DNA of 64,000 nucleotides from assembly GCA_030549495.1 (NCBI GenBank), contig JAUIRK010000961.1, positions 62,001 through 126,000 of the forward strand. The letters run 5' to 3'. The stretch comes from Nectonema munidae (taxonomy: Eukaryota > Nematomorpha > Nectonematoida > Nectonematidae). The translations under genes and the position numbers were made by a program. Positions within the stretch are counted from its first letter, which is position 1. Each line of letters begins with the position of its first letter. The notes under the pieces were generated by a model, which saw only the letters and a list, made by a program, of their open reading frames with translations, did not search any database and was not told the origin of the DNA. Positions 1-64,000 of this stretch are shown here, one piece after another.

Positions 1-348
1 ATTGTTCCTTTAGGGCCAGGTGGATCTCTTATGGTGTTTCTTATATTTGTCCTAGGAGTTCTGCCAAAGATTGAAGAACTTGATTCCCATGAAAAAATAG
101 TCTTGTCAGGCGCAATTAAACTAATGTCAATAACTTCTGTAGTCTCTGAACATGAGGATTCAGAACTTGAAAAAGAACTTACATCGGAGTCAGAGTCGGA
201 GAAACTCACATCAACAGATGAGGAGGAAGCAGAAGAACTCATACACAATTTTGAAAAGAGGAAAAACAATGAGGGAAAACGAAAGAAAGAAAAACAGGAG
301 AAACCGCAATGGGAAAGCGAACGAGATCAAACGAGAAAAAAACAATAG
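1..348 (+). CDS. Candidate exon or ORF, acidic then Lys/Glu-rich, unrecognised
   Basis: The frame is open from base 1 to a TAG at 346-348. From about residue 40 it is Ser/Glu-rich and acidic, then becomes Lys/Glu/Arg-rich. An AG splice acceptor is possible at 55-56 (preceded by tttgtcct), after which the frame reads VLPKIEELDSHEK. The charged, helix-prone end would suit an upstream exon of the Patronin gene that continues at 2441, but I found no convincing donor in the phase needed to join that exon, and no conserved motif. It could equally be the 3' end of another gene or a chance ORF. Confidence 0.25.
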   Translation: MVPLGPGGSLMVFLIFVLGVLPKIEELDSHEKIVLSGAIKLMSITSVVSEHEDSELEKELTSESESEKLTSTDEEEAEELIHNFEKRKNNEGKRKKEKQEKPQWESERDQTRKKQ

Positions 349-2440
349 GAGTGAAGAAAGCAGAATTGTATGGAATGAAACTATAAATTCAATGCAATAA
401 CGAAAGAATCAATAATTATGATTGAATATTGGCTTGAGTTGAAAACAATATAAGAAAGCAAACGCAGATAGAAATGAAAAATGTAAACTGAGATGGATTG
501 TTTTGAAATATGGATAAACAACAACTGGTAGATAAATATTGAATTATATACATTCTAATCATATTATATACCATGCTTCAAGCATAAAATATAAAGAGAA
601 TCGTATGATTGTTTATCATTTGTAAAGGGATGGTAATTATTCACATGAGAAACTCATGATTGAGTGTGGTTTAGAGATGGTGTCGTATTTTCATAGATAA
701 ATGAACTATGAGCAGCTTGGCAGAGTAGATATAAATAAAACTTTTCGTTGAGAGAAAGGAATACCTAATTTTCTCTCATTGTCGGACATGAAAATCATTT
801 TTTCTCAAAATTTGAAGAAAAAAAACTCAATTTTTATGGTGATAAAAGGGCAAATTTAGTTATCCAACGTACTTGATAAGCTTAGTCCTTATCCAGTTTC
901 TTAGTTAACTTAAAAAAATAGGAAAGCTGAATTTGAATTAAGTTTTATAAAGGATTTTGAGTACCTTTTACTAAATACGTGCATTTCGATTTATGGAATC
1001 ATTTAAAATATAGATGGCGTTAAATCAAAATTTTTAAAAGTAGAGAAAGTTTGTAAATATAAGTTTTCTAATGAATTTAGATTCTCTATATCACAAAAAT
1101 TAATATTAAGTCAAGTTGAATTTTATTTATTAATAACAAAACAATCTAATTGATTGTTTACAATTTTTCGAATTCACTTTATTCAATTTTTATTTCCTAA
1201 GTATATATTTAAAATTTGCGGATAAAATACATTGAGTAAGTATTCGGAGTAAGTGTAGAAGGACATGTAGTGCGAGGGTTAATTTGATAAAGCTTCTTTG
1301 AAGAAGCGAAATATATCATTTGCATTATATATTTTTTGTTCCAAAATAAAAACTCTTTTTGTATTTTATTTTCGATCATCCAATGTAAAGCAGAAGATTT
1401 GTATTAAAGAGCATTGATAAACGCAGACGATTTTATTTTTGTAATGTCGACTGTGGTCTATAACCTGTTAATAGCGCCTTAACCAGAAATATCTGATTGG
1501 AGCCGTCTGATCGCGTTTGAGAAATGAAGCTTTTTTAATTTAAAGACTTAGACTTTTACATAACTTAATTTTTAAAGTAATAACAACAAACTATTTTATA
1601 TGATTAAAACATTTTATATTCTTTTTTCTCACATCCAAAGATTTTTTGAAAACTCAACTGGGAAAAGGCATTGCTAGTCTCGATTGGGAAGGTCGGTGAG
1701 TATAAGGTCTATCTATTTAACACCCTGCTAAAAGTATTTTGAATAATGAAAAAGAGTTCCATTTTTGTAATGCAATGGCTCTTCTTTACTCAGAGAAGAG
1801 CTGGCTTTAAATATTCTAAATTTTTAAGTCAAATTTTTGTAAGCATATGAAGCACCTTGTTTTGTTAAAGTCGGAATCGAAGTTAAATTTATTAAGTTTT
1901 TAAGTACTCTGTAGTCGGATTTTTGTAAGTACTAGGTCTCGGAGTCAGGGTTTGCTATTTTCACTCTCACACCCCTGCCTTGAATTCTAAAGCAAAAATT
2001 TAGGAAAAATGAAGTCAAAACTTTAATTGAAATAAAAAATTTAACAATGAAAACTTTGAAAACATTTCTATTTCTATTAAACCGCATAAGACTTGACATT
2101 TTAAACGTAAGTTCGTTTTTCCATTCTAGAAAAGTGTTTCCCAATTGCAATGTAAATGTTATATTCTTAAACTTTTCTCTTAGGATTTTTTGTTAGTTTT
2201 TAAATAATTATCAAAATATAGAAATACGCCTAAATCTTGAGGACGATGTGAGAGTTGCTCTCTCGGCAAATGTTGCACGTAAAGAGAAATCTGCAAATTC
2301 TCACCAAAACCAAAGCTCTTACTGAAATTTTAAATTAAAATAGTATCCTAGATCTTAAACCTTTTCTTTGTGACAACTGTGTCCAATAAAGTCCAAACAA
2401 TGGTAGTACGCCTTAGTACTCTCCCTTTTTTTAATTTCAG
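349..2440. other. A+T-rich stretch, no gene recognised
   Basis: No open frame with a recognisable family. If the Patronin gene extends upstream, this is intron. Around 1870-1985 there is a patch of the dispersed GGAGTC/GTCGGA motif also seen near 8220, 21830 and 60360. Confidence 0.4.
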
Positions 2441-5400
2441 GATATCCTTTTGAAACGGAGAGAAGAGATTGCAATGAATGCCGAACAACGCAGAGAAAAA
2501 ATGGCGCAGGAAAGAGAAAAACGGGAAGAAAAGGCGCGCCTGGAAAGTGAAAAGCGTTCGTAATACATTTCCTTTCTTTCTTACCCCCGTTGTATTTTGC
2601 TACCCCTTTCTTCAACTTTGTAAACTCTTATCAAGCACAAAATTTTTTTTCTTTTTTACCTTTTTAATTGTAAAATAAACAAGTATTTTTTTTTATTTTT
2701 TTGCACTAACCAGTATTTGGTGTACAATGGGCATATATTTAACAAAATTCAAAAATTGTAAAAATAAAAATGTGTAACACTTTATTTTATTCAAAATGGC
2801 AGCACTAATATAAATACTTTTTATTTTCTTTATAATTTAAGCACAAATCTTTTTAAATTATTCTTCGGTGCACTGGGTATACAGTTCTTTTACAATTAAA
2901 AGAAATTCACTCCGTGGACTTGCTACTTCATTGTATTCTTAAGCAAAAAATTAGTTTTGACTGAATACCCTCATATGAATGCAACAAGTTTGGGTTCTCT
3001 CCTAAGATAACCTTTTTTGCAAAGGAAGGATCGCAAATTTTTCAACAAATTGGAAGGGGAGATTTCTCAAAGAAAATTTGTTGTTTGAGAATATCGTATT
3101 TTAGAGAAGAGAATAAGGTATTTATGCCAGGAAACCTATATTTTGATGAACTCCTTAGTTAGCGTTTTTAAATAAAAAAGCAGTTGGGACTTAAAAATAA
3201 AATAAAAAACTTTTGTTTTGCCAAAATTGTTGTTTTGTACATGGAATAGTTTGAAAATGTCGATTTGAGTAAAATTCATTCATCCATTGAGAAATTGTGG
3301 TCATCATTATTGGTTGGATGCTTGATCAATTGATTGTTGCGAAGAGTCGTGTTTTAGTTTGTGTTTTATAGAATCAGAATCAATCAAAATATTAGAGAAT
3401 ACTACCTTCTTACTGTTATTAACTTTTAAGCGTTTCGAATATAATTTTTAACATATATACCTTTATTATGGGTGAATCAATAACTAAGAACTTGTGAGAA
3501 AATTAAGGAAAGAAATGATTGAATTTTTTCACGGAAATTGTGTAATGATAGACATATGCCACAAATATTACTTTACTATTAACACCACAATATCAATCTA
3601 CACAGTAGATCCTTTTTAGGCCTGATTCTGGGGTACACGCCACGAAGCCGCGTTATAACGGATCTTCTGGAACACATGTTATAATTGCGGCGATCATGTT
3701 TTATCTGATTAAGTGAATTGCATAAAGTAATGAAGCAAATAAAGGCCAAGCTGGTGTTTGTATGCGTGTGTGTTTATGAAAACACCATTATTATTTCTCA
3801 ACCTCAGAGAACACCTTTAAAAGTGTTATGAAGCAAAGTGATGAAAGAGAGTTAATCCCGCATAATGATAGATCCACTGTGTATATCAGCTTTGTCATAG
3901 AAGTTGAATTCTGTTTTCCTATATCAAAATGGAGCAAGGCAGGATTTTAGTTATAACAACTTTATCTTTGGTTAGCGTATCTAATGAATAGGAAAATGTT
4001 TTGGAAGAGTCTACTATAACATTTTAGAACATTTCAACCAAGGATCTTTGATACAAATTTTTTTCCAACAATTTTGTTACTTTAAGTCATTCAAGCCTAT
4101 TTCGATACCGGTGTCCGATAAAATGTAAATCGTATGCTTTAAGTTATATGAAGTTTGAAAAATATTAACATACGATTATTCTTCAAAAACCTCTGTTGTA
4201 AATGGATGAAATCCAACGGGGACAGTTTAACTAAAAGATTAACAATTGCCATTCGATTATGTAGATAAGTTAACTCACGCAAGATGCTTTATTTAATAAA
4301 AATTCCTTCCATTATTTCTTTAAGGTTAAAAAAGCAAGAAGCTGAAGAAAGAAAGGAAAGAGATAGAGCGAGGAGAGAACGAATACTCAACGAGTACAAA
4401 CAAAAGAAGATAGAGAAGTTGGAGCCAGGCAACGTCTCTGCATCTCTTTCTTCGGGAAAGAGCAGTACGCCCTCCTATCAATCAACTTACAAAGCCAATC
4501 ACAATCCGCAGTCACCGTTGCTCAGCCCAGCACAGCAAGGATACACTCAATGTCATGAAAATACTTCCTCAATAGCATTTAAAGCTAACCATCCTCCAAC
4601 TTCCTTACTCTTACCGGCCTCTGTTTCAGAATTTTCTGAAAAACACATTATTCCCTCTACTAAAAAACACACCATATTGAATAAATGGAATTTTAAAAAT
4701 TGTACAAGTAATTAAGTCCTATTCTTTTGTTGTATGTTTACTTCACCAAGGAATTTTTTTAAGACCAATTCATGCCCTCACCCACCTACACAGGTCAAGA
4801 TAAATTGATTGAATTTAAGCTTGGTAGCACTTCTTCCAGTTGTAGCAAGAGCAAAGATTCTCTATCATCACATTTTTCCCACACCACTTCTGAATATTCA
4901 GGTTTGTTCTTTTTCAAATTTTTGGGATCTATTTCATGCGTAATATGTTGCATCTTCACTATGTTAAAAAATTATTTTTAAATATTATATAACTTAGCAT
5001 TTTCTCTAACTTTTTCTTTGTGGAAATAAGTATGTTTTAATTAAGCTAGGAATTGTTTACGACGCTCGCACTAAAGATTTAGCAAAACCGGTTTTTAAAA
5101 AAACTGTCTAAAATTTATAAAGTAAAGAGTGTGTTTGAAAATGTTAAACTTTTAACAAAAAAACGAAACTATTACTCCCTTTTTTGAAAATATCATCTTA
5201 AAAACAAAGCACACCTAAGCCTGATTTGATGCCGACAATCAAGGCAATTTAGAAGATAACAATCCAGCGGATGAAAAAACACGCTCAGATTCTATACTAG
5301 TTGCTTTCAGAGTAAGAAGTGCGTATATAACAAATGTGTAAATGAAGATTATCACAAACAAAAAATTTAATATTTAGATTTATTTTGCGAATTAGTAGTA

Positions 5401-8400
5401 AAATAAGCAGGTATTTAAATGTAGTTCTGTTAAGGTATTTATTTTTCATAATATTTATGTTTCACATAAGTATGATGCTAAAAATAAGGCACATTTTTCC
5501 AAAAGTGAATATTTTCTAGACAAAAGAAACCAACAACTTGATTCAAAAGACTTTGCCTTCATTTGTAAATTATTTTTGATTTTTAATACCTTAAACTCAA
5601 AAGAAAGTTTAACAGAAGTTATAGCCAAACCAAAAACTTCTTCACCAATTGATCATTTTTGAAGAAAATTTTGAATTGTTCTTTCCTTTTTCAAAGATGA
5701 ATTATCATCATTTTTATCAATGTTATGTACGGACTTTATATGCTTATGCAAGCTATCCACCAAAACACTTTGTTATTTTGCAGCAAATTTTACATTCTGA
5801 TTTCTCTTTAATGATTCCAAATTATGGATTTGGAATTTATGGTTCAGAATTTCGAATTTTTTATTGTGTGTATGAATGCTTGCAAGGCTTTTAATTTATC
5901 AAACTGGGGCAAAAATGATCTTGAAAAGTCAAGATGAAATTTTTATTCCTAAAAATTATAATTAATATGAATAATGCTTTGAAAGTAAAAGGCAAGTTTT
6001 TATACTAAAAAAGGAATAATCAACGATATGTGTACTTAAATTAGTATAAGCTCCTATTTTGAAGAACTATAAGTTTAGTAAATAAATCCCTGATTATTCT
6101 TTCTAAATCTCCTGGTTTCGTTATTAAGCGAAAACAACCCGGGACAATTCCGAAAAACTTGGACATCTAACAACCCTATGTGTATGTGATATTCCAACCT
6201 TTTAGAAACATGATTATTTTTATTTTTAATTATAGAATATGAGTATTCACCTAGTATGTATTTCGTCTATATTACCTTTCCATCATTACTATAGTAAATG
6301 TTTATATTCAGTATCATATTAAGTCCAATCTAAATATTTCTTGTAAAAAATACATAATCTCTTCCAATAAAATTTCGTTTAATTTTCATAGCTGTAAAAC
6401 AAGTAGAATATATCTCTGTGTGTGTTCAACCTGATTGAGTATTTCTTTTTATATCTATTTTGTTTTTTATTTTTATACCCCAATTTGTTTACTACCTATT
6501 CTTCGTGGAGATTTTGGTCATATTGTTGTCTTTTTAAAGTCTTCATTTTTCAATGCAATTAAATATACTAGACGAGTTTCCAAGAATATACAATAAATAA
6601 TTCACAAAGCCTGCTAATAACCCTATATGATTACTTCAATTAATAAGATTTTATTATTTCTAAACAGGCCCAAAGTTGTATTCCAAATTCACTGAAAAGT
6701 CAAACAGAAGCATCATTGTGAATGCATTGAATCACTGTTCTTTAGCAGGTGTCGCAAATGAATCTACCAAAAATAAAGCGTTAGAAGTGAGTATCCTTCA
6801 TTCTTTTTCCTTTGCATTCAGGCAGATTCACGTATGACAGGATTTGGTTTGCCAATTCAAAAGTGACCACCCATGTCATCCATCAGGCCATATGGAATTT
6901 TAATATCGCCTTAATTATTCCTTTTATTGATCGCTATAAATACATCTATCATTTAAAGTAAGAAATTTCTCAGACACAAAAATTCCGCGAACTTAATTTC
7001 CAGAGTTTGAAGTTCTTTTATATGAAATTTTTTATAACTTTAAAATCACTGCAATTCGGTATCAAGTGCTCAACAAGTGAAAAATCAACTTTTTTATGCT
7101 AAATATCTAAAATTTCAGAAATGTTTATTCGTTCAAAATTAAATTCTTGTGAATTTCGTTTTGAACCAAAATTCGCGAAAGTAAAGTACTTTACAGTATT
7201 TGAAAATTTGGAAGGGGAAACTTTTGAAGAGTGATATTTGTTCAGAATGGTATTTTAGTGTTTTAAACAGAAGTTAATTTTCACGGGAAAGATTATCATA
7301 ATTGAAAGAGGTGGAAGCTTACGAAATCACTTACCTCCCGTCCTACTTTTACACTAAATTTAAGAAAAGGAGTGTTCGTTCATTTTATAGTTTCACTTCG
7401 TCAATTTTCCAAGGCGAATAAGAACTCATCGTTAGGAATTTTCTCAAGTTTTTCCCAACATTGAATTAATGGAACTAGCTATCCCATTTTGTGAAAGCAA
7501 TTATCATATGATTTGCTTTTTTTTTTGCAAAAGCACTCAAATGTAATAATTTTGGTTGAATGCAAAAAGGCAAATTTATACAAATTTAAAACACAACTAT
7601 CAATGAAAGATCTAAAAAACTACCAAATTCTATAAATTTATAGAAGAATACTAACTATACAAAGAAATTGAATTTTTTTATAAATTTGTAAATGAACATC
7701 ACCTATCGAAAAATAGTCTAAATATAAATTAAAACACGAGCCATCAAAAAATTATTTGATCATTATTTATCAAATATGCATGAGTAGCATACATGATTTT
7801 TTTCCACAATATTACAAAATCTAAAATATCGAGGTTACTTTGCGGAGTTTTTGTTCGGTTGCCCTGAGAGAACTTTATGTAGGCTTGTTAGTGAACGTGC
7901 ATCTTGATGAGACATAAGCTAGTATGAGGAAGAAGATAATATATTAATTAAATGGGAATTTGTAATACGAAGTTTTGCTGTATACTTCGATGATTCAGGG
8001 TTAGATAAAGATGAATCCGCTCTTTCAAAGAAAAGATTCTAAAGTATGGCTATCTCTAATCAGAGTGTATTGCTGTAATAACCGCTACTAAAACAGTCAG
8101 GTATTACAAATGGGAAATTGAACTAATAAAATGCAAGTTTAATTTTAAATTATTATCATAAATCGTATTTTAATCGTTTAATCAGCCTATCTGCATGGGT
8201 TGGTCCCAGTCTGGAGTGGGAGTCCTACGTTTTCAGAAGGATTCGGAGTCGATTTTGAAAATAGTTATATCCAAAATTGTTAGGTAAATAAATTCACAGA
8301 CACTGTCTTTTGTCGCAGCGTTGCAAAAACGCAACATAAAAAATCTTTATCATTTTGGTCTAACGTTGTGTTTTTGCAACTCATAGAAAAATGCTTAAAA

Positions 8401-9342
8401 ATTCGATAAAATTATAGAATAAACTTTTTTATAACACAAATATCTTGTAAAGGAACAACGCTGAGTTTATGAGTAGAAATTTTTTGGGGAAAAAAATTAA
8501 AGCAAATACTTTTGAAAGAATAATTTAGTTTTTGAATGCACTTCTTGTGTAATTATATCATGTTTTTTGAAAACAGCAATACATAACAACTATATATTCG
8601 TGATTTGGTTCCTGTAATTATATGTTCAAATAAAAGTGTGCTATATTTTTCTACGTTTCGTTGACGAACTATTTTGTATCTCTTTTGACTCAAAGTTTTT
8701 TCAAGATTAACCTGCTAATTGATCGGTTAGTAGATATTAGGCGATAAATTGACCGGTTAACGAAAACGCAGTTCATTACTATCACGGGTAAGTGTTGTAA
8801 CGTTTGTTTAACATTAGGCGATGAGCAAGTCGAATAGCAAACACTTCTTAATTCTGTTTCGCGACCAAGCGATGCAGTATCGTGCCCTCTACTCTTTCAA
8901 CTCTGAATCCAATGAAGTCATCAAACTCCAGGGCTTCGGTCCCAAATCAATCACTTTGCCTATCTTCCAATCTTTCTACAAGTAAGCCTTTTTTCCCTAT
9001 GCTTCGTAAAGTGTTTCCCCACGTTTTCCATAGATTACCCCTAAATTATTGTTTTGTGGTTATTTTACCCCTTCTATAATTTTCCGTTAGAAAAAAGAGT
9101 ATAATTAACCCTTTCTGGCCCATTGGGAGAGCAGTTTGCCATTAAATATAATTTATGTGCTCTAACTTTGCATTGAAAGATAAGCAAACGATTAGTTCTC
9201 AAAAACCTGGACTTTAATGCGTTAAGAAAATTTTTATCAATTAAACATATGCAAAGGAAAAATAAATAAGGAATAATTGAATGGGACCCGTATTCTCTTT
9301 TTTTTCAGCCACTTTGCCAATGTTCCTATACATGGAAAATGA
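2441..9342 (+). CDS. CAMSAP: Patronin/CAMSAP microtubule minus-end-binding protein, 3' part (6 exons)
   Basis: Six exons can be joined: 2441-2559, 4325-4707, 4794-4901, 6668-6786, 8818-8981 and 9309-9342. All introns are GT-AG and the sum is 927 nt, exactly 309 codons including a TGA at 9340-9342. Residues 1 to about 60 form the Arg/Glu/Lys helix that precedes the C terminus in CAMSAPs (KRREEIAMNAEQRR, ERDRARRERILNEY). A Ser/Thr-rich linker follows. The last ~105 residues are the CKK domain: GPKLYSKFTEKSNR with NHCSLAG in exon 6668-6786, then KHFLILFRDQAMQYRALYSF and GFGPKSIT in 8818-8981. CKK domains bind the lattice at microtubule minus ends. The final exon adds only about ten residues, so the C terminus is some 20 residues shorter than in vertebrate CAMSAPs. 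AATAAA lies at 9442-9447. The 5' part of the gene (CH domain) is not in the window. Identity is secure; the exact last exon is less so. Confidence 0.88.
3601..3881. mobile_element. 281-bp MITE flanked by TA, in a Patronin intron
   Basis: The ends are inverted: the left end reads CACAGTAGATCC and the right end, reverse-complemented, CACAGTGGATCT. TA dinucleotides flank it at 3599-3600 and 3882-3883, as expected for Tc1/mariner or pogo-type insertion. The interior has no coding potential. It sits in the intron between the exons ending at 2559 and starting at 4325. Confidence 0.6.
4902..6667. other. Patronin intron carrying one copy of a dispersed repeat
   Basis: Intron between the linker exon and the first CKK exon. 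Bases about 5925-6180 resemble 22975-23236: AGTAAAAG then runs of T, then the shared 3' block GGGACAATTCCGAAAAA followed by GGACATCT and CAACCCTA. Read in reverse, that end begins TAGGGTTG, like hAT-type transposon termini. Nothing else recognised. Confidence 0.5.
6787..8817. other. Patronin intron
   Basis: Intron between the two main CKK exons, A+T-rich. It contains a hairpin-forming element at about 8317-8382 and a GGAGTCG-motif patch near 8220-8255. No gene recognised. Confidence 0.5.
8317..8382. repeat. Short inverted repeat (hairpin)
   Basis: GTTGCAAAAACGCAAC on the left is answered by GTTGTGTTTTTGCAAC on the right, about 35 bases apart, with one mismatch. Probably a small MITE remnant within the Patronin intron. 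Confidence 0.5.
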
Positions 9343-10279
9343 AACTCGAGATATCAAATCTCATGTTCTGGAGAGGAAAGATGATCTCTCCTTTTTTGAT
9401 TTGATGGAAGTCATCAAAATTATCGTGTAAATTCTGTCTTAAATAAATATTCGAAAATACTTTTTTCGAATATATAGTGACAAAAATGAATTTTTGAGAA
9501 ATGTATAGTTATCATGAAAGGATCACCTTTGATAAAAAGCAAATTTGGATACTATATATAAAGTATAGTAATAATGACATGCATAAGACTACCAGACAAA
9601 AACTAAGACAATAGAGGTATTATTGAGACATTTTGCTCAAAACTGTCTGCGTAGTTAGTATAGGCACGGGATGTGATAGATAAAATAAGGACTAAAGAGC
9701 TAGGTTTAGTTAGAATAGATGTCAATAATCCTTACCATGTCATTTTAAATCAATTTTCATAAAAACTTTACTATTTAATATATCAGATTACATTACCCAT
9801 CTATATGGTTATTATTTAAAAAAAATTAATTTTCCCTTTGAGATCTTTCAGCAAATTTATCTCAGGTCGTCTTGAGTAGAGATTTTTTGGCTTCTTTATT
9901 GATGACATCGATAAGAATAGAAAAATTATTTTATCGATTAGGTGCAAATTAGCTATTGATGTACAACATTCATTACCACACATTAATTTTTTATATTATT
10001 TTTATTATTTCTACTATATATTCATTACATTCATTATATTTTTATAGATCGATAAAAAACTGCCATAATTAAACCGAAAAATGTCAAGACGAAAATTATT
10101 CCGAAATGATAAAAATAAATTTATTCACAATTTACTGAGGTGTAAAAACTAATCGTAATTTAAATCTAGATTAACATAATCAATTTGAGCATGATCGATT
10201 TACTTTGAATGAATCAGGGTTGCATCAAATACATTTATTTATAGATATGTATTTCTAATTTTGAATCGTACGTTTGGTG
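9343..10279. other. Patronin 3' flank and intergenic DNA
   Basis: Begins with the 3' untranslated region (AATAAA at 9442-9447). The remainder is A+T-rich with nothing recognised. The last 8 bases (10272-10279, GTTTGGTG) are the left target-site duplication of the adjacent hAT element. Confidence 0.5.
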
Positions 10280-10963
10280 TAGTGTGTCCACTTTAAGGTC
10301 TTTTTTTCATTCCCCGGGAAACGAGGACCTCGTAATTTTTGAAAATTTCCCCGGGGAAGAAAAAGCGATTTTTTTACAGTAAAAACTGTTCAGAAAAGAA
10401 AATTTAAAAGTCTCATATAAGATTTTTATTGAAAAAAATTTAAATGCATAAAAGATTTATGTTTTAAAAAAATATCTAAGAAAAATTAGAGCGTTCAAAG
10501 TTTCATCATTGAACTGGTTTCTTATTTTTGTAGAAAAATAACCCATTGACGAAAACACTCTTTCAGCATCCACAGAAGTTGGTTTTATGCTCTTTAAATT
10601 TTTGAATAAAGTTTCTAAAACTTCGGGCCTCCTATTTGTTTCTAAATAAAGGTCAAATGTTTTTTTCATTATTTCCTCTATGCTTGAAATCTTGCTTTTA
10701 GTTTCACGTTCTTCATTTTCATTAATCTTCAGAAATTCGTCCAATTCCTCCTTCACGCTTTTCTTCTCTGTTTTTTGGTTGCTAACGATTAATCTTTCAT
10801 TTTTCTTCTCCGTTACTTCGATATTTTTGTCGTCGGATTCGACAAAAATTTTTTTTCAAAAATTCCCCGAGGAAATTTAAAAATTTTTTTCGAGGACGAG
10901 GATTTTGAAATTTCACGATTCCCCGGGGACTCGAGGAAGAGGAATCCCGGGGTGGACACCCTA
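10280..10963 (-). mobile_element. 684-bp hAT deletion derivative with intact ends and 8-bp target duplication
   Basis: The left end reads TAGTGTGTCCAC and the right end, reverse-complemented, TAGGGTGTCCAC. The identical 8-mer GTTTGGTG flanks the element at 10272-10279 and 10964-10971, the hAT hallmark. Subterminal zones on both sides are packed with CCCCGGG and CGAGGA motifs in inverted arrangement. The minus-strand ORF inside encodes the hAT C-terminal dimerisation region, so this is an internally deleted copy that kept only the 3' end of the transposase. Confidence 0.85.
10457..10756 (-). pseudogene. hAT transposase C-terminal (dimerisation) fragment
   Basis: The 99-residue ORF ends with KPTSVDAERVFSSMGYFSTK and then RNQFNDETLNALIFLRYFF. 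This matches the C-terminal hAT dimerisation motif, in which (P)TS(V/S)xxERxFS is followed by K-x-R-x-x-L and a hydrophobic helix. The acidic first half (EELDEFLKINENEERETKS) is the linker before it. The DDE catalytic region and BED finger are absent, so it cannot be an active transposase. Confidence 0.8.
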
Positions 10964-10971
10964 GTTTGGTG

Positions 10972-13499
10972 TATTTGTTTTTGTGATTGTATTGTTTGAC
11001 ATGTAACTATGGCGTATCATATCATACGCGACAGGATATCTAGAAAAACAACTCAAAATTCACTCTGGAGAATTTTCGTTTAGCAGTGAAGCTGAGCTAT
11101 AATTATTGTGTATAGCGAATTGATTGAAATGGAAATATTTGTATGTGAAATTGGTACGCCGCGCTATAACATGTGTGAAAGCATCTTAGTGTTTATGAAA
11201 AAAGTATTTGTAATTTTATTTTCAAATTAAATAAAGGTATTTGTGTATTGTCATTTAAAAATTTGGTAGCGAGAGTATTTGTATTTGAGACTCGAAAGGT
11301 AAAGGTACCATGGGGTGTTTTCATCGAGAAGGCTCAATTGCGCCGCTTGTATCGAACTATGAGGAAAGTAGTCTTGATGTGGGATCGAAGCCAAAGACCT
11401 TGAGTTATTGGAACCCAGTATCTAACCAACCTTACTCACTCCCTTATACAACATTTAGAAAATTCACCATGCAAGTAGAATTTATTTTGACGTATATATA
11501 TATGACATTGATTGTCAAGTTTGATTGATTTTCATAAAAATTAGGTTACACCATCAGATTCCCCATAAATTATTTAGTTGGGTCACTAAAGAATATAAAA
11601 ATATCTAACATTTTCTGAAAAAAGGAGAGAGCCTGTAACCTCCCAGTTACTAAGGAATCAAAAAATTAAAGCAACTTGGAGATGAAAAATAGTTCTTTTT
11701 TAAATGTCATATCTGTCAATTTGAATTTCTTGAATATATTGATTGAAAATATAAAAAATATTTTGTAGTCATTATCGCATCTTCTACACAGACATTTTCT
11801 AAATGTAGTTAAAGTCTTTTGTTGTTCTTTTTTCTATCATATATCATTTTTGCAGTTTTTTACCTGCTTTATTGTTTGTTTTACCTTGAATGAGGGATTT
11901 TTTTACAACGGTCAAAATTCTAAATTGTGTAATCGCATTTTCTCTTCAAGACTATTTTATAAGAGTATGAATATTCAAGTCATCAAACCAATCAGGATGA
12001 TTTCCTTTAGTAACAGAATATAAACATCTTTACATTTACCCGATATTAAAATTATGCTTCTGTAAATAGGTTCTATCTAATATAATTTAACGCGTGTATT
12101 GATTAAATTATATGTATAGCATTTCTCACAAATATATTTCTGTTTTTTCGCTCTTTGAATGACCATTAGCTGCTAAATTCAACAATAAATTATCAAGAAG
12201 AATTTGTAAATTATGAAATGATGTTTAAAAGAAAATATTCTTTCAAAAATTTTATGTTAAAAAATGTTACCCAGAACAAATTTGTGCTTGAAAAAGAGAT
12301 GAGAAAATTTTTTTACAGAAAAAAGAAAGCTTTCCTTTTTTGGAAGTATAAGGTTAAGCGACTGAACCCCAGGATTCTTGTAAATCGTGGGGGTTTCATT
12401 ATTTAAGCGACGATAAAATCGGAACACCTCGAAAAATGTGCCTGCCATTTTCTAAGAGTACCCTTTTATTTTTTTAAGTTGTTGAAAAAATGGCGTCTCA
12501 AGTTTCGAATATAAGGTGCCCTTACTTGTAAAATTTAGGAAAGCATAACTAAACAATGTCAGACATTCCTTTTCGAAAATCAATCGTTCGATTTTCTTTC
12601 TCAATTAACTTTCTTATTACTTTATGGAGACGATTTATGTTATGTGGATCATTTGTGATCCATTGGAAAATTTGAAATAATCGTTTATTTTAAGGGAGGA
12701 ATTAGAAAATAAATGTAAAATTAAAATGATTTCTATGTTTAACTTTTAATTTTTTCCAATTTTCTAGGTTTAATTTTCTAACATTTAGTATTAAAATTTA
12801 ATGCACATAATTTTTTGAATAATCGTCTATTCTAATCTTATGACACTTTAGCTATAACACATTGCTGGGTTTTAAAAACGGTTTTATCTTTTCTTTCCAT
12901 CTTACTCTTCAAAAGTGTTTCATTTTTTCTCAGATATGAGTGTGGAAGGAAAAAGTTTTCACAAGTTTTTTGCAAGCACTTATCAGCCACGATTGACGCC
13001 TTTTCAATCAAAGAAGAATGGTGGCAAAATAAACTGAAGCATTGATTCATATTCATATTCATATATATAGTTTTTTACTTAAATACACGTCGATATGTGT
13101 TTGATATTTTAAAGGCTTCATGTGTTATCAACACAGTTAAATATGTCATTTTTAATATTTTAGCTTTCTTCCATTCCCTCTTTCTTATTCATGTTAAAAG
13201 TATAATATATTTTATTCCATGCGTATATGTACCTATTCGCCAATCTGTATTTTTCAAGGAAAGTTTTATTTACTTTTAACTCTTTTAAACTAAGTGTTAA
13301 CCTGACTCCTTCCTCATTTTCAGATACATCATAGATATGCCGTTTAAGGATGTAAGGCTATTTTATTTCAATTTTATGCATTTACACTATATATATATAT
13401 ATATTCAAATAAACACTTATGTGTGTATATATATGGCAGATTGTTCTCTGCTATTTCAATACTTGTTGACATTGTTGTTTCTCAAATGTATGGTGAAGA
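10972..13499. other. Intergenic A+T-rich DNA with a probable dispersed-repeat copy
   Basis: No gene recognised. About 12350-12450 contains TTAAGCGACGATAAAATCGG following a G-rich patch, resembling the 3' block of the repeats at 5925-6180 and 22975-23236. An (AT)n microsatellite lies at 13390-13406. Short ORFs at 11310 and 12838 show no family features. Confidence 0.4.
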
Positions 13500-15230
13500 A
13501 ATAAATTTATTTTAATGTATCATTTTTTTTCAAGTTTCAATGAACGTAAACTTCTGAAAAATGTTTTTTAAAGCTGATCTTAAGATTTTCTTTTGAATAC
13601 TTAGTATTCTGTCAAGTTTTACGTGCCCCCAATTAACCAGTGAATAGTTTAAAACATGTAAAACTAATGCTTTATAAGCCATGGTTTTAATTTGTACAGG
13701 AAGATAATTCCAACTTCTAAACCTAGTTAACCAAAAACGCAACTTATTACACACTGAGTCAATTTGTGCATTCCAAACTAGTTTATCATCAATTATAATG
13801 CCTAACAAGTTAAAATTCTCCAACATCTCGATAACATGATTGCCAATTCTTACATTAGACAGAAGCTTTTTTTCTTTGAAAACAGCATGCATTTAGATTT
13901 ATCATAATTAACAAACAATTTATTGCTGATAAACAACTTATTTACAAAGGAAAGTCTCTCATTAATTCTTTCCAAACTGGAATAATCTTTAACTTTAAAT
14001 ACAAGAACTATGTCATCAGCAAACGCTAATGCTCTACATATATCTTTGTTAATGACATTCAATATTTCATTTATGTATGCAATAACAAAAGGGGCCCAAA
14101 GAAGACCGTTGGGGTACTCCCACAGAACTACAAGAATATATATTTAAGAAATTTTCATTAGAAAAAACGGAGAACTTTCTGTTGTTTAAAAAACTTTGCA
14201 TTAGATCTACGGCTGTTTGGTCAAAATTATAGCTAGTAAGTTTATTTAATAAAAACTCCTGATTCAAACAATCAAAAGCAGCCTTTAGATCTAAAAATAT
14301 GCATAGTGAGCTATAACCTTTGTCCCATTTTTCTATAACTTCAGATATAAGAACAGAATATAGTTGTTCAATGTTTTTTAATTTTCGGAAACCAAATTGC
14401 AATTCATTGAATATAAAATTAAACTCAAAGTAATGATATATTTGACTATAAAGTATTTTCTTCAATATTTTTGCAAAAACGGGCACAATGCAAATAGGTC
14501 TATAGTTTTCTATTGTTCATTTTTACCTCCTTTTTGCAATAGGCAGTATTTTACTTACCTTAAAAGAATGTGGAAAACAAGACAAAGATATACATTTGTT
14601 ATATAGTAAATATAGAGGTTTTACTAAAGTGTTTATAATCAATTTTAACTGAGATATCATATATATATCCGATGTATTACTATTTTTTAGCTGCTTAACT
14701 GTGCTCAGTATTTCATTATATGTGGTATTGCAAAATTTAAAATATTTATTATGTGACACTTGAAGATTACTATCATATTACATGAATCATTTTCAGCTTT
14801 ATTTAACAGATCAGTAATTTTATCTTTGAAGTACATCGCAAACATATCTGCCGTTTTATTACGTTGTATATTAGACTCATTACTTAACACTATCTTAGAA
14901 TCATTTTTTTTTATTTTGTGAATTCATTGATTTTTTCCATACTTTGCTTGAATCATTACCACAATCTTCAAAAAAAAGTTTAAAATATTCAACTTTCGAA
15001 AACCATATTAGCTTTTTAAGATTTTTAATGCATTTTTTAAGATTTGTTTTAATTATTATAACTATGTTCTGTCTGCTTTTTTTTCATTTCCTTGTACAAG
15101 TATTAGATCATTTAAATTATTTTATAAAAATTCATCATTCATCAACTGAGTCTAAGTTTTTGATATCATTCTTAATTTTTTCTAAAATAGATGTTTGAAT
15201 TTTCATTCTAGTTGGACGATCCTTAGATAA
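13500..15230 (-). pseudogene. Non-LTR retrotransposon (LINE A) reverse-transcriptase relic
   Basis: Overlapping minus-strand frames read as one broken reverse transcriptase from high to low coordinates. 14523-14890 is the fingers region. 14067-14486 carries ELQFGFRKLKN, SSLCIFLDLKAAFDCLNQ and the GVPQ box. 13850-14062 carries AFADDIVLVF, the catalytic Y/FADD box. 13530-13892 carries NLLGIIIDDKLVWNAQI and the thumb region with LVNWGH. At least three frameshifts separate them. The order and motifs fit a Jockey/CR1-like LINE. Upstream endonuclease is not recognisable. Not functional. Confidence 0.85.
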
Positions 15231-15239
15231 TGCATTGTG

Positions 15240-16990
15240 ACTAAGAAGAAGAAGCCTTTATTATACAAATGTAAATAAAAAGGGAAAACAACTTCAAAAA
15301 CAATAAAACATACCTCGAAACAATAAAAATCAAATGGCACACATGAGAATACAAAACATATATTTGAATAAATGGTTGAGAAAAAGTTCCTAGGAACCGC
15401 TTAAATCACAACCATCTAGTACATTTCAAAAAAAGGTGGATAAACAATATAAATTTTCAAACATTAGAAATTTAGTAAAGAGATAAGCAATAAATGCATA
15501 ATCAAATAACCAGATACTTAATATATGTATTCACTAATTAAAGCAAGAATAACATTTTTAATAGATACGTAAAGCAAATAGTCATTCACAGCTAATAAAA
15601 AAATGCAAAATATATACATTCATGAATACGAGCAAGAATAACAATTATGAATATTACATTTCATATTATATTCATTAAGAAAGAATTCTATTAATTTCAT
15701 TTTAACTATAGGCAATGAATCTTTACGATCAAAAATTTTTGCAAGTACTCTATTCCATAATTTACAAACTCTGAATCTCAAGCAAAATTTTGATTTGCGC
15801 AATCTAAATCTAGGCATTACAAATGAACAACTATTTCTAAGAGAGTATGATACAGCACTAGACTTATAAGTAAACCAATAACAAAAAATATCAGGTAAAA
15901 ATTATTAAAATATTTACATATAAATAGTGAAACTCTATGTTTATAAAGATCATTAAATTTCAGTACTTTTGCATAATAAAATATAATTGATGAATGAAAG
16001 AAATAAGGTTTATTAAAAATAATTCTCACAGCTTTTTTTGAGCAATGTAAACAATATCATTCTTTGTATACCCCCAATTTTCAATGCTATAAATTAAGTG
16101 AGGTAGAGAAAGTGCTTTATATAGAATAAGTTTTATTTTAAGAGGGAAAATATTTTAAACAATTCTAAGTCTACCTAAAACTGAATTCAATTTGGAAACA
16201 ACAAACTGGTGAGGGGCATTCCAATTTAATTTATTATCAACAACAAGACCTAGAAAATTGAATTGATCAACATACTCAATGATTAGATTTGGCTTAGTAG
16301 TTTTATGATTATTAGAAAAGTACATGGCCTTGCATTTATAAAGATTTATTTGCATAGAATTGCGATGTAACCATTTGATGAGTGAATTAAAGCAATCAAA
16401 TGAGATGTCTTCTTTAAATGGAATTAAAAGAGTTGTCATCTGCGTACATGAGCAAATCATTGTCACAGCAGACATCGGAAATATCATTCAGCTAAGTTAA
16501 GAACAATAAGGGCCCAAGGATTGAGCCCTGGGGAACCCCACATTCAACTAATTTCAAAGCAGATGGTGTATGATTAATAAAAACAGACTGATATCTTGAT
16601 TTGAGATAAGAATTGAGCAGTTTACAAGATGAAGAATCAAATCCATAGAGACTAAGCTTATGAATGAGATTACAATGAAGTATTGTATCAAAAGCGCTAG
16701 AAAGATCCAAAAAAATTGTAACTAGAGATAACCCATTATCCAAATAGTGAGAAACTTTATCGACAAAGATGGAATGAAGTAAAGTAGTTGAGTGATGCTT
16801 TTGAAACCCAAACTGTTTTTCATTAATATTGTTCTGCTGAAGCTAATAGGTCTAAAATTAGAAGCATCAAGTTTATTACCTTTTTTAAATACAGGAATAA
16901 CTTTGGTATACTTAAAAACAGATGGAAAAGTACAATGTGATATGCAATAGTTGAGACCAATTAGTAAGTATTTGGCCAAAGATGATAAAA
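15240..16990 (-). pseudogene. Non-LTR retrotransposon (LINE B) reverse-transcriptase relic
   Basis: A second minus-strand LINE, directly next to LINE A but clearly different in sequence. 16722-16979 holds VIPVFKKGNKLDASNFRPIS, the start of the reverse-transcriptase fingers. 16492-16743 holds IFLDLSSAFDT and GVPQGSILGPLLF. Near 16437-16455 a shifted frame reads LLMYADD, the catalytic box. 16155-16487 continues FLGLVVDNKLNWNAPHQFVV. 15620-16029 carries the C-terminal region. Frameshifts at the YADD box and elsewhere show it is dead. Confidence 0.85.
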
Positions 16991-17476
16991 CAAGTTTGAT
17001 ATTAGCTATTGATATACCATATATATATCTTAACTAAACTCAGTATTTTAAGTCTACAACAATTAATACAGTAACTTTTTTGTGCATTACTATTTTTTGT
17101 CTATATTTTTTATGGGCGTGACTTTTTACCCAAACTCTTTTCCAAATGTAAAAATAATTGAACTGTTTGATTATTTTGAAAGATTAGAGCTTTTTTACAT
17201 TTTTTTCCAATTATTTTTCTGCTCTTAAGTGAAATAAATGTTTTTATATCTATTTTGGATTTTTCACTAGCATCTTTTGCTCCAGTCATAAGATCTTTTC
17301 AAAATTAAAATTTTATTTACAAGGGCCAAAATTAAAAACAATATTTAGATAACTATATCTGTTAAATGGGAAAGTCTCAAATATATTATTGATAAAAAAT
17401 ACAAAAGATAAAAATTCAGTTTTTATTTTTAAAAATCGAAAGAACCATGGATGGAATTAATAAAAATCAAAAAACT
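16991..17476. other. A+T-rich spacer between LINE relics
   Basis: No gene or recognisable repeat seen. Confidence 0.4.
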
Positions 17477-17505
17477 TAGGTAGGTAGATAGGTAGGAAGG
17501 AAGAA
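17477..17505. repeat. (GGTA)n-type microsatellite at the LINE C 3' side
   Basis: Degenerate GGTA/GGAA tetranucleotide run just beyond the 3' side of the minus-strand LINE C. Simple-repeat tails of this kind end several LINE clades, so it may mark the 3' terminus. Confidence 0.45.
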
Positions 17506-19600
17506 ATATCTAAGCACTATCGGACTTCTCCATATGCTTGCGAAATGCTTGAGGTATAAAGTTGAAGTTCGAAAGAAGTGTATTGATTAGGCTTGTGAAT
17601 AGATTAGGAATGAGGGACTTTGGAGAAATTGATTAGTTGTTGAGGGAGTTTGAAGTGTAGAATGCTGGATTTTTGAGGTGGTAGTTGAAGGATGATTGAT
17701 TGAGCAAAGGTAGTCGGTGGGTTGTAAAGAATATAGGTCTTAAATAGAAGAAAATAGTGTAGTTATTTTTGTCTCTGGGTTCGGAGATTTCAAGTTTGAC
17801 TCTATGAAGATAATGAGAGAGTTTAGGGCATTGAGGAGGTTCGGGTATAAAAGTAGTTCGAAGAAATTAGAGGGTGGGCGATTGAGAGTTTTGACGGATA
17901 GTGAGAGAAATGAAGTTCTTGCGTGGTTGTAGTGGCAGCAGGAAAGTAGAAGATGCTGAGGTGTTTCTTGTTGATTGCAGTTGAATCTACATAGATTGCT
18001 TGGTGATTTTTTAATACGGTAGAGATAGGAGTTGCAGGGGTAGTGTCTGGTTAGCCATCTGATTACCGATCGTGGTGGGAAGAATTTCATTTTTGACCAA
18101 ATGTCAAGAATTTGGTTTGGATTATTTATATGTTGGAAGAAAATGGAGGGTGAGGATTGGATGAGTTCTTGTCTAAGGTTTTGAGTGTTAGATCTAAGTA
18201 GAGGGGTATATGTTTCTAGGGGAAATGAGGTAATCGGGATGTAAGGTGTATTTGGGGGTACTTTTTTAGCTAGCTTATCTACATAAGTGTTTTCTAGAAG
18301 GTTTGAGTGAGCTGGGCACCAGTAGAGGTGTATTTCAAAGTAATTTGATAAGTAGGTGAGTTTAGAAACAAGGGTGTATGTTAAGAATGGGATGTTGTGT
18401 TTGAGGCTTAGGTCTTTGATGATGTTTTGTGAGTCTTGTAAAGAAGTGTAGTGTGTTGTAATGTCTAAGGGAAAACTTATTTTGGCTTATGTAATCGCCA
18501 GCATGTAGAAGGGCATAGCATTCACCACTATATATTGGAAGAGAGGGATCAATGGCAGACGTTTTTGAGTAAACAGGGAAAGGAGAAGGGCCTTTGAAGA
18601 GTGCAAAAGCATAGGAAGTTTTGTTTACGGTTTTTGAGCTATCCAGGAATATTCTTAATGAAGTTGAGGTAAAGTTGGAGCGGGTCGTAATTAGAAGTTT
18701 AGCAATGGATTTGATGAAACAGTTGTGAAGAGGGAAAGGTAATGGTGAGGAAGGGTGAAATAAAGGTAGTGGATTAATTTTGGGTTGGATGAAAATGTTG
18801 TTTGAAGAAGACGAAAATTGTTGGAGTAAGGATTTGTAGTCGATTTGAGAGGGTGTAATTTGAGTGTTATGGAAATAGAAGGACTTAAGATAAGAATTTG
18901 GTTCGATGCGTGTCATGATATATTTTTTGGTAGCAGTTTGTTTGAGATGAAGGATTAGAGGAAGGCAGTTCGTGAAAAATTCTAGGATTATAGTAGGGGA
19001 GGTTTTGTAGGCCCTGGTGATTGTGATGAGGCAAAGGCGGTTGATTTTATTTAGATAAGTGAGTGATGAGAGGTAGTTTAATGATAGGCCCCATGAAAGA
19101 ATGCCATACTCAAGCGTAGGAGGATGATTGATTTGTATATAAAAGATGAGTGTTGAATACTTAGACCCTATTTATAAGATATAATTTTAGTAAGAGAGAA
19201 AAGAGTTGAAGATAGTTTGTGGTATAGGTTTTTGAAGTGGGATGACCAATTGAGGTTTGATTGAAAGGTGAGCCCTAAATATTTCATGGAGGAAGATGGT
19301 TGGATGAGGATATCGCTATATGTTAATAGTGGGAGGTGAGGGGAATGTGTTCGTGTGAAGTGTATAAGAGTTGATTTTGTTGGGTTAAATTTTACTTTTA
19401 ATGAATCGGCTGCAAAAGTTAGCGTGTTATAGAGAGAGTTGATGTTCATTATGTTTTCTTTTTGAGAATTTGAGGTAAAGATGAAGGTTAGATCATCTGA
19501 ATAGCATTGAAAGAAGGCTGAATTATTAGCTAATATATCTAATAGGGGGTTTATAAGTATAATCCAGAGGATATCGGAGAGGCTTCAAAGAGAGGTTTAT
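17506..19600 (-). pseudogene. Non-LTR retrotransposon (LINE C, RNase H-bearing) relic, 5' truncated
   Basis: Minus-strand pieces in order: a reverse-transcriptase fragment reading LLDILANNSAFFQCYSDDLT (catalytic YSDD) at about 19470-19545; 19168-19449 with LKVKFNPTKSTLIHF and MKYLGLTFQSNLNWSSHFK; an RNase H-like segment at 18362-18916 (LRIFLDSSKTVNKTSYAFAL, IYSGECYALLHAGDY); and a C-terminal zinc-knuckle region at 17740-18090 (CRFNCNQQETPQHLLLSC). Reverse transcriptase followed by RNase H and a CCHC knuckle fits the I/LOA/R1-like groups. Its sense strand is pyrimidine-rich, unlike the neighbours. Frameshifts and stops make it inactive. A fragment of the same family lies at about 47450-47525. 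Confidence 0.82.
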
Positions 19601-22066
19601 TCATCTTAAATCTTTCTCTCTTAAAAAATTTTCTTAAATCTTTTCTTTCTCGACATTTAAAAATTGTGTTGGTTTAAACAGACTTTATTTATAAAACAAC
19701 AAAATGGTTAATTGGAAAATAAAAAATTTAAGTCATATTGGATCCTGGTATGTCTTAATATGGCGTAAAGAAAGTTAACCAGACTCTATTCTGACATATT
19801 GTAGGGCTAGACTTAGTGTTAGTTTCTTTTATTTAATTAGATTTTGAAAATTTTTATTATAATTTTTAAATCGTAATAAATTTCTTATTCTGATATTGAA
19901 TTTTAGTATTTTAATTTTTAACTTGATTAGTATCTATATATAAACTAGTCTTTCTAAGATAAGCCTCATCCAATGTATCAAACTCATAAAAGTTGTACAT
20001 GAAAAAACCCATTTTTATAAAAAAATAAAAATACTGTTAGAAAGTTCATAAGATGTTGAAGTATTTTAAAATAAATTTGAGAGAAATTTTATAAACCATT
20101 TTTGTTATTTTCAAATATTTCGCAAATAGAAATGTTTTATTCTAAAAATATGAAAAATCGGGAAAGAATTTAATTCCAAATCATTTATATTTCTGCTCAA
20201 AAAATCATTCAAAAACTAAATTGTTTAGTTTTTATGTTTATGTTCTTAGAATCTTAGATAGTTTGATTTGTGAGTTAATCTATATTTTTTTGTTATACCT
20301 TTATCAAGGTTTAACCAAATATATGTAAAATTATTTTTGAAATAAAGATACCAATAAAATTATAGTAAAGAATTTCGTTTTATACTTTTTATAAAAGATT
20401 ATATCTTTACGACTTAACTTTTAAAAATATATTTAAAATTTCAAACAAAGTGTATCATAGGATTTATTGTGTGTTTATTTTTTTGATAGTCTAAAAAAAA
20501 TTTATTTTTTCCTTTTCTAACTAAATAAATTTTTAGGTACGTACACTAAAAATTTTATAATGGCTGTCAAATAAATTTTATACCCATAGTCTCAGTATTT
20601 TTATTTTATGATGATTTTTTCTGTCACTTACCTTAGCTCAGTCTTTTTTTCTTTAATATGTCATTGTATCAAACAATAAATTTTTTTTGCCAAAAATCAT
20701 CGTGATCGAAATTTAACAATACTACATTTTATGTAAATTTATAAATGCAATTTAATTAATTTTTTTAGCCATATAATTTTTTCTTTAACTTTCTTCAATT
20801 GCAATGAATTTTTTAATTAAACAGTGTGCTCTTTTGACACCTCCTCGTCGGAAACGTTAAAATACTAATAATGTGAGATAAGCTTGCCTCCCCTAAAAAA
20901 TTTTTGGTCTCTTTTAAAAAAATATTCCATAAGGTTATGCGATATAAAAAAGGTTTAAATTTCTGTCTACGCCACTTTTTGCCCCATCGGTCTAAAGGAA
21001 TTTAAATAAAATGTTAAGGAATTCTTCGTAATCGTTAGGAAATTTTATAAGATGTTTTGCAGCGTAGATAATTTCTACCCATAATTCATGGAAGAACCTA
21101 AAGCAATGGAAGGAAAGAGTAGCAACAGATAACTGCGCTAAAACAAAATAATGAAAATTTAAAAATGCAGGAAATAAGTTTTATAGTATTGATAGATGAT
21201 TGGAGAACTAGAGTACTTGAAGTGATATTATTTCCAATTCTTATTTAAATTTGTTTATATTTATATACACCATATTACTATTTTTCAGTACACCTTTCAA
21301 TTTTTAAAGAAATGCCGAATTTTAAGATTTTGGAATAGTACATTATTTTTAACGTACCTTATACTACAATGAAATGTAATCTGTTTCTAACAGATTTTCA
21401 AATTTGTTTTGCTTATTTCTGGTCTTTTTATACATGTTTTCCTTTTTGTAAAATCAATAAATGTATTTTTTTTCTCGCAGATCAGCGTATCAGAGCAGTT
21501 ATGCTTATATTTTCCACCTTCCATGGCTTTTTGTGTAATTTTAGTGAGTCAAAAACATTATGTCAAATATATAAATTATAGACTTCTTTGGTGAATGAAA
21601 AATCTAACTGAAATATAACTTGACTGGCAACTGTGTTAAAAATACCTTATACATATTATGTTAGATTATAAGAAAAAATTCAAATAATCTTATTTCTTGT
21701 TTTTAAATTTATAAGAGTTGAAAACTCTTCCTCACACTTATGGGTAGAAGCAAATGGAACTAGGAGACGCAAAACTATTGTCATGCTGACTTAACTTGGA
21801 CATAAGTTGCAGTCGCGACATTTCAAATAGGTGGAGTCGGAGCCGCAAAATATTTTTCCGACTGCCCTGGGTAACGGAGTAGAGGTCTCCAGGGTGGATT
21901 CTTTAATCTTGGCATTTTGTTTGTGCTAATGAAATTTAAAATATACATACAAAACCAGTGCCGTAGACAAGAATTTTCGAGCATTGCCGATTGATTTTCT
22001 TATGCCATTCGTAAGATGTACTGATTAAGTGCTTAATATTTTTCAATTTCATTCGTTTTTTTCATA
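19601..22066. other. A+T-rich intergenic DNA
   Basis: No gene recognised. Bases about 21775-21900 carry the dispersed GTCGGAGCC/GGAGTCG motif patch. The remainder is very A+T-rich. Confidence 0.4.
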
Positions 22067-22525
22067 CAGTTGACTACCTCTATCCCGGAAATCACTAATT
22101 CGCACCATCGTTAATCCGGCACTTTGATTATTCCGAGATCTTAAATTTAGTAAAATTATTGATTCAATTAACAACTGAGCTTCTTGAAGGTTTAGTAAAA
22201 TAAAAGTCTCATAAATGAAGAAGAACTAACGAGTCTTTATATATTGCACGGAAAACTAATCAGAGAAAAAAGAAATCTTTTAAAATTGTCTACACCCAAT
22301 AGAATCAGTACACCTGAAAATAACATATAAATTCTAATATGCAATAATTTTTTTGTTGTACTTTTAGTATTAAACTGACATCTGGTGTTGAATTTTAGCT
22401 CGAGTCATGTTTATACTGAGAGAAATTGAGTAAGCAAAGTGTGATTTTTTTATTAAGATATGAAGCATCATCACTAATTTGAAAAGGCCGAATCCCAAGC
22501 ATTCCGAATTAGTGAATGTCGACTG
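22067..22525. mobile_element. 459-bp pogo/Tigger-like MITE
   Basis: The left end reads CAGTTGACTACC and the right end, reverse-complemented, CAGTCGACATTC. Both then share TCACTAATTCG a little further in. TA dinucleotides flank it (22065-22066 and 22526-22527), as for pogo/Tc1 insertion. No transposase inside. Confidence 0.7.
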
Positions 22526-23644
22526 TATCGATTCTTTGGGGTACCGGTTCAAGTATGTCGGCAGCCGCTTTTTTTCGGTAGCCACATAAGTAATTTTGTA
22601 GGCGGGTGCGAATACTCTTAATTTATATTTAAGATCGAAAGAAAAGGTGGTAGAGAGAAGGCTTTGCGAGCACAAAAATAGAAATGGAATGTACTTGGAT
22701 TATTTATAATTTGGAAAATGCGTGTCAGCTAGTTTTGTCACTCCATTACCAAAAGGTTCCCGACCCCTGACCTAGATAGGCTATCTGCACTATCAGTTAT
22801 TTGAAATAAATAATTTTTTGTGGTTAAAACTTATTTATAAAGTTCTGTGTGTATTATTTCTAACAGAGATACGCAATAGGAACAAAAAACATTCTCTCTA
22901 ACTCCTGATAACCCTTCTTTTTTTAATAAAACAGCATCAGTTTCAATCATGCCTAAGTTTGTCAGATCTTTACATCATCAAACCGAAAAAAGTCATGAAC
23001 ACTTTTTTATTCTTTAACTAAATTAATATGAAACATACTTTGAAAGTAAAAGATGACTTTTTTTTACTAAAAAGAGAAAACTATCATCTTTGGAGTTGAT
23101 TTTTTAAACTTTTTGTGGACATATTAGAGATTAATGAAGGAAAAATCGGGATTCTTCTAAATCCTCTGGGATTCCGTTGTTAAGCGACGGGGAAACTGGG
23201 ACAATTCCGAAAAAACAGGACATCTGGCAACCCTAAACATTCCTTTTGATAACTATGCTACACTTTACCTTGAGGGGAAATATACTTTGTAACTATTTTT
23301 ATTGTCATTTGTTTTTATATACAATTTTTCTCAAAGTTAAAAAAATAGAAGGATTTAATTTGATTAATGAAAGACAGTTTTTGAAAATTATATCATAAAC
23401 AAAAAACAGCCAATTTGTTATAAAATGTTGTGTGCTATTTATTATGAAAATGTTGTTGATTCTGTCGCAGTCGTTTAGTCTCATTATGCATTGAAAAAAT
23501 TCTACGAAAAACACTCAGATAAACAATATAATCGATAAATGTTTTTACCAGTACATAAAAAAAAGAATACCTATTTTAAAGATTAGATATATTTTTTCTT
23601 AAGGTTTTTCTCCTCAAGTATTTTCTTAGACGAATGAATTTGAA
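22526..23644. other. Intergenic DNA with hAT-like repeat ends
   Basis: At about 22755-22770 the sequence reads AGGTTCCCGACCCCTG, whose reverse complement (CAGGGGTCGGGAACCT) is a familiar hAT-type terminus, but I found no partner end. Bases 22975-23236 are the best copy of the dispersed repeat also at 5925-6180, ending GGCAACCCTA. The last ~400 bases upstream of the acid ceramidase gene show nothing distinctive. Confidence 0.45.
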
Positions 23645-24835
23645 ATGTTTTTTCTCTCAATAATTTTGTGCTTTTCTTCAATATTCACTGAATTTTCCTG
23701 TTATTTATTATTTAAAAATCCGAGTGCCCTTTTTAAATGTGAAACATCAATATCTTATCCTAATAACAGTTTTTTGATTCCCAAAGCAAATGTTTCCCTG
23801 ACAGATACCCCCAAAACTCGTTGGAGATCTGTACTCATTTCTCGAAAGGAATACATTCAAGACTTGGTAAACATTGTCAAGGATTACGACGTAGCTTTCA
23901 CAGATGGAAAATTGCTCAAAATCATTAGTTTAATTTTACCCAACTTTATCAACTATTTTCCGTATCCCTACAACGAAGAGTTGATTGGAATCTCGGAGAT
24001 CACTGGAGTCCCCCTCAGTGAAATTTTGGTGTATAACTTGTTTTTTGAATTTTTTGGCTTCTGCACTTCCATCCTAACAGAAGGGAAAGCAGACGAGGGT
24101 GTGTACCACGTGAGGAACTTGGATTTTGGCGTTTTCCTCGGTTGGAACGAGAACTCGCACTCGTGGAAGATTTCAGAAGCGCTGAAGAAGCTGACTCTTC
24201 AAGTCGACTTCACTGACGGCAACGAACATGTCATTTACAGGGGAGTCGTGTTTGCCGCGTACATCGGAGTCCTCACCTCCCTCAAACCCAACTCCTTTTC
24301 CTTCACCGTGAACTCGCGCTTCGACTTTTCCCGTCCCTACGCCGGCCTGATTCACTGGCTCAGTGGCAACCAGTCCTTTACCCCCATCACCGTTCTCTCT
24401 CGCAATTTGATGCGCAGGGCACTCACCTTCCAGCAAGCCAAGCACTTTCTCTCTACCGCTTACTTGGTAGGCCCTGCGTACTTCATTCTCGCTGGTAGGT
24501 TTGCGCACCAGGGGGTCGTGATTACACGTAACTACACCTCCACCCTCTTTGTAGACCCTCTGGGCCCTTCCAGCAACAAGTGGTTTGCGATCCAAACTAA
24601 TTACGATCACTGGAAAAAGCCTTTTTTTCTAGATGACCGCAGAAGTTCTGCCTATTTTTGCCTGAATCATTTCATTCAGTCTCCTCAGAATGTGAGCAAG
24701 CGAACTCTTTACAACTTGCTTTCAACAAGACCCAACTTGAACAAACTCACTGTCTACACCTCCATCATGAATGTCAGGGCGAATCTTTTTGAAACTTTTA
24801 TCGCTACCTGCCCCTCACCTTGTCCTCCTTGGTAG
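23645..24835 (+). CDS. ASAH1: Acid ceramidase (N-acylsphingosine amidohydrolase), intronless
   Basis: A 396-residue Ntn-hydrolase of the acid ceramidase/NAAA family, which cleaves ceramide to sphingosine and fatty acid in the lysosome. A hydrophobic signal peptide spans about residues 1-20. The catalytic nucleophile is Cys140 in FGFCTSILTE, exposed on autocleavage in this family. HVRNLDFGVFLGWNEN (155-170) supplies the conserved Arg and Asp, QTNYDHWKKPFFLDDRR (317-333) the conserved Asn and substrate-pocket segment. Cys32/Cys339 and Cys389/Cys393 sit where human ASAH1 has disulfides. Length, the FGVFLGW segment and the C-terminal CPSPCPPW favour ASAH1 over NAAA. The start is the only Met that gives a full signal peptide. 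AATAAA follows at 24947-24952. The gene is uninterrupted and visibly less A+T-rich than its surroundings, unlike the multi-exon neighbours. Confidence 0.93.
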   Translation: MFFLSIILCFSSIFTEFSCYLLFKNPSALFKCETSISYPNNSFLIPKANVSLTDTPKTRWRSVLISRKEYIQDLVNIVKDYDVAFTDGKLLKIISLILPNFINYFPYPYNEELIGISEITGVPLSEILVYNLFFEFFGFCTSILTEGKADEGVYHVRNLDFGVFLGWNENSHSWKISEALKKLTLQVDFTDGNEHVIYRGVVFAAYIGVLTSLKPNSFSFTVNSRFDFSRPYAGLIHWLSGNQSFTPITVLSRNLMRRALTFQQAKHFLSTAYLVGPAYFILAGRFAHQGVVITRNYTSTLFVDPLGPSSNKWFAIQTNYDHWKKPFFLDDRRSSAYFCLNHFIQSPQNVSKRTLYNLLSTRPNLNKLTVYTSIMNVRANLFETFIATCPSPCPPW

Positions 24836-26930
24836 AGAGAGACTTACACCTTCAATCTCCTATCTTATCATTTGTACTACTAAATTAATATATTATCTCT
24901 CATATACATATATAATGAGTGACTCATTAAAAATATCTATCTAGTCAATAAAAGTATCCAATCCTTTTTCTATTTGAAAGACTACTCAGTCATTTTAATT
25001 TGTGCTAACGTAGATTTAAACTTCGCTATAGAGGAGTTTTTTATTGTAAACAGAGTGGCCTCCTGGCGGTGATATTTCTAGAGCCAATTACTCTTCTAAA
25101 TCCTTGCTTATTTCCTTTCTGGAGTTATGAAAGTTTATTGCTCTACTTTGCACACACATAGTCATTTTAATCATAAGCTCTTTTCAAGTACATATCATAT
25201 TGCAGATCTTTTATCTGCTCCATTATATAACAATCAAGGTCATCTTTTGGTTTTGATCTTATTAGCTTATTTGTTTTCTTTAAAATGTGTAAAACATATA
25301 GAGATTTTTATTATGCATAGTTATCTAAAAGGCAAATTTTTAAAAATTGGTTGACATCATTTGTGAACGCTCCTAATAGCAGATTTCGCGAATCTTTTAC
25401 ATGGCATGAATGAAGCATTTTCAACTTCTAATTTTGCTAACATCTGTTCGAATCCTATCTTTCAAAAAGGGTTGCTTTATCGTTGAGTTTTTAAGTTTTT
25501 GTTATAATTTTAAAAATGGTAGCGCCAACTGATCATGCCTAGGTTGTTTTAGATATAGTGCGTTTGACTGTCCTAGTTCCATTCCCAAGCACTACGCACC
25601 ATTGAACAACGGTTGTTTACTTCGGCTCCACGAACATATGTTTCCTTCAATGATTTTATCACTTAAATTGTGGATTAAGTTTGGATAGAGCCAGTCACTT
25701 GTTGGCTTTTTAGACTTGTTCCAAAGATCGCCAAAGAAATAAGTAAAACTATATTCCATTTAAAAATTCAAAGGGCATTGTATGTTCTGTAATTCTCGTG
25801 TTCAGACATTTGAACGAATTTTGTTAATTAAATTGTGTGCATTTTGCTTATACTAGTGTAATTTTGTCGAAATTGTCTTTGTTCAAAAAATAGAAGATAA
25901 AAAGAAATGTCATACGTCAAAGTGAAAACGAATCAGAAATTAAAGGGTGCATTCTTTTTAGAAATGAGCAAAACACTGAAATAAAAGAAACACGTGCTTT
26001 ATTGAAACTAAGAACAATTAATCTAATTGTTAATTAAACTAAACAATTAATCAATATTCTCAGGAAAAATAGGATGCAACTTTTCAGTGAAATAATGCAA
26101 GAAGTGGTAGAATAAAAGAAATCTTATTCCACACTTACGAATGTAATACTACTTGCAATAAAAACAGCAGGAATAATTCTTTTCATTTATTTCCTACTCT
26201 TTCAGCAAACCGAATTAAATTTTATTTTTAAGCCTTTGTAAGACTCAGGTTTTTGGAAACGAATCATCAGCTTACTTTTTTCAATTCGTTTTTATACAAC
26301 CTAAGGCAGACTATTTTACTTTATGTGTCACAAGTGTCCCAATGACTTGAATGTGTTAAGTGCTTCTATAATGGAATTTTTTTAAAAGTTAAGTGAAAAA
26401 TAAGAAACATTGTGCTACAAATTTTTTCATATATAAGTATAAATAAATTGAAATGATAAAATAATTGCAAAGTTTATCAATTGAAAAAAAAACAATTCTT
26501 TGAAGGAATTGCGCACGAATAAGTTTTCGCCGCGAAATTATAAATCGAGCCGTAATTGATATTTGAAATATGCTTTGAACAATTTTTTTTATCAAATCCA
26601 TTACCTTTCATTCGTGACTTTGAATCATTTTAAAGTGTTTATTTCTTTTAAAAAGCTTTTGTAATTTTCATAGAAAATACTTTTTGAAAAGTGAGAAAGA
26701 TTGAAATAAAGAGTTCATTATTTCTACTTGAGCGCATGTTGAGTGTACTTTGTTGTGGGTATGGACACCCGATGTAGATTTGTGTCAAATCATGTAATCT
26801 CGTCAGTATATAACGCGCTAACAAAGAGAAGGTAGAACTAGAACAACCAGATGTGTCATTTGACACATTTTGAATTTATATGTCTTATTATTTCGGTGTT
26901 TTATAAGATTCAATTTGTGATTCTGTTTTA
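24836..26930. other. Intergenic DNA between ASAH1 and a hAT relic
   Basis: Starts with the ASAH1 3' flank (AATAAA at 24947). No further gene recognised; the short ORFs here lack family features. About 25995-26060 has repeated AATTAATC/TTAATTAA motifs that form small palindromes. Confidence 0.4.
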
Positions 26931-27775
26931 TCATCATTATTTTTGTCCCGGGAATTAACGGGAAAAATATTAATCCCGGGTTCCTGGGAATTGAATTTTG
27001 TCAAAAATTTTTCAAATAGTCTAAACTTTGATTTAATCAAAAAATGAATAACTAAATAGAATATAATTAAAAGTTTGCTATTGTTATCAATTTTATAGGT
27101 TATGAAAATTTTGAAAGCCTTATTTTTATTGCAAACTATATGCAAAAAAGTTATATTTTCTCATACTGTATAAACTTTAAAAAAACAGTTAATACTTTTT
27201 TCACTCAGCGGAGTCCTTATTTTTGTTATGAACAAACTGGCTGCTGAAAAAGCTCAGATTCCACCGAAGTCGAAGGGATAATTCTTAAGCATTTTCTAGC
27301 AGAATAATGTTAGAAGATTGACTTCCTGTTGCTTCAAGCTTATTTATTTCTTGTTTCAAACTTTGAGTTGTCTTTTCTAGCTTTTCTTCCAAAATCAAAG
27401 ATTCGCAATATCAGATAAGCCTTTTCCTAAATTTAAATATTGTAGTAAGTTAAAATTAGTTTCGGATTTCGTCTTTGAACAACTCTTTTAGTAAATGCTT
27501 TTTTTTTAATTCATTGCAAATAGTGAACTTTGCTTTTTTAATTATAATTAAAAAAAATTAAACTAAGCACAAAATTCTTTTTAGATTAACAGGGTATTTA
27601 TGTAAATTAAAATTATCAATCAATATAAACTTAATTTTTTTCAATTACATTTTGTTAAATTTTTATTATATTCTTGGGAACGCAAATTGCCCTTTTTCCA
27701 GGTTCCCGGGAAAGAATCACTAATTCCCGGCAACGCATATTGTCATTTTTTGAGTCGTGATTCCGTTTTCCCGGG
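26931..27775 (-). pseudogene. Degraded hAT transposon with CCCGGGAA-rich ends
   Basis: Both ends hold clusters of CCCGGGAA-type motifs in inverted arrangement (26945-26995; 27705-27775), as in the hAT copy at 10280. Between about 27195 and 27400 the minus strand reads SLILEEKLEKTTQSLKQEIN and then GSQSSNIILLENA. After a stop it continues IIPSTSVESE and, in another frame, AFSAASLFITKIRTPLS. That is the hAT C-terminal dimerisation motif broken by a stop and a frameshift. No target duplication found. Confidence 0.65.
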
Positions 27776-28007
27776 AATGTTGAGAGTTTTAATCATTTTT
27801 CCTGATTTTTTTGAAAATTTTATTTCAAAATTTGTGTGAAATAGTTGGCTTTTAAATTTCCTTTCTTGTATCTTAATTATATTTGAATAAAAAATAAAAA
27901 TAATTTTTCATTTTACATTAATTGACGCTTTTCCTAAATAACTTTTATATGTTGAAAGGAAGTATATCGGTTTACATTTTAGAAAGAGAGAAGGACTTCT
28001 CGAGTAA

Positions 28008-30023
28008 ATGTTGGATTTTTTCATAATTTTTTCGCGAGGTGGGATTGTTTTGTGGTGTTTTCAAGCGACAACAGCTGCAATCTACCCAGCAATCAACTCG
28101 TACATCTGCGACGCCTTGTTGCAGAACAAGGCATTCTCTAGTAGTAGTTACCATGTCAATAACTGGAGATTACATTGCAAGCTAGACAATGAGTATCGTC
28201 TGGTGTTTGTGCTTGGCTACCAAAAAAACTTGACACTTTCTTACCTAGATAAGTTTTTGGACGAAATTCAACTACAATTCAGGGATTTGTACCGGAATAA
28301 AGTTTCGGATAAGAATGCTGCTGGCATTTACTCTCAATACGACGAATTTGGAGAAGTGTTCAACAGCGTTCTTCAAGGAGTTTTCAAAAATGAACAAGAA
28401 TTGAAAAAAGTTGCCAAAGTGATGCGCTCTTATGATGAATCTGAAAAATCGAAGAAAACGATCCAAGACTTTGTGACGAATAAGCAAACGGAGGAGGTGA
28501 AAGCCCAACGCGAGAAAAAGCTCCTCTCAAAAAAGAAGAATACCCCGTCCACAAGTAAGACGAAAGAGGATGACGAAAAAGTTGTTGCTAAGATGAATGG
28601 CTTTCATCCAATAATAGAAGTAGAGGGTGCTTCTAACAAAGCTAAGCCAACAACTTCCATGAAGCCTTTTTCAGGAAAAAAAGGAAGATTTGGTAGAAGT
28701 GAAAACTGTAAAGTCTCCTCTCTGAATTCCTCCAAGCCTAAGACTAAAACCGCTAGAACATGGGACTTGGTTGAAGGAAGCTGTAATTTCGATGAAAAGC
28801 TCGACTACAGTTCAAACCCACATCTTCCCGCGTCTAAAGTGATTGAAAATGGTGTCCAGGTCTCCTCTGAGATGCAACTCAAATTTGGGGGACAAGAAGT
28901 GGTTGGCAAGATGCACGGAAATTTACAAGACTTTGAATCTGTTTCAGAAAGTGAGTCGGAGGACTCGTCTGAAGACGACGTTTTGTCTAGTGGGAAAAGC
29001 GAAGTCGTGAACAAGATAACAACGAGCAAAAAGAAATCTTCGTCGCATATTTTCTCGTACATTTCATCGCTCGTTGGAAATAAAGCGTTGGAGGAGAAGG
29101 ATGTACGGCCACTTTTGGATCAAATCAAGAATCACTTGATATCTAAGAATGTTGCTTCTGAAGTTTCAGAAAATCTTTGCTCCTCCATCGCTACGAACTT
29201 AGAGGGCAAAGTTTTGGGAACGTTCACGAGTTTGAAAGCCACTGTTTACAAAGCGCTCGAGGATTCCTTGACCCAGATTCTGTCACCGAACCGACGCATC
29301 GACATTCTACGAGATATCTCCGAGTCTCGAAAACATTCCAAACCGTATGTAATCACATTTTGTGGTGTAAATGGCGTTGGCAAGTCCACGAATCTGGCGA
29401 AGATTGCATTTTGGCTCATTGAAAATGGATATCGCGTCCTGATCGCAGCTTGTGACACATTTCGTTCTGGCGCGGTTGAGCAGTTGCGAACTCACACTCG
29501 CCACTTGAATTCCCTGCACCCTCCTGTGAAGTCCGCATCCGGCCAAACCCAATTTTGGGTCCAGCTCTACGAAAAGGGTTACGGCAAGAACGCGGCAGCC
29601 ATTGCTAAGGAAGCGATCGCATACGCCAGTGAAAATTGCGTGGATGTTTGCTTGGTCGATACCGCAGGTCGGATGCAGGATAATGAACCGCTGATGCGAT
29701 CTTTAACGAAGTTGATTGCTTTGAATGAGCCTGACCTTGTGCTTTTTGTAGGCGAAGCCTTGGTCGGGAACGAAGCCACCGATCAGCTTATCAAATTCAA
29801 TCAAGCTCTCGCAAACTTCTCAGAATCGCCCTCAACGAAGACGCGCTTGATTGATGGCATCGTACTCTCCAAGTTTGATACGATCGATGACAAAGTTGGT
29901 GCTGCGATTTCCATGTCCTACGTCACTGGTCAACCCATCCTATTTGTAGGAACTGGTCAAACGTACACTGACATTAAAAAGCTGAATGTCAAATCCGTTG
30001 TGTCGCTTCTAATGAAGGCTTAA
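28008..30023 (+). CDS. SRPRA: Signal recognition particle receptor subunit alpha (SR-alpha), intronless
   Basis: A 671-residue GTPase that docks SRP-ribosome complexes at the ER membrane with SR-beta. The start MLDFFIIFSRGGIVLWCFQ is the family's conserved N terminus, so the start is secure. Residues 1 to about 130 are the SRX domain that binds SR-beta. About 130-345 is a charged Lys/Ser/Glu linker with acidic Ser runs. The N and G domains fill the remainder: G1/P-loop GVNGVGKST 453-461, G2 DTFRSGA 483-489, G3 DTAGR 551-555, G4 SKFD 621-624 (Ser where most have Thr) and GTGQTY near the end, finishing in LMKA. Relative to human there is an insertion of a few residues after LHPP (about 503-510). 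AATAAA lies at 30228-30233. The ORF is intact, uninterrupted and richer in G+C than its flanks. Confidence 0.96.
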   Translation: MLDFFIIFSRGGIVLWCFQATTAAIYPAINSYICDALLQNKAFSSSSYHVNNWRLHCKLDNEYRLVFVLGYQKNLTLSYLDKFLDEIQLQFRDLYRNKVSDKNAAGIYSQYDEFGEVFNSVLQGVFKNEQELKKVAKVMRSYDESEKSKKTIQDFVTNKQTEEVKAQREKKLLSKKKNTPSTSKTKEDDEKVVAKMNGFHPIIEVEGASNKAKPTTSMKPFSGKKGRFGRSENCKVSSLNSSKPKTKTARTWDLVEGSCNFDEKLDYSSNPHLPASKVIENGVQVSSEMQLKFGGQEVVGKMHGNLQDFESVSESESEDSSEDDVLSSGKSEVVNKITTSKKKSSSHIFSYISSLVGNKALEEKDVRPLLDQIKNHLISKNVASEVSENLCSSIATNLEGKVLGTFTSLKATVYKALEDSLTQILSPNRRIDILRDISESRKHSKPYVITFCGVNGVGKSTNLAKIAFWLIENGYRVLIAACDTFRSGAVEQLRTHTRHLNSLHPPVKSASGQTQFWVQLYEKGYGKNAAAIAKEAIAYASENCVDVCLVDTAGRMQDNEPLMRSLTKLIALNEPDLVLFVGEALVGNEATDQLIKFNQALANFSESPSTKTRLIDGIVLSKFDTIDDKVGAAISMSYVTGQPILFVGTGQTYTDIKKLNVKSVVSLLMKA

Positions 30024-30820
30024 TGTTTCATATCATTAGTATTTTTATGCAAACTACAAATAATATCACAATGGAGTACATTTTAATTTATTTATCCTAT
30101 TTCTACACAGTTTTATTATTTCTTTAAAAGGACATTTTAAAAATACTTTTTGACTATTTGAAGATTATCATTATCATTTTTTATTGAAAACTAAATATTT
30201 TTTACCAATTTTTGATCTTCACCGCTGAATAAATATTTTATCTTTGACATTAAAATTTGTCTTTATATGCTTGTAGAAAACGCCTCGATAAATTCTCTTC
30301 CAAAAAGTATCATTAAAAGTCGCCCATTTTTGCACATATAACTTCCCTTTACTTGCTGTGTTTTGTGTGTAAAAATGAATACATATATGCTTTTATAAAG
30401 AGTATTGAATGCATTAAATCTAGCAAATAAACTAGAAACCGTTCCTAGAAATAGAGAAGCATTATTTTTAGGACACACGCCTTGATAACAATAAAGTGAG
30501 GAGCCAAGCTCCCTAGCTTTAATTTAATAACCATTCTATTTTGTTTCATTTTTCTTGTGTGTGTCTTCTTTGTTTTATCTTTCATACATACTTTGTCTAT
30601 CTGTGGCGATAACCTAAACACGTGTGTTCACTTTTCTTAAACTCTCTTTAGATGTATCGTTTTAGTGGATGTATAACTAAAATATACTCAATCATAGATC
30701 GTATTTTGTCTGGAGTAATAGTTTGAAACAATTTTATTTAATTTTAACTCCAAGAGTCTATCAAATCACTTCATGTAAATAACTTAAAAAATTAGTGATG
30801 CCAATACTCCACTCTTGTCC
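30024..30820. other. SRPRA 3' flank
   Basis: Contains the SRPRA 3' untranslated region with AATAAA at 30228-30233. No gene recognised after that. Confidence 0.45.
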
Positions 30821-30979
30821 TTAAGTGGCTAATTTAATTGGATTCATTTTTTCAAGTTTATTTCTTCTAAAATCAGTCAATTTTGAAATTGCAATTTCTC
30901 TGTGTTTCCGTTCTAAATCTTTGATTCCTTCCTTGCTCAATAACTTAATATATGTGCCTCCATAATTAGTGTCCACTAA
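30821..30979 (-). CDS. Candidate C-terminal exon of an unrecognised gene
   Basis: After a plausible splice acceptor (TTTTTAG, reverse strand, ending at 30980), 52 codons are open to a TAA at 30821-30823. The peptide begins LVDTNYGGTYIKLLSKEGIK and continues as a basic helix (ERKHREIAISKLTDFRRNK). Composition and phase look coding, but I do not recognise the family and could not find upstream exons. It lies beyond the end of the SUMF1 gene on the same strand, separated by a LINE scrap. It may be a gene-tail exon or a transposon remnant. Confidence 0.3.
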   Translation of the reverse strand, partial: LVDTNYGGTYIKLLSKEGIKDLERKHREIAISKLTDFRRNKLEKMNPIKLAT

Positions 30980-31059
30980 CTAAAAATGTGATGTTATAAT
31001 CACAAGAGAGCATTGCCTTTGCAGAAAACACAGTACTGAGCAAATAAAGGACTCCTTAG

Positions 31060-31300
31060 AATTAAGTTATGGTGCAAGGGTTAAAGTTAGATCCAAATTA
31101 ACCTGGATGGAAAACATGAAGAAAGATTTAAAATTTTAGAACTTAGATTAAGTGATGGAAAAGACAGGTTCTTCTGGAGACAGAAAATTAATCTTGACTC
31201 ATTCTGATTATTATTTGCCTTTCATGGTGACCCGGCTTACCCCAGTCTTCTGGGACTAATCAAAAAAGCCGTAAAATGGAATGATGATGAATATGTTTCT
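31060..31300 (+). pseudogene. LINE reverse-transcriptase 3'-end relic
   Basis: Plus-strand frames read SKLTWMENMKKDLK, then after a frameshift KILELRLSDGKDRFFWRQK, then the ending GDPAYPSLLGLIKKAVKW followed by GATGATGATGAA. This is the stereotyped C-terminal end (W-x-E-x-(M/V)-K-K-D, D-R-x-x-W-R, then an A-D-P-A type tail) of endonuclease/reverse-transcriptase LINE proteins. Confidence 0.6.
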
Positions 31301-31378
31301 TCTATTAGAAAGTGGGCGTAATATGAATGAGTCTTTAATAAAGAGGTTTTTTAATTATAAAATTTCGGAGCATTTATT

Positions 31379-34300
31379 TTATAATTCAAGTTTTAAAGAT
31401 GGCGACGTCTTAGAAGAAGCATGGTGAACATCTGAAGCACACCTGAATCCCAAGTTGGATGCTGAGCTGTCTAAAGTATTTTCACTTCTCGCTGCACACC
31501 GGTATCGATAGCACCAGTCCTATATAAAACAAAAACATTTTTTTATTTCGTAGATGATTCCGCCACATCCCACCATGAATAAAAACCAAGATTTATGCAA
31601 ATATAATCAATTCTTCATATTATCTTTACTCTTTTTGATAGAACTAAAGAAAACTCAAGAGAAAGATATATAACTAAAACACTATACGTTAATAATTGCA
31701 AAAAGACGTAAAATTTGAGCTAGCTATTTACACAGGCTAGAAATAAATATAAAAAACAAAAGATAATTTTTTATAATTTTAAATAATAATAATAATAATA
31801 ATCATTAAAACAAAGGTACTAATTAATTGCTTAATATCTTTTAACCGATCGATTAGTCGGTTAATTTTTGGGAAATTTTGAGTCTCTATATATACATAAG
31901 GTACACAAATTAACAGAAAAAATCAAACACAATTTTATTAGATCGTTCTTACAAGTACGAGAACATGAAAATAAGATTGAGGAATGTCGTTTTTAAAGAG
32001 ACGGATCATACATAAATGACGTCGCCCAAAATTTATAAGTTCTAAACACCCGCCGTCGTGATTTTTACCCCTCCTGCTCTATTTTTTAATACAGAGAATC
32101 TAGAATTAGTTTACCCCCTTCCCGGTAGGGGACATCATATATGTTTGATCCCTGATATAATTACACAAGACATTGCATTACAATAGTTTCAAAAAAGGTT
32201 TAAAAGTATCTATATGTGTCATTTTATTATGATTTGAAGTGACCGGTTCTGTTACGGTGAATTAGCCAGCCTTATTCTCCGGTTAATTTTCACCGATTAC
32301 CTTAACTAGTTCGTACTAGTTCCCTTATATCTTGATTTGCTAACACTTAAGGATGTGTATTTAGACAACAAATGTCAATGTAGAATACCAAGCTCTGTCA
32401 GACTTTGTTTACTTTACCAAATATACAAAACATTTAGAAATTAAAAATCATGCTATAGAGAGAGTAGCATTTGCCCATCTGTGGTTTTATGGGGTTTTTA
32501 ATTCGTATCGTTGCCAACATTGCATAGCAAAATACCCACCCAAGCTGAAAGAGCTTCATCATCAAGTTCATTTCTTATTCTTAATTTGAGATAACTCATG
32601 AATGAATAAAAATATAAAATCTTTGTGAACAGAAGACGCTGCTTTTTTGTTTGTATGGCCACGTAAATCGATTTTCAATGCTCAGAGTGTTTAAATAAGT
32701 CACATGTAGACGTTGATCCATTGGAGTGCATTCTCTTTCACTGATATTTTAATAAATTACTACAATTCAAGCAACCTCTCTTTTATTTTCATATGACCGA
32801 TTTTATTTGTTGGCACACGCATTCCTATTATTTCTAATCGAATATTTTATCAAAATTACAAGCGCTTATTTCCTTTTTTAAGAAGATCTAAGAGTAGTAC
32901 AAATAATTACTTTTCATTTCTTCGTGTCTTATTTCCTTTTTTTAAGATCTAAGAGTAGTACAAATAATTACTTTTGATTTCTTCGTGTCTTATTTCCTTT
33001 TTTTAAGATCTAAGAGTAGTACAAATAATTACTTTTGATTTCTTCGTGTCATATGCATACTTAGTTCTAAAAAATATGCCTAATCAAAAGAGCAATTTTC
33101 AGGAGGCGAAATGGAAATTAAATGCATGTTACGCAAAGAGGTCTTTTTGTTGTATCGCCGAAGAAAGAGAAAGGCTCTGAAAGATTTAATACCTTATGGC
33201 ACATGAATGAGCCTCCTTTCTTCACTTTTCTAGTATCTCCCTTCTCGCTTGAACTTTTGTGGTCTTCATTCTTTGGCGCCCAATCATCGCTAGTCCATTC
33301 CCAAACGTTTCCAAGCATATTTTTAATACCATATGGAGAAGCTTCAAACTCGTTAACCTTGGGAATAATGACATCGGTGGAAAAGTTTGGAAAAAAAGAA
33401 CAATTTAGCGAACATCTCACAGGTGCCGTTGATAAATAGCCGTCTTCTAGGGTGTTTTCTGTTGGAAACTTTCCTTGCCAAATATTCATATGATGCTTTC
33501 CAAATGGCTTCAATTTATTGCCCCAGGAGAATAATCTAATTAAAATATAAATAAAATCTTTTTTCATGGCGTTAAAAAAGTAAGAAGTAAAGCTCTTCAA
33601 TTTCATCCAGTCAAAAAATGATGATAAAGGAATTAATGTTATTTTTGAAAATATTTTTTTCAATAAAATAAGATTCACAATTTTTAAGAACTTCTGATTT
33701 GCCCTTTTAATTCAAAGTTAAAATTTCTTGCCAGATTAAAACAAATCCTATTATTTTTCATTTTAGGTAGTCTAGAAAAAAATTTCTTTGATTGGCACAT
33801 GTCTAAAAATATTTTCCTTTTCAGCTATATCCTCCTATTATTAGTTCATTTAAATAACTTCGTCTATGTATCTTTTGCTCATAAACGAATAATGGTGCTA
33901 AAATCATGAAAGTTCTGTTCAAAAATGTTTTATTATACTTTTATGATGTGCATATTTCAACGAACTTCATTTCCATATATTTTACAACTTGGTATCTTTT
34001 ATTCTCGGCCTTAGTAGATTCTTATAATTCTGTTTTTGAGTTTGGCCCCCCACAAAACCCCCCCCCTTCCCCCCCCCCCTTTCCAATTTAGAAAAAAATT
34101 TCCCCTTCCCTTCTCTTTCCCACACAAAAACAAACCCAAAACACACACTCTTTCCTTCCTTCTTTTTTTTTTTTAAAAACTACATTTTATATATAATAAA
34201 AATACATAAAGGTGTGGAAAAGGAATTTTTTTTTTTCTTCCAATTAAAAATAAAAAAAAAAAATTAATATTTAAATTAAAGAAAATAAATTTTTTTTTTT

Positions 34301-36132
34301 ATTTTATTTATTAAAATACGAAGACGTAAATCTCGTTTAAAGAAGGAAATTAGGCTTGCGCATAACAAATATTTTGACCTTGAAAAAATGTTAAACTTGA
34401 ACTCACCTACTTTTAAGTCCACTTCTACAGGCAACTTCCCATTCAACTTCTGTAGGAAGTCTTTTATTTGCCCATTTGCAAAACTCAGTTGCATCGATCC
34501 ATGAAACATGCACCACGGGATGATCAAGTCTAAGGGAAGGCGAATACGAACAAGAAATATGTAATGTGTGTTTTAAGGAATTGAAGTTGCCAAATAAGTT
34601 TTAATTAAGTAAAGTATTGTTTGCGACATTGACATCCATCCTTTCGGATATCGTGTTCCCTCCCGGAATGCTGAGTTCAGGATCTACCTGGACTTTCCAT
34701 CCCACTAAACGCCTAATAACGGCCCCGAGATATATATTATTTTACAAGAGTGTATGTATATGAATACAGCTGAGTGAACGATACAATCCTAATGCGAACG
34801 CTTCTAAAATTGGAAACAATTCTTGATTAAGTCTTGAACAAGGTTAGAATCTGGTCGTCAGAACACTACCTAATTGTCGTTTTAATTAATGATGTCTTTT
34901 TAGAAATTAAAATTGCCAAATGGCGAGACAGTGATAATAAACAATTTCAGGTAATACAGTTTTCTCTTAAAGTTTCAAAAATTAAAAAAAATTCTAAGAA
35001 AATCGCTCTTAAAATAAAAGCTTAAAAAGAAATATTCAGAAATGAGTTTTATATTTTATATACGATTTTTTGTCTACGCATAAGTTATGTTAAAGAAAAC
35101 ACTGATACAGTAACTTTTTAACCTCCGCGTAGACAAAAATATACAATTTAGTGGCATGTATATACAAATTATTGTGTGGTTAATTAATTTTGAATTAAGT
35201 CTATTAAAAAAGAATTTCACTTTTTCTTTTCGATTCTTGTTTTTTTATTCTTTCATTTTTATGGATCCAAATTTTAATTAAATGTACATTAAAGGAGCGT
35301 TATATTCCTTTCAGAAACTTCTGGGTTTCGTTTTTAAATTTGTTTGTTAGTTAGTAAATTAATCTGTTTACTTGTTAGCTCCATATAATATTGGTGAAAT
35401 TGAAACAACCTGGCTGAGATGTTGGAGTCTACACCTTCAGGACTTTTCCAAGAAGCGTCTTTAACTAGAATCCACCAAGGCGCTCCTGCCACAGACTGAT
35501 TGACACTTCTTCGAACTTCTTCACTCACCAGCACATCTAAGACGAACGAGTTGCCAAAGTGCTCAGCCTATTTGTGGTGCATAAATGGAAGTAGTTAAGA
35601 AATGAAAGCGTCGAAAAACACGTAGTTAATGGAACGAATGGCAAATTGATTTCTTTTCCTTATTTTCAAACGTTAACTGACACAAGTGGTGAAAATCATG
35701 TCTTCTCAGTGAAAATTACTTCAAGGATACCTTTAAGAAAGCAAAAAATACCTGCGTGATGTAGCCAGTATCATTGACAAAAGTCCAAAAATCCACATTG
35801 CTAACTTCATGAACATCTATTAAAAAATTTTTAACAAAAACTTCATAAGAAGGTCCTTCTTTGTCGGCAACGAATACAGGCTCATCCGATCCAAGTGTAA
35901 AGTTGCCTTGCTTAATTTCTACCATTTCTCCGAATTTTAGATGAACGGAGTCACGAATTTTTAAAAAGTCTTCAGAACTTGCAACAGGGAACACCGCTGA
36001 TTTGAGCAAAGAGTCTTTTTCATTTTCTCCTCGTACCATCTCATTACAGCCTCCACAAAGACCATCTTCCACAGAAAGAAAAATATTGAATGTAGCGAGG
36101 AAAGTTAAAAGAAGAGACTTTAAATAATGCAT
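31379..36132 (-). CDS. SUMF1: Formylglycine-generating enzyme (sulfatase-modifying factor 1), 5 exons
   Basis: Minus-strand exons 36132-35752, 35567-35410, 34529-34407, 33535-33193 and 31519-31379 have GT-AG introns and closing phases, 1146 nt = 381 residues plus stop. FGE oxidises the sulfatase active-site Cys to formylglycine in the ER. Residues 1 to about 24 are a signal peptide, followed by LCGGC (C26, C29) resembling the N-terminal Cys pair of human [19 protein letters not shown] starts the FGE domain. Then come [60 protein letters not shown] and [10 protein letters not shown]. The last exon reads [12 protein letters not shown], giving both catalytic cysteines (C338, C343), and NLGFRCASD. 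It is therefore SUMF1-like, not SUMF2-like. A ~20-residue insertion follows STAPV. The intron-2 donor is the weak GTTGTT. AATAAA follows the stop almost directly (31373-31378). Confidence 0.93.
31520..33192. other. SUMF1 intron 4, with tandem 61-bp repeats
   Basis: 1673-bp intron before the catalytic exon. Holds a (TAA)n run at about 31783-31802 and the tandem repeat at 32865-33049. Nothing else recognised. Confidence 0.6.
32865..33049. repeat. Three tandem copies of a 61-63-bp unit
   Basis: Units at 32865-32927, 32928-32988 and 32989-33049, each beginning CTTATTTCC and containing AAGATCTAAGAGTAGTAC. Copies 2 and 3 are almost identical; copy 1 has a small insertion. Lies in SUMF1 intron 4. 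Confidence 0.9.
33536..34406. other. SUMF1 intron 3, with a low-complexity homopolymer tract
   Basis: Bases 34045-34320 are an extreme run of poly-C, poly-A and poly-T stretches. The remainder of the intron is ordinary A+T-rich DNA. The tract could be real or a poorly resolved stretch of the assembly. Confidence 0.6.
34530..35409. other. SUMF1 intron 2, with a small hairpin MITE
   Basis: Contains the inverted repeat at 35066-35139. A less A+T-rich patch at 34630-34735 shows no coding signal I can identify. Confidence 0.5.
35066..35139. repeat. 74-bp inverted repeat (hairpin)
   Basis: TTTTTTGTCTACGC at the left is answered by GCGTAGACAAAAA at the right, 13 matching bases around a ~48-base loop. 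Probably a miniature transposon remnant. Confidence 0.6.
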
Positions 36133-36781
36133 GCTCGTGATGATGAGGAAAATAGTGAACTAAAGCATCTCAGTGTGAATTCTAAATTCTTTGATGATTG
36201 AGAAATGAGACATTTGTAAGATGGTTTCGACCTAGCAGAGAGAATGAATGTCAGCCTGTAAGAATGAATGACAAAGATGCAAGTGCAAAAAGCGAGATGC
36301 ATAAAAAAAAAACTTTCTAAACCATCATGATAAATAAAGATTAATATATTCATAAAAATCGTGTCAGAATTCAGAATAGTCGAATTTGGAAAAATTAAAC
36401 AGACAAAAAATGCCAAAATTAATTTTGCGTATTTTTCTTAAAATTTTAAATTTTTTAGAGCTCTACTATAACCTCCAATTTTTATTTCTCACAGCTCTTC
36501 AAGAATATTATTACGGTTGGCAAAAATGATAAACCACATTTGTTATAAGTAAAAGACAAATGATAAATTTACAAATGACATTTATATTGGATAAGACTCA
36601 CTGTTCAATAACGGAAACGATTATTCCAAGGTCTTATATTTGACATCTCTGTTCTGTATTGTATTAAAAACACTGAAATAATTTTAATTTTTTTAAAAAG
36701 AAAAAAAATATAAAAAAAAAAAAATTCTGCTTTTTTCAATGACTTTGAATATAAATATCCTCTACGGCTAAATTGCTCTAA
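36133..36781. other. SUMF1 5' flank
   Basis: Upstream of the SUMF1 start on the minus strand; must contain its promoter, but no clear element is visible. A purine-rich A-tract lies at about 36695-36725. Confidence 0.35.
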
Positions 36782-37096
36782 TTGCAAACAACAACATTCA
36801 GCCCTCTCCACTTCATGCCCCTTTTGACTACAACACCTTACGAACCTAAATGCAAGCCATCAAAACTTTGTATGTTAAACATTCTCCACACAAATCTAAG
36901 CGATTCCAAAACAGCTTGGTCCAACCTCCTCAACATCCTACACTCTAATTCTTTTGATATATTCATAAACGAAAACTCTTTTTTCCACTGTACTACACGC
37001 CCCTACAGTAAATCATTATTCAGCCTGCATCATCATAAAATCATCTATACACTTTTCTTTACTCCCAGTAGTTCACAAACTAAACTTGATTGTTAA
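36782..37096 (+). pseudogene. LINE 5' fragment: start of AP-type endonuclease
   Basis: The 104-codon ORF reads LNILHTNLSDSKTAWSNLLN followed by ILHSNSFDIFINEN, the N-terminal pattern of LINE apurinic-like endonucleases (a hydrophobic strand with N, then S/FDI..I.E). It breaks off at 37096, and about 37130-37360 continues with decayed coding-like sequence (GEWHIHHHVPMTLTNSDGAVN-like). The C-rich sense strand resembles LINE C, so it may be the same family in the opposite orientation. Confidence 0.5.
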
Positions 37097-37360
37097 CCGT
37101 CTAGCAATTTTCACTCAACATCTAGGAAGTTCTTCTGGTGAATGGCATATCCACCATCATGTTCCAATGACTTTAACAAACTCAGATGGCGCCGTCAACT
37201 AGAGAGACACATCTTAGATTTAACATGCAAGAGCCCTGAAAGGCATTCCAAGTTCTGCATCATCAAGCTCGCCATCATTGAATCTACATAATTAATGTCT
37301 TAGACCCAAGTTCCCCGTTAAGCTTAAGTCCGGATATTGCTCTGATTGCAACGGACGTTA

Positions 37361-38199
37361 TTGTCTGATGTAGTAATCCTGAACTGCTGCCATTCTGCAA
37401 CTACAAGAAAGTAGAAGCAGAATTCTGACAGAGTATATAATGGAATAATATAGGCATTATACACAAAAGAGCTTTTAAATATATGAATAATTGAAATCTA
37501 ATTCAAAACTCGTTGATATTTTTCGTATTCCAGCATGGGATTTCGCTCATTGGTCCAAGTTAAAATAAGGGACCTGAGTGGGGTTAATTAGATGCTGTAT
37601 TCGATAACTCAACGCCTTAAGTTCAAAACTGCATCACGCCTGCCTTCCGCTTAGTTCCATACACGCGGTGCAATTGCGCTTTTTTGTGAAAACACGCCTT
37701 GATACCTTTATTTTTAAAGATGGGACATTTCTTAAAGTTATGTTCATCAATTTTTGTTGTGTTAATTTTAGGCAGAGCAAATACTGAATTACTTAAATTT
37801 TAATAATCATTTTCATTGTATATCAATTTCTCTTGCAAATACGCTTTAAATATTATATATGAAAAGCTTTTTGTAGATAGCCGTGTAACGCTTTTCATGC
37901 AATTCCTTAATGTTGGTATCTAATTGAAGTACATTCACTAAAACGTTTTTAAAATGGTGAAACTCTTAAAAATTTCTATATACAAAAATTTCTTCAAAAA
38001 TTTTTTATACAAAAGATGCAAGAATAGTTTTTTATATTCCAAAAAGTATAATAGTGTCAACTTTCTGAGTATTTTACATAAAAATGGTGAATAATTGAAA
38101 GAGATGATAAAAAACCAGCAATTATTCTTGACTATAATAATCGAATTTTTCTTGTAAAAGAAAAACCAAAAAGTGACCGATAGTATTATTTTTGAACAT
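37361..38199. other. A+T-rich DNA, no gene recognised
   Basis: No family signal on either strand. A moderately G+C-richer patch at 37600-37700 is unexplained. Confidence 0.35.
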
Positions 38200-39165
38200 G
38201 ATTGATCACTAATCGAGATTATAAACGGGTTTTTGAAAATCTTATTTTCATCAAAAAATATGTTCGAAAAACGAGCAAAATTTTTCTTGTCAAGAATGCA
38301 ATTATTCCAGCTTCATTTCAAAAACTGTTATTTTTTATTACAATGCAGTACTCTCATCTCTTTTCTTTGAAGCGCAAGGTTGAAGGAATTCATATATGAA
38401 AGCAGACATCAGAAAATGTCTAGTTAAGCTTTGCAGAAATAATGGATTTATTTCCATAGTATCATTTGGAAAATTTTTTTAGGAAAGCCACCACACGTTT
38501 GAGTACAACAAGAGTTTTGCAAATTGAAAACAAACAAGATTTGAAGCATTTGCTTTAATGAAATACTCTGTTTTAATCACTTCATTGAAAACAATTAAAA
38601 AAGTATGTAGATTTCATCTTTAATGGAAATGGAAAAATTAACTCTTGTTCAAATTATGGATTTTTGTTGAAAATAGAAAATTTTGAAAATAATTATATTC
38701 ATGGAAGGTATTGAATATTTTAAAAGGAAATTGTTTCCTACGATTAAAAAATATAATTTCAAAAATAGAAAAAATCGTCTTTACATTCCTTATAATGGGA
38801 AAAATAATAGAGCAGAATCTTTTAATCATGTTCTTAAAAGCAGCCAGAACTGGAAGCCAATGAAAATCAGTATGATGATTGATGCTCTTTATGATCAAGT
38901 CAAGTATGAAGAACTTATGATAAAGTGTAATTAGAGCTTCTGGGAATTTTTACATTTCTGATCAACTTAAAAAATTCGGAATCTCTACTCACGACTATGG
39001 AAAGTTGTGCGAACAAGAAAGGGAAAATTTGTACCACAATTTTATTTCCATTAATCAACGTGATTTTGTAAAGCAGAATGTTTTCTTCTGATGGCAGGTC
39101 AGTAATCAAAAAGCAGCATAACATTGCAAAAAATCAAGGTAAAGAAGATTTAAAAAGTATGAATC
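38200..39165 (+). pseudogene. MULE-like transposase pseudogene, C-terminal part
   Basis: Plus-strand frames 38202-38399 and 38683-38934 are followed by a third to about 39165. The clearest motif is IPYNGKNNRAESFNHVLKSS, then NWKPMKISMMIDALYD. It resembles the NN-x-x-E-S-x-N-x-x-L-K segment with following W seen near the C terminus of MULE-type transposase-derived proteins. The tail FGISTHDYGKLCEQE and SDGRSVIKKQHNIAK continues in other frames. Stops and frameshifts show decay. Part of the same family recurs at 57845-57905. Confidence 0.5.
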
Positions 39166-39659
39166 ATTTTTGTTACTTTTTTTAGATTAATTTTTATATT
39201 TTAGATCTCAAAAATAAATCTTCGAATTAGAAATTAGACGATAAAATCTAAATCTAACTTCAAATAATCTTGGTGAATTATTTCCTACATTGGGTGAATG
39301 TCATATTAGAACAATGTCAAGTTAATTGTATTTACGATTTAACTGTGGAGTTGATCCATATTAATTACCTGTTAATTGTATATACCTTCTGATTGTTAAT
39401 GGAACTTTCCATTCTAAATTAAATTGAGCATTATACTTATAAATATATGTGTATGTGTGTGTTCTTGTTTGTTCATTCGTCTTTCTCTAACTCGCATTTT
39501 GTTGTGAAATGAAGATCTTAGTAACACAAAAATTATATTGGAAACAACATGAATGGAATTTTGAACTTTGTAAGCGTAGTAAGCGAAAATTTTATTGGAT
39601 AAACTTTTGAAGGCTTTCATATTTAATCTTATTCGATACATGAATATGATATCCAGGCA

Positions 39660-42214
39660 CACTGTAAAAAATCTGTTTAAATTATAAACGCATTTTTAAA
39701 CACAAAAAGTGTCCGTTTTTACAAACACTTTTTATCTAAACGCGTTCAAATTTTATGCGTTCAGAAAAAAATGTTTAAATTTTACGTGTTCCAAAATATT
39801 CCGTTTTGATAAAAAGTGTTCTAAAATGTTGTGATGAGGTTCTAAGCACATATCAATTAAGTATTTTGTGTTTTAATTGAATATTTTGACCTTCATTTCT
39901 TAGAAATTTTACAAAAGTTATGGGATCTTTTTGGTAGTTTGGCTGCTTTGCTATACAACTCTTCATTTTTCATATAGGATTGTATCGCCGTTGCCTATAA
40001 AAAATTTTGTTCATTCATAACAAGTTTTGAATAACATAAAAAAGGATCATGAAATATTAAGTTTGTGAATAATTTTATAATCCATTCCATCGAACTAATC
40101 TTGAGTGCTATTAAGCAGTTCAGCCATACTAACAAAAAATTGAAATCATTAAAATTAGCCAAAAAACACGAGATATTTATAAAAAAAAATTCATAATAAG
40201 AAGTTTTATTATTTATATTATTTAATGAAAGATGATAAGCCGTTTCCTCAACAAATTTATCGAATTCTTTGTAAATTTCTCCTTTATCTAGTAGGTTCTG
40301 TATCGTTTTACTGTAACTTGGAATTTAAAACAAAAGCAAAACATTTACTATCTATAACTAATATAAGCCTGTTTTTCTAGGTCCACTTAAAGATCATTGG
40401 TACCTTTAATCTATGTCATGTTAATGATCATTGGTACCACCGTGATTCTAGGTCCTGTTAAAGATGATTGGTACTGTGATTCTAGTTCCTAATAAAGATG
40501 ATTGGTACTGTGATTCTAGTTCCTAATAAAGATCATTGGTACCCCCTTAACTTGGTCCTGTTAAAGATCATTGGTACTGTGATTCTAGGTCCTGTGAAAG
40601 ATAATTGGTACCCCCATGATTCTAGGTGTTCTCAAAGATCATCGGTACCGTGATTATAGATCCACTTAAGGAACCTATAAGGATCATTAGAACCCGTAAA
40701 GATCATTAGTACCCATATAGATCATTTGTACCCATGTAAACATCATTAGTACCTCTAATAGTCGTTTATATCCCCGAATATCATCCTTAGTACACGTAAA
40801 GATCATTAATAGCCGACAATTTAGTAGATAAATTTTAGTAGAATTAGCAATTAGATTATCATTAAAAATAAATTAAAGCAGACAATATAAATAAATTATA
40901 TGTAATCTATATAAAATTTAAAAAACCTTATCAAAAGTAGAAAGATCTATCTATTTAAATAAAAAAAAATAGATTTAAATCTATTGAAATCTCTTAATAC
41001 TTAAAAATTAAAAGTAATAGAGTTTAGAAAAAAAAATTTATAAACTAAATAATTTAGATTATAGAAATCTATTACTGAAAAATAAAATTTATAAAAATAA
41101 TTTAGATTTTAAAGAAATCTTAATAAAACTTTAGTTATTTAAAAATGATCAATAGTAGGTATCAATTTTTAGAAATCTAATACAAAATTTATAAATTAAA
41201 AAAACAACTTTAATAAAGAATCTTGTTTTATTAAAAATAGAGATTTGAAACAGTAACATACAAATTTATTATCTTTCCCTAGAAGAATAAATAAACCCAT
41301 CAGCCATTAATTTAATTGGATATATTGAGAATGTAAAATTTTTTTATTGCAAATGAATTTTTTTGATTGGCTAAAATAAGTACATCATATACTATATATG
41401 AAAATTTTTTGAATAAAAAGATTTAATGTAAAATAAAGTTAATATTGTTATTCAGAATGATAAGAGGATTCTAAAAATATATAAAACTTGATTTTTTTTG
41501 AATTATATGTGAAGTCATAATTTTGAGGCCGTTTGAAAAGGCCTGAAAAATCGGAAATTTAAAAAATGGAAAATTCAAAAATTTTAAAACGTATTCTGAT
41601 AGAGTTTGATACGCTGATTCCAAATATGTAATTTGTTTGAAATAAATCGAATGATTTTTTAATTTTTTTAGGTCAAATTTGGAATTTTTGTCATTTTATC
41701 AAGTTCAAGGGCTAACAATAGAATCCAAAATTTACAATTTTTTGAATGATAAAAAACACTGAACAAAAGATCTTTTTAGATTTTAGATACTTAATTGATA
41801 GTTATTTTTAATTGAGATGCTGCTGTCAACACATAAAGTGTTCATATTTTAAAAACATCACGCATACACTTTTGAGATGTACATGAGATAAGCTTTAATG
41901 CTATAAAAAATAATTCTGTATTTTAATGACATCTATCTGTCCTATATGGAAAATTTAAATAGATACTGTTTAATTTTTTTGTTTAAACTCTAAACACAAA
42001 ACGGAATAGTTGGAAATTTTATATGGTGTTTAAGATTATAAAAAATTTTTCAACATAAAAATGTCTAAATGTAATATAATATGTTTAAATGCTAAATATT
42101 TTCCTTTCAATGTGTTTTTAGGTGTAAAGTGTTTAGGTTTTAAACATTATTTAAACACAAAAATAACCAAACACCTAATACTGTGTTTAAATTCTAAACG
42201 CACTTTTTACAGTG
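39660..42214. mobile_element. 2.55-kb non-autonomous DNA transposon with CACTGTAAAAA ends
   Basis: Left end CACTGTAAAAAATCTG and right end, reverse-complemented, CACTGTAAAAAGTGCG are perfect for 11 bases. Imperfect similarity then continues for ~35 bases (GTTTA..A..TAAAC.CA). Both subterminal zones repeat GTGTTTAAA-type motifs. There is no transposase; the interior is a minisatellite (40380-40815) and extremely A+T-rich DNA. The superfamily is uncertain: CACTG ends occur in CACTA/Chapaev-like and other groups. I could not settle the target duplication (at most 2-3 bases). Confidence 0.6.
40380..40815. repeat. Minisatellite, ~35-40-bp units passing into ~19-bp units
   Basis: About nine degenerate copies of a unit containing AAAGATCATTGGTACC and GATTCTAGGTCC run from 40380 to about 40660. 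From there to 40815 only the AAAGATCATTAGTACCC half repeats, at roughly 19-20 bp, about seven times. Lies inside the CACTG-ended element. Confidence 0.85.
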
Positions 42215-43396
42215 CATATAAATTTGTTTTCAAACCAATACATCCAGACATAAGATTTGTCTTGTATTTTTTAATCAATTTACGTGTAGTTTTCCATACC
42301 ACCCAAGAGGTACTACACCTGGTACGCTTTTTTTATAGTGGTTTCGCCTGGAGCCCTATTCCACTTTGTTTTCTACTAAAATGAGAAATTACAATGCTCT
42401 GTTATTTAAAAAATAAATCGAAGCTTACGAAAAGTGTGTTTCTTCTATAAATACATGTAAACGAGAATCTTCAGAATGACATTGTTATAAATCCTTATTA
42501 CTCTAATTAACTTTGATTAACTTCTACAATTAATTTTTGCCAGAGTTTATCTATTTTTTTGCAGCAAGTGAAGTTCTTAATGTTATTTTTTTCCCAAATT
42601 ATGAGAATTTTGAATTTCTAACCCATTCAACAAGAAAATTTTGGGCAGAAATATCAAGAAAACAATAAATAGTTTATTTTTATTATCTGTACCAAAATAT
42701 TTTTTAGCCCAATGATAAATTTTTTACTCAAAATCATTTTGTTCTGCAAAGTAAAAGAAAAGAAATATCTAACAACTTTTTAAATAACTGGAAGAGTGGA
42801 TTTTTGGAACTGAATACAAGTGAGAAAAATGAAATCAATGTTATTAAAACTGTTGAAAAAATAAGTAAATATAAGTTTAACAATTGCCAAAAAGCCGAAA
42901 ATTTTTCTGTTAGCTCTCATATTTCTTATTCAACTAATGGACATAATCCTAACGATTTATAAATTAAAAAATATTATTTTCATTCTAATTCCAAAAAGCA
43001 CAATGAAGAAACAAAAATAGAAAAATATCACGACATGAAACCTAAGAAGCTTTACCATTTCTTTTTAAATACTGAATACATTGAAAATGAACCAGCTAGC
43101 AGTCAGAAATATGAATTATCGCTTAAAAAACAAAGAAGAAACTTCCTAAGATGTTTCAGATTCAATTCTTAGAATTTGACTTAAAATGTGACTAAGTTTT
43201 AAACTAGATTGGATACTATAAAGTACAGAGTTTTAACTTATTGGGTCTCACCATCACTTACAATTTATTTTGGGTTTAATTAATGCTCTTTAACACAAAC
43301 TTAGTTACAATACAGACATTCTAAAGCATACAAAAATATTTTTTCCTTACCTTTTTTATGATGAGTTCGTCTATTTTTCTCAGGTTTTCGTTTTTT
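42215..43396. other. A+T-rich DNA with one weak coding-like stretch
   Basis: About 42973-43170 on + is open for 66 codons (YFHSNSKKHNEETKIEKYHD and following, Lys-rich) but has no Met near the start and no recognised family. It may be a transposon scrap. Nothing else seen. Confidence 0.3.
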
Positions 43397-44959
43397 TTAT
43401 TCTATATCTAGTTCATATTTTTTTTCTATTGCGGCAATGTAATTGTCTATTTCTACTATGTTTATGTTTTCGTATTCATTCTGTGGTACACATTTTCCTG
43501 CTTTACTTCTAATTTTTACGTAACGTCTTTTATTTTCTACTTTTCTTGCTATTGAGTTTTCTGTTTCTTCTTGGTAATTCAAATTTTTAAAATTTATCTT
43601 TTTCACAATTTTATCTTCAGTTCGTTTTCTTTTTATAGGATTTCCTCTTTTTTGTTCTATATCGAGTCTATATTGTTTTTTTAGTGCTTCAGTGAAATTA
43701 TCAATATCTCTCATGATCATGTTTTCGTCTGGTTTCAGTTCTGCTTTACTTCTAATTTTTACATAACGTCTTTTATTTTCAACATTAATATTTCTTGATT
43801 TTGAGTTTCCTACTTCTTCTCGGTAATTCAAATTTTCAACATTGATTCTTTTCACAGTTTTATCTTCTTCAGTTTGCCTCCTTTTCTCAGGTTTTCCTTC
43901 TTTTTGTTCTATATCTTGCTCATAGATATTTTCTAGTGTGTCAACAAAAATTTTAAACCAGGGTCTATTCGTGTTTTCTTTCGGTTTAAGTTTTTCTGCT
44001 TTACTTTTAATTTTTACATAACGCGTTTTCTTTTCTTCATTTATATTTTTTGATTTTGAATTTCCTGTTTCTTCATGGTAATTCAAATTTTTAACATTAA
44101 TTCCTTTCACACTTTTATCTTCTTCATTTTGCTTCTTTTTCTCCGGTTTTCCTTCTCTTTGTTCTATATCTAGTCCATATTTTTTTTCTAGTGCTTCACT
44201 GAAATGATCAAGGGCTATGCTTATGTTTTCTTCTTGTTTCAGTTCTGCTTTACTTTTAATTTTTACATAACGCGGTTTCTTTTCTTCTATATTTCTTGAT
44301 TTTGAGTTTCCTACTTCTTCTCTGTTATTCAAATTTTCAACATTGATTCTTTTCACACTTTTATCTTCTTCATTTCGCTTCCTTTTCTCAGGTTTTCCTT
44401 CTCTTTCTTCTATATCCAGTTCATATTTTTTTTCTATTGCGTCAATGAAAATTTCTAACTCTGCTATGTTTATATTTTCTTTTTGTTTCAGTGGTGCAGA
44501 TTTTTTATTAACCTTTACTCGTCTCCCCTTTTTTTCTTCTTTGATACTTTTTGATTTTGAGTTTCCTACTCCTTCTTGGCAATTCAAATTTTCATCATTA
44601 ATCCCTTTCACACTTTTATCAAGTTTTCCTTCTTTTTCTTCTATTTCTTGTTCATATTTTTTTTCTAGTGCTTCTATGAAAATTTCTATCTCGTTCATGT
44701 TTATGCTTTCATCCTGTTCTAGTAGAGCATATTTTTCTGAAATTTTATCCAAGGTAAACCTTGTAAATTGCGTGTCTTTACTTGTGAACCCCATTGTGTA
44801 TAGTGCGCTAAATACAGACTTTATTGTATAAATATATATTGTTTGTTTTAAAATGATATGTGTAAAAATATTAGTATTTCCAAATAAAGGTGGTACGATT
44901 GGTAGTGCAAATTGCGTAAATGAAAACATTTCAAGACACACCAAGCTATGCATGTTCAA
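43397..44959 (-). CDS. Unknown Lys/Glu-rich protein built of five to six ~83-residue repeats
   Basis: A 520-codon ORF with no recognised domain. From about residue 85 it is tandemly repetitive. Each unit starts ENINIxELEIFIxALEKKYE, passes DIExxEGKPEKxKRxEEDKS, then VKxINVENLNxREEVGNSKS, and ends with RYVKIKSKAELK. Units 2-5 are 80-85 residues, unit 1 is about 10 shorter, unit 6 stops after DIE. The first 55 residues differ (hydrophobic, no clear signal peptide), so the true start could be Met56 (MGFTSKDTQF, codon 44792-44794). The composition predicts alternating helices and basic, nuclear-like tails. Five long in-frame units without a stop imply selection or very recent expansion. Function unknown; I would not call it a transposon gene. 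Confidence 0.6.
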   Translation of the reverse strand: MNMHSLVCLEMFSFTQFALPIVPPLFGNTNIFTHIILKQTIYIYTIKSVFSALYTMGFTSKDTQFTRFTLDKISEKYALLEQDESINMNEIEIFIEALEKKYEQEIEEKEGKLDKSVKGINDENLNCQEGVGNSKSKSIKEEKKGRRVKVNKKSAPLKQKENINIAELEIFIDAIEKKYELDIEEREGKPEKRKRNEEDKSVKRINVENLNNREEVGNSKSRNIEEKKPRYVKIKSKAELKQEENISIALDHFSEALEKKYGLDIEQREGKPEKKKQNEEDKSVKGINVKNLNYHEETGNSKSKNINEEKKTRYVKIKSKAEKLKPKENTNRPWFKIFVDTLENIYEQDIEQKEGKPEKRRQTEEDKTVKRINVENLNYREEVGNSKSRNINVENKRRYVKIRSKAELKPDENMIMRDIDNFTEALKKQYRLDIEQKRGNPIKRKRTEDKIVKKINFKNLNYQEETENSIARKVENKRRYVKIRSKAGKCVPQNEYENINIVEIDNYIAAIEKKYELDIE

Positions 44960-45069
44960 ACAAAAAAATTAGTAGGGCTTAAACCAATCAAATGCGTGTA
45001 TTTGGTATGATGCGTTAAAATTAAATCTATGTTGCCATAACGTGTGAATTTAGTTAGCGTAAAAGCAAA

Positions 45070-45294
45070 AAGATGCGCACAAAACACAGGTCGTTAACCT
45101 TAAATATATAACGGACGCTAAAACCAACAACGAACTCATCAGACCATATAAAATATAAAGCTAATATAAGATAAAATACTATTATTGTGCGCATATAAAG
45201 ATGCGCCCAAAACAAAGGTCGTTAACCTTAAATATATAACGGACGCTAAAACCAACAACTCTCCCACCACAACCAACTCATCAGACCATATAAA
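45070..45294. promoter_or_regulatory. Duplicated TATA-containing block upstream of the repeat-protein gene
   Basis: Two direct copies (about 45070-45152 and 45199-45294) share GGTCGTTAACC, TTAAATATATAACGGACGC and TAAAACCAACAAC, and each ends TCATCAGACCATATAAAA. Copy 2 carries a ~15-base insertion. Read on the minus strand, both offer TTATATATTTAAGG, a TATA-like box about 140 and 270 bases before the ORF start at 44959. Promoter function is inferred from position only. Confidence 0.4.
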
Positions 45295-46032
45295 AATAAA
45301 TAGTTATACGTAGCTATATATGTAATTTATTTTGTCACAGAACAAATAGAATTATAAGTAGGCAAAACAAAATTGCATAAAAAGAAAATATAACTGAAAA
45401 TGATATGGAAATAAAACGAGATTTTATACCGAATTCAATGAGGGTATTTTTTAATGCAATTAATTAAATACAAAACAAGGACTCTGTAGAGGCATATTTT
45501 GATGCGCATCATTTTATTTGAAGGAGAAAGACAGTTCGTTTATACCAACAATATCTCATAACATGTTGAATCGGTCAATTTAAATAAGTTTCGTGTTTAA
45601 CCATTTTGAGAAAGTTTTATACGTATAATCAAACAATATCCAAATGAACGAAGATGATAAAGTTGAAACATAATTTATTTATAATAAAAATTTTATCGTT
45701 TTTTATATCTAATCATTTGGTTGTCGTATCGTTTCCCTAAAATGAAAAATATTTTCACCTCAACATGAGTTTTCTGCATAAAATTTGCTATTTTATTTAA
45801 TAATTACTGGCAGTATTAAAAAAAAGTGATCTCTTTTATTAAAAACTGTCAAGGATAATAAAAATAGTTTAAAAAAAAGGAGAAAAACTTTATTCGAAAA
45901 TTTGTCTTTTTTTTGATAAACAGGATTCAAAAAAACAAAAATTTTCTTTTTTGAACTTTCTCTTTGCATAAACGATTTGAAGGCAAACTTTGTGATTATA
46001 ACTCTATTATAAATAACTAAAAAAGTTTATAT
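45295..46032. other. A+T-rich DNA, no gene recognised
   Basis: No coding or repeat signal identified. Confidence 0.35.
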
Positions 46033-46310
46033 TTAATAATATAATTTGTTTTTCATCATTTTGTTACCATTAAACGGTATAAGCTCCTTCAACACGTCAA
46101 GGCGATGCACAGGCCAACCATTACAATCAGAACATACGATTGCTGAATGTTTTTTACAGAGCGAAATACCGCATACATTACAAACAGACGAAGTTTTAGA
46201 AAGAGCATCTTTTCTTTTCTCGTGCTCGGTTCCATGAACTTCCTCAAAGCCTACCTTGCACCTACGTCTAACAGTTGACTCGGGCAAAGAAGCTATTGAT
46301 TTTTGAACAT
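46033..46310 (-). pseudogene. Cys-rich C-terminal fragment of a piggyBac-like transposase
   Basis: After a possible acceptor (ATTTAACAG, reverse strand) the minus strand reads LPESTVRRRCKVGFEEVHG and then SSVCNVCGISLCKKHS followed by IVCSDC. RRRC-x(n)-C-x2-C-x4-C-x(n)-C-x2-C matches the Cys-rich domain at the end of piggyBac transposases. The catalytic part is not recognisable next to it, although short minus-strand ORFs continue to 47011. It is separate from the piggyBac copy at 55.7-57.6 kb. Confidence 0.5.
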
Positions 46311-47449
46311 TCTCATCTGTTAAATAAATATGTAATTATTAATTTTACGCAAAATTTCGCTTTGAAGACCATTTTCGTTTCCTTTTGTTTTTTGACCCGA
46401 AAATAATTTATAAAACTTATCATTTTTCTTATAATTGTGGATCAAAGTATCTTCAATTTTCTCATTAAACTTTTTTTCCACTAGAAATTGTGACCCATGG
46501 ACCATAACTATCATAAAAATAATTTTTGTTATTTCTATACATTTTTTATCACAAAATATTCATTCTCTTTTGGTCTATCAGGAACAGTACGTAGAGAATC
46601 TTGATAATTATTTAGAATAAAAATAACATCTTCAGTACCCAAAAAAAACTTTATTTTTCAGTTTGACAAGTAACCAATTTTTTATAGGAATTTCAGGAAT
46701 ATTCTCGCAATTTCCAAGAGGGAATTAGATTGGAATTTGAAAGAGTCACTTTTGTGAAAAAAATGGATTTTCTAATAATAGTGCAATAAAATAATTTGGA
46801 TAAAAATTTTTCTCACTTTTTTATTAAATTTAGGGCGAGTCAAAAAAATTCTGATTATTTGATCAGAGTTGAAACTATTTCCTATAAGAAAGAAGCAACA
46901 ATTTAGAATATTAGCAACTTTGGTTCCTGTATTTTTGAATAGAATGACTGTATAAGACAACCAATGAGAGTTGTATCTGCCATTAGAGAATAGACTGAAA
47001 AAAATAAACAATCAAAACTAATTTTAAAGCTTTTTTATTCTATATCTACAGCAACTTTATAAAGTTCTTTTGAAAATAACTCCTTTAGATAGTATTCTGT
47101 AAAAATGTTCAGACCATTTGCAGATTTATATCTAATTTCCGATGTTAGACTTTCATCTCCATATAAAAAAATGGATAAAGAATTGTACAGACAGTTGCCA
47201 TTTAAAAAAAAGATATGGAAACCATATCAGAAGGAATGTAGAATAACAAAACTTTTTAAAATGTTAGATCACTGTATTAAAAAGCTTTAAATTTTTTAAC
47301 TAAAGGTTCATTATCTTTTTTCAATAAAATATTTTAAAAAAATCTTTATCTTTTTTTAACTCAAAAAGGCAAACAGAAAATATAAATTCAGTAGTCCTTA
47401 AATGGAAGAACTCTATAAAAGAAAAGCCTTCACAAGGAAAGTGGTAAAA

Positions 47450-47525
47450 TCTTTTAAAGTAAAATTTAACGAAACAAAATCAACTCATTCACTTCACACG
47501 AACACATTCCCCTCACCTCCCACAG
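47450..47525 (+). pseudogene. Fragment of the LINE C reverse transcriptase
   Basis: The peptide KVKFNETKSTHSLHT followed by FPSPPT aligns with LINE C at 19330-19410 (KVKFNPTKSTLIHFT, PHLPLLT). At the DNA level CACTTCACACGAACACATT and CCCCTCACCTCCCAC are shared exactly. A short 5'- and 3'-truncated scrap in the opposite orientation. Confidence 0.7.
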
Positions 47526-47637
47526 ACCCTCCAGGTGCGAATATTAAAAAAGTAGGATATTCATATAAAAGAATAAGTAAAAACTAGGAACTAATAAAAT
47601 TCAATGTATAGATAAAATTTCAAAGAAAAAAACACTT

Positions 47638-49345
47638 TTATTGCTTAATGTAAGAATTAATCATTCGAATTCTCTTTTTACCAATATCATTTCTTTGATC
47701 AATACATCTTTTAAATGATTGTGTTATTTTTTCAAGATTTATCTTTGCCACATTCAATAATCCTTGACTTATATTCATTTCAGTAAAATTTTTTAATGTT
47801 ATAGCTTTAACCAATCTAGAATTTGCTTCGTTAAAAACTTGATTTGCCTTCTCCATTTCTGTTTTCAATTCCACTTCGTTCTTTCTTACTTGCTTTTCTT
47901 TTTCATCGATGTTACGTTTAGACTCCCGGTCTTTTTCTTTTTTTTCTTTATCTTCTTGTTCTAATTGTTCTTCCAATTTCTTTTTATTCTCTAAAAGAAG
48001 CTTCTCTTTTTGTTCTGCCTGTATTCTTTCTTAGTATTTTAAATGAGCTTTTCTGATTGCAGAAATAAAGTTCTTTGTAATAAGAATGTCTATTATATTT
48101 TTGTACATACGAATAGCATCTTTCGCAAGTCTTAGCCCATTAACCGATGAAATTGACAACGAAGATCTCTCTGAAGTTAACATCTTTTTATTAACAGAAA
48201 AACCCCTTTCTACGTCGGCGTTACCATGCGAAATGCAAAGACATGCCATAACTAATTTCTTCAAGTTGGGATATTTAATATCCCCGGAAAGATTGGTACG
48301 AAGAAACACTTTATTCCAAAAATGATCAATTCTTAAAAATTCTTTATTTGAGTTGTATATCTCATTGTCATTAATTGGCTCAGCCCTGTATAACTTCCAT
48401 TCATCTGTAATTTTTGCAATAGAACAGTCTTCAATGTTAGGTAAAGCTGAACATAATTCTCTAATAAGAACTAGAGACTTGTCTGAATTTCTTACTTTAG
48501 GATGTAGACATCTTACACATCTAATAAATGTGTCATTAAGAGGCAACTTGGTTTGAAGATAAAAACTGACAGATTGATAAAACCTTTTTATGTCATTCAG
48601 TATTACGTGTTTTTTAGTTTCATCAAGTAATTCTAATGTCTTTGTAGTGTTTGTGACTATTTCCATAATAAAATAGGTTTTCAATATGAAAAATATCGAT
48701 AATTTGAAGCTTGTGTCTAGATTTGTTTTGAATTAAGTCAAGTTTGACAAATCTATTGAGAAAAGTTAGCAACAAAAAAAGTGACTCTTCATAAAGTAAT
48801 CGAATCATAAATTCTTTTTTTTTGAAATTTTGTTAGAAAAGGCTGAAACAAAACACCAACACAAATGACAAACTGAACCTCCGCAAGAACGTCTTTGTTT
48901 GAAAGAAAATCACATATTCTCTTGTATCGATTGTTCTTTTCAAGCTGAAGCAAAGTATGATCGCCTTTACTTTTTTTAGGTAAGTCTTTTAAAAAATATT
49001 TACAAAGTGAACACCAGTGTTTCATAATACGTTGTAATGAGAGTTAACCAACGACATTGTAAATGACGAATAAGAAACTCTACACCCAGACAAAATCTTC
49101 TAAAGTAAATGTGTAGTCTTCTTGTTGGCAAATATGAGTTTTAAACCATTGATAAATATCAATTGATAATTGTTCTGCGTTTTGTCCATAGAGACGAAGC
49201 ATTTTTTAAAAGAATTATGAAGAGTATGCAAGATGCAAGGAACAAAAGGAACCAAGCCGGGAAAATCAGCTCTTTGAAATATGTTTGTATATTTTTCCAT
49301 ATTGCCTTATTAATGTTTGGACCATCTCCACTCAAAGAAACACTA
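47638..49345 (-). pseudogene. hAT transposase pseudogene with C-terminal coiled coil
   Basis: Minus-strand frames from high to low. 49100-49345 reads LSGDGPNINKAIWKNI and VPFVPCILHTLHNSFKKC, a hAT core segment. 48623-49025 has broken linker frames. 48031-48684 reads YPNLKKLVMACLCISHGNAD then VERGFSVNKKMLTSERSS and SSVNGLRLAKDAIR, the hAT dimerisation region. After a single TAA (48031-48033) the same frame runs on to 47638 as a long Lys/Glu coiled coil. Three frameshifts plus the stop make it non-functional. The 5' part stops where the satellite begins at about 49345. Confidence 0.75.
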
Positions 49346-49755
49346 ACAATATTCTAACTATGCTAACAATAACGTTAACACTAACAATATTCTAACTATA
49401 CTAACACCAACTCTAAAACTAACCATATTCTAACTATACTAACACTAACAATATTCTAACTATGCTAACAATAACGTTAACACTAACAATATTCTAACTA
49501 TACTAACACTAACAATAATTCTAACTATACTAATTCGTAACGTTAAACTAACAATATTCTTAACATTTCTAACTATAATCAATATTCTAAAAATCTTAAA
49601 ATAACATTAATATAAGAATAAGCTAACCATATTCAACTGTAAAACTAACAATATTCTAACTATACTAACACTAACAATATTCTAACTATCCTAACAATAA
49701 CGTTAACACTAACAATATTCTAACTATACTAACACTAACAATAATTATAACATAG
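49342..49755. repeat. Satellite of (CTAACAATATTCTAACTATA)-type units
   Basis: Repeating AACACTAACAATATTCTAAC and TATACTAAC blocks with interspersed AATAACGTTAACAC, in irregular order of ~20-40 bp. A 35-base segment at about 49590-49625 (AATCTTAAAATAACATTAAT, AAGAATAAGC) recurs at about 49806-49840. The same motif in inverse orientation forms the centre of the palindrome at 52148-52289. Confidence 0.85.
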
Positions 49756-49889
49756 TAATTCGTTTAATTAAGCTTTCATGCGTAATTATATTTTTTTTTG
49801 AAAAAATCTTGAAATATCATTTTTATAAGAATAAGCAAAGCCATTTTATTGTATTTTTTAATAAAATTTTGTTGATTTAAATTTTTTAG

Positions 49890-50000
49890 ACGATCTTGGC
49901 AAGATCAAAGAGGGAAATGTTTCTGGAAGTCCTGGTTGTGAACTTGGATATCCTGGAATGGATGGTAGACATGGAGAACATGTACCGTCAAGAGAAAAAG
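49890..50000 (+). CDS. Candidate collagen-like exon
   Basis: A 111-base segment lies between an acceptor (ATTTTTTAG) and a donor (AAG/GTTAGT). In phase 1 it reads DLGKIKEGNVSGSPGCELGY then PGMDGRHGEHVPSREKG, with Gly-x-y spacing over GYP-GMD-GRH-GEH and GSP-GCE. Length divisible by three and symmetric phase are typical of collagen-type exons. The Gly spacing is interrupted twice, another frame is also open, and no sister exons were found. It may be an exon scrap caught in the inverted duplication; the mirror position in the right flank (about 54530-54590) is related but not collagen-like. Confidence 0.3.
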
Positions 50001-50076
50001 GTTAGTTTACTTCTTTTTTGTATGAATGAATAAGTTTTTAAAAATTAGGGAGGAAAGTTGGTTCTTTAAAAACACT

Positions 50077-52147
50077 TTTAACTGGTTTCATTTTTTAATA
50101 TTAAAATTAGCGATATACTGTCAATTGAGACGAATCCATCCATCTGTTGAATGCTCGCTCTTTGAAAAAGTTCTTACATTTTTTGAAATCTGGTGACTTT
50201 ATTTCTTATCAAAATTTGATAACTTTTATCGATTTATTTTCCGTGTCAAAAAATACTAGGAAAACTAATGAAACAGCGAAAAGTGTCAATTGACGAAATT
50301 GCACAAAGAAGGTTTATCAATAGAATAGCCAATTATATCCAAAAATTCTAAAGACACTTTAATATTCAAAACAAAATTAAGTTGCAATAAATTTAATTAA
50401 AATTATTTATTGAAAACATGGCGTCATTTTAATTTTATAAAAAAATATAAAAATTTCTTCGTGTAAATAATCAAAATATGTAAATAGTACATGTCAAAAT
50501 AATATAAATATAACAAATAAAAATAAAATTTAAAAAATTAAAGGCCAGCTGTTTTCCACACCACCATTGAGGTACAGCGTATAAGCGCATTAACTTTTTT
50601 TAAAGTGGAAGTTTCCCCAGTAGGTATATCGTAACCACTTTTCACATGTATACTGTTTTAAAATCTATTTTGCCTTTTTGCAATTCTATTTTCTCTTTTT
50701 GCAATTATATTTTCTCTTTTTGTAAGTTTTTTCACTTGTAATTGTAATAATGTCTTTTTTTGAATTGTTTCATATATAAATTGCATTGTTAAAATATTGT
50801 TACATAATTTTTTTTAGTTCCTTTTTAAAAAAAATGTACAAGTGATTGGTAAATAAATTTATTTTTTTCTTAATTTTATTATTTTGTAATTCTAATTGGG
50901 TTTTAAGCAATTCTGTTTCCTTAAACTTTTTAAAGTTTTTGGTAAAATACTTTTTTTTAGCTAAGAGAGATATTTTATTGCAAAAAAAATATAGAACGGC
51001 AAAAAAATAAAATTGGAAAAGTACAAAATAGAACTAAAAATGGTATACATATTATATATTTATTTTTTTAACCCTTTTCTGTATTCTAAGCGAATTTGCC
51101 TCTGCAACTTCTTGCTTTCATTCCTTTCTACTTGGACTCTCATATTTTCTCTCTTCTTTTCATTCTTAATCGACTCCATCTTCTCCATTTTGCGTGTGCC
51201 TTCTTTCTCAATCTTCTTGCATTTGTATCTGAAGTCTAAGAACTTCATTTCACTATTTTGAGCGCTTTCTTTTTCTAGATTTTCACATTTCATTTCTTTC
51301 ACCCTTTCTTCTTTTGTTTCGGAGTTGATTAAGAAAGTGTTCTTATTTTTGACATCTTCAACGAAATTAGTCAAATACTCAAACTTTTCCTTGTTCAATC
51401 TTCGAATTTCAATTTTTACAGGATCTTCAACCTCCTTTTTAGGCTTATTCTCTTTTTTCTCGAGTTGCCATAATCTTCTTTGTTTTTCTTTTTCTAAATT
51501 TAAAATTACATCATTTTCATGGGTTATACGTTGATCAATAATTTTTGTTTCAATGTTATTTTCAAACTCTTCATCAAGATAGACGGGATTAGCTCTTTTC
51601 TTCAAGACTTTCTTTTTGTAGAAATGAGGTTTTATGAAAGTTGGTGTGGGTTTCTCTTCAGAAAGCTTGCTCAGTCCTTCAACATCTAGACTGGAAACAA
51701 ATTTCTCATAAAAGTTTCCCCAGATTACATCCTTTTTAACCACAAGAGGTTTATATACATTTGAAGTCTTTATTTCTTTGCAAGCAGAATTTGCGTGTTT
51801 GTGAAGTTCATTGCTTTCAATTTCATGCTTTTCTTCAATGACTTTTCTTATATTTTCCCCTTTGATTTCAGGTTGGACTTCTACGCATGAGTATTCGGGC
51901 TTTGAAAAAATAGCTATGCAAGCTTTTTTTACAACTTCTTCGCACAACAAAGCGCAAGCCTCAATTATTATGTTTCCGAACGTGGCCATTATCATAGAGT
52001 GCTTTTTATAAAAGTGACAGTAACACACTTTCCATAGTTATTAAAAACTCATCGTAATAAAATTAAATACATTTCATTGGTTATATGTTTGCGATGCATG
52101 CATGTCTTTTATCGTTCGGAATATTACGCTATTTATAACACAATTAA
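50077..52147. repeat. Left arm of a ~4.3-kb palindrome
   Basis: Mirror image of 52290-54422. The arms share the 3' flank and the whole unknown ORF almost base for base; in the outer part (50300-50530 against 53960-54200) they differ by substitutions and indels. Confidence 0.92.
51060..52028 (-). CDS. Unknown charged protein, left-arm copy
   Basis: A 322-codon minus-strand ORF; the likely start shared with the other copy is MIMATFGNIIIEA (codon at about 51993-51995), giving 311 residues. Residues 1 to about 35 form a Cys-bearing amphipathic or hydrophobic stretch (ACALLCEEVVKKACIAIF). The middle is mixed with WGNFYEKF and KPHFYKKKVLKKR. From about residue 165 to the end it is an almost continuous Lys/Glu/Arg helix (EKEKQRRLWQLEKKE, EIRRLNKEKFEYL, SKKLQRQIRLEYRKGLKK) predicted as coiled coil. 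No known domain recognised. It is transcribed outward from the palindrome centre, head to head with its twin, so both copies would share a central promoter region. Confidence 0.6.
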   Translation of the reverse strand: MCYCHFYKKHSMIMATFGNIIIEACALLCEEVVKKACIAIFSKPEYSCVEVQPEIKGENIRKVIEEKHEIESNELHKHANSACKEIKTSNVYKPLVVKKDVIWGNFYEKFVSSLDVEGLSKLSEEKPTPTFIKPHFYKKKVLKKRANPVYLDEEFENNIETKIIDQRITHENDVILNLEKEKQRRLWQLEKKENKPKKEVEDPVKIEIRRLNKEKFEYLTNFVEDVKNKNTFLINSETKEERVKEMKCENLEKESAQNSEMKFLDFRYKCKKIEKEGTRKMEKMESIKNEKKRENMRVQVERNESKKLQRQIRLEYRKGLKK

Positions 52148-52289
52148 CAATATTACGATGAGTATAATATACTAACCTATACTATACTGATGAGTTAGTA
52201 TAGTTAGAATATTGCTAGTTTTAGAGTTAGTATAGCTAGAATATTATTTGTCTTAGAGTTGGTGTTAGTATAGTTTGAATATTGTTAGT
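52148..52289. repeat. Palindrome centre: inverse-orientation satellite
   Basis: Asymmetric ~140-bp spacer between the arms, made of GTTAGTATAGTTAGAATATTG-like units (reverse complement of the satellite at 49342-49755), at least three copies. It also lies between the two head-to-head ORFs. Confidence 0.75.
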
Positions 52290-54422
52290 TTAATTGTGTA
52301 TCACATTCGCAACGCGTAATATTCCGAACGATAAAAGAGATGCATGCATCGCAAACATATAACCAATGAAATGTATTTAATTTTATGACCGTTAAATTAC
52401 GATGAGTATTTTAATAACTATGGAAAGTGTGTTAGTGTCACTTTTATAAAAAGCACTCTATGATAATGGCCACGTTCGGAAACATAATAATTGAGGCTTG
52501 CGCTTTGTTGTGCGAAGAAGTTGTAAAAAAAGCTTGCATAGCTATTTTTTCAAAGCCCGAATACTCATGCGTAGAAGTCCAACCTGAAATCAAAGGGGAA
52601 AATATAAGAAAAGTCATTGAAGAAAAGCATGAAATTGAAAGCAATGAACTTCACAAACACGTAAATTCTGCTTGCAAAGAAATAAAGACTTCAAATGTAT
52701 ATAAACCTCTTGTGGTTAAAAAGGATGTAATCTGGGGAAACTTTTATGAGAAATTTGTTTCCAGTCTAGATGTTGAAGGACTGAGCAAGCTCTCTGAAGA
52801 GAAACCCACACCAACTTTCATAAAACCTCATTTCTACAAAAAGAAAGTCTTGAAGAAAAGAGCTAATCCCGTCTATCTTGATGAAGAGTTTGAAAATAAC
52901 ATTGAAACAAAAATTATTGATCAACGTATAACCCATGAAAATGATGTAATTTTAAATTTAGAAAAAGAAAAACAAAGAAGATTATGGCAACTCGAGAAAA
53001 AAGAGAATAAGCCTAAAAAGGAGGTTGAAGATCCTGTAAAAATTGAAATTCGAAGATTGAACAAGGAAAAGTTTGAGTATTTGACTAATTTCGTTGAAGA
53101 TGTCAAAAATAAGAACACTTTCTTAATCAACTCCGAAACAAAAGAAGAAAGGGTGAAAGAAATGAAATGTGAAAATCTAGAAAAAGAAAGCGCTCAAAAT
53201 AGTGAAATGAAGTTCTTAGACTTCAGATACAAATGCAAGAAGATTGAGAAAGAAGGCACACGCAAAATGGAGAAGATGGAGTCGATTAAGAATGAAAAAA
53301 AGAGAGAAAATATGAGAGTCCAAGTAGAAAGGAATGAAAGCAAGAAGTTGCAGAGGCAAATTCGCTTAGAATACAGAAAAGGGTTAAAAAAATAAATATA
53401 TAATATGTATACCATTTTTAGTTCTATTTTGTACTTTTCCAATTTTATTTTGTTTTTTTGCAATAAAATATCTCTCTTAGCTAAAAAAAAGTATTTTACC
53501 AAAAACTTTAAAAAGGTTAAGGAAACAGAATTGCTTAAAACCCAATTAGAATTACAAAATAATAAAATTAAGAAAAAAATAAATTTATTTACCAATCACT
53601 TGTACATTTTTTTTAAAAAGGAACTAAAAAAAATTATGTAACAATATTTTAACAATGCAATTTATATATGAAACAATTCAAAAAAAACATTATTACAATT
53701 ACAAGTGAAAAAACTTACAAAAAGAGAAAATATAATTGCAAAAAGAGAAAATAGAATTGCAAAAAGGCGAAATAGATTTTAAAACAGTATACATGTGAAA
53801 AGTGGTTACGATATACCTACTGGGGAAACTTCCACTTTAAAAAAAGTTAATGCGCTTATACGCTGTACCTCAATGGTGGTGTGGAAAACAGCTGGCCTTT
53901 CAATTTTTTAAATTTTATTTTTATTTGTTATATTTATATTATTTTGACATGTACTATTTAGATATTTTGATTATTTAGCACGAATTTTTGTAGAAATTGT
54001 CATTCAATTTTTTGATTGATGATAAACTTGATTACGAAAATATTCATTCAAATTTTAAATACATTTAATTTTTTATACCAAATCGAGCATTTTAATTTAA
54101 TTTTTTGCAACTTAATTTTGTTTTGAATATTAAAGTGTCTTTAGAATTTTTGGATATAATTGGCTAATCAATTGATAAACCTTCTTTACGTGCAATTTCG
54201 TCAATTGACACTTTTCGCTGTTTCATTAGTTTTCCTAGTATTTTTTGACACGGAAAATAAATCGTTAAAAGTTATCAAATTTTGATAAGAAATAAAGTCA
54301 CCAGATTTCAAAAAATGTAAGAACTTTTTCAAAGAAGCAAATCATTCAACAGATGGATGGATTCGTTTTCAATTGACAGTATATCGCTAATTTTAATATT
54401 AAAAAATGAAACCAGTTAAAAA
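52290..54422. repeat. Right arm of a ~4.3-kb palindrome
   Basis: Mirror of 50077-52147. Close to the centre it has an 11-base insertion relative to the left arm (ATGACCGTTAA near 52385) and otherwise few differences. Confidence 0.92.
52460..53395 (+). CDS. Unknown charged protein, right-arm copy
   Basis: A 311-codon ORF starting MIMATFGNIIIEA. The translation equals the left-arm copy except one residue (HVNSACKE here, HANSACKE there, from a single C/T difference). The same N-terminal Cys-bearing hydrophobic stretch and long basic/acidic C-terminal helix are present. The reading frame is intact in both copies although the surrounding arms have accumulated indels, which suggests selection or recent gene conversion. 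A further open stretch at 53405-53641 and a Lys/Arg-rich repeat (AKRENRIAKRRNRF, to about 53781) follow; whether these are coding is unclear. Confidence 0.6.
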   Translation: MIMATFGNIIIEACALLCEEVVKKACIAIFSKPEYSCVEVQPEIKGENIRKVIEEKHEIESNELHKHVNSACKEIKTSNVYKPLVVKKDVIWGNFYEKFVSSLDVEGLSKLSEEKPTPTFIKPHFYKKKVLKKRANPVYLDEEFENNIETKIIDQRITHENDVILNLEKEKQRRLWQLEKKENKPKKEVEDPVKIEIRRLNKEKFEYLTNFVEDVKNKNTFLINSETKEERVKEMKCENLEKESAQNSEMKFLDFRYKCKKIEKEGTRKMEKMESIKNEKKRENMRVQVERNESKKLQRQIRLEYRKGLKK

Positions 54423-54825
54423 TGCTTATTTTTTATCATGATAAAACATTTCTGAGATAGTTCTACCAACTTAGTCATATAAAAAAGAAGTTTCATTATT
54501 TTACGGAATAAGTCGAGAATTCCACTTCCACGAGAACATCATGCTATCGAACGGATTCAGAAAATTTCCCTCTTTGGAAATCTACAAAAGGTTAAAAAAG
54601 AATTCTAAATCAACAATAATTTTTTGAAAAATTAGGCATTTATTTGAAATCGCTCATGAGCGTGTTGCTCAATTCTAATCAAAAATGATGATTTCGAAAT
54701 TTTTAATTGCTCAAAAAAAAAAAGATTTTGCAAGGTTGTTTAGGAACTAATTAGATACGCTTTAAAAATAATGTTAGTGTCAAAATAGTAGACAAGCTGA
54801 ATTGATTATAGAGAAAAGGTGAATA
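54423..54825. other. Right flank of the palindrome, weak continuation of inverted homology
   Basis: Bases 54480-54690 resemble, inverted, 49800-50030. Shared stretches include CTTCTTTTTT.TATGA, CAAAGAGGGAAAT and TTGTTGATTTA.A at matching distances. No gene recognised. Confidence 0.5.
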
Positions 54826-55657
54826 TGGAAGATCAAAAGGTGATAGAAGTTTTAGATTTTGAAAATGAAAAAGAAGAAGAATTTTCAAGTGAGTAAAAGA
54901 GCTCGGAAAAAATGTTTGATTTAGATTTAGCAGCTACTTTGAATAAAAACTTCAGACAGAAGAGCAACAATGATGATTAGTGCAACAGTAAATATCTTGG
55001 TTTTGATGTTAAAATTTATAAATAGATCTTCAATACAGAGATCGACGACAGTACAGAAATTATTTTTTCAAAAACTCATAATTTTGACAGTTGCTCATGG
55101 TGCATTGGGATGGAAAATTTTGAAAGATTTATCTTCCATTTGTAGTTTCAGGTTACAAATCAGAAAAAATATTTCCGAAACTATTTTCTGAAAGTGAAAT
55201 CAACCCACAAGCAAATGTTATTGCAGATGTATTACAAAGTTTGAAAATGTAAAAGCTTTGTTTTATAAAACAGCTGTAAACACTGGAATTAAATCTCAAA
55301 CGTGTAAATTGATTAGGGAGAAGCTAAAAAAATCTTTTGTATTTTACATGTAGGCATCACATTTTTGAAATAATATTAACTGCTGCTTTAAATCTTCTCT
55401 TGGCCCTACAATTGGTACCGATGCTGCTTTATTCAAAATATTTCAACATCAATGGAACGCTATTCATCAATCTTCTTATCAAAGTTTGTTACAGAATGAA
55501 AGAGTTAGCTTTGCAATCAATGATGTTAAAGAAGAAGTTACTAGATTGCTATTACCCAGTTGAGTTAATGTCACGCAAGAGATGATTACAAAGAATTTTT
55601 AGAGCTTATTGTTATTTTTTTCTGGAAAAGTTCCTCCTCGTAGTGTGCACTTTTTAA
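54826..55657 (+). pseudogene. Decayed ORF of a repetitive, probably mobile-element-borne protein family
   Basis: Plus-strand frames joined by frameshifts read DLDLAATLNKNF, TMMISATVNILV with INRSSIQR, AHGALGWKILKDLSS, FYMxxRHHIFEIILTAAL, VCYRMKELALQS and finally HARDDYKEFLELIVIF then VPPRSVHFL. I remember this as a recurrent family of uncharacterised proteins in several invertebrate genomes, without a confident name. Coding similarity stops exactly at the TTAA (55654-55657) where the piggyBac element begins. Confidence 0.45.
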
Positions 55658-57582
55658 CACTAGAAAGACGGGAAATTTTTACTACCTTCAAAGACGAAAT
55701 GGTCATTTTTGACCATTTTCAATAAAATTAATTTTTTTCTATAAACTTCAGAATTTAAATGTTTATTTTTTTCAAAAACATTAAAAAGTCATTAAATTAG
55801 AAAAATATAAAAAGGTTACATGAAATATTACTCATATTTGCAGTTATGACAAACGACAATTTGTTTTTTAGCAGCGATGTGTTTTCCAAAAACAAAAGCT
55901 TTGCAAGAATTACACATATTACTTGTTTTGTTTTTACATTCTTTTGCTTTACATAAACGCCCATTTTTGTTATCTTCATTTTTGCTATCACTGGACAAGA
56001 AAAAGCTTTCCTTTGCTTTAGTGGAACAAAGCTCTTTTATCAAAGCTTTCAAAAATTTCTCCTTGAAATGTTATTATTTGTAGTCGCTTTGTAAAGTATA
56101 TACGAATTTAACCCACACAAGTTCAGTAAATTGAAAAAACATGCTAATCTTCTTGTACTTGTTTTGCATGTATTATGCCTTGCCATATGGTCCATCACGT
56201 CATTATCGTATTTATTATTGTTGTAAAAACTAATCGTATCTGGTAGTTTTTTTGTGTGTGTTTGATCAATTTATGCATTGAACTTAAAATGCAATTTTTA
56301 TTTTTTTTTACCTTTATAAATTGTTAGGCTACAGTTGTCATTTATATAAGCTTTACTAGAGTATAATGTTTTGTTTTTCATGAGATCATCACAATTAAAT
56401 ATTTCCCGACGATTTTTCCTTATAGTTCCAACAATTGTTTTTTTTCGTTTCATGAAGCTTTCTGCAGTTTCTAGACTTGTAAAAAAGTTGTCCATTGTCA
56501 CATTATATCCTTTGTAAAAATAAGGCTTCAAAAGTTTTTCACAAGCATGCAAAGCAAGTGATTTTTCTGTTCTTACCCAAACAAGGAAAAGCATTACACA
56601 AGTATTTTGAAAAGTTATCATCTAAACACCAAAATTTAAAACCAAACGTATCCGGCTTTGATGGCATGTACTGAAGAAAACCACAGCGACATTTAGATGG
56701 AAAAAGCAGCTCATCCACCAGTAAGCTGAAAGATGGAACATAACACACCTGTGAGTTTTGAATAAAACTTTCCCAAACATCTCTAATCAAACAAAACTTG
56801 TCCTTTGATTTATTTTGTCTTCTTGAACTAACATAATCAAAACGAATATTTCATTATTTTTTTGAAGCTGTCTCGATTCATTGTGTTTTTGAAAATAGCA
56901 ATTCCATATGCTTTGTTCCATAGATCAATCAAAGGTGTGTATTTTGCAGCAAAAATGCCTCTTGCATATAATAAACCGATAAATTTTTTCATATCTTCTA
57001 ACGAAACAAAAAAATTTTTATAAAGAAATTTCCCATGTATTGTCGTGTATTCTACTAAAGACTTCATCATAGATTTGCTAAAGAGTAATTGAAATGGGAA
57101 AAAGAACTTTCTTTTACAATGTTTTTTTTGAATAGGAAGTTTTCCCGGATTTGGCTGTGAAACAATTTTCTTTTGGCACTCTTCCTTTATTAGAAACAGC
57201 TAGTTGATTATACCACTTTTTTCCTGACTTTGAAATGGCGGTGTTCTCTAAATCACCTTCAGATTCTTCTAAACTTTCTGAAAAATCAAAATTATTACAG
57301 TCGTTCATCTCAAAGTCCTCTTCAAGTGTAGATAAAGAAAGGTTGGAGTCAGAATCTTCAGAATACTCCATTATTTTTTGTAAATATAATTTTTCTAATA
57401 AACACACCATTCTCTATTTCATAAAAGTTTTATTATGAATTTTTAATATTTTTTTTAAATTTAAATAATAAAGGTATCTTAGCGAACTTTTCTTTTATAT
57501 ATATAAGGTCTTGAAATTGTATATCACTTAAAAATCTTTCGTTTTTCAAAGGGGTCATTTTTGACCATTTAGTCATTATAGG
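55658..57582 (-). mobile_element. Degraded piggyBac element
   Basis: Left end TTAA followed by CACTAGAAAGACGGG, a piggyBac-type terminus. Both subterminal zones contain the palindromic GGTCATTTTTGACC (about 55701 and 57554). The right end is less certain: the sequence reads outward as CCTATAATGAC and is followed by TATA rather than TTAA. The minus strand in between encodes the broken transposase. Confidence 0.7.
55828..57410 (-). pseudogene. piggyBac transposase pseudogene
   Basis: Minus-strand pieces in order. 57114-57410 is an acidic Ser/Asp/Glu N terminus (SEDSDSNLSLSTLEEDFE). 56837-57070 has FIGLLYARGIF and PLIDLWNKAYG. 56539-56790 has VCYVPSFSLLVDELLFPSK then KPDTFGFKFW. 56298-56621 has GYNVTMDNFFTSLETAESFM (the Asp of MDNFFTS is a catalytic-triad position) and KKTIVGTIRKNRREIF. 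55828-56052 is the Cys-rich end (CKAKECKNKTSNMCNSC, CHNC). Several frameshifts. The family cuts and pastes at TTAA. Confidence 0.85.
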
Positions 57583-58880
57583 TATATAAGCTCATTTTAT
57601 TAAAAAATATATAGTTTCACTAAAAAAATTTTTTTTTACCTAAGCATTAGAAAAAATAAAAGATAACAAATAAAATAAAAAAAAGAAAAAATAAAGATAA
57701 CAAAGAAAAAATAAAAGTAAACATGTTTTAGATTGCCTGTCTAATTTAAAAAAATTGAAGAATCTAATTCAATATTGTTTACAGGCCAAATTGACCTGAT
57801 CCCATAATTTTAAGTTATATCTAAAAAAATTTTTTTTTCAAATTGAAACATTTGCTTTAATGAAGTACACTGTTTTAATGACTTCATTGAAAACATTTTT
57901 AAACTAATCGGTTATGGTTTTATGGCTGGGCGCACAGGGTACTAATTACATCTGGAGATTTTTGCTTTTCCTGATTCCGAGTTAATACTATGTGCTGTAA
58001 AAAAATTTTATCACTTTTTCTCTGTTGCTGAGTTTCGCAAAATATAATATTGTTGGGTAATAATGCCGGTGTGTTCATTGGACAAAATTCTTTTATAATA
58101 AATTTTTAAAATTATAAAAAAAAGCCCCCCCCCCCCCTACCCCCTTAAATTTTAAGGATGTGCGCCCCTGTTTTGAAACCAATTGAAAAATAATAGACAC
58201 TTTCTAATCCTTGCATATGTTTTACTTCTGTTGCAAAAATACGCGGAAAGGTTTGCAAAATTATTAATTTACAAAATGTTTTTATAAATGTTTTGTTATT
58301 CCTTTTGTTACAATATTGATTTTTTAATGCTGGTCTTGAATTCACTGTTCTCATTTGAATTTCAAAAGTTATAGATAATGTCACCTTGGCATAATTGATG
58401 AATGCGCAAATATAAAAGAATATCTAAATAAATTTTCGCCTAAATATAAAATATCTTGCAACTAAAATAAATAATATATAAGTTCCTGTAACTAAAAAAA
58501 AGTTAAAATTGAATTACTGGCAAAAAAATAAAGTAATCGAGCCTGTCAATCACCTCATTATATCGACCACATTAAATTTCTCCCAATTAAACCTAACTGC
58601 GCTTATTTAACGGAGATTAAGCAATCACCGTCCACATAGACCAATTTTTATGGTTTCCTCATGTGGTCTCTTACTACAGGTTTGACTATACATAGAAATT
58701 TAGTTCTGGCTTGAAAATGAAAAAGTTTTAATATTTGAAAACAAGTATTTCAAATAGCCTTATAGTGATCGATAAGGAAATCGCTAAAAACACAATTCTA
58801 TTCTTCTAACAATAACACATCACAGCACAAAGGAAATTCAAACACTGAAATATAAAACAAAGATTATTTTTTAATTGTTA
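57583..58880. other. A+T-rich DNA with transposon scraps and a poly-C tract
   Basis: 57845-57905 matches the MULE-like pseudogene at 38535-38590 (GCTTTAATGAA, CTGTTTTAATGACTTCATTG). At 58120-58170 a poly-C tract is followed by GGATGTGCGCCCCTG, whose complement CAGGGGCGCACATCC resembles a hAT-type terminus. No gene recognised. Confidence 0.45.
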
Positions 58881-61800
58881 CCTTATCGAAAAAACAACAC
58901 AATTCCTACAAAAATCTTTTCTTTTTTATTAAAATCATACATAAAACAATTTTTTGTACAATGTATACAAATTTTCACAATATTGTCTCTTCTTTTTGCA
59001 ACAAATCCCTCATTAATAAATCCAAATCGTATAGAAAATACTAGTTGACTTTTTTCAATTTTTAAGCAAATAAAAATTTTCTCGTTATCCAAATATTTGC
59101 AGAAAAATGCAAAAGACAATGAAGTGATTTATATAAAAAGATAAAATGGAATTGAAATTTTTTTAAATATTAAACTTTAAAAAAATATAACAGAAAAAGC
59201 TTAACATCGAATGATATCAAGCTAAAAGACGATCAAAAAAGTAAAAATAGCAGTGGAAATGGTATAATCTTGGTAGACTCTCTCTATACGAAATTTTATT
59301 TCAAATGATTCATTCATACGATTCTAAATTTTCAACTGTTTTATTTTTTTGTATAGAATTTTTAACTTGAAAATAATTGATTGAAACAAGAATTTTTATA
59401 ACTATTTTTTGTTATTCATCAAATCAGCATTTACACAAATTACAAACTGATCCTGTAATTATTTTTCGAGATGTGTCGTCCATATATGTAATGATTTTTA
59501 AAATGTGTTTTATAGGGGGACTTTTTAGTTAAATACGCTTCAATAATTTTTTAAGTTGAATTCAGTAAAATCTTTCATTTGAGCATAAGCTTTTTATCAT
59601 GGTATACTGTCGTTTTTTGACGTAAATACTAATTTTTTTATCCTTGATTTAGCAAAACAATATTTTGTTTCTGATATTTGGCATCATTTTATTTGCTTTA
59701 TTAAAAAAGGTACATTCAAGTGCGGTTAAATAAAATAATGGTAAAGTATCAAGGTCTTTTAAAAACAATTAAAAAACCGGATACTTCATCATGATAAAAC
59801 AATTGATTAAAATAGAGGTTGCGAGTTGACAAAAAGAAGATTTAGTCTAAAATCTATAGAGTATTTTTTGACCATTTAAAGACCATTCAGCTTTGAACAT
59901 ACAAGATAAACAGCGTGATTTTTGTTCTGTAAGTTATCGGTTAACTATTAATTACATCAAATATTTAAAATGAGCATATAATAATTTTTATAAAGTCATT
60001 TGTACTATTGAAAATCGAAAAACAATTTTTATGAAGAAATAGAGCCTGCTATGTTGAAAGACAATTAATTATTTATCTTTGTAATTTGCTTCCAAATTCT
60101 GGTGGAGATTCCTTCACAAAACTGTTCACATTTTGGTCCTTTGATTGAGGGTGGCGTGGTCGAAGTCTGTGCAAAGTCGATGCACGTGGAGGTTTTAAAG
60201 TCATCGGATTCTCGTAGTCAGTATCTAATGAAATTTAGATTTGGATCTAGTATTACAAAATACTTTTTTAAGTTAAACTCTTTGCAAGGATGTGGAGTGG
60301 CGAATCTTTATTCGAATTAGTAAGCCCAAGATTGCGTTAATTTTTTGAAGATTTTGGAATCTGAATGGAATTTTGAACTTTGCAAGTACTTGAAGTCTTT
60401 TTCACGCGCTATAGTCGAATTTTTGTAGTTACTTTAAGTTGGGGTCGTATTTAGTTCCGACTGCGAAAACGTGCGATCAATACATTCGTTTTGTTCATAA
60501 ACGCGTTTTATCTTATCTGTTTGACTACCTTTATCATTTTTAAACGATTAATGTTTTAAGTTAATTCTTATTAACCTCGTTTATTCTCTTACACAGAGGT
60601 GTGAAAGATTAGAGAATACTTGTGATGAATGAGGCCTTACAAGATGCGTTAATTCTCAAAAGATGTGAAATTTTTATATCATGAATTCTTTTTCAAAAAA
60701 ATTTAAAATTGGAATTTTTTATTATGAAGTGAAGCTTTTAAAATTTTATCATGATTTTGAAGAAAATTAAAGAATCGTTTGTGAAAGAAAAGATGCAACT
60801 TGCAGAACTTTTGTGGTTGAATACTCAGCGATCTCTTCCTAACCCACTGCTAAGTATTCGGGTATTCCTTTTAATTGTTCACAAGTGAATTTTACCAACA
60901 AAAAGTTCCGCTTTTCTCCTCTTTCCTTGAAGAATGAGACATTCTTTGAAGCTTTTGGAAAGGCTGGAGCAAATCTAAGAAAAAAAGTTAAATTCATTTA
61001 ATGTCGCACATTTAATCAGTTCTCATTTCACCAGCCGACATTTATCCAGTTTATAATAGTAAAAATCATTTTCTATAATTTTTTTTAATGACTTCGTTTT
61101 TATAAAGAAAAAATTAGTTTTTATAAAATTGCATGTTATTGCGTTCAAGGCATTCCGTAACCAAGACACTTCTTTCCAATGAGTTAAAAACATGGTACCA
61201 AACATCCAAAAATTGGTAAGAAATACCTCGAGTACGAAACATCTTAGGTTCGAAATTGCTCTCAATACGTTCTATATTCAAAGATCTTCTTAAACTTCAA
61301 CTAAAAACTCACTAACTTGCCAACACATCAAACTAACTAGCCTTACTTATCAACCAATTGAATAACTACTCAACTAATCACCGGACCAGACAAACTAACT
61401 GACATCTTACAGGACAAGTCATTTGAGAATACAAAAGGAATTTTCATGGCTCCACAAATATCCTTTTTTTAAATGTTAACTGGGCAAATCTCAACAGGGA
61501 AAATGGACACATCCCAATTCACTATCACCGTTAGCCTTGTCTGTAGGAAACCCAGAATTATGAAGATCCAGCATTTAAATTGAAATGTTGTTGAAAACAA
61601 AAGAAAGTCATCAGATAAAGGAAAATGTAGAGACTAAAAAATATTTGTGTTTCTTATTTAAAAACCCACAAAGATAAATTATTCATAAAAAAGTATGAGG
61701 AATTCTTATAAGTTTTAAAGGTAAAGAAAAATCAAGCTTGCCATTTCAAAATATCAGGATTTTAAAGGTAGAAAAGCGATTGAAGCACTAATTTCGAAGT

Positions 61801-62039
61801 TTCAGCGAGAGAGTAAAGGTATCCAGTCGAAAGAACCGTATAAGTACGAATTCTTTGCAGGGCTCTTAAGAACGGCTTCATTATCATCTTTTTTCCTCTT
61901 AGATTCTGAAAAATTTTTAATGGCGACGTTTTCTAAAGTTTTGTTGTGAATTAATTTTAATTAACGCTTGTTTGCGCTTAAAGTTCTAACATTCTTTTTC
62001 CATTTATTTAAATAAACAAACAAAATTAGCAATCTTGGA
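58881..62039. other. A+T-rich intergenic DNA
   Basis: No gene recognised on either strand. Bases about 60160-60470 contain a decayed patch of the dispersed GTCGGA/GGAGTC motif; the ORF at 60102-60320 overlaps it and looks like chance coding. About 61315-61405 is unusually rich in CTAACT/CAACTAA words. Confidence 0.4.
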
Positions 62040-63600
62040 GTTGTTCTGAATGCAAAATAGATAAACTACAGGATATGGTTTGTTGTTTTGTTTGTAACAC
62101 CTGGTTCTGTAACATTTGCTCAAAACTTCCTAAAAAAACTTATCATTCATCATCAGTAACTAAAGCTTCACAAGTGGATATAAAACCCGTCAATAATTGA
62201 AAGAGTTTCAAGCTTCTTCAGAAAAAGATAATTTTGTTTAAGAGGTAGTTGAAAACATAAAGAAGGAGTTCAAATTTTAAACTTTGAAATTAAAAAATTG
62301 TTTCACCCGAAGCAAAATTTCAAAGCTCTTATGCCAATGCAGTGAAACTTAATCACAATGATTTGTTATTAAAATCGAATGATAAACAGAATGAACTCGT
62401 TACAGATTGTTTGAATGAAGTTAGGATCAATTATGTAAAAGAAGTCAAATGTTATGCAAATTTCCTTCCCTGATGATCCATCCTTGAAGAAGAACATTCT
62501 GGAACAGAATAATGTTAAGAGAAATAAAAGACGGTATCGTAAAATTAAAATAACAGTTCCTGAGTATATCCACGGTAAATTGGTTTTGAATGAAATATTA
62601 AAAAATGGTGCTATAAAGAAAATGGTAGAAGATGGCGGTATTTTTGAATTTTTATGTTCTTTTAGATCTAAAAATTCAGACTTTTATTTGTTCAAATACA
62701 ATAAATGCAAATGCTATGCATAATTATCAAAGTAACTGCGTACACTAAATGTTTAAATTTCGGCCAATTTTGTTAGAAGAGTATCGTTACACGTGCATGA
62801 ATATAAGGACTGTACTTTAGAAAATGATTTTAGTAAACTAGTTTCCTCCAATAGCTTAATTAATAATAGTGAGGATACAAAACATTTTTCTTGTAGCTCA
62901 TCTTGCCCTTGGTTTTAAAAAAAATTGAATATGTGAGATATATTATTATGTTTGTTGTATGCAAACCTTCATTCATCTATTTTTACTAACTTGGAAGATC
63001 CTTTGAAGCTACACATCTTTCATCTTTGAATGCTCGATCTTCTAAGTATATCTATCCTTCATTTATTTTCTTGCCATAACAATACTTTACCATATGTAAT
63101 TTGTTTGCAGGAAACTTGGCTTAAAAATTTGATAAGACTTTTAGTGTTGATCGCCACTGTCTAGTTTTCCGCCTTCGATCGTTGAGTTCCCATTCGGGTT
63201 CAGCTTTCTATATTTATGATGGTCTGAAATATTCTGTATTATGTAAAAAGTTAAGCTTCTAATGGTAATAATTATGATATTGTTTCTTTTTTACAAGAAT
63301 TTGGAGAGTTCATGGTCGGTCCTATTATAATTATAAAATGAGTATTTTGTTGATTTTGATTTGTTTGTTTTATCTTTTTAAATACACGGTTGTCCAACTC
63401 TTTCAAACCTTCAATTTCCAAAAACACTCGTTTCTCCAGTCTTGCACTCATCGACAACATATTCTTCGTTCCATTCACTTTTTGTTATCGTAATGAATAT
63501 ATTACTTTTCATATATCTCCTAACTTACCTATCTTAATTTCCATTGACCTTAGTTTTAATTGTAATGTCTATCAATATAAAAATATTTTCATATAAATAG
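62040..63600 (+). pseudogene. LINE ORF1 and endonuclease relic
   Basis: Plus strand with frameshifts. 62040-62170 reads CxVCNTWFCNICSK-like cysteine spacing (a PHD/zinc-finger-type ORF1 start) and KLPKKTYHSSS. 62330-62400 has KLNHNDLLLKSNDKQNELV. 62454-62723 is an open 89-codon basic stretch (KRNKRRYRKIKITVPEYIHG). About 63095-63240 reads ICLQETWL and FRLRSLSSHSGSAFYIYDGL, the catalytic QETWL region of LINE endonucleases. Continued decayed frames run to at least 63600. Reverse transcriptase, if present, lies beyond the window. Confidence 0.55.
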
Positions 63601-64000
63601 TTTTATTGGATCAGTTTCATCCTTCCCTAAGGTCAGATATATAGATTCAAAACTACAATTCCTGAAAAAGAATATATTATTATTCACTAATTGAATCGAA
63701 AGTATTATATGCTAATTATGTTTAGACTAAATCCTAAATAGTTCATTTTAATAAATTTAATAAGAAAATAGATAAAGCTTTGACATTTGTTGATAATGAT
63801 AATATAAATTTCATTAGGTTGGTTTGCGATATCAAAGCACTTTCAGCAGTAAGGCTATATGCTCGCAGTATGCTTAATTCTTTCATCTACAAGTGTATAT
63901 ATGATAAATCATTACAAAAACTACTTTCTCATTATAAAAATATAAAGATATAAAAATGAAAACATGCCACACTTTCTTTTATAGACATAGTTATCAGAAT
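63601..64000. other. Right edge of window
   Basis: Probably continuing LINE relic (RLYARSMLNSF-like reading near 63850) but nothing firm. Confidence 0.25.

Follow-up and report, generated by a model that had tools for sequence, protein, structure and literature searches.

For the palindrome at 50077-54422 of the window, the whole 64,000-nucleotide stretch of DNA that was analysed, the best interpretation is duplication of a protein-coding gene in inverted orientation and not a foldback transposon. We assign a probability of about 0.78 to the full reading, in which a fast-evolving gene without relatives found outside this genome has undergone an inverted duplication whose two head-to-head copies flank a short spacer and recombine with each other. 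The palindrome is one of several mirrored pairs, and close head-to-head pairs of the same family number 14.

Geometry of the palindrome and its two genes

In a global alignment of the left arm (2,071 bp) with the reverse-complemented right arm (2,133 bp), the arms were 98.92% identical over ungapped columns, with 2,023 matches, 22 mismatches and 22 gap runs. The first-pass annotation, which had described ~2.1-kb arms around an asymmetric centre of 142 bp, was borne out by this alignment (Table 1). Using blastn, the inverted pairing was recovered in two blocks, 52314-53984 with 52129-50458 at 97.8% and 54089-54431 with 50403-50068 at 95.3%, and the two asymmetric islands that separate them, 54 bp on the left and 104 bp on the right, were left unjoined. 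Within 49501-55000, exact inverted matches reached 506 bp, compared with at most 24 bp in a control of 50 shuffles of adjacent base pairs over the same interval. Among the window self-matches listed (>60 bp, E <= 1e-5), the palindrome centre matched the tandem repeat at 49.3-49.8 kb, including in inverted orientation, and the only other inverted match was one of ~70 bp between 19.3 and 47.5 kb.

Each arm contains one intact 311-codon frame, and the frames diverge from the centre. Three coding differences distinguish the left and right genes, two synonymous and one changing an amino acid, and AATAAA is located 67 bp past the stop codon of the right gene. The arm gene represents a predicted protein-coding family without a relative found outside the host genome: none of 1,773 candidate proteins was related at E <= 0.01, no Pfam family reached the cut-off for the arm genes, PDZ_2 alone appearing at E 0.10-0.12, and solved structures gave no match at E <= 1. 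Rfam likewise gave no match at gathering scores within the window. The single-sequence structure model of the arm protein was of poor quality (mean pLDDT 54.5, pTM 0.24); a single helix close to the C-terminus was modelled confidently. Gaps that are multiples of three accounted for 43/46 inside coding regions and 12/55 outside, as counted in nine comparisons that share sequences and are not independent. Such preservation of the coding frames indicates selection on the protein, which changes quickly while its frames are kept. Preserved frames together with fast protein change suggest a role, and our guess is reproduction, or host contact if the animal is parasitic.

Table 1. Coordinates of the palindrome, its genes and associated features in the window
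Feature	Position	Strand	Basis
Left arm of palindrome	50077..52147	-	self-alignment
Asymmetric 142-bp centre, composed of units akin to the CTAACAATATT tandem repeat (49339-49758)	52148..52289	.	
Right arm of palindrome	52290..54422	+	self-alignment
Asymmetric island of left arm, 54 bp, facing 104 bp at 53985-54088	50404..50457	.	
Asymmetric island of right arm, 104 bp	53985..54088	.	
Outer block of left arm; in single-gene family loci, found upstream of the gene	50076..50403	-	
Outer block of right arm; 96% to left outer block	54089..54421	+	
Left gene, ATG-started uninterrupted frame, 311 codons	51060..51995	-	
Right gene, 311 codons	52460..53395	+	
Upstream (promoter-side) sequence of left gene, recurring in other family members	51996..52129	-	
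Upstream (promoter-side) sequence of right gene	52314..52459	+	
3' flank of left gene, recurring in other family members	50458..51059	-	
3' flank of right gene	53396..53984	+	
CTAACAATATT tandem repeat akin to palindrome centre	49339..49758	.	
Stretch between outer block and promoter in several single-gene loci	49853..50071	-	
Left flank, recurring on the same contig at C657:133000-142290	40136..49341	+	repeat match

A family of inverted pairs and its tandem units

In the 211.6-Mb genome, family members, whole or fragmentary, number ~41 and are spread over 18 contigs, a count obtained by manual grouping of 73 match rows. All 14 family pairs lying <10 kb apart are head-to-head (14/14), and at least three centre architectures occur among them. 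The arms of C572:99k are 98.1% identical, and those of C700 copies a-e and C704 are 97.0-99.3% identical, C700e being only partly assembled. The palindrome at C572:138-146k has arms of ~5.6 kb, with blocks of 96.5-98.9% around a spacer of ~2.3 kb. Identity was 93.6-95.1% in the arm blocks of C25 and 95.4% over the whole C66 palindrome including its centre, and the arms of C592p have diverged to 88% in the main block. Considering that these 14 close inverted pairs of one family, not all independent, have arms of differing identity within one genome, palindrome formation, conversion, spacer inversion and decay become traceable in that genome.

Palindromes have also been copied as whole units, at the window by a ~31-kb tandem duplication and on C700 as an array of palindromes. 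The C700 array, C704 and C572p have one homologous spacer in common and therefore a common origin. The left-flank repeat of the window contig, 98.5% over its main 8.5-kb block, marks a tandem segmental duplication of period ~31 kb, and the stretch at 49853-50071 forms a tandem-type junction here, where a gene end is followed by the upstream region of another copy. For the palindrome on C66, we considered the other allele of the window locus and set this aside as less likely. Because the SRP receptor alpha gene at 28008-30023 has one match in the assembly, and because the left flank recurs (99%) downstream on the window contig, C66 is more likely, albeit not proven, to be the next tandem unit. 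Against such an assignment, the left arm of C66 is without the outer block, and its outer 383 bp match C474, whose 99.8% match to C66 extends for 2,256 bp and breaks off inside the spacer.

Exchange between arms and competing explanations

The arms of the family palindromes appear to exchange sequence, patchily. In the best-sampled (short-type) subfamily, 14/20 merged events among two-copy variants were common to both arms of one palindrome, where 9% (6/66 pairs) was expected (binomial p = 6e-11). Without merging, 28/35 two-arm variant columns were private to both arms of one palindrome. These private variants are present in C704, C572p and C700b, and none was found in C700a, C700c or C700d. 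In C700b they include a deletion of one base that both arms carry. In a four-combination test, 395/990 site pairs showed all four combinations, which points to mosaic arms among the family palindromes, and at least nine exchanges among 12 arms were counted assuming that each site mutates once. The spacer orientation is opposite between the window palindrome and C66 relative to the same right flank, and between C700 b and c and between d and a relative to both flanks; a mis-oriented spacer in the assembly could mimic such a flip.

A recent simple inverted duplication, whose arms would be alike through youth alone without conversion or recombination, is in conflict with the two-arm private variants, if correctly assembled, in palindromes with a homologous spacer, with the spacer inversions relative to the flanks and with the exchanges among the 12 arms. 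Between the window palindrome and C66, moreover, four sites were shared within a palindrome and none by side. We therefore regard youth alone as unlikely, even though short-type arms were on average no closer within a palindrome (97.1-99.3%) than between palindromes (mean 97.8%), 29/34 substitution sites of the window palindrome and C66 were single-arm changes, and the arms of C592p and its counterpart C530p grouped by side in the tree. In the same tree, sister arms were recovered in 2/12 inverted pairs having both copies (the window palindrome and C704), and the branching of C572a/b was not resolved. Because of the equal average identities, the few sister arms, the grouping by side and the single-arm changes, conversion is partial and not dominant. 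Arms more alike than other copies are seen in the private variants of C704, C572p and C700b and weakly in the window palindrome and C66, and are absent in the average identity of the short-type set and in C592p/C530p. The suggestion in the first-pass annotation that the arms are kept up by selection or arm-to-arm conversion is thus supported for conversion by the private two-arm variants, but only in patches.

For the recombining inverted duplication, the following steps may be envisaged. Repeated inverted duplications would have had their breakpoints upstream of the gene, and the arms would pair within one DNA molecule or with the sister chromatid. Non-crossover repair would then copy variants from arm to arm as gene conversion, crossover repair would flip the spacer, and unequal exchange or tandem duplication would multiply the palindromic unit. 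The most likely benefit is extra protein dose and the upkeep, or reshuffling, of gene copies. In nine intact short-type copies, 13/15 amino-acid-changing codons and 1/6 synonymous codons lie within the first 50 of 198 codons, and one set of variants recurs in many different combinations among the arms. That the mirrored pairs serve as a diversity generator, comparable to silent cassettes in other systems, in which arm-to-arm and unit-to-unit exchange shuffles short variable N-terminus blocks while the C-terminus stays constant, nevertheless seems quite doubtful.

A foldback or palindromic transposable element carrying the 311-codon gene as cargo is highly improbable. Neither arm gene has a transposase domain, and inspection by eye of the 40 bp adjoining each arm revealed no target-site duplication, in agreement with the earlier statement that no transposase or terminal duplication explains the palindrome. 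Dispersal over 18 contigs would suit such an element, as would the C8 remnant, which lacks the gene but retains the outer block together with some of the 3' flank, but no fixed common termini are seen across the dispersed copies: the centre position and arm length vary between palindromes, and homology between copies extends into flanking DNA. Furthermore, single-gene loci have the outer block upstream of the gene, and therefore the arms are not fixed element ends. The transposase remnants identified both lie outside the palindrome: one is of hAT type, at 48031-48684, and the other is piggyBac-type (DDE_Tnp_1_7), at 56298-56621.

An assembly artefact through a fold-back read or false join can be given almost no weight because the arms differ at 22 mismatches and 22 gap runs with unequal internal islands and because a second, different palindrome of the same type was assembled on C66; the palindrome is also contig-internal (flanked by ~112 kb and 26 kb of sequence), and further family palindromes lie on other contigs, three with two-arm private variants, as against the end of C657 376 bp past the left-flank repeat, the end of C700 inside the fifth palindrome, the start of the C66 palindrome at base 383 of its contig and the departure of C474 from C66. 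In the first-pass annotation, conversion and the absence of a transposase or terminal duplication were sound points, and the arm genes, the family of pairs and the tandem duplication were overlooked.

Known systems and neighbouring genes

Long palindromes containing genes have been described in Caenorhabditis (PMC1803023) and on mammalian sex chromosomes (PMC3723533). The closest precedent is the inverted-repeat paralogous gene pairs of Caenorhabditis (Zhao et al. 2007, PMC1803023), an example being F44E5.4/F44E5.5, whose arms of 2,207 bp enclose a spacer of 126 bp. In both cases, divergent paralogous genes and their intergenic region are contained in near-perfect long arms round a short spacer (here 142 bp), and the Caenorhabditis pairs duplicate as an entity, with gene conversion proposed (PMC1803023). 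The opposed paralogous genes within the arms, the short asymmetric spacer and duplication as an entity are all present here, the last being seen in the one spacer of the C700 array, C704 and C572p, in the tandem unit on C657 and in the second palindrome on C66. In contrast, the gene family here is another one without known relatives, and the signs of exchange and inversion come from one genome.

Mammalian X/Y ampliconic palindromes, e.g. human P6 (Hallast et al. 2013, PMC3723533), are similar in arm-to-arm gene conversion, occasional inversion and multicopy genes. The arms here are ~2 kb, whereas >100 kb of the P6 arm was aligned (PMC3723533), and the identity of >99.9% given there for the human Y is not reached by the window palindrome, at 98.9%. 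Palindromic collinear gene blocks are described for Folsomia candida, and for Adineta vaga as cited there, in PMC5490193; these are likewise inverted duplicated genes in an invertebrate genome, but they are collinear blocks instead of one gene per arm around a 142-bp centre. Among titles and abstracts, with few subscription journals covered, we found no report of nuclear palindromes in hairworms. According to PMC6649704, long repeats never occur in hairworm cox1.

The best-scoring matches of the SRP receptor alpha gene were mixed animals at ~50% identity. In a tree of 22 proteins hand-picked from 120, it joined the hairworm Gordionus at 99/99, a join that may be false since both rows are long branches. 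Tentatively, the host may belong to the hairworms. The mitochondrial cox1, with TGA read as Trp, was ~47% identical to the best-scoring matches listed, which were arthropods.

Structure of the window palindrome and its arm gene

The palindrome reported in the first-pass annotation was confirmed by aligning its two arms, which agree at 2,023 positions, mismatch at 22 and are interrupted by 22 gap runs; its 142-bp centre, described there as asymmetric, is indeed without symmetry. The longest exact inverted match was 506 bp, compared with at most 24 bp in 50 shuffles. In ungapped columns, the arms were 99.7% identical within the gene; the upstream sequence reached 98.5% and the 3' flank 99.3%. 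The outer block was about 96% identical between arms by blastn, which left an unequal island (54 vs 104 bp) unjoined. The centre comprises units akin to the tandem repeat at 49339-49758. Fragments of hAT and piggyBac-type transposases flank the palindrome, one on each side.

Coordinates of the features described
Feature	Sequence	Position	Remark
Left arm	window	50077-52147	
Centre	window	52148-52289	
Right arm	window	52290-54422	
Tandem repeat	window	49339-49758	
hAT transposase fragment	window	48031-48684	
piggyBac-type transposase fragment	window	56298-56621	
Left flank	window	40136-49341	
Left-flank repeat	C657 (L048)	133000-142290	like orientation, offset 30,951 bases
Right flank	window	54430-56500	
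Right flank	C66 (L009)	4441-6500	
Reversed right flank, one arm	C474 (L010)	1-10000	
Remnant locus	C8 (L021)	357000-366900	outer block, part of 3' flank; gene between them gone
Broken gene copy	C592	17.0-17.5 kb	
Centre kind 1	window palindrome, C66		inside tandem repeat
Centre kind 2	C700, C704, C572	C572:99k	about 120 bp upstream of one gene
Centre kind 3	C25, C572	C572:138-146k	several kb upstream
SRP receptor alpha	window	28008-30023	
Mitochondrial cox1	C107 (L047)	1282-2886	

Either arm carries an uninterrupted 311-codon open frame pointing outward from the centre, and its product is rich in Lys (17.0%) and Glu (15.8%). Relatives of this protein were not found among the proteins searched or among solved structures, and no Pfam family scored above the cut-off. 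Nine pairwise comparisons contained 46 gaps in the coding region, of which 43 were multiples of three, vs 12 of 55 outside it, a pattern that indicates selection on the protein; the three exceptions were all single-base gaps, one each between the arm gene and C25b, C572b and C25a. Among 22 dN/dS comparisons, the eleven between subfamilies ranged from 0.49 to 1.19, and the eleven between close copies, which hold few changes, from 0.11 to 2.55 with one undefined. In nine intact copies of the short type, codons 1-50 of 198 hold 13 of 15 amino-acid-changing codons vs 1 of 6 synonymous codons (one-sided Fisher p = 0.0055, a generous value because the cut at 50 was picked post hoc and codons 14-19 may be one block event). 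The amino-acid-changing N-terminal codons of short-type copies (L017, L029-L034) occur in exchangeable combinations.

Earlier reports describe comparable arrangements. Caenorhabditis has divergent paralogous pairs, one of them combining 2,207-bp arms with a 126-bp spacer, which duplicate as an entity and for which gene conversion was proposed (Zhao et al. 2007, PMC1803023); the window palindrome has a structure of the same kind. In human Y palindrome P6, conversion is frequent and inversions are rare (PMC3723533). The springtail Folsomia candida has palindromic gene blocks, and the paper that describes them cites others in the rotifer Adineta vaga (PMC5490193).

Inverted and tandem duplication

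Searching the host genome with the arm protein gave 73 matches, which by our grouping represent about 41 copies or fragments of the gene, spread over 18 contigs. They comprise a long type, with 311 to about 360 codons, and a short type, with about 200, as well as broken copies. All 14 copy pairs less than 10 kb apart were head-to-head, the 14 not being independent events; the 10-kb limit was our choice, and a broken copy on contig C592 faces its neighbour 10.5 kb away. Because palindrome centres are of at least three kinds, inverted duplication appears to have arisen separately three times at least. Several single-gene loci keep, wholly or partially, an arrangement in which outer block, connecting stretch and promoter, in that order, precede the gene and its 3' flank. 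Downstream of the left gene in the window, the next elements are an outer block and a connecting stretch that belong to another copy, an arrangement like that of a tandem array; therefore, tandem and inverted duplication each seem to have contributed here.

Whole units were copied as well. The left flank of the palindrome is repeated on the same contig with 98.5% identity in its main 8.5-kb block, and this is a tandem segmental duplication whose period is about 31 kb. The contig terminates 376 bp past this repeat, at the expected place of a second palindrome. Contig C66 starts with another palindrome of this type, followed by the right flank of the window palindrome (91-97% identical near the palindrome and about 99% farther out). 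On the simplest reading, C66 would be the next tandem unit, yet its left arm is without the outer block. Between the window palindrome and C66, the right flanks diverge by 7-10% over the 1.5 kb nearest the palindrome and by at most 2% past 2 kb, and the proximal 620 bp of that of C66 match contig C474 instead, at 97%, as if swapped with an inverted copy. C474 carries one arm 99.8% identical to C66, departs from it inside the spacer and, farther along, aligns with the upstream regions of single genes on C26 and C30; it is either a third copy or a misjoin. The C700 array holds five palindromes, the fifth broken off by the contig end.

Probable exchange between arms

Spacers are homologous in seven short-type palindromes (96.8-99.4%), which therefore share one ancestral palindrome. 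Exchange was analyzed in six of them (12 arms, all but C700e). Two-arm variants were private to one palindrome's arm pair in 28 of 35 columns, gaps counted, with 14 in C572p, 10 in C704, 4 in C700b and none in C700a, c or d; when neighbouring columns were merged, 14 of 20 two-arm events were private vs an expected 6 of 66 pairs. All four combinations occurred in 395 of 990 site pairs (45 informative sites), corresponding to at least nine exchanges. Of the 34 substitution sites in the comparison of the window palindrome with C66, 29 changed in a single arm, 4 grouped the arms by palindrome, 1 was crossed and none grouped them by side. However, mean identity of the short-type arms was not clearly higher within than between palindromes, only 2 of 12 inverted pairs were sister copies in the tree, and the arms of C592p and C530p have drifted apart. 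Arm-to-arm conversion thus appears real but patchy.

Measured against the right flank that they share, the window palindrome and C66 have opposite spacers, forward in the window and reversed in C66, and the same crossing is seen for the indels at columns 73-96 and 1752 of the alignment. Among C700a to d, the palindromes compared in that array, b and c have opposite spacers with both flanks in like orientation, a equals c in spacer and left flank, and d differs from a by reversal of both flanks around an unreversed spacer. Such opposite orientations would be the products expected from crossing-over between arms, while wrongly oriented spacers in the assembly may lie behind the apparent inversions.

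Other genes

The SRP receptor alpha gene in the window is one 671-codon open frame with a single match in the assembly. Like cox1, this gene indicates an animal host. In the tree, its protein joins that of Gordionus, a hairworm (99/99), with a highest identity of 54%, on long branches that possibly make the join false. Mitochondrial cox1 on contig C107, in which TGA encodes Trp, is unusually divergent, at about 47% to the best-scoring among the matches listed, and adjoins repeated GC-rich blocks.
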